The notes beneath the pieces were generated by a model. The model made no database searches, was not told the DNA's origin, and was given only the letters and a program-made list of their open reading frames with translations. The position numbers were made by a program, and so were the translations under genes. A DNA stretch of 44,307 bases, taken from NCBI GenBank assembly GCA_018823025.1, contig JAHJJI010000076.1, forward strand, positions 1-44,307. Direction: 5' to 3'. Numbering within the stretch: the first letter of the stretch is position 1; each line of letters begins with the position of its first letter. This DNA is from Gammaproteobacteria bacterium. GTDB lineage: Bacteria; Pseudomonadota; Gammaproteobacteria; Burkholderiales; Sulfuricellaceae. Shown one piece after another: positions 1 to 44,307 of the stretch.

Positions 1-615
1 CGGCAAGGGCAGTACGTCCTGCCGTAGTGACTTGGTACCCCGTAGCGTTACGATGCCGGCGCGCCAGTCGATGTCGCTGATCTTCAGGCTGGCTATCTCG
101 CATGATCGCAGCCCCATATCCAATGCGCAACGAATGATGGCGTAACCGCGCTTGGGCCAACGAAGATCGTCGGTGAATGAGTTCAGCAGGCGCTCGATCT
201 CGTCCGGCTTGAGCGCGCGTGGCAATGACGCCAGCTTCCAATGGACGGGACTCAGGATGACGGCGGTGAGCTTGCCGACCGGATCGCCGCACGTCGCCCG
301 ATAGCGAAGGTAGCTCCGCAGTGCCGCTGCGAGACGCGATGCGTTGGAAGCCGTCCTGTGCGCTTCCAGTTGGCTGACAAGGAATTGGCGAACATCATCG
401 GCTCGCAGCCTCGATATGTCGATGGCGCGCCTCTTGAACTTCAGTCGCAGCAGCATGCCCGCGACGTAAAGGCGATCCTTGCGCGTACTAGCTGCCAAAC
501 CTCTTACGTCGCGCAGATGTTCATCGTACCGGCGTAGTTCGTCAGCAATATGTGCCGGGAATGATGCAGATGACCGAGCCTTCGGCGTAGCCCGGTGCGA
601 TGAGATGGGTTTCAT
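1..615 (-). CDS. Tyrosine site-specific recombinase, 3' part cut off by the window edge (RIT-element-like)
   Basis: The frame is open from an ATG at 615 to position 1, giving 205 residues of the N-terminal part. The start has a strong ribosome binding site (AGGAGGT, 6 bases upstream). Residues 25-125 form the SAM-like core-binding domain (YDEHLRDVRGLAASTRKDRL). The first catalytic box is seen as MGLRSCEIASLKISDIDW with catalytic Arg at about residue 170, and the beta-hairpin lysine is in TLRGTKS at about 195. The His-x-x-Arg and Tyr boxes lie outside the window. The sequence resembles recombinases found as trios in RIT elements more than phage integrases, and it lacks the IntI look. This sub-family call is from memory of the family and cannot be tested here. 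An array of ACATAA repeats lies just upstream of the gene and may be its binding region. Confidence 0.85.
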   Translation of the reverse strand, partial: MKPISSHRATPKARSSASFPAHIADELRRYDEHLRDVRGLAASTRKDRLYVAGMLLRLKFKRRAIDISRLRADDVRQFLVSQLEAHRTASNASRLAAALRSYLRYRATCGDPVGKLTAVILSPVHWKLASLPRALKPDEIERLLNSFTDDLRWPKRGYAIIRCALDMGLRSCEIASLKISDIDWRAGIVTLRGTKSLRQDVLPLP

Positions 616-734
616 AATGACCTCCTGAAGTGGAACCACCACTTAAGACGATCATTGAAATTATGTCGAGTTTGCCGTTACATCAATCGTCGAAAACCCA
701 AATTACGCAGGGCTTCCATGCCATGCCGCACCGA

Positions 735-842
735 ACAGTCCACATAATCGAGAGGTCTACATAATCGGCCTTATGTGGAGCGCTACATAAGGCCGAGAAG
801 CAGTCTTCCGACCACAGCCAGTCTCGCGGTCTTATGTAGTTG
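735..842. repeat. Array of ACATAA/TTATGT repeats with a 30-bp imperfect palindrome, candidate recombinase end
   Basis: Five copies of a (C/T)ACATAA motif occur within about 100 bp: CACATAAT at 741, TACATAAT at 758, inverted CCTTATGTGG at 769, TACATAAGG at 784 and inverted CTTATGTAG at 831. The central part, 766-795, is an imperfect palindrome with arms CGGCCTTATGT and ACATAAGGCCG. The array sits upstream of the recombinase start at 615 and stops directly against the attC site at 842. A 27-bp core of the palindrome is repeated exactly at 41494-41520. I infer that it is the end or arm-binding region of the mobile element carrying the recombinase. Confidence 0.6.
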
Positions 843-937
843 CCTAACGGTGTGGCTGAGCGACAGCCGGAGAGCGAAGCGCAGAGGGAACCCGCCAGCT
901 TCACTGGCGGGCGATCCGCTCGAGCCACTGGTTAGGC
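842..937 (-). other. attC recombination site of an integron gene cassette
   Basis: The outer boxes are GCCTAAC at 842-848 and GTTAGGC at 931-937, matching the RYYYAAC/GTTRRRY consensus exactly and complementary to each other. The inner arms TGGCTGAGCG (853-862) and CGCTCGAGCCA (917-927) pair with a single unpaired extra base, as expected for the extrahelical bases of attC. An additional hairpin CCCGCCAG/CTGGCGGG lies at 891-911. The 96-bp length is within the usual range. The TAA stop of the leftward gene at 932 lies inside the outer box, the typical cassette arrangement. Confidence 0.85.
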
Positions 938-1564
938 CAATGATTTCTCATGCGCCCCGAGTTCTGTCAGTGCTTCGTTTAATGCAGACTGAAGTGGGCT
1001 GAAAAAACGTGCCGCATCTTCCACTAGCAGCTGGACGGCGGTCTTCCCGCCGCCGAACGAAACAGTGGCGGTTCTCGCAGCTCTGTGCGCCTGCTCTTCG
1101 ATACGTCGCACATGCCGCACGAGGTAGTAACCCCCGGCGAGGGTATCAAGAACCTTTCGAGAGGAAAGAACTTTCGTGTCTCCGGAGGCGGTGGCTGCAT
1201 CCCAGAAATCGTTCTTAAAAGGATAAGGGTAAAGGTAGTCTGGGTTTTCGAGGCGCGCCTCGACCAACTTCATATTGAACTCCAGTTCGTCTTTCAGTAA
1301 CCCAAGCAGTTCCTTCTCGCGGTTGCGCTGTGACTGACAGTCCCGCTGTCTTTCGCGCGCAGTAGCTAGGCGATCAAGCCAAAGCGCAATTGGTATGCCA
1401 ACAATCAAAGCCACTGCAGTGGCAAAGAGATTACCCATCGCGCTGTCCCAGAACACGCGGGGTTCCTGTAGTCGCAGGGAATAGAGAATCGGCGACAGTA
1501 CAACCAGAATAAGAAGTACCACCATCAATACGGAGACGAAAGGTCTATGGAATTCGTGCTTCAT
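932..1564 (-). CDS. Small inner-membrane protein carried on an integron cassette, function unknown
   Basis: This 210-residue protein has a hydrophobic segment at about residues 8-30 (VSVLMVVLLILVVLSPILY) and a second at about 45-63 (FATAVALIVGIPIALWL). A basic, charged region follows (ATARERQRDCQSQRNREKE) that is likely helical and cytoplasmic. Pfam-like motifs are not recognised. A GAAGG ribosome binding site precedes the ATG at 1564. Its stop codon is part of the attC site, so the gene is a cassette read toward that site. It follows the ADP-ribosyltransferase-like gene by 48 bp in the same direction and may be co-transcribed with it. Many cassette genes are hypothetical, and no specific role can be assigned. 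Confidence 0.7.
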   Translation of the reverse strand: MKHEFHRPFVSVLMVVLLILVVLSPILYSLRLQEPRVFWDSAMGNLFATAVALIVGIPIALWLDRLATARERQRDCQSQRNREKELLGLLKDELEFNMKLVEARLENPDYLYPYPFKNDFWDAATASGDTKVLSSRKVLDTLAGGYYLVRHVRRIEEQAHRAARTATVSFGGGKTAVQLLVEDAARFFSPLQSALNEALTELGAHEKSLA

Positions 1565-1612
1565 TGGCCTACCTTCTATCCCGTTAGCGAGAAAGACTAA
1601 TGAGACTGAAAT

Positions 1613-2230
1613 TCATCCGGGAATAGGCCGGAAATAGCCCTTGATACAAGCCGAACTACACACACAAATTTGAATATGATTGTGGCTCTTGAAGCCAGCA
1701 TTGGGGTAGAGATCGGCCCCTTCCCAAAAGGCTGCCCGGACGGAATCGAATCGATCGAGTTTTTCTTCTTTTCGGAAGCTGTGGAGAAGATCGATGACGG
1801 CACAATCGAGAAAACGCTGTGTGAGATCCTCTTTGTTTCCCTTATTTACTGGCAAATCGAAGCCAAGGGATTCAAAGGACTTCTTCAAAAGTGTGTGAGA
1901 ATCTGCCACTTGCTGGAGGCCGGAGCTATCCAGAAGATCGAGGCAGTGTTTTAAATCGATGATGGCGCCCAGGACAAATGGCTTCTTAATACTTCCTTTT
2001 GAATTTGATCCGCCTTTCGCTCTTTGGATAGCGAAATCTAGAGCCCGCTGAGGATTGCCTTCCCAAAAGTAGATGCCGTGACCAAGCCAATCGTAGTCGT
2101 TTGTGGACGGTTTGAGATGAGAGGTTTTACCTCTTAAGATAGCCTCACCAACGGACTGATCGCAGCCGTGAAAACCGAGAATGAAAGAAGATTGCGATTC
2201 GTATAGTGGCCAGCTAGAAAGGCTGGACAC
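1613..2230 (-). CDS. Putative ADP-ribosyltransferase-fold protein (DUF3990-like), candidate toxin
   Basis: The protein is 205 residues. The segment FILGFHGCD near residues 16-24 and YDWLGHGIYFWEGNPQRALDFA near 46-67 match the pattern of small ADP-ribosyltransferase-fold proteins: a His in the first strand (H21), a Gly-x-Tyr-Phe strand (Y54) and then a helix starting xxxALxxA. A convincing third catalytic residue cannot be pinned down by eye. The gene starts 4 bp after the stop of a 105-residue basic protein, which suggests translational coupling and a two-gene module. Toxin function is inferred from fold and context; a non-toxic ART-like enzyme is the main alternative. Confidence 0.55.
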   Translation of the reverse strand: MSSLSSWPLYESQSSFILGFHGCDQSVGEAILRGKTSHLKPSTNDYDWLGHGIYFWEGNPQRALDFAIQRAKGGSNSKGSIKKPFVLGAIIDLKHCLDLLDSSGLQQVADSHTLLKKSFESLGFDLPVNKGNKEDLTQRFLDCAVIDLLHSFRKEEKLDRFDSVRAAFWEGADLYPNAGFKSHNHIQICVCSSACIKGYFRPIPG

Positions 2231-2234
2231 AGGA

Positions 2235-2552
2235 TCAACCGCCGTAGGCTTTGGCTATTCTTCCGGTCGGTGTGACGATACCGGCTCTCTTTAGAAAGCT
2301 CAGTGCCTCTTCGGGATCCTTTGAGATCCTCGTTGTAAACGCCGTCATCTCTTTGTGTAAGAACTCGCCCGTCGCGGCTGAGCGCGCAACCTTAACACCC
2401 TTCCTTTTTGGGGAGGGATTCCTTTTAACGCGAGTAGCGACGGCGGTTGGCATAATATCGTGTGCTGGCTTTGAAGAAGTCTGATTTCGAAGTTTAAGGT
2501 ACTTTGACTTCGTTTGCAAAGTTCTTCGAAAGTTCTTCGCTATGTAACTCAT
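2235..2552 (-). CDS. Small basic protein upstream of the ART-like gene, candidate partner or antitoxin
   Basis: This 105-residue protein is rich in Lys/Arg in its first half (KRNPSPKRKGVKVARS, about residues 43-58). It ends in an ordered-looking stretch EEALSFLKRAGIVTPTGRIAKAYGG (about 81-105), a tail recurring in small proteins that sit before toxin-like genes. A shorter version could start at the internal ATG of MPTAVATRV (about residue 34). It is directly followed by the ART-like gene with a 4-bp gap. A perfect palindrome at 2577-2599 lies just upstream of its start. No DNA-binding fold is recognised with confidence; the antitoxin role is inference. Confidence 0.55.
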   Translation of the reverse strand: MSYIAKNFRRTLQTKSKYLKLRNQTSSKPAHDIMPTAVATRVKRNPSPKRKGVKVARSAATGEFLHKEMTAFTTRISKDPEEALSFLKRAGIVTPTGRIAKAYGG

Positions 2553-2576
2553 CGAACATTCGACCGCTCATACTTA

Positions 2577-2599
2577 ATCTCGTTCGGACCGAACGAGAT
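2577..2599. promoter_or_regulatory. Perfect 23-bp palindrome, candidate operator of the ART-like module
   Basis: The two 11-base arms ATCTCGTTCGG and CCGAACGAGAT flank a single central base. It lies 25 bp upstream of the start of the leftward 105-residue gene, where an autoregulatory operator would be expected. No T-rich tail follows on either side, so a terminator is less likely. Confidence 0.5.
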
Positions 2600-2619
2600 A
2601 TTCCGAGTGATCCTCGATC

Positions 2620-2725
2620 GTCCAACATCCAGCACCTCAGCCATCAGACTCATTGTCGTTAGCGAGCAAGAGCGTGGTCTTGCCCTCATTCTGATGCCGG
2701 CATTCTTTCCAGTTGGATGTTGGAC
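2620..2725. other. Second attC-like nested hairpin
   Basis: The outer arms GTCCAACATCCA (2620-2631) and TGGATGTTGGAC (2714-2725) pair perfectly. Their ends GTCCAAC and GTTGGAC fit the RYYYAAC/GTTRRRY consensus. A second stem pairs 2640-2648 with 2690-2698 (CATCAGA/TCTGATG core, one mismatch) and a third pairs GCAAGA (2666-2671) with TCTTGC (2678-2683). The total length of 106 bp suits attC. It separates the leftward ART-like module from the rightward toxin-antitoxin operon. Another origin of the hairpin is possible. Confidence 0.5.
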
Positions 2726-2943
2726 ACTATTTGTTGGAGTGCTGAATCGCCATTTTCACATAATTTGATTTCGTTATGACTGTAATATTTCAATGAGGCA
2801 CCCTTGAGCACACCTCCAGAACAAATGAAAACTGACAGATCGAGCATTTTTTTGGCTTTTGTGGACTAATAAACTAAGTGTGCTTTCTTTGGAGCCAACG
2901 AGCACGTACCCTACTTTTCCCGCCATCATTAATGACTTGACCA

Positions 2944-2988
2944 TATAGTCATATCTACCTATTATATGACTACAGGCGTATGACTATA
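2944..2988. promoter_or_regulatory. Operator repeats in front of the Phd/VapC operon
   Basis: Three related boxes occur: TATAGTCATA at 2944-2953, TATGACTA at 2965-2972 and TATGACTATA at 2979-2988. The first and last are exact inverted copies. They end directly at the AGGAG ribosome binding site of the antitoxin gene. This fits conditional autorepression by an antitoxin-toxin complex, as known for Phd/YefM systems. Confidence 0.65.
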
Positions 2989-2998
2989 GGAGTCAATC

Positions 2999-3235
2999 AT
3001 GAACAACCAACTTATCTCAAAATCAGAATTCAAATCCAAAGCCCTCGAGTACTTTCGCCAAGTCGAAGCATCCGGCGAAACCGTCATCGTCACCGACCAT
3101 GGCAAACCGACTCTGGAAGTTCGTCCCTATCGCGGAAGAGCGCGCCCTCCCCTGGATATTTTGCGTGGCTCTGTAATCCGCTACGAAAAGCCCACTGATC
3201 CTGTGGGTGAGAATGACTGGGAGGCGGCACAGTGA
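2999..3235 (+). CDS. Phd/YefM-family antitoxin
   Basis: The protein is 78 residues. The N-terminal half (LISKSEFKSKALEYFRQVEASGETVIVTDHGKPTLEVRPY) is the Phd/YefM DNA-binding fold: helix, then a strand carrying GETVIVTDHGKP, a hallmark of the family. The C-terminal part (residues about 45-78, acidic near the end) would wrap the toxin. The start has AGGAG 7 bases upstream. The stop overlaps the toxin start by 4 bp (ATGA-type), which couples synthesis of the two. It should repress its own promoter through the inverted TATGACTATA boxes. Family-level assignment is secure; the exact name is not. Confidence 0.88.
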   Translation: MNNQLISKSEFKSKALEYFRQVEASGETVIVTDHGKPTLEVRPYRGRARPPLDILRGSVIRYEKPTDPVGENDWEAAQ

Positions 3236-3627
3236 TCGTACTGGATACGCACATTCTTATATGGTGGGTTACAGACGATGCTGCACTTAGCAAAACAGCT
3301 AAGGATGAGATCAATCGAGAGCTCGAGGGTGGTGACATCATTATTTCTGCTATCTCAGCATGGGAAATTTCCATGCTGGTTGCAAACCGACGTTTGGTGT
3401 TGTCAATGGAAGTTAATGCTTGGCTTTCAACCGTTGCCGAAATTGAAGCGGTCAGCTTTATGCCTGTCGATATCGAAATCGCCACAAAGTCAGTTGAACT
3501 GCCTGGCGAGTTCCACAAAGATCCTGCGGATAGAATGATTGTGGCAACAGCAAGAAAACTTGGCGTGCCTCTTGTCACCAAGGATGAAAAAATTCGCGCC
3601 TACCCGCATGTAAAAACTATTTGGTAA
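3232..3627 (+). CDS. vapC: PIN-domain ribonuclease toxin, VapC family
   Basis: The 131-residue length and layout are typical of VapC. Acidic active-site residues are visible: D5 in MIVLDTHILIWW, E45 in ISAWEI, D97/D100 in HKDPADRMIVATA and D118 in LVTKDEKI. Proteins with these motifs cleave RNA, often tRNA, when freed from their antitoxin. It is encoded directly after the Phd-type antitoxin with a 4-bp overlap. Pairing of a PIN toxin with a Phd-type antitoxin is common. On a plasmid this module would favour retention of the replicon. The gene appears intact. Confidence 0.9.
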   Translation: MIVLDTHILIWWVTDDAALSKTAKDEINRELEGGDIIISAISAWEISMLVANRRLVLSMEVNAWLSTVAEIEAVSFMPVDIEIATKSVELPGEFHKDPADRMIVATARKLGVPLVTKDEKIRAYPHVKTIW

Positions 3628-3712
3628 GTTAAGCAGGGACGAACAGGTGGAAAGAAATTCCGGACAACGAACTTTCCCGCTCTCTGCTCTCAAATATTCG
3701 TTCAATTTATAT

Positions 3713-3729
3713 CTGTCCATAATGGACAG
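3713..3729. other. Perfect 17-bp palindrome between toxin and resolvase genes
   Basis: CTGTCCAT and ATGGACAG flank one central base. It lies 86 bp after the toxin stop and 150 bp before the resolvase start. It has no T-tract, so it may be a protein-binding site, possibly an accessory part of the resolution site, rather than a terminator. The remaining bases from 3628 to 3800 show nothing else. Confidence 0.35.
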
Positions 3730-3800
3730 CCAGAAAAAGTGGATTTGGCCCTGTCAGAAACCGAACGTTTTTAACACAGGGCCAAAGAATCCAGCAGAAG

Positions 3801-3864
3801 CTGTTAGAAAGTGTACTTGCGCAATATCTAACAGGCCATTATTATAGACATCGTTTTCTAACAG
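3801..3864. other. Candidate resolvase recombination site (res)
   Basis: CTGTTAGAAAG at 3801 is mirrored by ATCTAACAG (3826-3834) to form a 34-bp inverted pair, and by TTTTCTAACAG (3854-3864) as a further half-site. Three TGTTAGA-type half-sites within 64 bp directly upstream of a serine resolvase gene is the usual layout of res subsites, and they could also repress the resolvase promoter. Confidence 0.55.
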
Positions 3865-3878
3865 TCTCGGAGGGCAAA

Positions 3879-4454
3879 ATGGCGATTTTTGGATACAGCC
3901 GAGTTTCGACCGGTCAGCAAACCACTGAAAACCAGAAAATGGAAATCGAGCAGTCCGGTTTCAAAATCGACTACTGGTTTTCGGATGACGGGGTCAGTGG
4001 AAAAGTTCCTGCAGGGAAGCGTCCGCAATTTGCCCAGTTGCTCGAAAAAATCCGCGATGGTGAAACACTTGTGGTGAGCAAGCTCGATCGTTTAGGCCGT
4101 GATGCACTTGATGTGCTCCAGACTACCCGCCTTTTAGCCGAGCGCCAGATCCGTGTCGTCGTCCTGCAGTTGGGGGGAACTGATATCACCTCCCCTGCCG
4201 GTAAAATGCTGATGTCTATGCTGGCCGCCGTGGCCGAGATGGAACGTGATCTCATGGTTGAGCGGACTCATGCCGGTCTGGCGCGGGCAAGGAAAGAAGG
4301 CAAACAGATTGGCCGTCCTTCTAAGACGACGCCAGAGCAGCGCATTGAGATTCTTGAAGCGTTGGGTCGTGGAGAATCCGTCAGCTCACAGGCTAGGCGC
4401 TACAGTATTTCCAGGGCCAATGTGATTGGGATTCGGGAGACGGCGTTACATTGA
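3879..4454 (+). CDS. Serine recombinase (resolvase/invertase family)
   Basis: This 191-residue protein has the standard small serine recombinase layout. The catalytic motif FGYSRVST has the nucleophile Ser10 and Arg8. SKLDRLGRDALD near 67-78 carries the conserved arginines. VAEMERDLMVERTHAGLARARKEGKQIGRP is the long E helix and hinge, and a C-terminal helix-turn-helix follows (ESVSSQARRYSISRANVIG, about 166-184). The ribosome binding site is GGAGG. It acts on DNA with tetramer-mediated strand exchange; on a plasmid the likely job is multimer resolution. The TGTTAGA repeats directly upstream are the probable site. Confidence 0.9.
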   Translation: MAIFGYSRVSTGQQTTENQKMEIEQSGFKIDYWFSDDGVSGKVPAGKRPQFAQLLEKIRDGETLVVSKLDRLGRDALDVLQTTRLLAERQIRVVVLQLGGTDITSPAGKMLMSMLAAVAEMERDLMVERTHAGLARARKEGKQIGRPSKTTPEQRIEILEALGRGESVSSQARRYSISRANVIGIRETALH

Positions 4455-4497
4455 AATTTTCAGATTACGCCCCTCATAAAAGGTAAGCTATATTAAA

Positions 4498-4523
4498 CTC
4501 TCGTAGCGAGAGCTAACATTAGC
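4498..4523. other. Two adjacent short hairpins after the resolvase gene
   Basis: CTCTCG-TAG-CGAGAG (4498-4512) is followed immediately by GCTAA-CA-TTAGC (4512-4523). There is no clear T-run, so this is at best a weak terminator or a processing signal between the resolvase and the next small gene. Confidence 0.35.
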
Positions 4524-4561
4524 CGACATAAAATTATGCAAACAAACTGAAGGAATCGCAA

Positions 4562-4771
4562 ATGTTTACACGCGGCAACCAAGTTGAAATCTTGCCTGAA
4601 TTTCAAGACCTAGGTGACGACAGCTTTACATGGGTCGTATTAGGGGATGAGGAAAAAGGTCGAGTGGATATATCGCCTATTGATATCGACTTAACGATTA
4701 AACCGATCTACACAGTCACAGTTGATCAAATCAAGCTAGTTGCCGCTAAGTCAGAATTAGATATTGGCTAA
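4562..4771 (+). CDS. Small conserved plasmid-type protein, function unknown
   Basis: The 69-residue acidic protein begins MFTRGNQVEILPEFQDLGDDSFTWVV. Its alternation of hydrophobic strands with a glycine/aspartate turn suggests a small beta-barrel (SH3-like) fold. Proteins of this look occur on plasmids and integrative elements, but no activity is established that I can name. The start is supported by AAGGA 8-9 bases upstream. No membrane segment or cysteine motif is visible. It precedes another small gene by 118 bp in the same direction. Confidence 0.65.
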   Translation: MFTRGNQVEILPEFQDLGDDSFTWVVLGDEEKGRVDISPIDIDLTIKPIYTVTVDQIKLVAAKSELDIG

Positions 4772-4889
4772 TATTGATGGGAAGCGAAGCTCAAGGAGAT
4801 CGTTTTCTTTTGCCAACTAAAAAAGACCCTAATCTGGGATTTTTGGATTTTGAATTGGGCTAACCAGGATGTAAATAAGGAGCCATGAA

Positions 4890-5192
4890 ATGACTACAAG
4901 AATCCCAACACTTGATGAATCCATCGAGCGTATGAAACAAGAAATTATTGAGGACGTTAAGGACGGACGAGTGCCCGAAAATTGCCCCTCATTTTCAGCT
5001 CTTCACGAATACGTGGACGCTAACTGTTATGGGGGCTTTTGTGAGGATGATGAGATGCAAGCCTTAACTGATCACTTCGGCGGGCTTGATGAAGATGAGG
5101 GTATGCCTGACGCTCTGATAGGCTACCTGAACGACGCTCAAAATTCGATTGACCGCTGGCTTAAAGAAGGCGGCATTCAGCGGTTTGCCTAG
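4890..5192 (+). CDS. Small acidic hypothetical protein
   Basis: The 100-residue acidic protein has a helical N-terminus (LDESIERMKQEIIEDVKDGRVP) followed by an Asp/Glu-rich middle (CEDDEMQALTDHFGGLDEDEGMPD). The ribosome binding site is AAGGAG, 10 bases upstream of the chosen ATG. An out-of-frame ATG lies 6 bases earlier. Small acidic proteins like this are frequent on conjugative plasmids, sometimes as DNA mimics, but nothing here shows that. The function is not recognised. Confidence 0.65.
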   Translation: MTTRIPTLDESIERMKQEIIEDVKDGRVPENCPSFSALHEYVDANCYGGFCEDDEMQALTDHFGGLDEDEGMPDALIGYLNDAQNSIDRWLKEGGIQRFA

Positions 5193-5287
5193 CTCTCACA
5201 AAATCCGTGAAGATGGTACTTTTGACAGCTATGTGCACACTACCCCATACAGCAAGAACAAGCGCTTTCCTCCTGCTTTACCTCCCT

Positions 5288-5731
5288 TTATGGCCACTCA
5301 ATTCGGGCTTCTCCATTATCTTGCCTGATCGTATCTGGCAACCAATCTAAAAGTGCTGAGTCATGGCGACGCAATCCACACTCCCATAAAACAATCACCC
5401 GCCAGCCTGCCCTCACAAGCGAATCAATGTTTTTGCGATCTCGTTCAACATTCTGCTGAAATTTCGCCAGCCAGACATTTTTATTACTAGCCGGAACATA
5501 ACTCAACCGACACCCTTCATGCCTGTGCCAGAAACAACCCTGCACAAAAATCACCACGCGATAACGTGGCAGGCAAAGATCTGGGGAGCCCGGCAAAGAT
5601 TTGTCATGCAGGCGATACCGGAAACCTCTCGCATGGAGAAAACGCCGCACCTTCATTTCAGGCTGCGTATCCTTACCTTTAATCCCAGACATCATGCGGG
5701 ATCGCGTTTGTTTATCGACTATATCCGTCAT
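5288..5731 (-). CDS. vsr: Very short patch repair (Vsr) mismatch endonuclease
   Basis: The protein is 147 residues from the ATG at 5731 (MTDIVDKQTRSRMMSGIKG). The open frame extends 11 codons further, but the family normally starts as chosen and AGGA lies just upstream. Hallmarks are DKQTRSRMM...KDTQPE at the N-terminus, the catalytic-Asp segment LPGSPDLCLPRYRVVIFVQGCFWH, and the zinc-binding His/Cys residues in GCFWHRHEGC. Vsr nicks next to T:G mismatches formed by deamination of 5-methylcytosine. Its start lies 46 bp from the divergent start of the C5 methyltransferase, so the two genes share one control region and act as partners. Confidence 0.93.
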   Translation of the reverse strand: MTDIVDKQTRSRMMSGIKGKDTQPEMKVRRFLHARGFRYRLHDKSLPGSPDLCLPRYRVVIFVQGCFWHRHEGCRLSYVPASNKNVWLAKFQQNVERDRKNIDSLVRAGWRVIVLWECGLRRHDSALLDWLPDTIRQDNGEARIEWP

Positions 5732-5777
5732 TCCTGGTAATCTCTGTCGGTTACCGAACCACATTCATGAAGAAAGT

Positions 5778-7343
5778 ATGCCTCAGTCTACCCCTATTCC
5801 CATAGTTGACCTGTTTGCCGGCCCTGGCGGGCTTGGGGAGGGCTTCTCATCCATTGATAACGGAAAGGCATTTAAGACCATTGTCTCCGCCGAAATGGAA
5901 GCTTCCGCCCATAGCACGCTGAGACTACGCGCGTTTTACAGAATTTTGCGGGGCAAAGGCAAAAATGCTCTGAAGAGCTACTATCGTTATTGCAATGAAG
6001 GAACTTCCGCTCCATATGATGCAGAAACATTATCAGATTGGGAAGAAGCGGGGCGTGAAGCCAGACAAATTACACTCGGGTCAGAAACAGGTAATGACGA
6101 GTTAAACGCCATCCTGGATAAAGCCAATATAGGGCCGACAAATCCATGGGTCCTGATTGGCGGTCCGCCATGCCAGGCCTACTCACTTGTGGGTCGTTCA
6201 CGTAATCTGGGCAAAGCAGACTACGTGCCGGAAAAAGATCACCGCCACTACCTGTATCAGGAATATCTGCGCATTATTCACCGCTACAAACCGGCTGTCT
6301 TTGTCATGGAAAATGTCAAAGGTATTCTTTCTTCCAAAATAAATAAGCAGCATATTTTTCATACGATCCTCCAGGATCTGGTAGATCCTGACAGAGTCTT
6401 TGGTAAAAGTTCCGGGTGTGGATACAGAATTCATGCCCTTACTAATTCCACTGTGTTTGATAGCAATTCAAATGTTGAAGATATCGATGCCCGCGACTTC
6501 CTGGTCCGGACTGAGGAATATGGCATCCCACAAGCGCGCCATCGAGTTATCCTGCTTGGCATCAGAGGCGACATTGATGCAACTCCAGATCAACTTAAGA
6601 AACAAGGCCTTCAATCATTCGACAGTGCGACACATAACCTTCCTCATTTACGCAGCAAACTGACCAAGGAAGCGGATAGCCCTGAAAAATGGGCTGACAC
6701 CGTAAATCATCATCTGATGGAGCTCGCACTCGAATCATCCAGAAATAAGGCCCTGGAAGAATTAAGCACCACACTAAAAAAGTACGAGGGAACGATATCT
6801 TCAAAACTTGGCACCGGCAGCCTCAGAGAGCCAATGAGCTATCGGTTAATGGAGAACAAAACAAAACTTGACGAGTGGTATGAAGACAGTGAACTCAAGG
6901 TCTGGCTAAACCACGAGACTCGTGGACATATGACGAGCGACTTACGTCGGTACGTGTATGCCGCCGCATTCGCAGAGGCATTTGATCACTCACCCAAGGG
7001 GCACGATGAATTTAGCTTGGCGGGACTGCATCCCAATCATGCCAACTGGAAAACAGGAAAATTCTCAGATCGTTTCAGAGTACAACTTAAGCACATACCG
7101 GCAACGACTGTAACCAGCCACATTTCAAAAGATGGGCACTACTTTATCCATCCAGACCCATCGCAGTGCCGCAGCCTGACAGTACGCGAGGCTGCGCGCC
7201 TTCAAACCTTCCCAGATAACTATTTTTTTCAGGGAAACCGTACTCAGCAATTACATCAGGTGGGCAATGCTGTTCCACCACTACTATCAAAATATATCGC
7301 AGCGATAACAGCTAGAATTTTTCAAGGCAGGCATAAATTTTAG
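5778..7343 (+). CDS. DNA (cytosine-5) methyltransferase of the MORC/Z1 restriction-modification set
   Basis: The protein is 521 residues from the ATG at 5778; an upstream extension to 5601 would run through the vsr gene and is not supported. Motif I is VDLFAGPGGLGEGF (10-23). Motif IV is GGPPCQAYS with catalytic Cys132. Motif VI is VMENVKGIL (176-184). Motif VIII is QARHRVILLG. Motifs IX/X are RSLTVREAARLQTFPD and QVGNAVPP near the C-terminus. The segment between VIII and IX is long and should hold the target recognition region; the recognition site cannot be predicted. It protects host DNA and pairs with Vsr. Its restriction partners are probably the leftward operon starting at 19499. Confidence 0.93.
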   Translation: MPQSTPIPIVDLFAGPGGLGEGFSSIDNGKAFKTIVSAEMEASAHSTLRLRAFYRILRGKGKNALKSYYRYCNEGTSAPYDAETLSDWEEAGREARQITLGSETGNDELNAILDKANIGPTNPWVLIGGPPCQAYSLVGRSRNLGKADYVPEKDHRHYLYQEYLRIIHRYKPAVFVMENVKGILSSKINKQHIFHTILQDLVDPDRVFGKSSGCGYRIHALTNSTVFDSNSNVEDIDARDFLVRTEEYGIPQARHRVILLGIRGDIDATPDQLKKQGLQSFDSATHNLPHLRSKLTKEADSPEKWADTVNHHLMELALESSRNKALEELSTTLKKYEGTISSKLGTGSLREPMSYRLMENKTKLDEWYEDSELKVWLNHETRGHMTSDLRRYVYAAAFAEAFDHSPKGHDEFSLAGLHPNHANWKTGKFSDRFRVQLKHIPATTVTSHISKDGHYFIHPDPSQCRSLTVREAARLQTFPDNYFFQGNRTQQLHQVGNAVPPLLSKYIAAITARIFQGRHKF

Positions 7344-7466
7344 GATAAATTGCCCCCCTAATTAACTTGGAGCAGTTCAGACTTGATCTTGCAGGCAGTA
7401 ACTAATGAGTCATCTCTTCGGCCACAGAGGTCATTTGCGACAACCCCTCAGCAGCGCTGGCGCTGG

Positions 7467-10400
7467 CTACCTTGGAGAAAAAGCACGTTCAACTACGATC
7501 TGCTCCGGGCCTACGCTTAAAATGAAGTCGCTTTTATGGGGTTGCTCTCGTAACGACACATCACTGCTGGATTTTGCGAGGCTAAAACCGGCAGCGTCGA
7601 TCCACTCAACCCCTTCGGGGGTCAATAAAGGGACCACATCGTATGTGAGTCGCGCTCCATTGGTTCCTGACAATTCCACGGGAGTTGGAGCATGAATACG
7701 TGCACGCGGTCTTCGGCTCGTCTGCATTCTTTGCCATGCTAAGAACCGCTGAGGGTCGATGTAATCGTCGTCCTCGGGCGACTCGACTTCCGACCTAAGC
7801 CATTCGATGTATCGTGCCCGTAGCATGGTTGCGGCTTCTCGGGTGGCTGCGAGGCCTTGAGCCATTGCAAAGGCAACAAATGGCTCCAAGGTACCCCAGC
7901 GCAATAACTCCTTTGCCCAGAAACCTATCCACGGCAAGCCTGTTGTCTGCTTCCATACAGCCAAGGAAGGGACACTAGATGGATTCCCCGAGCCTGTTGA
8001 CCAAGATTGGGCGGCAACCGCTCCGAGTGCGACGCCCAAGCGGAAGTCGAGGTTGTCGGATACGAACCGTTGCCAAGATCTGAGTTCATCCGGCAGAGGG
8101 CCTGACTCGGTGGAACAATTCATCCACCAAGCGAGAACTTTCGTCCACTCGGATAATAGCGCTTGGTCCGAGACGGTATCTCGTACTCGAAATCCGAAGC
8201 CCCTTTCGTTCAATAGCCGCGAGCCAAGCCTTTCGAATAGTTGTAGACGGACTGAGGATTCATCAACCCCATAACTCGTTGCTGCTACAAGTTCAGCATG
8301 TAACAGGACGGCTGTAGCTTCAAATCTTCGACCGACAACCGGTGTGAATCCATATTGGTAAAGCCGGCGCCGCTCTGCCGTGTCGGGATAGATGCGCTCC
8401 ACGAGAGCGCTTCCTCGCTTGATAAAAGCTCGTTCAAGCCAAGATTCAGTGCGCGATGCTACGGCAGTGAAAGTCTTGCTCCAAACAGAGATCAAAATTG
8501 CCTCGACATCGCTTGCATTAAGGTTTGTCTCAAGGTTCTGCAACTCCTCTACTGCATTGAGCAAAAACGAATCCAGTTCGTCAAGGGTGTCCGCGAGCCT
8601 TGCAGTCGGAATGTTTGCACCGGTGCCAGCCTCGGGCGCGATCGATTGTGGCAAGGCAGTTTCAAGCCAGATCAGAAACGCTTGTGAGTCACGGAGGCCA
8701 AGAACTTCCTCCACTAATCTTTTTAGGGTCGTGAGAAGCAGTCCAAGAGGGCTGGCAACCTCATTTGCAACTCGTTCTTCGGCAAGCAAACGCCCTAGCA
8801 AATTGTTATAGTTCTGTTGCAAATCTGCGATCTGCCGCCTTTGAAGTGTCAACTGGTCACGTGCAGTGGCACTCGGTCGTTGCGGGAGAGCAACCAAAAT
8901 CATCCCTTCCATTCCGTCTGCGGAACCCGGCCGGCCGGCTCGGCCGGCCAGGTTTCGAAACTCCGCAGTCGGCAGATCGCTTAGGACCCGGCGCTGAATG
9001 CTGGGATCAAACGAGCTGCGCTGCAATGAGGCCACAAAGATCAGATCGAATGGCAAATTCACCCCCTCGGTAAGGGTGGCGGTAGCTACGGTGATCGCGC
9101 AGACTTTACGATCGATCAAGCTAGTCATCAGGCGGCGCAACCGTTGCGGCATCTGTCCGTGGCTAGTGGCAATACCACGGTCCAAGAGTGCCACCTCGTG
9201 CGAGTCAGGTCCACAATAATCAACGCACGTAGCTCGTGCCTCGATAAACAAGGCCTGCAGTGCGGAATTATTTTCCATCATGGGTTTTCCTAAGTCTTCC
9301 CACCCGCTCAGTTGTAGTGCTTCCACATACCATCTCATTGTCTGCTCAGGTTGCTGCATCACCGATATCAAAATTCGCCGCTTGCCCTCCACTAGGTGAA
9401 GCGAAGTCCATAAGACGTCCAGTTGATTGAAGTGATTGATACTGTTCCGAATTCCGGCGGGGAGTTGAGGCATCGGCTGGAACCGTAAGCCAATGTAAAC
9501 CGGTTCCTGACGCCCCCTAACGAACAGCGGCTGCCCGTTCAATTGGTCCAATACAATTTGTCCAGGCGCGTTTGGCCTAACCTCCAATGCTCCAACAATC
9601 TGTCTCGTGCTTCGATACCGAAGTCCGATTGGCACTGCGGCCGTCGTCCCTTCAATCCACTCAGCGACTGGTTGCGCAGCACCCCCTGCAACGGCAGTAA
9701 GTGCAATGCGGACGACATCGGGACGACGAGCAAGTAAACGAGACACAAAACCTTCGAGTCGAATCGACCGGCTACTGTGATCTGCAAGAGAATCCATTCC
9801 CCGTTGGCTTGCATCTGCAACCACCTGATGTGCCTCGTCCACGATCAACAGTCGAAGTTTTGTCAGCAAGAGTGGGCCCACGTAGCGCATGAGTGCGTCG
9901 GCTTTTTCCACCGTGGCGATAAGTACGGAGGGCTTATCAGAGTTCAACCAATAGTCAGTAATTCCCCAGTCTGCCCCACCATACAGTCCCGTAATAGTCA
10001 GGTCACGGCCAAGTTCGCTAGTGAGCTTGCTCTCAACTTCTCCAGCTAAGGCTCGTGAGGGCACCAGATACAAAGCAAGCGGCGCAGGCCCATTGGTGAC
10101 TGGCTGCAGCAACTCCTTCAGCAACGCAAAGTTTGCAACCAGCGTCTTACCTGACCCTGTAGGAGTGCATAGCGCAAACGACGAACTCTCAAGGAGTTTC
10201 TGAAGACCGCGTTGCTGCGACGGCCAAAGAGTGCCACGTGAGCGACTGAACTGCTCTCGGGCAAACAACCGGAGCCGGCTGGAAAAAGCTTCGTTAGCGC
10301 TCCCAAGCGCATCGGCCGGGGCATACACACTATTTTCAATGTAGCCTTCAGCGGTTGCAATCAGAAGGTTCAGCAAGGTCGAAAGAGCTTCCGTTCCGGT

Positions 10401-11084
10401 TCTGCTTGCAAGACTTGCCAGCGCCTTAAGTTTTTCCATGGCCTGGAGCAATCGCGGATCATTGCCGCGACGAAGTGCATCGGCGAAAAGACCGAGACAA
10501 CGGACCAGTTCAACAGTTACATGCCAGTCAAATCGGTCTTCTGCTTCTTCGCTGAGTATTTCGACGGTAGCTTCCCTGGAGGTAAGGTTTCGGTTCTCGC
10601 TCCAAAACGTCATCGCACGACCAACAACCGAGTCGAAATCCCCCCCAAGAAACGCTGCCAAAAGACTAACGCCTGGGTGAGATGCTTTCAACTGGCGCAA
10701 CAAGCCTGAGGCCATTGCAGGTAGACCGCCTAGCTGATAAGCACCTGCCGCCAACAGTTCAATTGGTATATCCGCGCTAACGTCATCTGCAGATCGCTTA
10801 AGCCACTCAAGCAATTCACCAGCTCGACGATAGCAATCCAACGCTTGAACAGATTCTCGCCCTTGGATGTGCCTAAATATCCCAGCCACATGCAGCAAGC
10901 GTCGCGCGTCCGAAAGTTGCTGCTGCGATTCGCCTTCTCCCCACCGTATCAATGGAACGTTCCATGTCGTCTGAAGGCAACGTACGAAGAGTCGGGCCTG
11001 GGATGCTGTCAGCTCGTTTTCATTTCCAAGTGCTTGGTGCACCTGTGCAGCGATTTTTAATCGCTCATCGTCAAGTTGTGCCAT
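7467..11084 (-). CDS. Large SF2 DEAH helicase, partner of the HamA-like nuclease (Hachiman-like)
   Basis: The protein is about 1205 residues from the ATG of MAQLDDERLK at 11084; a longer frame reaches 11123. A 300-residue helical N-terminal region precedes the helicase core. The core has Walker A CTPTGSGKTLVA (about 306-317), LIVDEAH (about 413-419), IALTAVAG (motif III), an ATATLTEGVNLP motif V-type segment and RNLAGRAGRPG (motif VI). The pattern is Ski2/Hel308-like. The C-terminal 450 residues are helical and unassigned. Its start overlaps the end of the nuclease gene by 14 bp, which implies coupled translation. A nuclease plus such a helicase is the arrangement of Hachiman (HamA-HamB) and AbpAB phage defence. 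It is transcribed convergently with the methyltransferase. Confidence 0.72.
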   Translation of the reverse strand: MAQLDDERLKIAAQVHQALGNENELTASQARLFVRCLQTTWNVPLIRWGEGESQQQLSDARRLLHVAGIFRHIQGRESVQALDCYRRAGELLEWLKRSADDVSADIPIELLAAGAYQLGGLPAMASGLLRQLKASHPGVSLLAAFLGGDFDSVVGRAMTFWSENRNLTSREATVEILSEEAEDRFDWHVTVELVRCLGLFADALRRGNDPRLLQAMEKLKALASLASRTGTEALSTLLNLLIATAEGYIENSVYAPADALGSANEAFSSRLRLFAREQFSRSRGTLWPSQQRGLQKLLESSSFALCTPTGSGKTLVANFALLKELLQPVTNGPAPLALYLVPSRALAGEVESKLTSELGRDLTITGLYGGADWGITDYWLNSDKPSVLIATVEKADALMRYVGPLLLTKLRLLIVDEAHQVVADASQRGMDSLADHSSRSIRLEGFVSRLLARRPDVVRIALTAVAGGAAQPVAEWIEGTTAAVPIGLRYRSTRQIVGALEVRPNAPGQIVLDQLNGQPLFVRGRQEPVYIGLRFQPMPQLPAGIRNSINHFNQLDVLWTSLHLVEGKRRILISVMQQPEQTMRWYVEALQLSGWEDLGKPMMENNSALQALFIEARATCVDYCGPDSHEVALLDRGIATSHGQMPQRLRRLMTSLIDRKVCAITVATATLTEGVNLPFDLIFVASLQRSSFDPSIQRRVLSDLPTAEFRNLAGRAGRPGSADGMEGMILVALPQRPSATARDQLTLQRRQIADLQQNYNNLLGRLLAEERVANEVASPLGLLLTTLKRLVEEVLGLRDSQAFLIWLETALPQSIAPEAGTGANIPTARLADTLDELDSFLLNAVEELQNLETNLNASDVEAILISVWSKTFTAVASRTESWLERAFIKRGSALVERIYPDTAERRRLYQYGFTPVVGRRFEATAVLLHAELVAATSYGVDESSVRLQLFERLGSRLLNERGFGFRVRDTVSDQALLSEWTKVLAWWMNCSTESGPLPDELRSWQRFVSDNLDFRLGVALGAVAAQSWSTGSGNPSSVPSLAVWKQTTGLPWIGFWAKELLRWGTLEPFVAFAMAQGLAATREAATMLRARYIEWLRSEVESPEDDDYIDPQRFLAWQRMQTSRRPRARIHAPTPVELSGTNGARLTYDVVPLLTPEGVEWIDAAGFSLAKSSSDVSLREQPHKSDFILSVGPEQIVVERAFSPR

Positions 11085-12039
11085 CGGCCCCTCCCGACCA
11101 AAGCGAGTCGTACAGCGACTCAATCAACTCAGCACCGTGATGCAAGAAGACCTCAACGACGTACAATTCGCGGCCAGCGTCGTACTCTTGAGGTCGCACA
11201 CTGCTGGGAACGTTCGTCTCCCCAGATTTGCGCATAGCAGGGTTGTTACCGGCAATAATGACCAAATCTGTTCTAGGGATGGTTTGTTGCGGATGAATAG
11301 CCAAGACTTTGTCGAGCGAGAGAATTGCCTCAGCGTATTGATCGGGTGCGCATTCCATGAGGATGGCTTGGAGCTGGCCTAACCCCTCAGGCACTGGCGG
11401 CGCTTTCCTGAAGCCTGGCAAGATGCCATCGTCTTTTCGAACGTATTGGCCACTTCCCGGTGGCACCTGCTCCCTTGATCCCAGCAAGAGGTCCTCAATC
11501 GTGAGTTTGGTGGCAACCTTGCGATACTTCGCTTCACCGACGATGAAACGTCCTATGCCCCCGATTGAATCGAAGCCTATTCCTATAAAATCGTCACCGA
11601 ACCTCCCCCACAGTTGCCGCTTCTTCGAAGGATCCCGTGCGAGATGAAACAGGTATTTCCCAACATCTGCGTGATAACGAAAGAGAAACACAGGAACTGA
11701 CCATGCGTGCCCATTGGCGGGGATATAGCTTTCGACCACCAAGCCTGCGAGAACCTCACCGAAAAGTCCGTGCCGTGTAGTCGTAGGGAGACTTGACGGA
11801 TATTGTGTTAAAGCAGCGTCTCCGACTGAGTCGGGATGAAGATCCAACCTAGCGTAATTATGGAACACACGTCGCGCATCAGCGTGAGCAGACTCGAAAT
11901 AAGGTCGCAATGAGGCGGCCAGATTCGGCGGACTTGGTTGTTTAGCTTGCAGGAGTAGATGGGTGTACCCAGGTGCCGTGTTGAACCAGGCATCCAGCCA
12001 GAGGTTCAAAACGTCGCAGGGAGGATCACATGTATGCAT
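11071..12039 (-). CDS. HamA-like (DUF1837-type) PD-(D/E)XK nuclease of a Hachiman-like pair
   Basis: The protein is 322 residues. A nuclease pattern is visible: E95 in HGLFGEVLAGLVVE, D149/D150 in GRFGDDFIGIGFD and E169-x-K171 in FIVGEAKYRK. The arrangement GxxGExL ... GDDFIGI ... GEAKY fits the DUF1837/HamA family, whose members cut DNA when released by the helicase partner. The remainder has no signal peptide or membrane segment. No clear ribosome binding site precedes the ATG at 12039, so the true start may be slightly downstream. It is the first gene of a two-gene operon with the helicase. The pair looks richer in GC than the flanking restriction operon by eye. Confidence 0.65.
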   Translation of the reverse strand: MHTCDPPCDVLNLWLDAWFNTAPGYTHLLLQAKQPSPPNLAASLRPYFESAHADARRVFHNYARLDLHPDSVGDAALTQYPSSLPTTTRHGLFGEVLAGLVVESYIPANGHAWSVPVFLFRYHADVGKYLFHLARDPSKKRQLWGRFGDDFIGIGFDSIGGIGRFIVGEAKYRKVATKLTIEDLLLGSREQVPPGSGQYVRKDDGILPGFRKAPPVPEGLGQLQAILMECAPDQYAEAILSLDKVLAIHPQQTIPRTDLVIIAGNNPAMRKSGETNVPSSVRPQEYDAGRELYVVEVFLHHGAELIESLYDSLWSGGADGTT

Positions 12040-12298
12040 TTAGCAGTCAAGTCCATGGTTGCGAGAGTTTGATTTTTCAATACTATTACCGATTTTCGCA
12101 CCTCTCCTAAATAAATCGCTGACGAACTCCTAATGGGGGCAGGTCAGCACCACCAAATGTCATGAGGCCGCTTTGGCCGAGCTCCAGACCGTCCGGGTGT
12201 TGCCGGCTCCTTAATCCGATTTGCGGCCGAAGAAAAAAATCTCCTTCAGATGTTCGTCAGATGACGGCTGCGATAGTACATATGCCGCCTAATGCAGA

Positions 12299-14347
12299 TT
12301 AAGATTTAACCGTATCCTCATACAACGCCCGTATCTCAACTAATCTAATACACTGCTTCTCGTTAGGTAGTTTTTTGGGTATTGCAGATGCAACGTCTAG
12401 GAGCACGAGGTCAGAAGGCTTCATATCTACATTATTATCCGCCCACTTATGGATTTTGGCCCAATAGGCAGCGCCCGCATTGACCACAGCGATTTGGGCT
12501 TCAGCACCGCTGATCATCTTTTGTTCGTGTTTCGCATCATGAACATCTGCCTGCTCTTCATCTCGTGTCCTCAGCAGCTGCATAAATGATTCCGACAATT
12601 TGTAAGGCAGGTTGACAACCTGATCCCAGCAAGGCTTGCGTTTACACCATTCTGTGACGTTGATCACGTTGTTCCTGGCGGCTCCGCTGATTATTTCGTC
12701 CTGAGCCAGATGGCAACATTCCAGGATGGTTTTTGCGAATATCTCCGGCAGAGACTGTTCTCGCCAAACGCGCTGCACATCCAGTTCATACCCCGCCTCA
12801 TGTATCTTGTGCATAAGGAAGGCGAGTCCATAAGTCACGACCTGAGCACGATAACCTTGTGCATACCAGGGGGCTCGTAGCACCAGTAATTCAGCGTTGC
12901 GGAAGATGATGGCCTCAGTAACCGCTCGCCGGAACCAGAGTTCGTTGAAGTCATGTTCGTGATGCTCCCACATGCCACTTACATGATCTGCAAATTTTGC
13001 AAAATTCTTCTGGGCGCCAAGGCTCACGTCGTGAGGCAGCTCCCTGAAGGTCTGTACATACTTAGCCAGATCGGTCTTTGATATCACCTGATCTCGTGGA
13101 TTGCGTGCCTGAAACTCTCTCTTTTTAGCAGGCGAACTATAGGCCGTTGCATTGGCATATTGTCCCTTTGCACGTTCGTAGAACCAGTGCGTGAGTATCG
13201 GTGAACCCTCCTTCGCCGGCGAGGAAAGGCGACGGGATATGTTTTCAATAACCACATGAAACGGATGATTCGAAAAGAAATCAGAATCACTGATTTTATT
13301 CTGACTATTTGCATACCTTGATATTTTTGGCACCAGTTCAGCTGCGATTTCTGGCTTTACTACCGACAGTTTCATCTGAACACTGACCTGATCAATAGAC
13401 ACACCTTTATCTTTTTTGACCACGTTAAAAATAGACGCGGTTGTCTGCCCACCATTTACAATCTGAAGATTTTTCAGTGAACTCACATAGGTGATGCCAC
13501 CTTGTCGTTCCTCAACAATCTCTTCAGCGGTTGCCGAAATTCCGTTGTTGTAAGGAAAGAAGCGTCTGGGCTCTTCCAGAATGGTTTTTCGAATACCCTT
13601 GTTGACCTTGCCCCGTACCTGAAGAAAGGTACGTACATTCTGTTCCAGCAGTCGGCCACCATACTTATCGTAAATTTGCGAAAGCCAGTTTCCTGGTATC
13701 ACGGCCATGAAGCACCGAATGTCACCCTCGCCGTCATCGGCAGGAAGGCAGACCAGCTTGCTGCCGAACATTTCCTCGAAATCGACAGATATCTCTTCTG
13801 GCTCACCGGTTCCGATTGTTCTTGCAAGGCGTTCCAGATCCCATACACGATATGACCATTCTCTCTGCTGCTCTGTTTTTGGAGGTAACTCCTTGACACT
13901 GCTTGTAAGACGTGCGTTGGTAATCAGATAAAAGCGCACTCGTTTGATCTGGTCAGATTGGTCAAGAATTGTCCTGGCCAGCCCGAAAGCTGGATGAGCC
14001 ACCTCCATTTGGTCAACGAAACTATCCAGGCAGGATTTTTCAAAGAATGTTTCTGCTTTTTTGAAAACCTGCACCATTTCAGCTCTGGACATTTTTTCTG
14101 CTACATCACCTCGGCGACAGTCAACCACATACAGTTCCAGCAGCGCCTCATCCCACTTTGTGGCATAGCCATCTACCCGCATCCCGCGGTGTATGAATTT
14201 GCAGGGGACAAACTCATCAATCGAACCAGAATCGATCAGGTATTCAGTAACGACCTCCGCGAATGCTTCGTCAGTAAAGTTTTCAGTGGCATCCGCTCGA
14301 AGGATAATGTCCTGCCGAAGATCTTCGAAGAATGTATCAACATCCAT
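12299..14347 (-). CDS. AIPR-family protein of the MORC/Z1/DUF4420 defence operon
   Basis: The protein is 682 residues from MDVDTFFEDL at 14347; an ATG at 14404 would add 19 residues and overlap more of the upstream gene. The AIPR core is clear: FFPYNNGISATAEEIV, then LKNLQIVNGGQTTASIFN (roughly residues 265-315 and onward), matching the family's NNGI and QIVNGxQT signatures. AIPR proteins are named after abortive-infection phage resistance; their biochemical role is unsettled, but they recur in restriction-modification operons. The gene overlaps DUF4420 by about 10 bp and is the last gene of the leftward operon. The 259 bp between it and the HamA-like gene hold no gene that I can see. Confidence 0.87.
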   Translation of the reverse strand: MDVDTFFEDLRQDIILRADATENFTDEAFAEVVTEYLIDSGSIDEFVPCKFIHRGMRVDGYATKWDEALLELYVVDCRRGDVAEKMSRAEMVQVFKKAETFFEKSCLDSFVDQMEVAHPAFGLARTILDQSDQIKRVRFYLITNARLTSSVKELPPKTEQQREWSYRVWDLERLARTIGTGEPEEISVDFEEMFGSKLVCLPADDGEGDIRCFMAVIPGNWLSQIYDKYGGRLLEQNVRTFLQVRGKVNKGIRKTILEEPRRFFPYNNGISATAEEIVEERQGGITYVSSLKNLQIVNGGQTTASIFNVVKKDKGVSIDQVSVQMKLSVVKPEIAAELVPKISRYANSQNKISDSDFFSNHPFHVVIENISRRLSSPAKEGSPILTHWFYERAKGQYANATAYSSPAKKREFQARNPRDQVISKTDLAKYVQTFRELPHDVSLGAQKNFAKFADHVSGMWEHHEHDFNELWFRRAVTEAIIFRNAELLVLRAPWYAQGYRAQVVTYGLAFLMHKIHEAGYELDVQRVWREQSLPEIFAKTILECCHLAQDEIISGAARNNVINVTEWCKRKPCWDQVVNLPYKLSESFMQLLRTRDEEQADVHDAKHEQKMISGAEAQIAVVNAGAAYWAKIHKWADNNVDMKPSDLVLLDVASAIPKKLPNEKQCIRLVEIRALYEDTVKS

Positions 14348-15302
14348 TTGTAGCTCCCAGGGCAGTCCAGTCTGGTGACGATTTATAGGGTAGACACGCT
14401 GCAAGTTCGATACCGTATTTAACCCGGCACACGCCTGGCATTACTGCGTTTTTAGTGATGCGCGGAAAGTCATCCGCGACAATAAATACTTCCGGATCAG
14501 AAACGGTGAAAAATCTTAGTCCATAGTCGGGATGATCCATATACCCGACTTCCATGAGCAGATCCTCAAACATGTCGGTCATCTCTGGTGAAACGAGCAA
14601 CGTACGCAGTCGATATACCAGGTCAGCAAGTGACTGGGCTCCAGCCGTTTCGGCAGAAGACTCGCCAATTGTGTATGCCACAAGAAACAAGTCACCCGTG
14701 GTGTGCCACAACTGGTCCGCCGAAGAAATAAGCAGTACCGGGGAGGAGCCTGCAGTGTGGCTTTTGATCTCGAAAAGTGTAGTGCCCACTGCAAAATCTT
14801 GCGGATCACCTGCCGGTCCGCGCCAGAAGGCAATAGCAGACGGACCAAATCGCTCGATTAATTCATGTTCGAGAAACTTAAGCTCGCAAAAGAGACCGCG
14901 AATCTGCTCATCACTCAATAAATGATTGATGCCCCTGCCAAGGAAACGTTGCCAGCGTTCGAGTTGCTCGATTATGCGGTTTAGTACCTCACTGCCAGGT
15001 TGCACTCCGAGAGTTCTGTCTATGAGACTCCAGCACAACGTCGAAAAAATTTCGAGGTCACTATGTTGGGTAAGCCTGAGAATCAGCCTGTCTGAATTGA
15101 GCTCAATAGTTATTCCCCGCAAACTTGGGAGCTTGTGGTTGGTTGCCAGATTCTCGGCCTGGTATATGAGGAGCCTGTGCCCCTGCACATCTCGCCCCCA
15201 GAAAAAATCGTGGGGATGAGAAGCATCGACCCGTCTGGCATGAAGCGTCCCCTGAGGTGTATCAGGGGCAATATTGCTCCATGGATCAGTTCTGGTCATC
15301 AT
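14337..15302 (-). CDS. DUF4420 PD-(D/E)XK motif protein (restriction endonuclease-like)
   Basis: The protein is about 321 residues from the paired ATGs at 15302/15299; the open frame to 15488 runs through the Z1 gene and would be too long for the family. The nuclease motif is QDFAVGTTLFEIKSHTAG with D169 and E178-x-K180, preceded by a helix RGLFCELKFLEHEL that supplies a Glu (about 140). These are the residues expected for a PD-(D/E)XK enzyme. The length matches the family. Start and stop overlap neighbours on both sides (Z1 by about 17 bp, AIPR by about 10 bp), showing tight coupling. Likely the cutting subunit of the system; this role is inference from motif and context. Confidence 0.87.
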   Translation of the reverse strand: MMTRTDPWSNIAPDTPQGTLHARRVDASHPHDFFWGRDVQGHRLLIYQAENLATNHKLPSLRGITIELNSDRLILRLTQHSDLEIFSTLCWSLIDRTLGVQPGSEVLNRIIEQLERWQRFLGRGINHLLSDEQIRGLFCELKFLEHELIERFGPSAIAFWRGPAGDPQDFAVGTTLFEIKSHTAGSSPVLLISSADQLWHTTGDLFLVAYTIGESSAETAGAQSLADLVYRLRTLLVSPEMTDMFEDLLMEVGYMDHPDYGLRFFTVSDPEVFIVADDFPRITKNAVMPGVCRVKYGIELAACLPYKSSPDWTALGATNGC

Positions 15303-17982
15303 TGTCGTCTTCCGCATCATCACTTTGATCTTCGAATTGTTCTTTCCACCAGACGGTATTAACCAGATATTCCACCAGTTTCCCGCGACCCTTTCCCTTT
15401 TCACCAGGAAAGCTGATTCCCCATGCGCATGCCTTGTCTGCCAGTCGGGTAGCACTATCAGCAGTATCGAGGCCAAGACTGAGTACATGGATCATCAGCA
15501 AAGGTTTCGAACGCACAATCCTGTAAGCTATATCAGGTATATTCTTGGCTTCGCCTTGGGATTCCTGCGCCTTCGCGATTTCAGGTTCAGAAAGCCCGGC
15601 CTTCTCAGCACCTCTCGATGCAACACGCGATTTTGTGCCGCTAACAACGTAGCAGTCCCCCTTATCGATGCAACCTCTTCGCTGCTGCCGAATTTTGATC
15701 GGTCCAACGTCCGTTGTTTCACCCTCACTCAGGCTATAGAAACAGACATCCCACAGACCAAGATGATCTGAATCATTCTTTATGAAGCTGATTACCGGGT
15801 GCTGTTTAGCGATATCAAGTTCACTGTCGTAAACCTCGAATCGGGATAAAAATGAACAGACCAGATCTGAGCCGACATCTGTCCATATGTATCCCAGCCC
15901 CTTTGCACTGTTCTTACTGTAGTTGCCCTCAAGCTCCTCGGCGAGACTGACTACGGCTTTAAAGTTGTTCTCCAACGATTTTTTCGAAGACTTGATGCGT
16001 ACCGTTTCTACCAGTCGTCCATTGAGTGTCACTGAATGAGTTACTTTTTTACCCGTTCGCATCTTGTTGCGTGCAGTAACAATAAGGGAATCCGGGTGTG
16101 TCCGGACTTTCAAACCAAAGTCCTCAGGACATCTGTTCAGTTGCTCCATCAGTCGTAGCTCGACCCTCAACTCGTCAATGGCAGAAGAAATGTGGGAATA
16201 CCAGCTTGCAGCCTCATCGGTCATGTAAAGATTGCAAAGGTCCAGATAGCCATCTCGATAACCAAACCAGCGTCCCATTTGCAGCAAGGTGTCGTACATG
16301 ATCGAATTGCGAATGAAATAGCTGACAGTCAGGCCCTCGAGCGTAAAGCCCCGAGACAGACTTAACCCACCTACAGCAATCACATGCAGGCCACTTTCCT
16401 TGTAATTCTTGTAATCGAGCCGGTCTGGTGACTTGTTGTTGATTGTTTTCACAACGACCGAGCCAACCGACTGAATCAACCTGCCCTTTACCTGTTCCCA
16501 TGTCTCACCATTTACGGGGGTAATAGTGCTCCATGTGTCTTTTAAAGAGCTCATACCTGGATCTTTTAGTGCCTCACTGTCGGGTAATGCGGCATGAAGC
16601 TTCACCGAGTTCAGCAGTTCTTCGACATAGTGACTCAGTAATGCCGTAACCTGTTTTTGCACACTGTTAAAGCGAGAGACGTTCACTAGCATCGATGAAT
16701 GGTCTTGGCCGCGGCCACGCTGAATCCGTACCGCTCTTGCCAGGACAAATCGGCGAACAGCCTCCATAAGACTCTGTGGAAGGGTATTTACCTGGTGAAT
16801 GATTTTATGTTTTTCAGGGAATGCAGAAAGATGATCAGACACCGAAATGACGAAGTTCGTGAGATCTCCATCATCACCAAATATTCTTGATGCACTAACG
16901 TAGTTTTCCGGCGCTTCCAGCGAAACAATAAAATGTTTCGGGAACAGATCGTCCTCGATCATGTCGTGCTCGGAGTCCGGGTCTATGAATATATTTGCGA
17001 AAGGTGTTGCCGTGTAGCCAACATAACTTGTCTGCTCAAACAGGGCGAGAAGCTGCCTTATCAACCTGTTGATGCGTGTTGGATCGTTTTCGCCAGTTGC
17101 CGTATTGATTGACGCATTATCAGCCTCGTCGTCGATCAGCAGCATGGGAGTAGCAAGAATTTTCCCGCCTTTTGTTTCGTTAAGACTGGTTAGCCATTCA
17201 ATCAAATTATTCAAAACTGAGGTTTGTTTTTTAATTACGAGGACGATGGGAACATTCACTGAACCCAGCATGAAGTTGCTTGCCCTCTTGGAACTTTTTC
17301 GGAAATCATGTTCTCTGGAGGTAAGACTGTATGGAGTCCTCGCTTTGTCTGAAATCCGACCAACCCCAGTTTTTGCTTCTTTAAATGGCAGATTTTTATC
17401 CAGCTTGTCTGTGTCGACACCAATAAACGCTTCCTCCAGGCGCTGTTGTGTCTGGCTCCGAAGATTGTTGTGCATACCGGCAAGCAGAATAATGATCTTA
17501 TAACCATAATCTGCGCCCTTGCTGATTACACCACTGTAGTTTGCCGTCTTGCCGGATTGAACATGACCCACTACCAATCCACGGCGCTTCCACTCACCCC
17601 CTTTCTGAGGGTTCTCCAGGAGCCCCACAATTTTGTCCGTATCTCGACCGACCGTCCCCACCACTTCCTTTGAAAAACCGACCTGCAGAAGATGCTGACG
17701 ATAACGATTCCAGTAGAAAAGTTCCTCATTAGCTCGACGCTCTGTTATCCATTCTTCAAACGGTAATTTGACGACTGCTGCATCCGGCATCGTGAGGTCT
17801 AGCTTTGATTCTAGCGATTTGGATATCTGTTCTATGAATTGCTCTTTGTCTTCAATCTGAGGAGCGTCTGTGCCAAGCATTTCAAGCATCTGCCGGACAA
17901 CTGGGCGGATTTTTTCTGGGGGTACTGAAGTCATTCCGTTCAAAACGGCTTTTACCTGGTTTTCGAACTCCTGTGGATTCAA
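15286..17982 (-). CDS. Z1-domain ATPase/helicase-like protein of the defence operon
   Basis: The protein is 898 residues. The start is a TTG at 17982 overlapping the stop of the MORC gene (AATTGA), with GGGG upstream. Walker A is GLVVGHVQSGKTANYSG (135-151), with the Gln before Ser typical of the Z1 group. Walker B is MLLIDDEADNASIN (280-293). An arginine-finger-like motif VI segment is LQMGRWFGYRDGYLDL, near residue 600. The N-terminal 130 residues are helical and the C-terminus is strongly acidic (EDQSDDAEDDNDDQN). Z1 proteins are SF2-related ATPases found almost exclusively with MORC, DUF4420 and AIPR genes. It probably couples ATP use to recognition or movement on unmodified DNA. Confidence 0.9.
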   Translation of the reverse strand: MNPQEFENQVKAVLNGMTSVPPEKIRPVVRQMLEMLGTDAPQIEDKEQFIEQISKSLESKLDLTMPDAAVVKLPFEEWITERRANEELFYWNRYRQHLLQVGFSKEVVGTVGRDTDKIVGLLENPQKGGEWKRRGLVVGHVQSGKTANYSGVISKGADYGYKIIILLAGMHNNLRSQTQQRLEEAFIGVDTDKLDKNLPFKEAKTGVGRISDKARTPYSLTSREHDFRKSSKRASNFMLGSVNVPIVLVIKKQTSVLNNLIEWLTSLNETKGGKILATPMLLIDDEADNASINTATGENDPTRINRLIRQLLALFEQTSYVGYTATPFANIFIDPDSEHDMIEDDLFPKHFIVSLEAPENYVSASRIFGDDGDLTNFVISVSDHLSAFPEKHKIIHQVNTLPQSLMEAVRRFVLARAVRIQRGRGQDHSSMLVNVSRFNSVQKQVTALLSHYVEELLNSVKLHAALPDSEALKDPGMSSLKDTWSTITPVNGETWEQVKGRLIQSVGSVVVKTINNKSPDRLDYKNYKESGLHVIAVGGLSLSRGFTLEGLTVSYFIRNSIMYDTLLQMGRWFGYRDGYLDLCNLYMTDEAASWYSHISSAIDELRVELRLMEQLNRCPEDFGLKVRTHPDSLIVTARNKMRTGKKVTHSVTLNGRLVETVRIKSSKKSLENNFKAVVSLAEELEGNYSKNSAKGLGYIWTDVGSDLVCSFLSRFEVYDSELDIAKQHPVISFIKNDSDHLGLWDVCFYSLSEGETTDVGPIKIRQQRRGCIDKGDCYVVSGTKSRVASRGAEKAGLSEPEIAKAQESQGEAKNIPDIAYRIVRSKPLLMIHVLSLGLDTADSATRLADKACAWGISFPGEKGKGRGKLVEYLVNTVWWKEQFEDQSDDAEDDNDDQN

Positions 17983-19499
17983 TTGCCTACCCCTTTGCTG
18001 CCGTGGCGATCAAGATACTCGACAACGAACTTTGGATTGGATGAAAATGGCTCAATGGAGCGCATCATTTCTGCCACATACTCAGGATTCGCACAAACAT
18101 CATCTCCAAACAGGAGGCTGGCTAATTTTTCCAGATCATCCATGGTTTCATTCTTGCAATCAGTTTCCTTGGGTCTTGAAGCCATATCGTTGAACAACAT
18201 CGCAAATGGGAGCGATTTCCCGACAACAGCCAGAATTCCATCAAATCTCGTTCTCATCGCAGACGGAAGGTCTGCTCGAAACTCTTCAAAGAGCTTGTGC
18301 TTGCTGTTCGGTTCGTAACTCACACGATCATTATGGTGAAGGCGTTGCCAGATAGATTCCCCAGGCATACTGATAGCGGCATTGCCACGATGCTTATATG
18401 GCCGCTTGGCAGAATCACGGATGCGCTCCAGTATCGAACGAAGACGTTTCTTGACTGCTTCTGGCGGCCGGGCTCGCGATTTTCTGACATCGATGGTCCA
18501 GAGGTGATCCAGGGTATTTGGTATATCTACCTGTACTCTGGCCAGTTTCGTCATCTCGTCTTGCCGCGCCATACGAAACCATGTGCCGTGGATAATTAGC
18601 CGCCGATTACGATAGATATAAAATCCCTGCCCACGAAGATAGCCTTCATTCCCTCCAAGCCGCTCATATTCTTCCGCACTGACCCTGCTGTGGTGAGGAA
18701 GAATGTAAGGCCTGAAAGTTACTGTGTCATTTTCAATATCCAGCGGCTCCTCGCCCAGATGCATCGTAGCGGGGTGCTTGGCGTTGAAAGGGTCGAAAGC
18801 CTCGATTGGATTATTGTTGACCGCAATTACTATCTTTGGATGCTTAGGTTCACCGGTGATAAATCTATGAAAGACAAGAGACACATGTTCACATATCGAA
18901 GCGACCCTTTCGTTCATGACTTGATGCACTCTGCCTGTGTCATTCCCGAGGTCAAGCCGATCCAGACATTGCCAAAGAACCATTGTCCCTTTTGTTCCTA
19001 GCATGGACAAACCAGGAAGGATTCCGAGCTCTTCGACGCTCGGATTTTTTAACACCCATTTATCCCTTGCTCTTACTAAATCAAGATCCCATTGCCTTGC
19101 CGATTGCCCTGTATCTGACATAGAAACCACAGTAACTTTTCGGCACTGTGAAAAAGATGCCGTTTTAAGACCTAACCCAAAACGCCCAAGATCATCTGCA
19201 TGTCTTAAAGCAAGCGGATCTCTTCCCCCTGGACGCATCGCTTCGACAAGTTCTGATTCAGACATTCCGTGACCATTATCGAAAATAGCTAGCCATGGCG
19301 AGTTCTCACCCTCCCAGCCAAATCGGATATCTATTCGTGTTGCTAAAGCAGAAATTGAGTTGTCAATGACATCTGCAACTGCAGATTCAAGTGAATAGCC
19401 AATATCCCTGAGGGCCTCGACCATACTCGAGGCTTTAGGCTCAACGATATCAAAGCCGTCTTCAATGGAGGGGGAAATCATTAAATCTAACAAGTCCAC
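17979..19499 (-). CDS. MORC-type GHKL ATPase, first gene of the defence operon
   Basis: The protein is 506 residues. The GHKL fold motifs are LESAVADVIDNSISA (N box, 37-51), IFDNGHGMSESEL (G1, 72-84) and GRFGLGLKTASFSQ (G2, 105-118). At the position of the usual catalytic Glu of the N box there is Asp43, which I recall as common in this prokaryotic sub-family. The C-terminal half should hold the S5-like transducer and a variable region. The start is a GTG at 19499; an ATG 18 bp downstream is equally possible, and neither has a strong ribosome binding site. The stop overlaps the Z1 start. MORC/MutL-like ATPases clamp DNA on ATP binding, so a sensor or clamp role is plausible. Confidence 0.9.
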   Translation of the reverse strand: MDLLDLMISPSIEDGFDIVEPKASSMVEALRDIGYSLESAVADVIDNSISALATRIDIRFGWEGENSPWLAIFDNGHGMSESELVEAMRPGGRDPLALRHADDLGRFGLGLKTASFSQCRKVTVVSMSDTGQSARQWDLDLVRARDKWVLKNPSVEELGILPGLSMLGTKGTMVLWQCLDRLDLGNDTGRVHQVMNERVASICEHVSLVFHRFITGEPKHPKIVIAVNNNPIEAFDPFNAKHPATMHLGEEPLDIENDTVTFRPYILPHHSRVSAEEYERLGGNEGYLRGQGFYIYRNRRLIIHGTWFRMARQDEMTKLARVQVDIPNTLDHLWTIDVRKSRARPPEAVKKRLRSILERIRDSAKRPYKHRGNAAISMPGESIWQRLHHNDRVSYEPNSKHKLFEEFRADLPSAMRTRFDGILAVVGKSLPFAMLFNDMASRPKETDCKNETMDDLEKLASLLFGDDVCANPEYVAEMMRSIEPFSSNPKFVVEYLDRHGSKGVGN

Positions 19500-19873
19500 T
19501 TTATAATTTTAAGTACAACACAATATTCAACAGGTGAGACGACATTCCGCTCAATGCAGCTGCGTTTACTCGTTACCTTCTGCAGACAACCTTTACTAAA
19601 TTAAATAATTATCAATTTACACTTAATCGTCATACTTATGTAGACATAAATATCGCGACTTGGGGGTTCGGTCGTACTACCCCTTTCATGATCACCACCG
19701 TCAACCAATGCTGTTTGTCGGATTTCGGTCGCCGATGATTTGGCTGCTGTGACATTTTAAGCCTGTCAGTGGATCACCAGATGTGCCACCTGAAAACTTA
19801 TCCTCTGGTTGTAATGTGTTCAAGTGGTATGATAAATTGATCGTATTCGATAAATTATTACTTTCATATAGCC
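19500..19873. promoter_or_regulatory. Divergent control region between the MORC operon and the XRE gene
   Basis: This 374-bp AT-rich stretch separates divergent genes and must hold both promoters. Two things stand out: a palindrome TTATGT-AG-ACATAA at 19636-19649, similar to the ACATAA repeats at the window's left end, and a direct repeat GATAAATT at 19831-19838 and 19849-19856, 18 bp apart, just before the XRE gene, a possible operator. No open frame of note is seen. Confidence 0.4.
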
Positions 19874-20131
19874 ATGATCACTTGCAAGCTTTCCACTCTG
19901 CTAGGCGCACGACGCATCAAGGTTTCGGATGTCTGCCGCGCCACCGGCGTTGCGCGCGCGACGATCGACCGCTATTACAACGACCGCATTAAAAGCTATG
20001 ACCGTGAGGTGTTGTACAAGCTCTGCCGATTTTTGAAGGTCAAACCCGGTGACCTCATTGAACTGGTCGATCAGGGTGATTTATTCGATACCCAGGACAC
20101 ACCCTCATCTTCCCGACAGGAGACGCCATGA
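19874..20131 (+). CDS. XRE/Cro-type helix-turn-helix regulator
   Basis: This 85-residue protein is a single DNA-binding domain: LSTLLGARRIKVSDVCRATGVARATIDRYYNDRIKSYDREVLYKLCRFLKVKPGDLIELV, with the recognition helix in ARATIDRYY. The pattern of a short XRE protein ending in xVxPGDLxE is common. There is no obvious ribosome binding site before the ATG, so initiation may be weak or leaderless. The stop overlaps the next gene by 4 bp (ATGA). It could repress itself through the GATAAATT repeats upstream. It lies divergent from the restriction operon and could in principle be a controller protein for it, but no evidence shows this. Confidence 0.8.
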   Translation: MITCKLSTLLGARRIKVSDVCRATGVARATIDRYYNDRIKSYDREVLYKLCRFLKVKPGDLIELVDQGDLFDTQDTPSSSRQETP

Positions 20132-20352
20132 CCGAACGTGAATTGAAACTTTTGCTGGAGGCGCACGCCATCAAACAGGTGCAGGTGCATTACGCAGTGA
20201 TGTCGCAGGGCTACATGATTGTGGCTGATGGAAAACCGCTGGAAACCGGCAAGAAAGAAACGCGGGAATTCAAGACTCTGGACGCGGCAGCCAAGTTGTT
20301 GTTCAAGCTGGGCGTTGCCGATTTTGGGGTTAGATTGCGGACTTCATCTTGA
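20128..20352 (+). CDS. Small hypothetical protein coupled to the XRE regulator
   Basis: The 74-residue protein MTERELKLLLEAHAIKQVQVH... continues with alternating strands and ends with EFKTLDAAAKLLFKLGVADFGVRL. Similar short proteins, with a segment reading 'F+.LDAAA+.L..LGI..F.V', occur next to plasmid partition or transfer genes, some called ParC-like. I remember this similarity but cannot verify it. The start overlaps the stop of the XRE gene by 4 bp, so the two form an operon. No transmembrane or metal-binding motif is present. Confidence 0.6.
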   Translation: MTERELKLLLEAHAIKQVQVHYAVMSQGYMIVADGKPLETGKKETREFKTLDAAAKLLFKLGVADFGVRLRTSS

Positions 20353-20439
20353 TTTTTGTTTGATGTGGCGGGCAGCTACTGCAAACTGATGTGGTTGGGG
20401 ATGTAGGCAATAAGCTGACACTAAGTGCTAGCTTACAAT

Positions 20440-21081
20440 TCAGGAGTCGTTGGCCACAGAGAAATCGGGTGTGATGTCAAAGCCGTCGGCCCACATAGGG
20501 ATTTCATTGCCCGACTTAACTAGCTTCCCCTCGGCGTACACAGCAAAAGCGTCATAGCAGGGTTTTTCTGGGTTGTCGCTTTCGGTGCTGTTATCCACCA
20601 GCAATGCAAGCGACGCCACCTTCACCCCCTCCTGGGCATTTTTAAGCACACGCGGGTACCGGGAAAAAATGCGATCCTTCGGAACATTGTGACCGCCGCG
20701 CTGCTGTCTAGCTGTCACACGCTCAAGAGATTTCTCCGGTGACGCCAAACCAACAAAAAGCAATACAACGAAGTAGCCGCGCCGCCGCGCCTCTTCTATA
20801 AATCGTAGTTTTTCCCGGTATGGGTCCGAAAATACTGTCTCAAAACTGAAGCTAGCGCCACCCTCAAGTAGAAGTTTACGCTCCTGCTCGGCCTCTTCCA
20901 TAGCAATGCGGGAAAAACCGTCCCTCGTCAGTGGTTCTCCCTCCCACTCTAGACGAATTTCATTTTCAATCGCATCAGGATCAATGTGGCGCTCAGTGAG
21001 CGGACCAAAACTAGATTGGAGATAGACCCGGTAGCAAGTGGACTTTCCTGCCCCATTGTGACCAGCAATAACCATCAGCAA
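20440..21081 (-). CDS. Zeta-toxin-like P-loop kinase
   Basis: The protein is 213 residues. The N-terminus is MLMVIAGHNGAGKSTCYR with a Walker A GHNGAGKS at about 7-14. It is followed by ERHIDPDAIENEIR and a Lys/Arg-rich lid KDRIFSRYPRVLKNA, a layout shared by zeta/PezT-type kinases that phosphorylate UDP-N-acetylglucosamine or nucleotides. The start is uncertain: TTG at 21081 or ATG at 21075, and the frame stays open upstream to a TAA near 21165 with no ATG, GTG or TTG, so a CTG start coupled to the previous gene is possible. It is the last gene of a three-gene leftward operon. Toxicity is inferred from the family only. Confidence 0.72.
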   Translation of the reverse strand: MLMVIAGHNGAGKSTCYRVYLQSSFGPLTERHIDPDAIENEIRLEWEGEPLTRDGFSRIAMEEAEQERKLLLEGGASFSFETVFSDPYREKLRFIEEARRRGYFVVLLFVGLASPEKSLERVTARQQRGGHNVPKDRIFSRYPRVLKNAQEGVKVASLALLVDNSTESDNPEKPCYDAFAVYAEGKLVKSGNEIPMWADGFDITPDFSVANDS

Positions 21082-21152
21082 CGGTGTCTGGTCACCGGCT
21101 TGCTCGAAATCCGTCTCAAAACGGGCAAAGAAAGTCTCAAACAGGCTCAGGA

Positions 21153-21836
21153 TCAGCTCTTCTTACGGGCGCCTTGATTCGTGGCCATGGCCGCGAACGC
21201 GCCCTTGAGACCACGAATGGCCTCCATGGCTTTTTCATGTTCCTGAAGACGGAACGCGGAACTCATGGCAATCAGGCGATCGTGCGCCTGAAGGAGTTGA
21301 GTCCGATTGATGACGTCGGCCGACAGCAGTTCGAGAAGCGTTCTGCCTGAATCTGGTAACATCGCTCCAAGGGAGCCGACAGGCAGTGGCCCGAGTTCTT
21401 CCCACTTCTTCGCCAGTGCGTAGAGTTGCTTCATTCGTACTTGGTTGCCTTGGCGGACGAGTCCCATGTCTTGGAGGCTGCTCCACAGATAGATAGTCGG
21501 TCGCCGAACACTAAACACCTGCGCGGCTTCAGAGATATTGAGTCCAAAGATCCGACGTACAAAAGCAACAATATCCGACGGCCGCAGCGGAGCTTGTTCT
21601 ACACTTTGGAACGGCAACGCACGTTCGAGCTTGGTGGCCATTACGACAGAGGCGCTAGTCGATGTATTGTGCAAGCCGGGAATGTTTAGCTTGAGAATAG
21701 CAAAAGCGTAGGTTTGTGCGTCCGGAGCGGAAATGGACGAGCCGGTGTTGTAGGCTCCAAATGCCGGACGGGCAGGGTAGCTAAGCTGCTGTTCGCGCAT
21801 TGCCAGGACCGCATTTTGTCTAGATAAGTGCATCAT
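21153..21836 (-). CDS. Helix-turn-helix protein between TIGR04255 and the zeta-like kinase
   Basis: This 227-residue protein has an N-terminal region of strands (about 1-85) and a central DNA-binding-like segment SDIVAFVRRIFGLNISEAAQVFSVRRPTIYLWSS (about 89-122) with the turn at NISEAAQVF. A helical C-terminal half follows, ending in ALKGAFAAM-type sequence and a basic tail GARKKS. It starts 2 bp after the TIGR04255 stop, so the genes are co-translated. It is a candidate repressor or antitoxin for the kinase downstream. I do not recognise the family; the HTH assignment is by eye. Confidence 0.6.
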   Translation of the reverse strand: MMHLSRQNAVLAMREQQLSYPARPAFGAYNTGSSISAPDAQTYAFAILKLNIPGLHNTSTSASVVMATKLERALPFQSVEQAPLRPSDIVAFVRRIFGLNISEAAQVFSVRRPTIYLWSSLQDMGLVRQGNQVRMKQLYALAKKWEELGPLPVGSLGAMLPDSGRTLLELLSADVINRTQLLQAHDRLIAMSSAFRLQEHEKAMEAIRGLKGAFAAMATNQGARKKS

Positions 21837-21838
21837 CT

Positions 21839-22666
21839 TTATTCCCCTTCATTGCCTTTGTTCCCCCCCCATTCGGAGAGGGCTTCTGGTGTGATGATAA
21901 GTCGAAACGCCAAGGACATATCGTCATGCATATCTAGAAAGTATTGCGAAAACTCGGTCAGGGGCATTGTCGCCGGCGGGAATTCCACCCATCGATCCAT
22001 ATCTAGCACAGCCGACGGTCCTGCACTATAGCGTGCCTGCAGTCCAGATGGGGGAATCACCATACCCTGCAAATCCGGCGGATAGTCAGGCGGCCCAAAA
22101 CCTCGTCCATACTGGATGCGCAATTGGCCGTTCTCTCGAGGATATTCGAAGAGATTTAACACCACTGGTGAAGCATCACCCAGAGAGGGCGGGGAAAGCC
22201 CAATCGGCGCAACCACATAATCTTCTGGCACGAGCCCATCACTCGGGATGATGAAATCCACATAGCGCAATCCAAGACGCAATCCCTTTATCTCATCTAT
22301 AGCACACAAGGCCGACAGGATACGCCCCCACTCCGCCGAAAATCGTTGGTAGTCATGATAGGACGTGACGGTATAGGTCAGTACGCCGGATTGTATACGA
22401 ACCACCCTTGTCGCGTCGTCGCTGATCAGATCGTAACCGAGTACAGGGGGTGACGGTGGGGATTGGTCGAGATGCGCTGCGCCAAAAAAGATAGCGAACT
22501 GATGAATCGGGCTCACCTGAGGAAAATCCGCCATGATCACAGGATGAAAAGCGGCCAATAGGTCGTCAGGGCTCATCCCTGGAAACGGCTCAAAACGTAC
22601 TTGAGCCAACACGATGGCCAACGGCGCATTACTCCATGTACCAAGCGCCTGGGGCGTACTAGTCAA
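21839..22666 (-). CDS. TIGR04255-family protein
   Basis: The protein is about 275 residues. The start is taken as the TTG at 22666 because GGAG lies 6 bases upstream and the mature family N-terminus begins close to it (TWSNAPLAIVLAQVRFEPF). An upstream GTG at 22747 would add 27 unlikely residues. The motif 'NAPLxxVxxQVRFEP' at about 12-26, the central 'LRLGLRYVDFI' strand and 'LDMDRWVEF' later in the protein are typical of this sporadically distributed family of unknown function. A T/A-rich stretch with TATACT on the leftward strand just beyond 22760 could be the promoter. First gene of a three-gene operon. Confidence 0.75.
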   Translation of the reverse strand: MTSTPQALGTWSNAPLAIVLAQVRFEPFPGMSPDDLLAAFHPVIMADFPQVSPIHQFAIFFGAAHLDQSPPSPPVLGYDLISDDATRVVRIQSGVLTYTVTSYHDYQRFSAEWGRILSALCAIDEIKGLRLGLRYVDFIIPSDGLVPEDYVVAPIGLSPPSLGDASPVVLNLFEYPRENGQLRIQYGRGFGPPDYPPDLQGMVIPPSGLQARYSAGPSAVLDMDRWVEFPPATMPLTEFSQYFLDMHDDMSLAFRLIITPEALSEWGGNKGNEGE

Positions 22667-22927
22667 AGCTATCTCCGCGAGAATGTTATTGGGTATCAAT
22701 ATTGTTGACGTCACAAACGATGCAATCATACACGATATATGACACACAAAAAGCGCCTTTGTGCAGTATATTACACTTTATTTTACACGTTAGCGTATCG
22801 CCTAAATGCGGCGAGCTCTACGAAATCTGAGCGGTCGACTAAGAGGCGGCTCAAGCAGACGACTGAACATCCGGTTTCTCCCGGATTCCCGACCATCGAC
22901 AGTAAAGAGGGGATCTAACTTCATCCC
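22667..22927. other. Spacer between two leftward operons
   Basis: Apart from the promoter of the TIGR04255 operon, the only structure is ATCCGG-tttctc-CCGGAT near 22868-22886, just downstream of the leftward operon that ends at 22928. It lacks a T-tract in either direction and is a weak terminator candidate. Confidence 0.35.
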
Positions 22928-23464
22928 TCAATGTAAAATCGTCGGCGGCTCATCGTCTTCCTTCTTGGGTAGCAGGTGCGCAAATCGGCCTTCAACTTCC
23001 GTGAAATAGCGGAACTCGACTTCCCCAATGGTTCGTTTCTTCTTGGAAATTCCCTTGGGCTTGATCTGCGGTTGTGCGGCCCACAACCCATGCCTCGTTT
23101 CCAGTGTAAACGAGCACGTATCTATCGCGTAGGGCGATGCGCCTATGCTTCCATACTTGTCGAGGATCGCGTTCATCTTCGATATTTTGTCTGGCCGAAG
23201 CGTCCATGCTTCCATGATCGCGAACACGAAATCAGCATCCAATACCAACGCCGCTGACTGGATCGTCCGCGCAGACTGGTCTTTGTCCTCCCCGCTTCCT
23301 GGCTGAATCATCACCGGGATGATTTCCTTGGTGGACAGGTTGCCAACGAACGCCATCGCCTGAAGCTTTTCGCCAGCTTCCAGAAAACCCCGCGCTTTGT
23401 CGATCAGCGAACTGATGATGTCCATGTAAGCCTGCGGTGGCGTGCTAATGGGTGCCTCAATCAT
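22928..23464 (-). CDS. Unknown protein, last gene of the TPR-methyltransferase operon
   Basis: The protein is 178 residues from the ATG at 23464, chosen because GAGG lies directly upstream and the ATG overlaps the preceding stop (ATGA). A GTG at 23485 would add 7 residues. It has a helical N-terminus (QAYMDIISSLIDKARGFLEAGEKLQAMAFVGN), a strand-rich middle (KEIIPVMIQPG) and a Trp-containing segment (AIMEAWTLRPDKISKMNAI). It ends with a Lys-rich region and a hydrophilic tail. No known motif is recognised. Coupling to the methyltransferase suggests a shared process. Confidence 0.65.
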   Translation of the reverse strand: MIEAPISTPPQAYMDIISSLIDKARGFLEAGEKLQAMAFVGNLSTKEIIPVMIQPGSGEDKDQSARTIQSAALVLDADFVFAIMEAWTLRPDKISKMNAILDKYGSIGASPYAIDTCSFTLETRHGLWAAQPQIKPKGISKKKRTIGEVEFRYFTEVEGRFAHLLPKKEDDEPPTILH

Positions 23465-24120
23465 TTTTTCCTCAATATCTGCCACCGGTCGTGCAAACCG
23501 GGGAACGTACGGTGATGTTCGTTGAGTGCCAGCGTCTCGGCGTCGAGGCGTTCAAAATCGGCGCTGAGTACATCGAAGAACGCATCGGTCGCTGTGCTGC
23601 CGCCTTTTCCTTCGCCTTCGAGAATCATGATCTGTCCGGAGCACATAGCGTGAGCGACCTGTTCGCCGAACGGCGTATCGAGATTCGGCCAGACCAGCAG
23701 CACTACGTCGAAACTGCCCGGGAGCAGTGCAACCGCGTCGCCGAGGTGATCGAGGCGAAACACGGATCGCATGGGATAACCGCGCTTCGTGTCGCGAGGT
23801 TGCCGATAGTCCGTCCAGTCGGCCGCAGTGATTGCTATCCCCTGCTGCGCAAGCTGGTCGGCAAGCCAGCCGGAACCACTACCGGCTTCGAGCACTTTTT
23901 TATCTTTGCACAGAGCCGCCAGAGAGAAAATGCATTCTGCCGTGAATAGGCAGAAGCCGAACTCCTGGTTGTAGTGCTTGCGTTGGTGCCAGAGCACACC
24001 GAGTTTTTCTGGCTGGTCCAACAGGTCGGCAGAAAAATATGTGGCGGCAGGCAAGCCTGGAAGCAGCGGCCCAGCCAACTCGGCAGCTTCAAGCTCGGCG
24101 AGGATGGCAGGGTGGGTCAC
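23461..24120 (-). CDS. SAM-dependent methyltransferase-like protein
   Basis: The protein is 219 residues. A class I Rossmann motif I reads KVLEAGSGSGWLADQLAQQG (about 79-98), followed by ITAADWTDY (motif II-like acidic turn) and SFDVVLLVWPNLDTPFG (motif IV-like). The start is a GTG that overlaps the TPR stop (GTGA); the downstream gene overlaps its own stop in the same way. The substrate is unknown. It is not a DNA methyltransferase of the standard kind, as no DPPY or PC motif is present. Tight coupling on both sides shows a dedicated three-gene unit. Confidence 0.75.
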   Translation of the reverse strand: MTHPAILAELEAAELAGPLLPGLPAATYFSADLLDQPEKLGVLWHQRKHYNQEFGFCLFTAECIFSLAALCKDKKVLEAGSGSGWLADQLAQQGIAITAADWTDYRQPRDTKRGYPMRSVFRLDHLGDAVALLPGSFDVVLLVWPNLDTPFGEQVAHAMCSGQIMILEGEGKGGSTATDAFFDVLSADFERLDAETLALNEHHRTFPGLHDRWQILRKK

Positions 24121-25187
24121 TTGCCGGCCATCCCCTTGGCTATTTCATACTCACGCTGCAAGCCCGAACCGCAATCCACGCCGGGGGCGAACAGCGCCAT
24201 ACCAACGTGCATGTAGCAAAGCAGTTGCAGGCCAGAAAAATCCCCTTCGAGATTCGTCAGCGAATAACGCTTTGAGGGATTATTGATTTCCAGTCCAGTC
24301 TCGCCAAGTTGTGCGATCTCCATCGTCGTACGCCCGACTTGCTCACGCGGAATCTCGGCGAACCGCTTCATGGCGCCAATCATGTACTCAACCGCATCCG
24401 GGCGATACCCGTCATCGACAGCCTTTCGCAGATCAGACTGTCCTGCCTGATTCAAAATCTGCTTGGCCGCTTCCGCGAACTGTGAATCTGGAAACCGCTT
24501 CACCACGTCTTTGTAGACCTTCAGCGCTTCCTTTTGGTGCGCAGCCATCGAATCGAGGCAATGCGCCAACCCCATCAGCACAGCCGGGTTATCTGGCGCC
24601 AGCGAAGCGGCTTGACGGAAATACGGCAACGCCTCCTCATGCTTTCCAGCCCGCGCCAAGGTCGCAGCGAGGTTCTGCTTGACGAGGGCATTGTCCGGCT
24701 GGATTTTTGCTGCCGCTTTGAGCACGACTTCAGCTTCGTCGTAGCGCTCAAGTTTGGAGAGAGAAACACCAATGGCGATAGCCGCGTTGTCGTAGCTCGG
24801 ATCGAGGTTGAGGCACTTGTTCAACGGCGCCAGTGATTCCTCTACGCGGTCTAGCTCTGACAGGGCTACGCCGTAGTTGAAACAGATGTCGGAGTCATCG
24901 ACCATGCCGTACATGGCTTCCAGCCCCGGCAGCGCATCGTCGATGAAGCCATGCTGGAGCAGTCCCAGCAGATATGCCTTTGGCTCAACACCCTGCTGCG
25001 GCACCGCCACAACGCGCACCATCCCGTCGCTCACGACCACCGCCGCATTCCACCCTTTTGCCGCGTACTGGAAGGCGTATTGAGCAATGACTGCTTGCTC
25101 GAACCCCGGATCTTCGGTTGGCGGCAACCCGGCAAGATCGAGCGAGGTGAGGGGGAGCTGAAAAATCTCTGGTGCTTGTTTATGCAT
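24117..25187 (-). CDS. TPR-repeat protein, first intact gene of the three-gene operon
   Basis: The protein is 356 residues from the ATG at 25187; an ATG at 25211 would add 8 residues, and neither has a clear ribosome binding site. At least four tetratricopeptide repeats are visible between about 100 and 245 (for example NYGVALSELDRVEESLAPLNKCLNLDPS, LSKLERYDEAEVVLKAAAKIQPD, ATLARAGKHEEALPYFRQAASLAPD). The N-terminal 95 residues and the C-terminal 100 residues are separate globular parts; the latter includes FSGLQLLCYMHVGMALFAPGVD. No signal peptide is present. Probably a scaffold or substrate-recognition partner of the methyltransferase. Confidence 0.8.
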   Translation of the reverse strand: MHKQAPEIFQLPLTSLDLAGLPPTEDPGFEQAVIAQYAFQYAAKGWNAAVVVSDGMVRVVAVPQQGVEPKAYLLGLLQHGFIDDALPGLEAMYGMVDDSDICFNYGVALSELDRVEESLAPLNKCLNLDPSYDNAAIAIGVSLSKLERYDEAEVVLKAAAKIQPDNALVKQNLAATLARAGKHEEALPYFRQAASLAPDNPAVLMGLAHCLDSMAAHQKEALKVYKDVVKRFPDSQFAEAAKQILNQAGQSDLRKAVDDGYRPDAVEYMIGAMKRFAEIPREQVGRTTMEIAQLGETGLEINNPSKRYSLTNLEGDFSGLQLLCYMHVGMALFAPGVDCGSGLQREYEIAKGMAGK

Positions 25188-25300
25188 ATACGATAGTTTT
25201 CTGGAATTCATTTGGAAGTTGCAGCCCCACGAACGCCCCTGCGGCTTCGGCGAGGCCCTTGAAGTCGGTGTCAGTCAGGATCGGCGAGGTGTCTCGATTT
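25180..25300 (-). pseudogene. Possible 3' remnant of a gene upstream of the TPR gene
   Basis: A leftward frame without ATG start encodes TSPILTDTDFKGLAEAAG and continues through AFVGLQLPNEFQKTIVYA to a TAA that overlaps the start of the TPR gene by 8 bases. Its composition looks coding and it ends where an operon partner would end, but a stop precedes it and no start is seen. I read it as a truncated gene; it may also be chance. Confidence 0.3.
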
Positions 25301-25493
25301 TAACCGAAACAACATGAATTACATATGGCAAATCACCGGTGTGTCACCGGTGGCACCCTACGGACAATTCCTTGCAGAGGATGAATGACCGAATGGAGTG
25401 GCGGAACCGGCCAGTCGATTTCCACATGGCCTCATGACGACAATAGCTCGAATTGAGTCTGTAGACGGGCGCGGCATCCCGCTTTCTCCGGTT
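25301..25493. other. Spacer with two tandem CACCGGTG palindromes
   Basis: CACCGGTG occurs at 25334-25341 and again at 25345-25352, an 11-bp period that places both on one face of the helix. It could be an operator for the leftward TPR operon. Nothing else is recognised here. Confidence 0.4.
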
Positions 25494-25754
25494 TTATTTC
25501 AACAGTGGATGATCTTTGGGCAATTGCTTTGAATACCAGATTGCCAGTTTATGTCTCAAGGCTTTTTCCGCAACCTGCTCTTCAGGCAAGGGCGGAATGA
25601 CCTTGTCGTGTACAAGCAGCCTGTAGATATAAAGGAGCTTTTCACTTGCCGAATCCGTTGCTTCAAATTCGACGACACCCCTCCCCTCCGCATATTTAAC
25701 GCCTGCGATCATCGCCCCTTTAAACAACTCTGCTTCATGCTTTAGATTTTTCAA
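25494..25754 (-). CDS. DUF5062 family protein
   Basis: The protein is 86 residues. Its sequence NLKHEAELFKGAMIAGVKYAEGRG, a middle segment EKLLYIYRLLVHDKVIPPL and the ending KLAIWYSKQLPKDHPLL match what I recall of DUF5062, a helical family of unknown function mostly from gammaproteobacteria. The start is a TTG at 25754 preceded by GGAGA with normal spacing. It is a single gene, not obviously in an operon. The family gives some support for a gammaproteobacterial host. Confidence 0.7.
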   Translation of the reverse strand: MKNLKHEAELFKGAMIAGVKYAEGRGVVEFEATDSASEKLLYIYRLLVHDKVIPPLPEEQVAEKALRHKLAIWYSKQLPKDHPLLK

Positions 25755-25941
25755 CGAGGTCTCCGAATTCTGGTTGGTGTGTGCAAGCCAAGATGCTGGC
25801 TAATGGCATGGAGATCTTTGTAGGGGTGCCGGGGAATGTATGCAGCGGGCTAGGCGAACCGAGGCACTGACCACATTGTCCCATTATCGGCTTCGAAATT
25901 GATCCCATAGTCCCTCCAGAGTGATGGACCATCAGCCTGGA

Positions 25942-26136
25942 CTAGGCTTGGCCGCGCTTTTTCAGGAACTGATGCGGGCTCTTCTTGAGTTTCGCCGCAT
26001 CGCGTTTGGCGCTGGCGCATTTATCACAGCACCAGCGACCATTTCCCTTGGAGTCCTTGATGACTTCACCCGGGGTGCCCACCGGATGACGGCGGGCGCA
26101 TGCGTAACAAAATAATGTTTCAACAACCAAGGACAC
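25942..26136 (-). CDS. Zinc-ribbon-like microprotein
   Basis: This 64-residue protein carries two cysteine pairs: FCYAC near residues 9-13 and WCCDKC near 35-40, separated by a Gly/Lys-rich loop. It ends in a strongly basic tail (KLKKSPHQFLKKRG). The layout suggests a small zinc ribbon that binds nucleic acid or protein. The start is a GTG with AGAGG just upstream. It lies alone in a 600-bp stretch (25755-26357) where I see no other convincing gene. The good ribosome site and Cys spacing favour a real gene; no family name is known to me. Confidence 0.5.
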   Translation of the reverse strand: MSLVVETLFCYACARRHPVGTPGEVIKDSKGNGRWCCDKCASAKRDAAKLKKSPHQFLKKRGQA

Positions 26137-26357
26137 TTTCCTCTTTTTGCATTACGTCTGAGCATGGAATACAAATCCATTGTACTTTGAGACCGGTCGC
26201 TCCCACCAGATAAGTCAAACCTGTCTATCAGGATAGCGGATACTACGGAACGCGACACCCATCAGCAATCTGGGGCCGTTTTGCCTGCGGCTTTATCTTC
26301 CACCGTAGTATGCTTCAAAATGTTCAATAGTTAACGCCCCCCCCATGGAGACCGGTC

Positions 26358-27827
26358 GTGATATCCGCCACCCAGATCTACGATGCCGTGCAATGCCCGC
26401 ACCGGGTTTCCCTCGATCTTTGGGAAAACCCCTCCTCCCGGGACGATCCCAACCCTTTCGTCGAACTGCTCTGGCACCAAGGCGTGGAGCACGAGGAACT
26501 GATCAGACAATCCCTGCCGGTCACGGCAGACATGAGCCTGGTCGCAAAAGAAGATCGGGAGCGCGAGACGCGTGCGGCGATGGCCCGGCACGAGCTCTTG
26601 ATCTACCGGGGCCGCCTGACTTCCGGTGATCTGGTGGGAGAACCGGATCTGCTCGAGCTGCGTGGCAATGGCTATATCCCAGGTGACATCAAGTCCGGTT
26701 CAGGACTGGATGGTGAAGACAGTGAGGCAAAACTCAAGAAGCATTACGCGGTTCAGCTCGCCCATTATGTTCTGATTCTGGAACAGACCGGACTGGGCGA
26801 TGGCAGTCGTGCAGCTTTCGCGATTGACCGGCAAGGTTCCCGCGTACCGTATGTTCTGACAGAGCCCAGAGGCATCAACAATACCCAGACCTGGTGGGCG
26901 TTCTATCAGGAAGCGTTGGCTGAGGTGCGATCCATCGCCCAGCAGACTCAAACGACACGGGGTGCGCTCAGTTCGGTGTGCAAACTGTGCCACTGGTATT
27001 CGCACTGCAAGAAAGTGCTGGTGGCAGAGGACGATCTCACGCTGATTGCGGGGTTTGGCAGAGCCAAGCGGGATGCGATGTTTTCAACTTTCAGGACGGT
27101 TCACGACTTTGCGGTCTGCGATCCGGAGACGTATTTTGACGGAAAGGTTACCACTTTTGATAAAATCAGCCAGGATTCCCTCCGAAAATTCCATGCTCGT
27201 GCTCAATTGCTCTCCACGTCTGGGGCCTCTGCCTACCTGAAGGAACCGGTGCATCTACCGGTGGCTCGCCATGAGGTGTATTTCGACATTGAGGCTGATC
27301 CCATGCGCGACGTGGTGTATCTGCACGGTTTTGTGGAACGTATGCACGGACAGTCTGCCACCGCGCGGTTTGTGCCGTTCTTTGCGGATGGGTTTGATCC
27401 GGCGCAGGAGGAAGAGGTTTTCAGGGGAGCGTGGGAGTATCTGCAATCCAGGCTGCAGGATTCGACGATCTATTACTACTCCAAGTATGAGCGAACGGCT
27501 TACCGGAAGCTGGCAAGGAAGTATCCCGATGTATGCTCTGGAGCAGAGGTGGAAAGCCTGTTTGCTTCACCAGCCATGATTGATCTCTACTTTAATGTAG
27601 TGAAGAAATCTACTGAATGGCCGGCGTACGATCAATCCATCAAGACACTGGCTCAGTACCTGGGGTTCAGCTGGCGAGATACTCATCCCTCTGGAGCTGC
27701 GTCTATCGAGTGGTATCACCGCTGGATTGAATCAGGTGACCCGGCGATAAAGCAGCGGATTCTGGATTATAACGAGGATGATTGTTTGGCTACGGGGGTG
27801 GTTGTGGATGGAATTCGGGCGTTGTAA
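26358..27827 (+). CDS. TM0106-family RecB-like nuclease with probable Fe-S cluster and RNase H-like domain
   Basis: The protein is 489 residues starting at a GTG with GGAG 6 bases upstream. The N-terminal half is a RecB-type PD-(D/E)XK nuclease: GEPDLLEL (D97) and YIPGDIKSG (D110-x-K112). Cys13 in AVQCPHR together with C208, C211 and C217 in SVCKLCHWYSHCKK matches the four-cysteine Fe-S arrangement of AddB and Cas4. A short segment LIAGFGRAKRDAM (230-242) resembles a helix-hairpin-helix. The C-terminal half begins EVYFDIEADPMRD and ends NEDDCLAT, like the YprB/RNase H-type exonuclease domain. Likely a DNA-processing nuclease. It lies just before the replication origin. Confidence 0.85.
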   Translation: MISATQIYDAVQCPHRVSLDLWENPSSRDDPNPFVELLWHQGVEHEELIRQSLPVTADMSLVAKEDRERETRAAMARHELLIYRGRLTSGDLVGEPDLLELRGNGYIPGDIKSGSGLDGEDSEAKLKKHYAVQLAHYVLILEQTGLGDGSRAAFAIDRQGSRVPYVLTEPRGINNTQTWWAFYQEALAEVRSIAQQTQTTRGALSSVCKLCHWYSHCKKVLVAEDDLTLIAGFGRAKRDAMFSTFRTVHDFAVCDPETYFDGKVTTFDKISQDSLRKFHARAQLLSTSGASAYLKEPVHLPVARHEVYFDIEADPMRDVVYLHGFVERMHGQSATARFVPFFADGFDPAQEEEVFRGAWEYLQSRLQDSTIYYYSKYERTAYRKLARKYPDVCSGAEVESLFASPAMIDLYFNVVKKSTEWPAYDQSIKTLAQYLGFSWRDTHPSGAASIEWYHRWIESGDPAIKQRILDYNEDDCLATGVVVDGIRAL

Positions 27828-27889
27828 ATATGAGCTCCTTCTGCTCAATTGATATTGTCCGCATCAGTTTATAGGCGCACATTGCGATA

Positions 27890-28213
27890 TCCCATAAACA
27901 GGTACCTTCAATCCATCCCATAAACAGGTACCTGAAACGTCTGGAATCATCCTATTTACAAATATCAACATTTTTAGTGCTCAATTCACCAATTTAAACC
28001 AACTTAATCAATATCCCATAAACTGTAACCTTAAAACAATCCCATAAAAGGTTACCTAAAGGAGATTTTTTACCCTAATAATGCGGTTTATCATAATTTG
28101 TAACCTTCATCCCATATCCACATACCTGACGTCCCAGAACCCGTCACCAATCTCCCATATTAGATAACCTCACATCCCATAAATGGTAACAATTTTCCCA
28201 TAAACAATAACCT
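27890..28213 (+). repeat. Array of ten 18-bp iterons, probable plasmid origin (oriV)
   Basis: Copies fitting TCCCATAAAnnGGTAACCT-like 18-mers start at 27890, 27916, 28014, 28040, 28089, 28110, 28132, 28153, 28175 and 28196. The copies at 28089 and 28132 are degenerate. The last six are spaced 21-22 bp, two helical turns; earlier pairs are 26 bp apart. Such direct repeats bind the replication initiator. An AT-rich stretch follows at about 28257-28305 and may be the unwinding element. No clear DnaA box was found by eye. Confidence 0.9.
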
Positions 28214-28349
28214 GAGTGCTCTGAATGCCGCGTGTAATATAGCTTGCAGCTTCCATAAAGTTATTAAAGGTTTTTAAAGAGTATTAATTAAATTCACAAC
28301 ATGAATACCGGCTTCTGTTGAAAAATAAGTACTCGCACTCAACAATCTT

Positions 28350-28382
28350 AGGTTACCATATGCTGATACACCGGAGTAACCT
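28350..28382. promoter_or_regulatory. Inverted half-iterons at the rep start, candidate autoregulatory operator
   Basis: AGGTTAC (28350-28356) and GTAACCT (28376-28382) are inverted copies of the iteron's right half and end exactly at the rep ATG. Iteron plasmids commonly repress rep through such inverted half-iterons bound by Rep dimers. The GGAG ribosome site (28373-28376) lies inside, so bound Rep would also cover it. Confidence 0.65.
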
Positions 28383-29681
28383 ATGGCAAAACAAAAACCA
28401 TCAGTACCAGGAGGACAAATATCTTTATTTTCTGCCCGGGAAACTCCTGATCCTTTCAGAAAAGCCGTTCAGGTTCTTCATAGCAAACCCAAATCACCTT
28501 TAAGCCTGTTACAAAGAAAATTAGGGAATGCATGGTTAAAAAATGCCATAGAGAATCAACCAGACAAAGATGGATGGTGGCAATTAAGCATTAAAACAAT
28601 GGCGACCGACATTGGATTCGATTCAAACAACCGACAATACCTGAAGGAATCGGCCGAAGCTTTGATGAGTATTATTTTTGACTGGGATGTCATTGCACCA
28701 GCAGATAAAAAAGTGAAATGGAAAGCTTCGGTATTATTTCCTGAAGTCGAAGTACTTAGCGATGCTGTTCGTTATCAGTTCAGTTCTCAAATGAGAGAGC
28801 TGATGATCAATCCAGAAATTTACGCTCTGATTGATATGAATATCGTTCGGAAATTTCGCCGAGCTGCGTCTTTAGGTATCTGGGAATTTTGTGTTCGGTT
28901 TGAAAAGATTAAACGCACCTCAGAAGTTCCATGGGAAAAATTCCGTGACATGATTCTCGGCGAATCAGCTGAACACAAAACTTATCAAGAATATAAATTC
29001 TTTAAATCTAAGGTGCTTAACCCTGGAATCATTGAAATAAATTCAGAAAGCAATCATACGATTTCCCTAGTTGAATCCAAGATTGGGAAACGTGTATCAA
29101 TGATTAGTTTCACTGTAATAAGAAAGATCAATGCAGAACCTGTTGTTGAAGATGCCCGACTGGCCGAGATTGTTGGCGAATTAGTTAAACTTGGCGTCCC
29201 TCAATCAGAAGCTAAAAAAATTATACGAGATAATTCGTTCGACACTATCAAGGGCGCTCTGGAGTATACAAAGCGTCGAATAGCTGACAAGAAAATTGCA
29301 AAGGTTGAAAATCCTGCTGCATATTTCAGAAATGCATTAGCTAATCGTTACGCAGTGTTCGAAGAATCAAGCCTGAATACCAACGATGACAACAAGCGTA
29401 ATATTCCCAAATCTATCGATATCAAAGCGGCCTATGCAAAACATCAGCTAGTGGAAGCAGACAAATATTTCGTTGAACTTGATCCCGATGATCAGGCGGC
29501 AATGATTGAAAAATATAACACTCAGCAAACCTCCTCTTTGTTACAACTTAAAAAGAAAGTGACCAAGGTTGCTCAAGCTGGTTTCTTCCAGTGGTTAGCC
29601 AAAGAAACATGGGGAGAACCGACTGCAGAAGAGTTACTTGAATTTGTACAGGGGATGTTATCAGGTCATGAGCAAAGTTAG
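28383..29681 (+). CDS. rep: Plasmid replication initiator (Rep_3-like)
   Basis: The protein is 432 residues. The N-terminal 250 residues look like the paired winged-helix fold of Rep_3/RepB-type initiators: a helix-rich part (SPLSLLQRKLGNAWLKNAI), a sensor-like segment (LSIKTMATDIGFDSNNRQYLKESAEALM) and FRRAASLGIWEFCVRFEKI followed by the second domain. The C-terminal 180 residues are less typical, with a segment DARLAEIVGELVKLGVPQSEA also seen in larger initiators. Position directly after the iterons, with its own half-iteron operator, makes the role firm. The ATG at 28383 has GGAG with 6-base spacing. Controls copy number together with iteron pairing. Confidence 0.9.
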   Translation: MAKQKPSVPGGQISLFSARETPDPFRKAVQVLHSKPKSPLSLLQRKLGNAWLKNAIENQPDKDGWWQLSIKTMATDIGFDSNNRQYLKESAEALMSIIFDWDVIAPADKKVKWKASVLFPEVEVLSDAVRYQFSSQMRELMINPEIYALIDMNIVRKFRRAASLGIWEFCVRFEKIKRTSEVPWEKFRDMILGESAEHKTYQEYKFFKSKVLNPGIIEINSESNHTISLVESKIGKRVSMISFTVIRKINAEPVVEDARLAEIVGELVKLGVPQSEAKKIIRDNSFDTIKGALEYTKRRIADKKIAKVENPAAYFRNALANRYAVFEESSLNTNDDNKRNIPKSIDIKAAYAKHQLVEADKYFVELDPDDQAAMIEKYNTQQTSSLLQLKKKVTKVAQAGFFQWLAKETWGEPTAEELLEFVQGMLSGHEQS

Positions 29682-29685
29682 CGGT

Positions 29686-29695
29686 TGTTGCAACA
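29686..29695. other. Short perfect palindrome between rep and parA
   Basis: TGTTGCAACA is a perfect 10-bp palindrome in the 54-bp gap between rep and parA. It could be part of a par operator or centromere-like site; the evidence is position only. Confidence 0.3.
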
Positions 29696-29735
29696 TTTCT
29701 AGGTTGGTGACACAATTGCGCACGACCTCATAAAT

Positions 29736-30956
29736 TTGAACAAACCTCTAAATAAAATGGCGGAAAATACCCTAGATGCACGTGCACAGCGTTTTTCATT
29801 AAGTGCATTAATTGAACTAGCTGATTCGGCTAATAACATTCTCGATGGCCTTCGGTCAAAAATGCTGGAGCCCCATCCTCGAAAACGGGCTCCCGTTTAC
29901 ACAGGGGCTCAAGTCGCAGCACTGTGCGGCATTGATCCAAAGCAAATTCCTTATCTTTCAAAACGTGGAGATTTGCCCCCAGGTTCACATGCTGGGAACG
30001 GCAAACGTCGGACATTCTCGCTAGTTGAAACTCGCGAATGGATTGCTAAACTTTCAAAAATTCCTAAACAACCGAATGGTGCTCGTGGTGCCACCATTGC
30101 GGTAGTTAATTTCAAAGGGGGATCCACAAAAACAACAACTGCCTTTAACCTTGCCCAGGGGTTGACTCTGCGTGGGCGAAAAGTGCTGTTGATTGATTTG
30201 GATCCGCAGGGATCAGCAACCACCCTGACCGGGATGCTGCCCGCTGCAGAAGTAATGGAAGAGCACACAGTTGGGCCCATTACCTATCCACCGCTCAGTG
30301 AAGCTCCTAAAGATGTACGTTACGCGGTACAGAAAACCTATTGGGATGGCCTAGATCTTATCCCCGCCGCGCCACATTTATTCAATGCTGAAATATTCCT
30401 ACCTATCCATTCTCGCGATCCAGATATCAAGTGGTGGGATATTCTAAATCAGGCCATCGAACCCCTTCGAGATGAATACGACGTTATTATTTTTGATACG
30501 GCTCCAGCATTGTCCTACCTAGCAGTTAATGCAGTGATAGCAGCAGATGGTCTTTTAATGCCTATTCCACCTGATAACTTGGATTACGCCTCATCGGTGG
30601 CCTTCTGGAATCTATTATCAGAAACGCTTTCGGCACTCAAACGAAGCCGAGGATATGATAAGGATTTTGCTTTCATGCGTGTCTTGCTATCTCGAGTGGA
30701 TTCAAATTCTTTCGCATCTTCAATCGTAAAAGACTGGATTATCCGAACCTATGGCCCCTATGTATTAACCGTCGAGATTCCAAGAAGTCAGGTGAGCTCG
30801 GTGGGCGCAGTTCAGTTTGGAACGGTCTATGACATCTCGCGTTATGAAGGCGCCGCTAAAACCTATGCAAAAATCCGAGACGCATACGACTTGTTTGTTG
30901 AAATGATGGATCAATCCGTGATGTCGACGGTCTGGAACATCAAGGAGGGTGCATGA
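29736..30956 (+). CDS. parA: ParA-type partition ATPase
   Basis: The protein is up to 406 residues; the first in-frame start is a TTG at 29736, and an ATG at 29757 (MAENTLDARAQ) is an alternative, neither with a strong ribosome site. An N-terminal winged-helix-like region is present (YTGAQVAALCGIDPKQIPYLSKRG, about 55-78). The deviant Walker A is VVNFKGGSTKTTTAFNLA near 123-140, the A'/switch region is VLLIDLDPQGSATTL and Walker B is YDVIIFDTAP. The long N-terminus marks a type Ia ParA that can repress its own operon. Its stop overlaps parB by 4 bp. Moves plasmid copies along the nucleoid with ParB. Confidence 0.93.
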   Translation: MNKPLNKMAENTLDARAQRFSLSALIELADSANNILDGLRSKMLEPHPRKRAPVYTGAQVAALCGIDPKQIPYLSKRGDLPPGSHAGNGKRRTFSLVETREWIAKLSKIPKQPNGARGATIAVVNFKGGSTKTTTAFNLAQGLTLRGRKVLLIDLDPQGSATTLTGMLPAAEVMEEHTVGPITYPPLSEAPKDVRYAVQKTYWDGLDLIPAAPHLFNAEIFLPIHSRDPDIKWWDILNQAIEPLRDEYDVIIFDTAPALSYLAVNAVIAADGLLMPIPPDNLDYASSVAFWNLLSETLSALKRSRGYDKDFAFMRVLLSRVDSNSFASSIVKDWIIRTYGPYVLTVEIPRSQVSSVGAVQFGTVYDISRYEGAAKTYAKIRDAYDLFVEMMDQSVMSTVWNIKEGA

Positions 30957-31963
30957 GCCTCAAGGATTTAAAATCGAAGAGTGATTCGGCTTTGGCGGGT
31001 ATTGTAGATATAAAGAAATCTGAGGAGCCTCGTTTTGCTCGGCCAACGACCGCGCCAGGTGCAACAGCATTGATGCAGCCAACAATTGATGCTCTCAATG
31101 ATCGTGCAAAAACAGCTGAAGCTAAAGTGGCTGAATTTGAACAAAAACTGACGCATCTCCCTACCGATCTCCCCCTTGATATGGTGCTGGAGGTTGATTC
31201 ACGGAAACGCAAACTCACGCCCGAACAATTCGATGAACTTAAATCCAACCTGGCCAACAATCCGCTTATTCACCCAATCGCAGTAAGACGACAGTTGAAT
31301 GGTCTCTTTGAAATCATTTCAGGACATAACCGATTTGCTGCTTTCCGTGCTCTGGGTCGTCAGACCATCCCAGTTGTAGTACTCGATATTGAAGATACCA
31401 TTGTTGATCGCTCATCGTTTTACGCGAATCTCTTACAACCCTCATTGCCTGACTACGAAAAATATCTCGGGTTCTCCAAAGAACGTGAACGTACTGGGCA
31501 AACACAGAAACAAATGGCAAGAGATGCAGGGATTTCTGAGTCAATGGTCTCTATGCTTTTTTCTTTTGAACAGTTGCCTGCTAAAGCCCGTGAGCTAATC
31601 GAAGAACGACCAGAATTAATTGGGATGAGTTGTGCATATGAGTTAGCAAAATTAACGCGAGAAGGAAAGTCTGAACAAGTTATTGAGGCTGTTTTATTGC
31701 TTGTAGAAGGAAAGCTCACTCAAAAGGAAGCTTTAAAGTTTGCTGCAAAAAGCATTGTTGTAACACCACGAAACTCTAGCTCGAATCTCCCAGTGAAGAT
31801 CCGTGTAGGCCGACTTGAGTTCTGTCAGTATGTTTCGCGAGGTAAAACATTACGGATTGATTTTAAGAATGAAGAGAATTTGGCAGAAGCAGAAGAGTTT
31901 CTTAATAAAGCATTGCATGACTTGGCCAAGCAGTTAAGAGGGGATTCAAAGTTTGAATCATAG
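30953..31963 (+). CDS. parB: ParB-type centromere-binding protein
   Basis: The protein is 336 residues with a strong AGGAGG ribosome site and a 4-bp overlap with parA. The ParB/Srx domain is visible as KRKLTPEQFDELKSNLANNPLIHPIAVR and FEIISGHNRFAAFRALG (about 82-137), the latter carrying the GHNR nucleotide-binding box used for CTP in this family. A helix-turn-helix follows (TQKQMARDAGISESMVSML). The C-terminus is helical and probably dimerises. It loads on a parS site that I could not locate with confidence. A strong terminator follows 34 bp after the stop. Confidence 0.93.
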   Translation: MSLKDLKSKSDSALAGIVDIKKSEEPRFARPTTAPGATALMQPTIDALNDRAKTAEAKVAEFEQKLTHLPTDLPLDMVLEVDSRKRKLTPEQFDELKSNLANNPLIHPIAVRRQLNGLFEIISGHNRFAAFRALGRQTIPVVVLDIEDTIVDRSSFYANLLQPSLPDYEKYLGFSKERERTGQTQKQMARDAGISESMVSMLFSFEQLPAKARELIEERPELIGMSCAYELAKLTREGKSEQVIEAVLLLVEGKLTQKEALKFAAKSIVVTPRNSSSNLPVKIRVGRLEFCQYVSRGKTLRIDFKNEENLAEAEEFLNKALHDLAKQLRGDSKFES

Positions 31964-31997
31964 AATAAACAGATAGTTATGATTTTAACAATGCATT

Positions 31998-32026
31998 AAA
32001 AGAGGCCGACGGCCTCTTTTGTTTTT
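31998..32026 (+). terminator. Rho-independent terminator of the rep-par region
   Basis: The perfect stem AAAAGAGGCC/GGCCTCTTTT with a 3-base loop (31998-32020) is followed by GTTTTT. It is directly followed, one base later, by the 5' end of the group II intron. Confidence 0.92.
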
Positions 32027-32027
32027 G

Positions 32028-32506
32028 GTGCGCCAGGCATGGCGCGTTGCGCGCAAGCGCAACTTGGTTGGTCGTGGCCAACTGAGTGACTTGGAGGTCC
32101 TCTACACACCCGGCAAGGGGAAGTGTTAGCTGAACGGCAAGGGTGTCCATCGCGAGGTGCCGGGATGCCCGGTGCGTGATTCCTTCTCATGCGCTTGCTT
32201 GCTCCTCTGGTTGCCGTGATCTCACGGCTTGGGTTGAGCAAGACTACCACTTAACAGATTGTCCGAATTTGTGAGGCCACCTCTGACAGGGCAGAAGCCT
32301 CTGGCAACGGAGGGCCTGAGGTTAGACTGGAGGAACCGGAAGTCCAGAAGGTGGCCGTAGGTGCCTATTGGACGACAGGCGACACGATGCATGAAACGAA
32401 GCTCGCTGGGGCGGTCTGCCCAGTAGTAAGGAACCGCCGGATGCGGAACCGCACGTCCGGTGGTGTGAGAGGACGGCGGGGGTGACCCCGCCTTCTACTA
32501 CTCGAT
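32028..32506 (+). mobile_element. ORF-less group II intron, class C-like
   Basis: The 5' end reads GTGCGCC, the usual group II GUGYG start. Domain V is at 32433-32464: stem ACCGCCGGA/TCCGGTGGT (one G-U), inner stem TGCG/CGCA and a two-base CG bulge on the 3' side. The catalytic triad position reads CGC (32435-32437), as in class C introns, not AGC. Domain VI follows with GGCGGGG/CCCCGCC (32475-32492), and the element ends near CTCGAT. At about 479 bp there is no room for a reverse transcriptase and no such frame is seen. Placement directly after a terminator is the known habit of class C introns. Exact ends are estimates. Confidence 0.8.
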
Positions 32507-32737
32507 CGGAGATTAATAAACCACGCATAGGTGCCCGTTTATGGGATATGCGGCCTGATTCGCGCACCGCACTATATTTTCTTGGGTGCTATGAATAGTA
32601 TCAAATTCCCTCTATTTGAATAAAATACAAACAGTTGTAACCTGAATGCTCAAGTGAAAGACCTAACGTAGCTTGGTAAGTTAGGTTAGGTAACTTGAAC
32701 GGTAGAATAATATTCTATTTTTTTATCCCATAAATGG
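32507..32737. other. Spacer after the intron with a 7-bp hairpin
   Basis: It contains two solitary iterons, listed separately, and an inverted repeat ACCTAAC (32661-32667)/GTTAGGT (32680-32686). No gene is seen. The segment may be a secondary part of the origin. Confidence 0.45.
32529..32546 (-). repeat. Solitary iteron in inverted orientation
   Basis: AGGTGCCCGTTTATGGGA is the reverse complement of an iteron (TCCCATAAACGGGCACCT). It lies 23 bp after the intron end and over 4 kb from the main array, and could allow looping or handcuffing by Rep. Confidence 0.75.
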
Positions 32738-32743
32738 TTACCT
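32726..32743 (+). repeat. Solitary iteron overlapping the metallopeptidase gene end
   Basis: TCCCATAAATGGTTACCT is a close match to the consensus of the main array. It spans the stop codon of the leftward gene at 32738. Confidence 0.8.
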
Positions 32744-33619
32744 TGATTTGGGCGACCCATTAGATATTGGATTTTTAGAAACTAAACGAGGAGCTTTCCA
32801 AAAATCGATTAATCTGCGTGTCGCATCGTCGATTTGATCGCACATTGCAGATTCATTTTCATGCTCAAAGAATTCGTAAAACCCAATTTTATGTTTTCCT
32901 TTGAAGTGCTCTTCGGCAACATTTCGGTTGAGAAAAAAGTCTTTTATTTTCGGAAGATGATTGATAGTGAACTTGCTGATATTTGAGTTATTAGTTTCAT
33001 CTTCAATCATCCCCCATACGACAGAACGGGCGTCGATTTTTAAAAGCCAACATAGCCATAGAGCATTGAGCCATGCAATTAATTCGTCGGCTTCCTTGGC
33101 GGCGAGTTCTATAGGGATATCCCGGTAGAATTTTTTGTATAGGTAATTAGCGCTTTTGAAGGATGTTTCTCTGATTTGAAGAGCGTGCGTTATACCATTT
33201 TTTCTTGTTGCGACTTTCTGTTCAATGAAATGACCAAATTCATGAATAGCTGTGCCTCGATCAACGACCCCTTTAAAAAAATGGGAAAAAGAAATGGCTA
33301 TAAAAAAATTAGTAAAATTCTCGCCGAAGCGACTCATGAAGCCAGATAGATTGTTATTTAAGGGGGCGGTTTCTGGGGCGAATATTTTGATTTCTTCAAT
33401 TAATTTTTCTTTTTCATGAAAAGTAAGTTGGACATTAAAAATTTGTCCTAACGAATTTTTAACGTCTTCTGGGTAAACCAAAAGAGGTAAGTATTCAAAT
33501 AATTTAAAGGAGGAGAAAAGACCAAAATATTCAGGAAAATCGCGTAAAAAATCATGCGGCATTAAACCAATCTTTGCACCGACCGGCGCTTCCCTCCAGT
33601 AAACTTGATAACGCCGCAT
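32738..33619 (-). CDS. Putative zinc metallopeptidase with HEFGH motif, unusual family
   Basis: The protein is 293 residues. The zincin signature AIHEFGHFIEQK places H126, E127 and H130 in the active site. A downstream helix DIPIELAAKEADELIAW (about 168-184) offers a Glu (E171 or E176) as third ligand, similar to gluzincins such as the ImmA/IrrE group. The N-terminal 110 residues are aromatic-rich with no signal peptide, so it should be cytoplasmic. Strongly AT-rich compared with neighbours, suggesting separate acquisition. The start has AGGGA upstream. No partner gene is adjacent on the same strand. Substrate unknown; a repressor-cleaving or toxin role are both open. Confidence 0.65.
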   Translation of the reverse strand: MRRYQVYWREAPVGAKIGLMPHDFLRDFPEYFGLFSSFKLFEYLPLLVYPEDVKNSLGQIFNVQLTFHEKEKLIEEIKIFAPETAPLNNNLSGFMSRFGENFTNFFIAISFSHFFKGVVDRGTAIHEFGHFIEQKVATRKNGITHALQIRETSFKSANYLYKKFYRDIPIELAAKEADELIAWLNALWLCWLLKIDARSVVWGMIEDETNNSNISKFTINHLPKIKDFFLNRNVAEEHFKGKHKIGFYEFFEHENESAMCDQIDDATRRLIDFWKAPRLVSKNPISNGSPKSR

Positions 33620-33799
33620 GGTTAATTTCCCTGTAAAAAAATAAAAATTATTTTTGGCGTGGAGCCAATTTGCAAATTCAATTTTGAACTAAAATAATTT
33701 GGAAAGAAATTAACAATGCCCCCAATTTTTAGGGGGTAGGTGGGAATTTGGGTGGAATGTTGGTTTTTTTGAGAAAAAAAGAATATTTCTTAAAATTCT

Positions 33800-33828
33800 T
33801 TGACTGCCCTCACCCCTTGATCTATTCT
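33800..33828 (+). promoter_or_regulatory. Sigma-70-like promoter of umuDC
   Basis: TTGACT (33800-33805) and TATTCT (33823-33828) are separated by 17 bp. Repeats TTGATCT and TTGATTC overlap the -10 region and AGATCA follows nearer the gene. No canonical CTG-N10-CAG LexA box was found, so regulation may be by another repressor. Confidence 0.55.
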
Positions 33829-33862
33829 TGATTCCCGTAACACAAACCAAGATCAGATCACC

Positions 33863-34444
33863 ATGACTCAAAACTCCTGGGGCGGACCCCGTCCCGGTTC
33901 CGGCAGAAAACCCCTCTCCTCCGAACCCACCGTCACTCTCCGCGTGCCCGTCAGCCACAAGGAAACTGTCGTGGCGCTGGTGCAGCGCCTCAAGTCTTCT
34001 CCTGGCATTCGTATTCCCTCTTGGCTGGAAGTGCATGCGCTGGCTGAGCAGCCTCCCTTCCTGGCCATCCCCCTCATGAGCCATTCCGTACGTGCCGGCT
34101 TCCCGTCCCCAGCAGACGACTACATCGAGAAACGTATCGACCTCAATGAAGAACTGATCCAGCACCGTGAAGCCACTTTCTTTCTCCGAGTCAGAGGTCA
34201 CTCCATGGTGGGGGCCGGTATTGATGATGGCGATGAACTGATCGTGGACCGAGCTATTTCACCTGCGCATGGCCGTATCGTGGTGGCTGTCGTAGATGGC
34301 GAACTGACCGTGAAGCGCTTCTTTCAGCGTGAAGGGGTGGTGAAGCTGGTGGCAGAGAGTGCAGAGTTTGCGGATATCGAGTTCAAGGACGGGCAGGAGA
34401 TGGTGATCTGGGGGGTGGTAACCAAGGTCATCAAGTCGGTATGA
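33863..34444 (+). CDS. umuD: UmuD-like autoprotease subunit with an N-terminal extension
   Basis: The protein is 193 residues, about 54 longer than Escherichia coli UmuD. The peptidase part is standard: cleavage site [11 protein letters not shown] (A78-G79), nucleophile Ser114 in [11 protein letters not shown] and general base Lys151 in ELTVKRFF. The additional N-terminus starts [38 protein letters not shown]. The GxRxGSGRKP stretch is an arginine/glycine motif often seen at the start of small DNA-binding proteins, followed by a ribbon-helix-helix-like segment. It may therefore bind DNA as well. RecA-stimulated self-cleavage would activate Pol V. The stop overlaps umuC by 4 bp. Confidence 0.87.
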
Positions 34445-35715
34445 CCACCTTTGCTCTGGTGGATGGGAATAACTTCTATGTCTCCTGTGAACGGGTGTTC
34501 AACCCGAAGCTGGAAGGCAAGCCGGTGGTGGTGCTGTCCAACAATGATGGTTGCGCTGTCGCGCGCTCATCCGAGGTCAAGGCCTTGGGGGTGAAGATGG
34601 GCACCCCTTGGTTCCAGATGAAGGATCTGGCCAGGAAGCATGGAATCATTGCGCTATCTTCCAACTACACGCTGTACGCTGATCTGAGTAACCGCATGAT
34701 GTCAGTGCTGAGGATGTTCTCTCCTGATCAGGAGGTGTATTCCATAGATGAATGTTTTCTGAAGCTGGATGGGTTTGGATTTGATCTGTCCGCGTACGGC
34801 CAGACCATCCGCCAGCGGGTCCACCGCTGGACCGGAATTCCGGTGTGTGTGGGGATCGGGTCATCTAAAACCCTGGCAAAGCTTGCCAACCATGTGGCCA
34901 AGAAGCGGCCCCAGTGGAATGGGGTGTGTGATCTGGGTGCTCTGTCTGAATCTGAACTGAATGCCTTAATGGCCAGTTTAGAGGTGGGTGAGGTCTGGGG
35001 AGTCGGCAGAAAGATCCAGGAGAAGCTGGCGGCCATGCGGATCCATACCGTGCTGGATCTGAAACAATCCGATGCCGGACGGATTCGGCGTTCGTTGTCT
35101 GTGGTGGTGGAGCGGACGGTGATGGAGTTGCGGGGGATTTCGTGTCTGGCGCTGGAAGAAGTCGCACCGGCCAAACAGCAGATCATGTGCAGCCGCTCCT
35201 TCGGAGCGCCGGTCATGCTCCTGACTGAGCTGTGCGAGGCGGTGACCAGTCATGCCAGCCGGGCGGCAGAAAAGCTGCGGCGTCAGGTCTCGGTGGCGGG
35301 TGCAATTCACGTGTTTATCTGTACCAGTCCCTTCCGGGAAGAGGATCCTCAATACAGTCAGGGATTGACCATTCCCTTGCCGGATCCGACCAGCGATACC
35401 AAAAAACTGGTTAAAGCGGTGCTCTGGGGTTTGAAGCAGATCTATCGGCCGGGGTTCCGGTATGCCAAGGCGGGGGTGATGCTGATGGATCTCTCTCCGG
35501 TAGCCACTCAGCAAAATTCCTTGTTTGCAGAGGAAGGGGCGGATGAAGAATCTGCCCATCTGATGCAGACGATGGATTTGATCAATCGCAAGATGGGCAA
35601 GGATGCGGTCTTTATTGCCAGCGCTGGCGTCAGAAAGCATTGGCAGATGAAGTCGGGGAATAAATCTCCCTGCTATACCACGAACTGGGGTGAGCTGGCG
35701 GAGGTGAGGTGTTAG
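34441..35715 (+). CDS. umuC: Y-family translesion DNA polymerase, UmuC
   Basis: The protein is 424 residues, full length for UmuC. The palm motifs are [19 protein letters not shown] at the N-terminus, with the first metal-binding Asp, and [13 protein letters not shown] near 99-111. The fingers segment reads [16 protein letters not shown] helix-hairpin-helix segment follows ([15 protein letters not shown]), then the little-finger region, and a C-terminal segment ending [10 protein letters not shown] as in other UmuC/RulB proteins. It overlaps umuD by 4 bp and forms DNA polymerase V with cleaved UmuD. Plasmid-borne umuDC homologues raise damage tolerance and mutation. No lesion seen. Confidence 0.95.
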
Positions 35716-36807
35716 GCATTTAAGGGAATAATCAACCTGAAACTGGACAGGCATCGAGAGTGGCGTGTTTAAATGGTTTCCGTTAAGTTACGGAACTTAT
35801 TAATCATGAGCGCAAAAATTCCGCGAGGCGTTTTGTAAATTTCCTTGACGAAGATTTCTGTGTTGTGCTCAAATAACTGCCATCAAAGATTTGTCGCCGT
35901 GAGGCACAAAAAGGTTGCCGTCACATCCTGCACTCCAAGATAAAAATTGGTAAATTGACGATTTCTGACGATGGGGAGCCCCATTGCCAAACCTTCAGAT
36001 GGTTTTTGTTTCTGAAGTTTTCAGTCCCTTGTGGACTTGATCTGCAGCTTGTCTGCCAGATCGCCATCAGATGAACAGGTTCAACAGTGGACCTGTGCTG
36101 CTTCACCGATTCTTGTCTAGAATTGGATTTTGGAGCAGGCATCTCGAAACCTTCAATTTTGCATGAAGGACTTTCACGCTTTGAATTTGGCAGTTTGACG
36201 GGCAACTTTTTTGCACGGCACGCTTCCTTTCAAAGCTCATTTCAACAATGAATTTTGGCCAGAATTTTCCTTTCAGAGGAAAAAAACAGGATGACTTTTG
36301 GGGTTTCTCTATACACAAGAAAGCGCCTTTGCAATGGCACTCTGCGGCTGGTGGCAGGCCTTAAACTCCTTTTAAGGACAGAGAAAATTCATATAAAAAG
36401 CAACCTTAAGTTTTTCTTGAAAAAGAGAATTTGTTCGACGGGTGTGACGGGTCGAGATTTTCAGCTGTGAGCTGAAGGGGTTGAATTTTGGTGTCCTGTG
36501 AGGTCAGCCAAAACAGCTGGGACTGGCGGAAAAAATCTGGGTAGCCTTCATTTGGAGTGCGCCCAACCCGCTTTAAAGATGATGGATTCCTTCCATTTGT
36601 CTTCGGTTTTATGGTCAGCAAAATGTGATTTTGTCAGACCTCCAAAAAAGCAGCAGAAATGCGGCCAATTGGGCTACCTGCAACAAATTTCTTATCAAAA
36701 AAGCCAATTAAAAAGTTTAAAAATCTACGCTGGGGCGGCTCACCCCAGTTCCCTCTGCCTATCTATCGAATCGGCAAAATTTATTCAATTACAATAGGGG
36801 CAACATC
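35716..36807. other. 1.1-kb non-coding stretch rich in short inverted repeats
   Basis: No convincing gene is seen on either strand. Successive stems lie at 35971-35984 (ATGGGG-AG-CCCCAT), 35993-36017 (CTTCAGA/TCTGAAG), 36023-36037 (AGTCC/GGACT), 36039-36062 (GATCTG/CAGATC), 36075-36096 (ACAGGT/ACCTGT), 36150-36169 (CCTTCA/TGAAGG), 36461-36475 (TCAGCT-GTG-AGCTGA) and 36730-36748 (CTGGGG/CCCCAG). The last is 60 bp before the recombinase gene. The region could be the attachment or regulatory region of that recombinase, or decayed sequence. Confidence 0.45.
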
Positions 36808-37872
36808 ATGTCTTCATTGGCAAATAAGGTTCTAACGTCTTCTTTTCGTGCAGAACTTGGAAGAATTGTGGATGCACACAATGATAAGGTCTATTCAAAA
36901 CAAAAAGTCGTTGTTCGCGATTGTTCCAGGAAAACTCGCGAAGACCGCAAGAATGAGATTTTCAGGGCATTCGCAGATCTTCGGCAGATGGGCTTTCCAC
37001 TTCAAAGCCCATTAAATTTTAAGAACAGGCATTTGCAGGAACTGACGTCTTTTTGGCAGGCAAAAAAGCTTAGCCCACGGACCATCAACACGCGATTTTC
37101 GATTATTACAGTGTTTTGCACGTGGATTGGCAAGCCCAATTTACCCGGGAAAATAGAGGATTATTTTGCGCATCCAGAGACAATTAAACGAACTTCTATT
37201 TGCCGCATCAATAAGGCATGGGAAGCCAATGGGGTCAGTATTGCTGCTGAAATTCAGGAAGCAATCAAGCTGGATGAAAGGTTTGGTCTGTTGCTGGCTC
37301 TTCAGCATCATTTTGGTCTGCGCGTGAGAGAATCGATTGAGATGCGCCCATTAAGTGCGATTTCTGAAACCCGGATAGGGGCGCATTTGTTGGTTCTTGA
37401 GGGCACCAAAGGCGGCCGCCCTCGAGTTGTGCCTATCCTAACGGCAGAGCAGCAACAAACCTTGGAATGGGCGTTGAGCGTGACACAAAAGTCCAGAAGC
37501 ATGCGCTTGAGGTGGCCCGGTAACACCTGGAAGCAGGCTCAAAGAAGATTTTATCATTTGATGCAAAAAATGGGCGTAACCAAGGCAGATAAGGGCGTCA
37601 CAGCTCATGGATTACGGCACGGATATGCGCAAATTTCTTACCGGAAAGCATCGGGCTTCCCGTCACCAATTGAAGGTGGCGCACAAGGGAAGATCGATCC
37701 AGCAACACATCGTTGGGCTTCAAGTTATGTGTCCCAATTGTTGGGACATATTCGGCCGGATGTTTTTCCAACTTACGGCGGAGGATATGGCCACTCCCTC
37801 AGGGTTCACAAGATAACTGTGACCAATGCGTTATTTCAAAATCCACTAACCACAAAAATGCCCATATATTAA
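36808..37872 (+). CDS. Tyrosine recombinase/integrase (Integrase_1-like)
   Basis: The protein is 354 residues. The N-terminal SAM-like domain spans about 20-130 (SFWQAKKLSPRTINTRFSIITVFCTWIG). In the catalytic domain, Arg is in HHFGLRVRESIEMRP, Lys is near LEGTKGGRPRVVPIL, the His-x-x-Arg box is AHGLRHGYAQ, the second His is in SQLLGHIRPDVFPTYGG and the likely nucleophile Tyr is in PTYGGGYGHS. All required residues are present. AGGGG lies 7 bases before the ATG. The type is frequent on proteobacterial plasmids and islands and differs from the left-end recombinase. A hairpin-rich non-coding region lies upstream. Confidence 0.87.
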   Translation: MSSLANKVLTSSFRAELGRIVDAHNDKVYSKQKVVVRDCSRKTREDRKNEIFRAFADLRQMGFPLQSPLNFKNRHLQELTSFWQAKKLSPRTINTRFSIITVFCTWIGKPNLPGKIEDYFAHPETIKRTSICRINKAWEANGVSIAAEIQEAIKLDERFGLLLALQHHFGLRVRESIEMRPLSAISETRIGAHLLVLEGTKGGRPRVVPILTAEQQQTLEWALSVTQKSRSMRLRWPGNTWKQAQRRFYHLMQKMGVTKADKGVTAHGLRHGYAQISYRKASGFPSPIEGGAQGKIDPATHRWASSYVSQLLGHIRPDVFPTYGGGYGHSLRVHKITVTNALFQNPLTTKMPIY

Positions 37873-37890
37873 TGTGTACTTTTGCTCACG

Positions 37891-37920
37891 ATAACTGCGG
37901 CCTTTGGGTCGCTGTTATTT
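37891..37920 (+). terminator. Terminator after the integrase gene
   Basis: ATAACTGCG and CGCTGTTAT form a stem with one mismatch and a GGGT-containing loop, followed by TTTTGTGGG. The sequence is nearly the same as the hairpin at 40291-40321. Confidence 0.7.
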
Positions 37921-38064
37921 TGTGGGTTTGGTTCTAACGGTTTGCTTTTACAAGGACCCCCAAGAAATCACAAAAACGCCTATCTTGGCCTGAAATAATG
38001 AAATCCAGCTCCCATTCATTTTTTATGGGAACCCTGTTTTTAACTTTCAGCGAAAGGAAGTGCC

Positions 38065-38403
38065 ATGAGTCTCTTCAATTGGTTTTCAGGTCTGTTTAGT
38101 TCTGGCGGTATCGAGTCCACTATGGACGACAGTATGTTTTCGAATCACAGCATGGGTATCGATGATTACTTTGCCATCAACCCAGCCAACGGTATGCCGA
38201 TGATGGACGGGATCGGCGGGCTAGATGTTGAAGGTAATACTTATGGCACCGACTTTCTTCATGACAGCATGACGTCCTCATCGTTTGACGATAGTTTTTC
38301 GATGGAATCGAGCTCGATGTTTGACGATCAATGGACGATCGGTTCAGACTCAATGTTCGACGACAGCTGGAGCTCCAGTTCTGACAGTTTCTCTGACTGG
38401 TAA
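38065..38403 (+). CDS. Low-complexity Ser/Asp/Met-rich acidic protein
   Basis: The protein is 112 residues. After a short N-terminus (MSLFNWFSGLF) the rest is built of D/S/M/F-rich near-repeats: MDDSMFSNHSM, SSSFDDSFSMESSSMFDD, SDSMFDDSWSSSSDSFSDW. It is strongly acidic with almost no basic residues and is probably disordered. AAGGA precedes the ATG with normal spacing. The next gene follows 48 bp later in the same direction. No family known to me; not a signal-peptide or sorting-signal protein. Might act as a DNA mimic or surface-independent linker, but this is only speculation. Confidence 0.6.
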   Translation: MSLFNWFSGLFSSGGIESTMDDSMFSNHSMGIDDYFAINPANGMPMMDGIGGLDVEGNTYGTDFLHDSMTSSSFDDSFSMESSSMFDDQWTIGSDSMFDDSWSSSSDSFSDW

Positions 38404-38451
38404 CCAGGGCATGCTGCATGAGATGCTGTGGACTGCATGACAAGGAAACCC

Positions 38452-38922
38452 ATGATGTCCGAGCCAGACACCTTTTACCCTGAAGAAGAACTGGAAGCTC
38501 TCTTCGGAGAGCGTCTGGAGATCGTCTTGTTTATCGGCCAGGCCGATAGTGAGGCAGGAGAGGAAGGCCTGATCTCCTGGCTGGAAATGGGAGACGACAT
38601 CCAGAGCGCCAGACTGTTTGCCTTTTCTGATGCACTGGCCAAAGAGTGCACCCATGTCGATGCTCTCCTCGGCTTCGATGAAGTAACGGACCCGGTGCAT
38701 GACCGCCAGATCCCCGCCGACCTGCAGGATCTGGCCGACATGCTGGAAGTAGACCGGGTGGTATTCCTGATGGTCATGACCGAAAGCGGAAAGATTGCCA
38801 CTGTCCGTGATCTTTCCGAAGTCGAAATGACCGCCCTCGAAAACATTCACATCGAACTCACCCAATATCTCACCCTCCTCGCTCAGGAAGGCTGCTGGGG
38901 TGTCGAGGTCGGACACGCGTAA
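38452..38922 (+). CDS. Hypothetical acidic protein
   Basis: The protein is about 156 residues from the ATGATG at 38452, chosen because AAGGA lies 8 bases upstream; a start at 38428 would add 8 residues. It reads as an alternating alpha/beta protein (LEIVLFIGQADSEAGEEGLISWLEMGDD, VDRVVFLMVMTESGKIATVRDLSEVEM, IELTQYLTLLAQEG). No catalytic motif is recognised. It is likely co-transcribed with the 112-residue acidic protein. A long frame on the opposite strand (38350-39084) is treated as its shadow. A terminator follows 20 bp after the stop. Confidence 0.65.
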   Translation: MMSEPDTFYPEEELEALFGERLEIVLFIGQADSEAGEEGLISWLEMGDDIQSARLFAFSDALAKECTHVDALLGFDEVTDPVHDRQIPADLQDLADMLEVDRVVFLMVMTESGKIATVRDLSEVEMTALENIHIELTQYLTLLAQEGCWGVEVGHA

Positions 38923-38942
38923 ACCCGGCTGGTTTTTTACCC

Positions 38943-38965
38943 GGTCCGTAACGGACACCTTTTTG
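38943..38965 (+). terminator. Terminator after the acidic-protein pair
   Basis: GTCCG-TAA-CGGAC (38944-38956) is followed by ACCTTTTTG. The stem is short but the T-run supports it. The rest of 38966-39170 shows no gene. Confidence 0.6.
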
Positions 38966-39170
38966 TCACCCTTCAGAATCCCCTCACCTTGAGCGTCCGT
39001 CCCGGACAGCCTTCTCACCTGCCAGACCGTCCTGAAATCAAGGCCTGGCGCCACGTTAACCCCAGAAACAAATCTCAACTTCACCCTGCCCGCTTTGAAA
39101 TAATGATTTCAGTCCTCGCGGTTCTTGAGGATAGACCATTGGTTTTTATCGAAGTGAGAGGAGGTGCGGT

Positions 39171-39431
39171 ATGCATTGGGCCGATATTTTGATTGTTCTT
39201 GTCATGACCCTCAGCACGGCGTGGCTGGCGTTCTTCGAAGGATGGGATGTCTGGCAGGCTGCCGGGGTAGTGGTACTCGGGAACTTTGCAACCACGGGTT
39301 TTCTGGTCGGCCTGATGTTTGCCAATACCAAACGTGAAGAATACGGAGAACTGTGCCGTGACCTCAAGAAACTGACGCTGAGTACCCTGGACAAAGCCCT
39401 GAAAGACCTGAGACTCAGGAGGCGGTCATGA
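39171..39431 (+). CDS. Small inner-membrane protein
   Basis: The protein is 86 residues with two hydrophobic segments: about 4-21 (ADILIVLVMTLSTAWLAF) and about 31-50 (AGVVVLGNFATTGFLVGLMF). A charged basic C-terminus follows (KKLTLSTLDKALKDLRLRRRS). A strong AGGAGG ribosome site supports the start. A 21-codon frame overlaps its stop (ATGA) but is too short to call. The function is not recognised; position between hypothetical genes gives no hint. Confidence 0.6.
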   Translation: MHWADILIVLVMTLSTAWLAFFEGWDVWQAAGVVVLGNFATTGFLVGLMFANTKREEYGELCRDLKKLTLSTLDKALKDLRLRRRS

Positions 39432-39622
39432 AAGGCCAGACCATCCCATTCTGGTGCGGAGCAGTGCCCTTGGTCCGGGAAAGCAGGAAATGAATTTTTT
39501 CCCCAACAGGCGGCGTTCAATTCCGCCTGGTCACATCAAGCCTCCACCCTGTTCCAGCAGGGCAATGGACTGTGCAACTTAACCACTCGACCCAACCACC
39601 CTGAACTTAATCTGGAGTTACT

Positions 39623-40272
39623 ATGAATAAAACCCACCCTGATTGCCGCCCTCCTCGGTGCCAGCCTGTTTGCCTCTGCCGCTCACGCGGCACTGGAATC
39701 CCGTCTGGGCGGACAGGCCCTGTACGATACCGATCTAAATATTACCTGGCTGGCCGATGCGAATATGGACAAGACCTCTGGCTATGACGCGGACGGCATG
39801 ATGGACTGGTCACAGTCCAACACCTAGGTGTCAGGGCTGACCGTAGAAGGAATCAGTGGCTGGCGTCTGCCGGCCACCCTGCAACCGGATGCCTCCTGTG
39901 ACTCCCACAACGGCAGCATCTCAGCCGGTAACCACTGTACCGGCAGCGAGATGGGACATCTGTTCTATGCCGAGTTGGGCGGCGTAACAGGCAGTTCGAT
40001 TGCCACGACGCATAACGCCAACACCGCGCTGTTCCAGCACCTTCAATTCGCCGTCTATTGGTCCGGCACCAACTATGCGCAAAATAATTACTACAGCTGG
40101 AGTTTTGATCTGAACAATGGGGGGCAAGGAGTGAACGCCACGATGTGGGGCTTGAAGGCCATGGCGGTCCATCCTGGGGATGTGGCGCCGGTTCCTGTGG
40201 CCTGCAGCCGGATGGTTGTTGGGGTCGGGTCTGCTTGGGCTGGTAGGGGTGGCGCGGCGTAAGGTTGCTTAA
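39623..40272 (+). pseudogene. Decayed secreted protein with VPxPA-type (PEP-CTERM-like) sorting tail
   Basis: The gene starts at the ATG 39623 with GGAG upstream and carries three lesions. An extra base near 39634 shifts the frame before the signal peptide TLIAALLGASLFASAAHA. An in-frame TAG at 39825-39827 replaces what is probably a Trp codon (SQSNT-stop-VSGL). A further extra base near 40200 shifts out the tail, which otherwise reads VPVPAAVWLLGSGLLGL followed by an arginine-rich end. The body (ISGWRLPATLQPD, VYWSGTNYAQNNYYSWSFDLNNG) is DUF1566-like. Intact relatives would be exported and processed by an exosortase-like system. The lesions could be decay or, less likely, sequence errors. 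Confidence 0.75.
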
Positions 40273-40290
40273 TCCAAGCGTTGATGTTCA

Positions 40291-40321
40291 GAATAACGGC
40301 GGCCCTGGGTCGCCGTTATTC
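40291..40321. terminator. Strong bidirectional terminator hairpin
   Basis: GAATAACGGCG (40291-40301) and CGCCGTTATTC (40311-40321) form a perfect 11-bp stem between two convergent genes, so it may serve both. T-runs are weak. Its sequence is nearly repeated at 37891-37918. Confidence 0.65.
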
Positions 40322-40332
40322 ATTCTGGCGGG

Positions 40333-40608
40333 CTAACAGTCATTGCTGAATTTACCCCAGCGCTGCAGTCGGGCCAAGGCCCGGAATTCTGCCAGGATGG
40401 CATACCAGGCCGCATAGACTGCCCCTGTCAGGATGAGGGCTTCGCCCAGAAGGGAGATCAAATGGCTATCCAGCTGTTTACCGATGAATAAAGTCCCCAG
40501 CCCTGCCAATGCACAAAGGCTGCCCAGCGCAACGCGGAAAAGGAATGTCCGTGCGAACTGCATAAAGATTTTGCCAGAGCGGTGGAATTCGTTAGGTATG
40601 GTTTGCAT
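40333..40608 (-). CDS. Small membrane protein
   Basis: The protein is 91 residues with two membrane segments at about 23-42 (TFLFRVALGSLCALAGLGTLF) and about 51-71 (ISLLGEALILTGAVYAAWYAI), and a basic C-terminus. GGAG lies 7 bases before the ATG at 40608. It is convergent to the decayed secreted-protein gene, with the shared hairpin between. No family recognised. Confidence 0.6.
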   Translation of the reverse strand: MQTIPNEFHRSGKIFMQFARTFLFRVALGSLCALAGLGTLFIGKQLDSHLISLLGEALILTGAVYAAWYAILAEFRALARLQRWGKFSNDC

Positions 40609-40716
40609 GGGGTTCTCCGTAGCTTACGTGTAACTGACAGTTTACTGCTAATGGCGGGCGCCGTGTTTGAAGTATGATGTTCACCAGACAACCTGTGTTT
40701 TAACAGCGAGAGAACC

Positions 40717-41475
40717 ATGCTACTACTAGGAATAGACCTGGAATCGGGCGGAGATTTTAATGCCCCCCTCGAACAAAACTTCATCACCGAAATCGGCATG
40801 GTGTTGTGGGACACCGAATTCAGTCAGCCGGTCGAGATTTACTCGACGCTGCTTAACCATGAATGCGCGCTGTCACCCGAAGCCCAGGAATACACCGGCA
40901 TTACAGAAGCCCTGCTCAAGCGTCATGGCGTCAGCCCTGACATCAGAGTGATCAACCCGATCAAAGCGCTGATGAGCAAAGCGGATTTCATCGTGGCGCA
41001 CAACGGACGAGTGTTTGACCGCCCTTTGCTTGAAGCCTTCTTTACCAGGAGCGGTCACAAGATGCCGGCCACGGAATGGCTGGATACTCTTCACGACATT
41101 GACTATCCCCGCAACTGCGTCAGCAAGAACCTGACTTACCTGGCGGCCTTTCATGGAATATTGAATTGTTTTCAGCACCGGGCGGTGACGGATGTGCTGA
41201 CCATGCTGACGGTGATGATGCGCTATAACCTGGACGAGATCATTGCCAATGCCCATCAACCGCGTCTGGTGATCAAAGCCGAGGTCAGTTACGACGATCG
41301 GGAGAAAGCCAAAAACAAACGCTTCAGCTGGGAAACCCCGAGCGGCAAAGACAGTGCCAAATACCCCAAGAGCTGGGTGCGCATCGTTCGTGAAGACCAG
41401 CTCGAGGCGATCAAGCTGGAGTGTGATTTCCCGGTGGCGATACTGGAGCGGTTGAAGGCGGCGACGGAATCTTAA
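40717..41475 (+). CDS. DnaQ-like DEDDh 3'-5' exonuclease
   Basis: The protein is 252 residues. The DEDDh residues are visible: D7 and E9 in LLGIDLESGGD, D101 in VAHNGRVFDRPLL, and H154/D159 in QHRAVTDVL. The TEIG segment (24-27) is also typical. The exonuclease domain fills residues 1-170. The C-terminal 80 residues (VSYDDREKAKNKRFSWETPSGKDSAKYPKSWVRIV) form a small additional domain seen in some DnaQ-like proteins of plasmids and phages. A purine-rich ribosome site precedes the ATG. It may proofread or degrade DNA/RNA; the substrate is open. Confidence 0.85.
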   Translation: MLLLGIDLESGGDFNAPLEQNFITEIGMVLWDTEFSQPVEIYSTLLNHECALSPEAQEYTGITEALLKRHGVSPDIRVINPIKALMSKADFIVAHNGRVFDRPLLEAFFTRSGHKMPATEWLDTLHDIDYPRNCVSKNLTYLAAFHGILNCFQHRAVTDVLTMLTVMMRYNLDEIIANAHQPRLVIKAEVSYDDREKAKNKRFSWETPSGKDSAKYPKSWVRIVREDQLEAIKLECDFPVAILERLKAATES

Positions 41476-41493
41476 GCGCCGCGATGTCTGGTT

Positions 41494-41527
41494 ATCGGCC
41501 TTATGTGGAGCGCTACATAATCGGCCG
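41494..41527. repeat. Second copy of the ACATAA palindrome
   Basis: The 27 bases from 41494 to 41520 are identical to 764-790 beside the left-end recombinase; 41521-41527 then differ and complete a palindrome with CGGCC/GGCCG arms. It lies between the exonuclease gene and the IS5-type remnant, 19 bp after the exonuclease stop. Confidence 0.7.
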
Positions 41528-41596
41528 AAGCTGCCGCTGGAGATTTAACCGACTACTTCAGCTATGGATTCGTTACCGGACGTAGGCCGTGAAATC

Positions 41597-42184
41597 TCAT
41601 CGAATGGCAGCTTTCTGATTTCCTCTGCGGCAAGCACTCAATCCCCTTCCGGGTTTGCCTTTGATCGCGACCCAATCCTCGATCAGATTCTCTTGCAGGT
41701 GACTGTGTCTTTGTGGATAGTCATAGCCCCGATCCGCACTGACACGTTCTTCTTCGCCATGAAGCAACTGGGTGAATTGCGACATGGCGGATACCTTGGC
41801 AGTGGTGCCAACAACGGTGTGTACCAAGCCGCTCTCATCATCTACGCCAATATGGGGCCTTCATGCCGAAGTACCACTGGTTGCCCTTCTTGGTTTGCGT
41901 CATCTCTGGATCGCGCTTGCCTTCCCGGTTCTTGGTCGAGGGCGGTGCCCAATCAGGGTGGCATCAACAATTGTACCTTCGCGCAACAGCAGCTCCCGTT
42001 CCAGCAACAGTCCGTTGACCTCGGTAAACAGGGCGCTCGATAGCGCATGCCTCTCCAGCAGGTGGCGGAAGTTCAGAATCGTGGTTTCGTCAGGCATCGT
42101 GTCCGTTCCCGCATCTAGTTCAGCGAAGTGCCGCAACAGCGACACTTCGTGCAATGCTTCTTTCCGATAACCAACAAATCTTGC
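41597..42184 (-). pseudogene. Decayed IS5-family transposase
   Basis: Three leftward frame segments together resemble an IS5-group transposase. LHEVSLLRHFAELDAGTDTMPDETTILNFRHLLERH and [15 protein letters not shown] lie in the first frame. A frameshift near 41945 leads to [24 protein letters not shown], and another near 41860 leads to [26 protein letters not shown] and the WYFGMKAHIGVD segment are family hallmarks of the DDE core. Both the N-terminal start and the C-terminus are missing, and no terminal inverted repeats are seen. The element abuts the stop of the sorting-tail gene at 42185, so insertion or deletion happened right there. Confidence 0.75.
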
Positions 42185-44307
42185 TTAGGCTGCTTTGCGG
42201 CGAGCCACACAGATTAGCCCCAGCAGGCCCGAACCCAGCAGCCACAGGGCAGGTGGCACCGGTACGGCATTGGCTGCCATGAGATAGCCGGCGCCTCCCA
42301 ATGCGTAGGTTTGCCCGCCCAGCCAGGCGTTGCCCGCCAGTCCGGCATTGTAGTAGATGTTGTAATCGCTGTAGATGTTGGCCAGTTCCCCTATCCCATC
42401 AGCCAGATCGACCAGGCCGACATAGAGCGCGGCGCCGCTGGTGCTGTTGCCATCAAACAAGCTGAGTTTCGCCCCGGAACCGAGCGAGAGCTTGCCCCAG
42501 GCAAAGTTGCTGTTGTAGCCACCCAGCAACGCACCCAAATCCGCACCGGCCAGGTACACGCTCTGCATCACCACGCCGTTGAAGAACAGCGCGGCATCGG
42601 CGGTGTTCCACAGCGTGTTTTGCAGGCTGTAGTTCTCGAAGTTGCCGCTGATGAAGAAGTTGTCGCCCACCCCTCCAAGCAGGTGGCCGAATTCACCCAC
42701 CACCAGATTGGTGAAATAATTGTTGGATGGATCGCTCAGATAGGTGCCGTTCTCGGTGTAGTTGCCAGCGAAGGTAACCGTGGTATGGGTGGTCTTGAAC
42801 TGGCCGTTGTTCACCACATCGCCGGTGAACACCGCCGGACTGTAGGCCACCTCGATCTTGCCGGCAGCGGCGTTGGTGACGTTGCCGTTCACCGTGGCGG
42901 TGCCGCCGGTCAGGGTCATGCTGCCGCTGTTGGTCAGGCCACCGGTAGCCAGTACGCCGTAGCCCACGATCTTGCCCGTGCTGTTCAAGGCGGTGCCGTT
43001 GGTATCCACCGTACCACCCGCCAGGCTGATCAACCCGGCATTGGAAGCGAGGCCGTTCACCGCCAGCACCTTGGTGCCGTTGCTGGCGCGCAGGGTGCCG
43101 CCCGCATTGTTGTTGACCGTGCCGGACAGATTCATCGCGCCACCCGTGGCATCGATGGTGCCGGTGTTGGCAATGGCATTGCCGACATTGCCGTGGCCCT
43201 GGATAGTGCCGCTGTTGCTGATGGCGCCGCCGGCCAGGGTAGAGGTGGGGCCGGTCATCTCGATCACGCCGCTGTTGCTGAAGGATTTGCTGATGTTCAG
43301 CGTACCGCCGGTCACCGCCACCATGCCGGCATTGTTGAAGTTGCTGGTGATGCTGCCACGTCCGGCGACAGTGCCGCCAATAACGTTATGCAGCGTGCCG
43401 GTGCCGCTCACCAGCGCGCTGTTCAGGTTTAGGGTGCCTCCGTTGTTCAGGATGGTGCCGCTCAGCCTCAACTGGCGTGTCGTGGCCAGGTCCAAGTTGC
43501 CGTAGTTGGCATTGGTCCCGCTGTTGGACAGTGTGATATCGCCACTGCCCTGGGTGAACAGACCATTATTGGTGAAGCCGCCGCTACCGCCAATGGTACC
43601 GTAGCCGGACATGGACGCGTTGTTGACCAGTGCGCCGGTGCCGGAAATGGTTGTGCCCGCCATGGTGAAGATGCCGCTGTTGTCCATGCTGCCGTTCACC
43701 ACCAGGCTACCGCCGGCGAATGAATAGGTGTCATTGATGGCGAGGTTGGTGGCTGTGAGTGCGCCGCCAGTCTGGGACAGATAGCCAGAACCCGCGCCAC
43801 CTACTGTAACGTTAATCGCAGTGATGCTATCCAAACCGGAGAGCGTATAAATGCCGCTCGTACCTGAGGCAGAGCCAAGTACAAAATTGGTAACCTGGAT
43901 ATTGCCAGTCCCAACCGTTAGCGTGCCACCATTGAGATTGAATGTGCTACTGCCCGCCCCTCCTAGGATATTACCGCTGATATTCAGCGTGCCTCCGTTC
44001 AGGGTGTAGGTACCGCTACTACCGCTGTTTTGGCCAAGGGTAAAGCTATTCACCGTGTGGGTACCGCCACTCTGGATGAATGTGCCCGCACCTGAAATGC
44101 CGATAATTTCGCTATCTACCATAATGCTGCCCGTGCCGGAGAGGGTATGACTACCACTAGAGCCCTCCGTGGAACCCAGCACCAAATTATCCACGCCGAT
44201 GCTACCGTTACCGCCGCCCACGCTTAAAGAGCCGCCATCGATATTCATCGTGCTATTACCGCTGGCTTTAGCAATATTTCCGCCGACCGTGAGAGTGCCA
44301 CCCTTGA
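42185..44307 (-). CDS. Long repetitive surface/secreted protein with VPxPA-type sorting tail, 5' end outside the window
   Basis: The frame is open to the right edge, so only the last 707 codons or so are visible. The visible part is made of Gly/Asn/Ser/Thr-rich repeats of about 20-25 residues (NGGTLNISGNILGGAGSSTF, SNSGTIQGHGNVGNAIANTG), as in filamentous-haemagglutinin or autotransporter beta-helices. A globular part follows, and the tail VPVPPALWLLGSGLLGL is succeeded by a hydrophobic stretch and ARRK-type basic end. The tail matches PEP-CTERM-like sorting signals. It should be exported and surface-associated. The end is next to the IS5 remnant. Few cysteines, as usual for such proteins. 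Confidence 0.82.
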   Translation of the reverse strand, partial: KGGTLTVGGNIAKASGNSTMNIDGGSLSVGGGNGSIGVDNLVLGSTEGSSGSHTLSGTGSIMVDSEIIGISGAGTFIQSGGTHTVNSFTLGQNSGSSGTYTLNGGTLNISGNILGGAGSSTFNLNGGTLTVGTGNIQVTNFVLGSASGTSGIYTLSGLDSITAINVTVGGAGSGYLSQTGGALTATNLAINDTYSFAGGSLVVNGSMDNSGIFTMAGTTISGTGALVNNASMSGYGTIGGSGGFTNNGLFTQGSGDITLSNSGTNANYGNLDLATTRQLRLSGTILNNGGTLNLNSALVSGTGTLHNVIGGTVAGRGSITSNFNNAGMVAVTGGTLNISKSFSNSGVIEMTGPTSTLAGGAISNSGTIQGHGNVGNAIANTGTIDATGGAMNLSGTVNNNAGGTLRASNGTKVLAVNGLASNAGLISLAGGTVDTNGTALNSTGKIVGYGVLATGGLTNSGSMTLTGGTATVNGNVTNAAAGKIEVAYSPAVFTGDVVNNGQFKTTHTTVTFAGNYTENGTYLSDPSNNYFTNLVVGEFGHLLGGVGDNFFISGNFENYSLQNTLWNTADAALFFNGVVMQSVYLAGADLGALLGGYNSNFAWGKLSLGSGAKLSLFDGNSTSGAALYVGLVDLADGIGELANIYSDYNIYYNAGLAGNAWLGGQTYALGGAGYLMAANAVPVPPALWLLGSGLLGLICVARRKAA

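Follow-up and report, generated by a model that had tools for sequence, protein, structure and literature searches.

C5-cytosine methyltransferases mark self DNA, and Vsr mends deaminated 5-methylcytosine. The prediction of MORC systems in prokaryotes dates from 2008; in the available part of that paper, MORC is predicted from gene context to loop DNA (Iyer et al., 2008; PMC2292703). A similar set turned up once more in 2022 (Miller et al., 2022; PMC9523054). In the part of the latter report at hand, 'type II' consists of Z1, a PD-(D/E)XK protein, a cytosine methyltransferase and AIPR, with an associated MORC-family protein and a regulator, and MzaA of the MZA system is a sigma factor (PMC9523054). 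A Z1-domain ATPase drives cleavage in CglI/NgoAVII, according to the portion of the study used here (PMC4267653). In Hachiman of E. coli, HamB patrols and HamA is released at damaged DNA or 3' single strands, as far as the accessible text describes it (PMC12278908).

The window analysed here is one entire contig of 44,307 bp from a 3.35 Mb draft genome, and it is called plasmid-like because Rep3-type, ParA, ParB, UmuC-like and integrase genes are present on it. Between 5288 and 19499, it carries MORC, Z1, DUF4420, AIPR, HamA-like and HamB-like genes in leftward order, a methylase gene running in the opposite direction and a Vsr gene divergent from the methylase. The locus is probably a complete Mza-like MORC-type restriction set with a self-contained Hachiman-like pair inserted at the convergent seam of AIPR and methylase.

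A sequence-only reading had proposed a leftward MORC-Z1-DUF4420-AIPR operon with a C5 methylase and Vsr, and a nuclease-helicase pair of another type between AIPR and methylase; all eight genes are confirmed in place with Pfam, PADLOC and NCBIfam, and the pair proves to be HamA/HamB-like. On the minus strand, the gene for the MORC-family GHKL ATPase (MzaB-like, 17979..19499; Pfam HATPase_c_3, 2.1e-30; PADLOC MzaB, 3.5e-83) is followed by those for the Z1 domain ATPase (MzaC-like, 15286..17982; Pfam Z1, 1.4e-74; PADLOC MzaC, 1.1e-146), the DUF4420 PD-(D/E)XK nuclease (MzaD-like, 14337..15317; Pfam DUF4420, 4e-64; PADLOC MzaD, 1.8e-22) and the AIPR protein (MzaE-like, 12299..14347; Pfam AIPR, 9.2e-97, and AIPR_N; PADLOC MzaE, 1.1e-77). 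The starts of AIPR at 14347, in an ORF that opens at 14404, and of DUF4420 at 15317, in an ORF that opens at 15488, are inferred. The small overlaps between the core genes stand as described: MORC and Z1 share 4 bases if the Z1 start is the TTG at 17982, and the other two overlaps hang on the inferred starts. Further along the same strand lie the gene for the HamA-like nuclease, which has a D150...G168-E-A-K171 motif (11071..12039; PADLOC HamA1, 1e-4; PDB HamA 8vx9_A, E 0.052), and that for the HamB-like SF2 helicase (7467..11084, in an ORF that opens at 11123; PADLOC HamB1, 1.2e-51, residues 89-1098; PDB HamB 8vx9_B, 4.3e-17; Pfam DEAD helicase, 4.3e-20). The C5-cytosine DNA methyltransferase gene (5778..7343, plus strand; Pfam DNA_methylase, 1.5e-44) has the motifs GGPPCQAYS, ENVKG and QVGNAVPP in its translation; its ORF opens at 5601, and relatives fit a methionine start at 5778. 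The Vsr-type mismatch endonuclease gene (5288..5764, minus strand; Pfam Vsr, 2.7e-31) reaches 147.5 bits with NCBIfam TIGR00632, above the cut-off of 97.85.

The window core has homologues of MzaB, MzaC, MzaD and MzaE, arranged as in MZA (MzaABCDE). The NCBIfam Mza equivalog models give 341.7 bits for MzaB (cut-off 850), 573.8 for MzaC (1500), 97.7 for MzaD (420) and 356.9 for MzaE (1050), and because all four scores are below the cut-offs, the core is named 'Mza-like' and not Mza proper. The MzaA sigma factor has no match among those window ORFs that were scanned, and the window set, unlike MZA, carries a methylase and Vsr.

The catalytic residues of the methylase, HamA-like, DUF4420, Z1 and MORC proteins seem preserved and look intact. 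The Walker-type residues of Z1 are invariant in 13 alignment rows, and D174, E183 and K185 of DUF4420, numbered on its 326-residue form, in 47 rows; the GHKL boxes of MORC are intact by eye, and its GFYIYRNRRLI fits by eye the S5 motif GhXhhpXXRhl given in the available text of PMC2292703. In the HamA-like protein, D150, E169, A170 and K171 are invariant in 16 rows and G168 is kept in at least 90%. The predicted DUF4420 model (pLDDT 93.6) retrieves nothing with Foldseek at E <= 0.001, and VIA-align pairs it with NhoI (Z 7.2, 123 aligned, 5.3 A), DpnI (6.2, 135, 4.8 A) and HincII (5.5, 124, 3.9 A), in a range, Z 5.5-7.2, where chance matches are common. A clear relative of its N-terminal domain is absent among the matches listed, which is uninformative. 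In profile searches of PDB sequences, AIPR has no match at E <= 0.1 and DUF4420 none at E <= 1. The HamA-like protein matches no Pfam family, and 8vx9_A is its sole PDB match at E <= 1; the D-GEXK active site is present in it, and the PADLOC and PDB matches of the HamB helicase homologue are clear. Judged by these matches, the pair is a divergent Hachiman-like unit, clear for HamB and drawn for HamA from the D-GEXK motif and weak scores. A fold model of the HamA-like protein (3 alignment rows, pLDDT 39) was set aside.

Several other features lie on the same contig. At 19874-20352, two small overlapping genes divergent from MORC encode a Cro/C1-type HTH protein (PF13443, 2.5e-19) and a 74-aa protein with no Pfam match, and neither was found in the other loci compared (tblastn E <= 0.01). 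A leftward cluster at 20440-25211 comprises a zeta-toxin-like kinase, four proteins with no Pfam match and a TPR protein, and the product of 26358-27827 has a PD-(D/E)XK part at its N-terminus (PDDEXK_1, with Cas4 weakly matched) and an RNase_H_2 domain at its C-terminus. A group II intron match of Rfam at gathering score (40 bits) lies at 32432-32506, and the nearby ORFs that were scanned include no reverse transcriptase. The repeat at 37870-37950 behind the integrase was considered as an attC site and rejected; by eye it is a terminator-like hairpin, and four further contigs of this genome carry it at 81-86% similarity.

The comparison shows that, at the level of gene neighbourhoods, the six genes belong together in relatives and the pair does not, and that an orthologous set free of the pair exists. 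A scan with the Z1 alignment, one genome per species, gave 564 relatives, and among the best 80 of the 564 (tblastn E <= 1e-3; many of the 80 loci are cut by contig ends) MORC is present in 78/80, DUF4420 and AIPR each in 75/80, the C5 methylase in 73/80 and Vsr in 64/80; 53/80 loci have a methylase of the window's kind at 250 bits or more. Strong MORC and AIPR matches occur together in 73/80, and in the 45 of these with at least 5 kb on either side the methylase is found in 44 and Vsr in 40. Co-occurrence of the six genes, as counted in these loci, far exceeds chance. Two neighbours of Mza-like sets elsewhere may be mentioned. Between the methylase match and Vsr of one set lie an AAA gene and a DUF2357/PDDEXK_7 gene, a McrBC-like reading (L102, 3731-7888). 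Near another (L034, 2290-5564), a C5 methylase match has two neighbouring genes, one matching a response regulator weakly (0.0045, below cut-off) and one matching HATPase twice; this couple resembles the gene pair of PMC8011034, as described in the excerpt at hand.

The sequence-only reading had asked whether the methylase normally comes straight after AIPR, and as a rule it does not: in the 51 of the 80 loci in which the position of both is clear, it precedes MORC in 30 and follows AIPR in 21, and the window's convergent layout of AIPR and methylase is, in this sample, a common minority form. A methylase at E <= 1e-40 is present in 10 of 369 genomes of the class, and in 6 of the 10 (the window's own included) it is near a Z1 gene, at 1.9-3.7 kb in the five other genomes and 7.9 kb in the window; in two of the remainder no core is found nearby (G040, and G128, whose methylase is partial), and in two (G076, G219) the contig ends too soon. 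Nor does the methylase cluster with unrelated restriction-modification systems, since the three plasmid records with a full-length relative all have a methylase beside a Mza-like set; on the Shinella plasmid, the best methylase match is a second, lone cassette and not the one in the set. A plasmid search with the 15.7 kb region gave no DNA match. If the methylase and Vsr were an unrelated pair that lies here by chance, a cassette free of the core, as in G040 and as the second Shinella copy, and histories loosely coupled to the core would be natural; the frequencies of both genes in the best 80 of the 564 core loci and the presence of the methylase at the same seam, the AIPR end, in G525, G464, G394, G218, Shinella and others speak against it, and this reading, already disfavoured, is most improbable.

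By pairwise distances, the four core genes share one history, with which methylase and Vsr are loosely coupled. The distances come from 55 of 100 related loci, those in which all six genes are full length and the methylase has 33% or more identity to that of the window. Across these loci, which include near-copies (L098 = L156) and whose pairs are not independent data points, correlations are 0.68-0.78 between core genes, 0.18-0.26 between methylase and core, 0.25-0.36 between Vsr and core and 0.31 between methylase and Vsr; in the 45 loci left when Z1 identities >75% are dropped, the values are 0.63-0.76, 0.19-0.28, 0.23-0.34 and 0.34, respectively. The weak tie of the methylase does not come from its variable region alone, because its catalytic parts also correlate with the core at 0.13-0.28; three 150-column blocks of AIPR correlate with the other core genes at 0.55-0.69. 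The methylases of the window and G525 are 40% identical in the variable region, and 66% and 84% in the catalytic parts.

In a core tree (FastTree, 81 rows, L156 left out), the place and direction of the methylase change at least 17 times, and its family changes about 7 times, with families other than the window's lumped. With Vsr divergent from the methylase, the cassette precedes MORC in 17 loci and follows AIPR, convergent, in 16. The second divergent cassette of the Shinella plasmid (L029, 36448-38437) is about 20 kb from the set's own, with no core gene matched beside it, and the methylase and Vsr of G040 adjoin proton pyrophosphatase and phosphofructokinase genes. Since it is loosely tied to the core and changes end, orientation and methylase family, the methylase/Vsr half behaves as an exchangeable cassette, and these comparisons suggest that it can be swapped independently of the attacking half and moves separately from the core. 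At one locus, a partial second methylase N-terminus adjoins the complete methylase (L074, 16526-18609), perhaps a trace of cassette exchange.

In a classical restriction-modification system, DUF4420 or another core protein would read the fixed site of the methylase. The gene content is that of such a system, a target can be common to methylases of different families, and the R-proteins of CglI/NgoAVII, with their Z1 partner, read a fixed site in the available account (PMC4267653). DUF4420 is also the fastest-changing core gene between the window and G525, and its partial correlation with the methylase is slightly positive, 0.07, a weak value that 38 of 500 permutations reach. Given the rest, the partial correlations of the methylase in the 55 loci are 0.08 with MORC, 0.07 with DUF4420, 0.02 with Z1, -0.05 with AIPR and 0.24 with Vsr, and 38, 38, 174, 393 and 0 permutations, respectively, are as high; with the core values between 0.08 and -0.05, no core gene clearly tracks the methylase. 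Against a fixed site, the core stays similar across methylase families: L063 and L049, a clear case of exchange, have identities of 0.78 in Z1 and 0.72 in DUF4420 and of 0.26 in the methylase, and the nearest methylase of L063 (58%) is that of L026, which is not among its two nearest cores. The classical reading is somewhat less likely than not. The exchange pattern, with correlations drawn from six-gene loci alone, points to a restriction core that has no hard-wired target, which it favours and does not prove. An extended form of this idea, which seems rather unlikely as a whole, is that the core takes its specificity from the attached C5-methylase/Vsr cassette, or reads its mark, with families exchangeable at either core end, and that the seam takes cargo, here a damage-sensing HamAB that may be triggered by the core's cuts.

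The Hachiman-like pair, by comparison, is a stranger to the set. The related loci number 100 (99 distinct), namely 80 Z1 relatives, 9 on plasmids, 10 of the same order and 1 further one of the class; many end at contig ends, and within the stretches covered the pair is inside the set in none of the 100. Retention of the helicase pair in homologous loci is not seen: HamA plus HamB occurs in 0/80 loci of the species scan, 0/10 of the same order and 0/1 further locus of the class, in a genome with the window's layout. Of the plasmid loci, found by Z1 or HamB, 1/9 has the pair, outside the set. This is p42f of Rhizobium etli CFN42 (L006, 15042-21735), a locus itself fetched by its HamB. HamAB of the same type lies there some 2 kb beyond the AIPR end of a different Mza-like set, with AIPR between it and the methylase; the distance leaves room for a loose association of pair and core. 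The Z1 proteins of R. etli and S. meliloti GR4 are 98% identical, and near the GR4 set no pair is seen in the stretch covered.

The best comparison is G525, a genome of the same order: on a contig of 3.36 Mb it has the orthologous set, with gene order and orientations as in the window and with no pair. Amino-acid identities to the window are 79-80% for MORC, 82-83% for Z1, 73-76% for DUF4420, 86-87% for AIPR and 63-65% for the methylase, and DNA identity is 77% over 7.2 kb, ending with AIPR (window 12308). A single group with support 100 unites the window with G525, G464 and Hydrogenophaga in the core tree, all with AIPR and methylase convergent. The interval from methylase stop to AIPR stop is 4,955 bp in the window (7344..12298) and 256 bp in G525, -25 bp in G464 and 44 bp in Hydrogenophaga. 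Among 25 convergent loci, the window included, it is -50 to 256 bp in 22, and 810 and 899 bp in two (L072, L074), each with one extra gene: a DUF2971 protein in L072, and in L074 one that by eye looks like an HNH nuclease and has no Pfam match. Because the three nearest core relatives have no pair, its acquisition probably took place on the branch that leads to the window alone. For the most part, the idea of a Hachiman-like unit dropped between the two halves is upheld: the pair has the look of a passenger, and the comparison with the insert-free orthologue indicates that the set can do without it. As for an insertion footprint, the pair is flanked by neither direct nor inverted repeats, and beyond the AIPR tail there is no significant sequence match to G525 at the junction. 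A fragment at the G525 seam, GHKL-ATPase-like (E 0.005 to a plasmid gene), is too weak to count as the scar of an earlier insert. GC3 sets the pair weakly apart (0.526 vs 0.483, p 0.0055), and DUF4420 equals the pair in this respect; composition is too weak as proof of origin. An assembly chimera of two plasmid pieces might be thought of in a draft genome of 145 contigs; the frames are intact and both junctions intergenic, and such an error is scarcely credible here.

Elsewhere, the pair usually occurs apart from such a set. HamB covers at least 80% of its length in 22 plasmid records, and the best matches listed are alphaproteobacterial plasmids, up to 57%, which speaks for a provenance other than that of the set. 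Sixteen HamB loci were compared, from 14 of the 22 plasmid records and 2 viral contigs, several with short or cut flanks, and 15 of the 16 have no gene of the six-gene set; a HamA-alignment search of viral contigs gave only the same two again. Beyond the window's own genome, HamB of this type is found in none of the 369 class genomes (E <= 1e-30) or the 250 order genomes (E <= 1e-60). These loci bear on a reading in which the pair has become a recruited part, the core's cuts or single strands triggering HamB and freeing HamA, with escalation to DNA clearance or cell death. It would agree with the activation of E. coli HamAB by DNA damage in the available text (PMC12278908), with the recruitment of effector pairs known in defence systems from the excerpt of PMC12799240, and with the position of the pair, which lies 259 bp past AIPR, transcribed the same way as the core, at a seam that holds other genes in 2 of the 24 other convergent loci; the R. 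etli neighbourhood is similar. The absence of the pair from every other set examined and from the vicinity of the S. meliloti GR4 set, and its occurrence apart from the set in nearly all HamB-fetched loci, make recruitment unlikely.

In the preferred reading, a complete set with an inserted, self-contained pair, the methylase would mark host DNA by 5-methylcytosine, and Vsr would repair the T:G mismatches that arise from its deamination. The Z1 motor and MORC clamp may load and move on unmarked DNA, with DUF4420 as the putative cutter and AIPR as a further candidate effector. At the seam where the pair sits, every gene is unbroken and both halves keep their promoter side. By analogy with E. 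coli, HamB of the pair would patrol DNA and free HamA on damaged DNA or 3' single strands; because the pair would work alone, set and pair may be independent layers carried by a single plasmid, one reading marks and the other damage.

That the set is known from comparative genomics holds, inasmuch as it is Mza-like and fits 'type II' of Miller et al. (2022), and names for it exist already. Likened by gene content, the window matches type II in Z1, DUF4420, cytosine methylase and AIPR with MORC; the available text ties DNA repair endonucleases to type I and, for type II, mentions neither Vsr nor an inserted pair (PMC9523054). The MORC-linked restriction-modification systems of Iyer et al. (2008) share MORC, an SF2 helicase, a restriction-fold nuclease, a cytosine methylase, Vsr and the S5 motif, and a HamAB-like pair is not described in the part at hand (PMC2292703). 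CglI/NgoAVII likewise combines a Z1-domain ATPase with a nuclease and a methylase, but its site is read by a PLD-B3 nuclease, and AIPR and DUF4420 are absent from the accessible description (PMC4267653). With Hachiman, the pair shares a two-gene locus of nuclease and Ski2-like helicase (excerpt of PMC12278908) and the D-GEXK motif (excerpt of PMC12799240), whereas the window's HamA is too divergent for Pfam, the HamB ORF has 1,218 codons and the pair lies inside another set. No paper on a composite of the set and a nested pair was found by title or abstract start, in a literature search that largely lacked subscription papers. Collectively, the six-gene set is, by its gene content, a further member of an already known putative type, and the nested arrangement of the pair within it and the exchangeable methylase/Vsr cassette are new.
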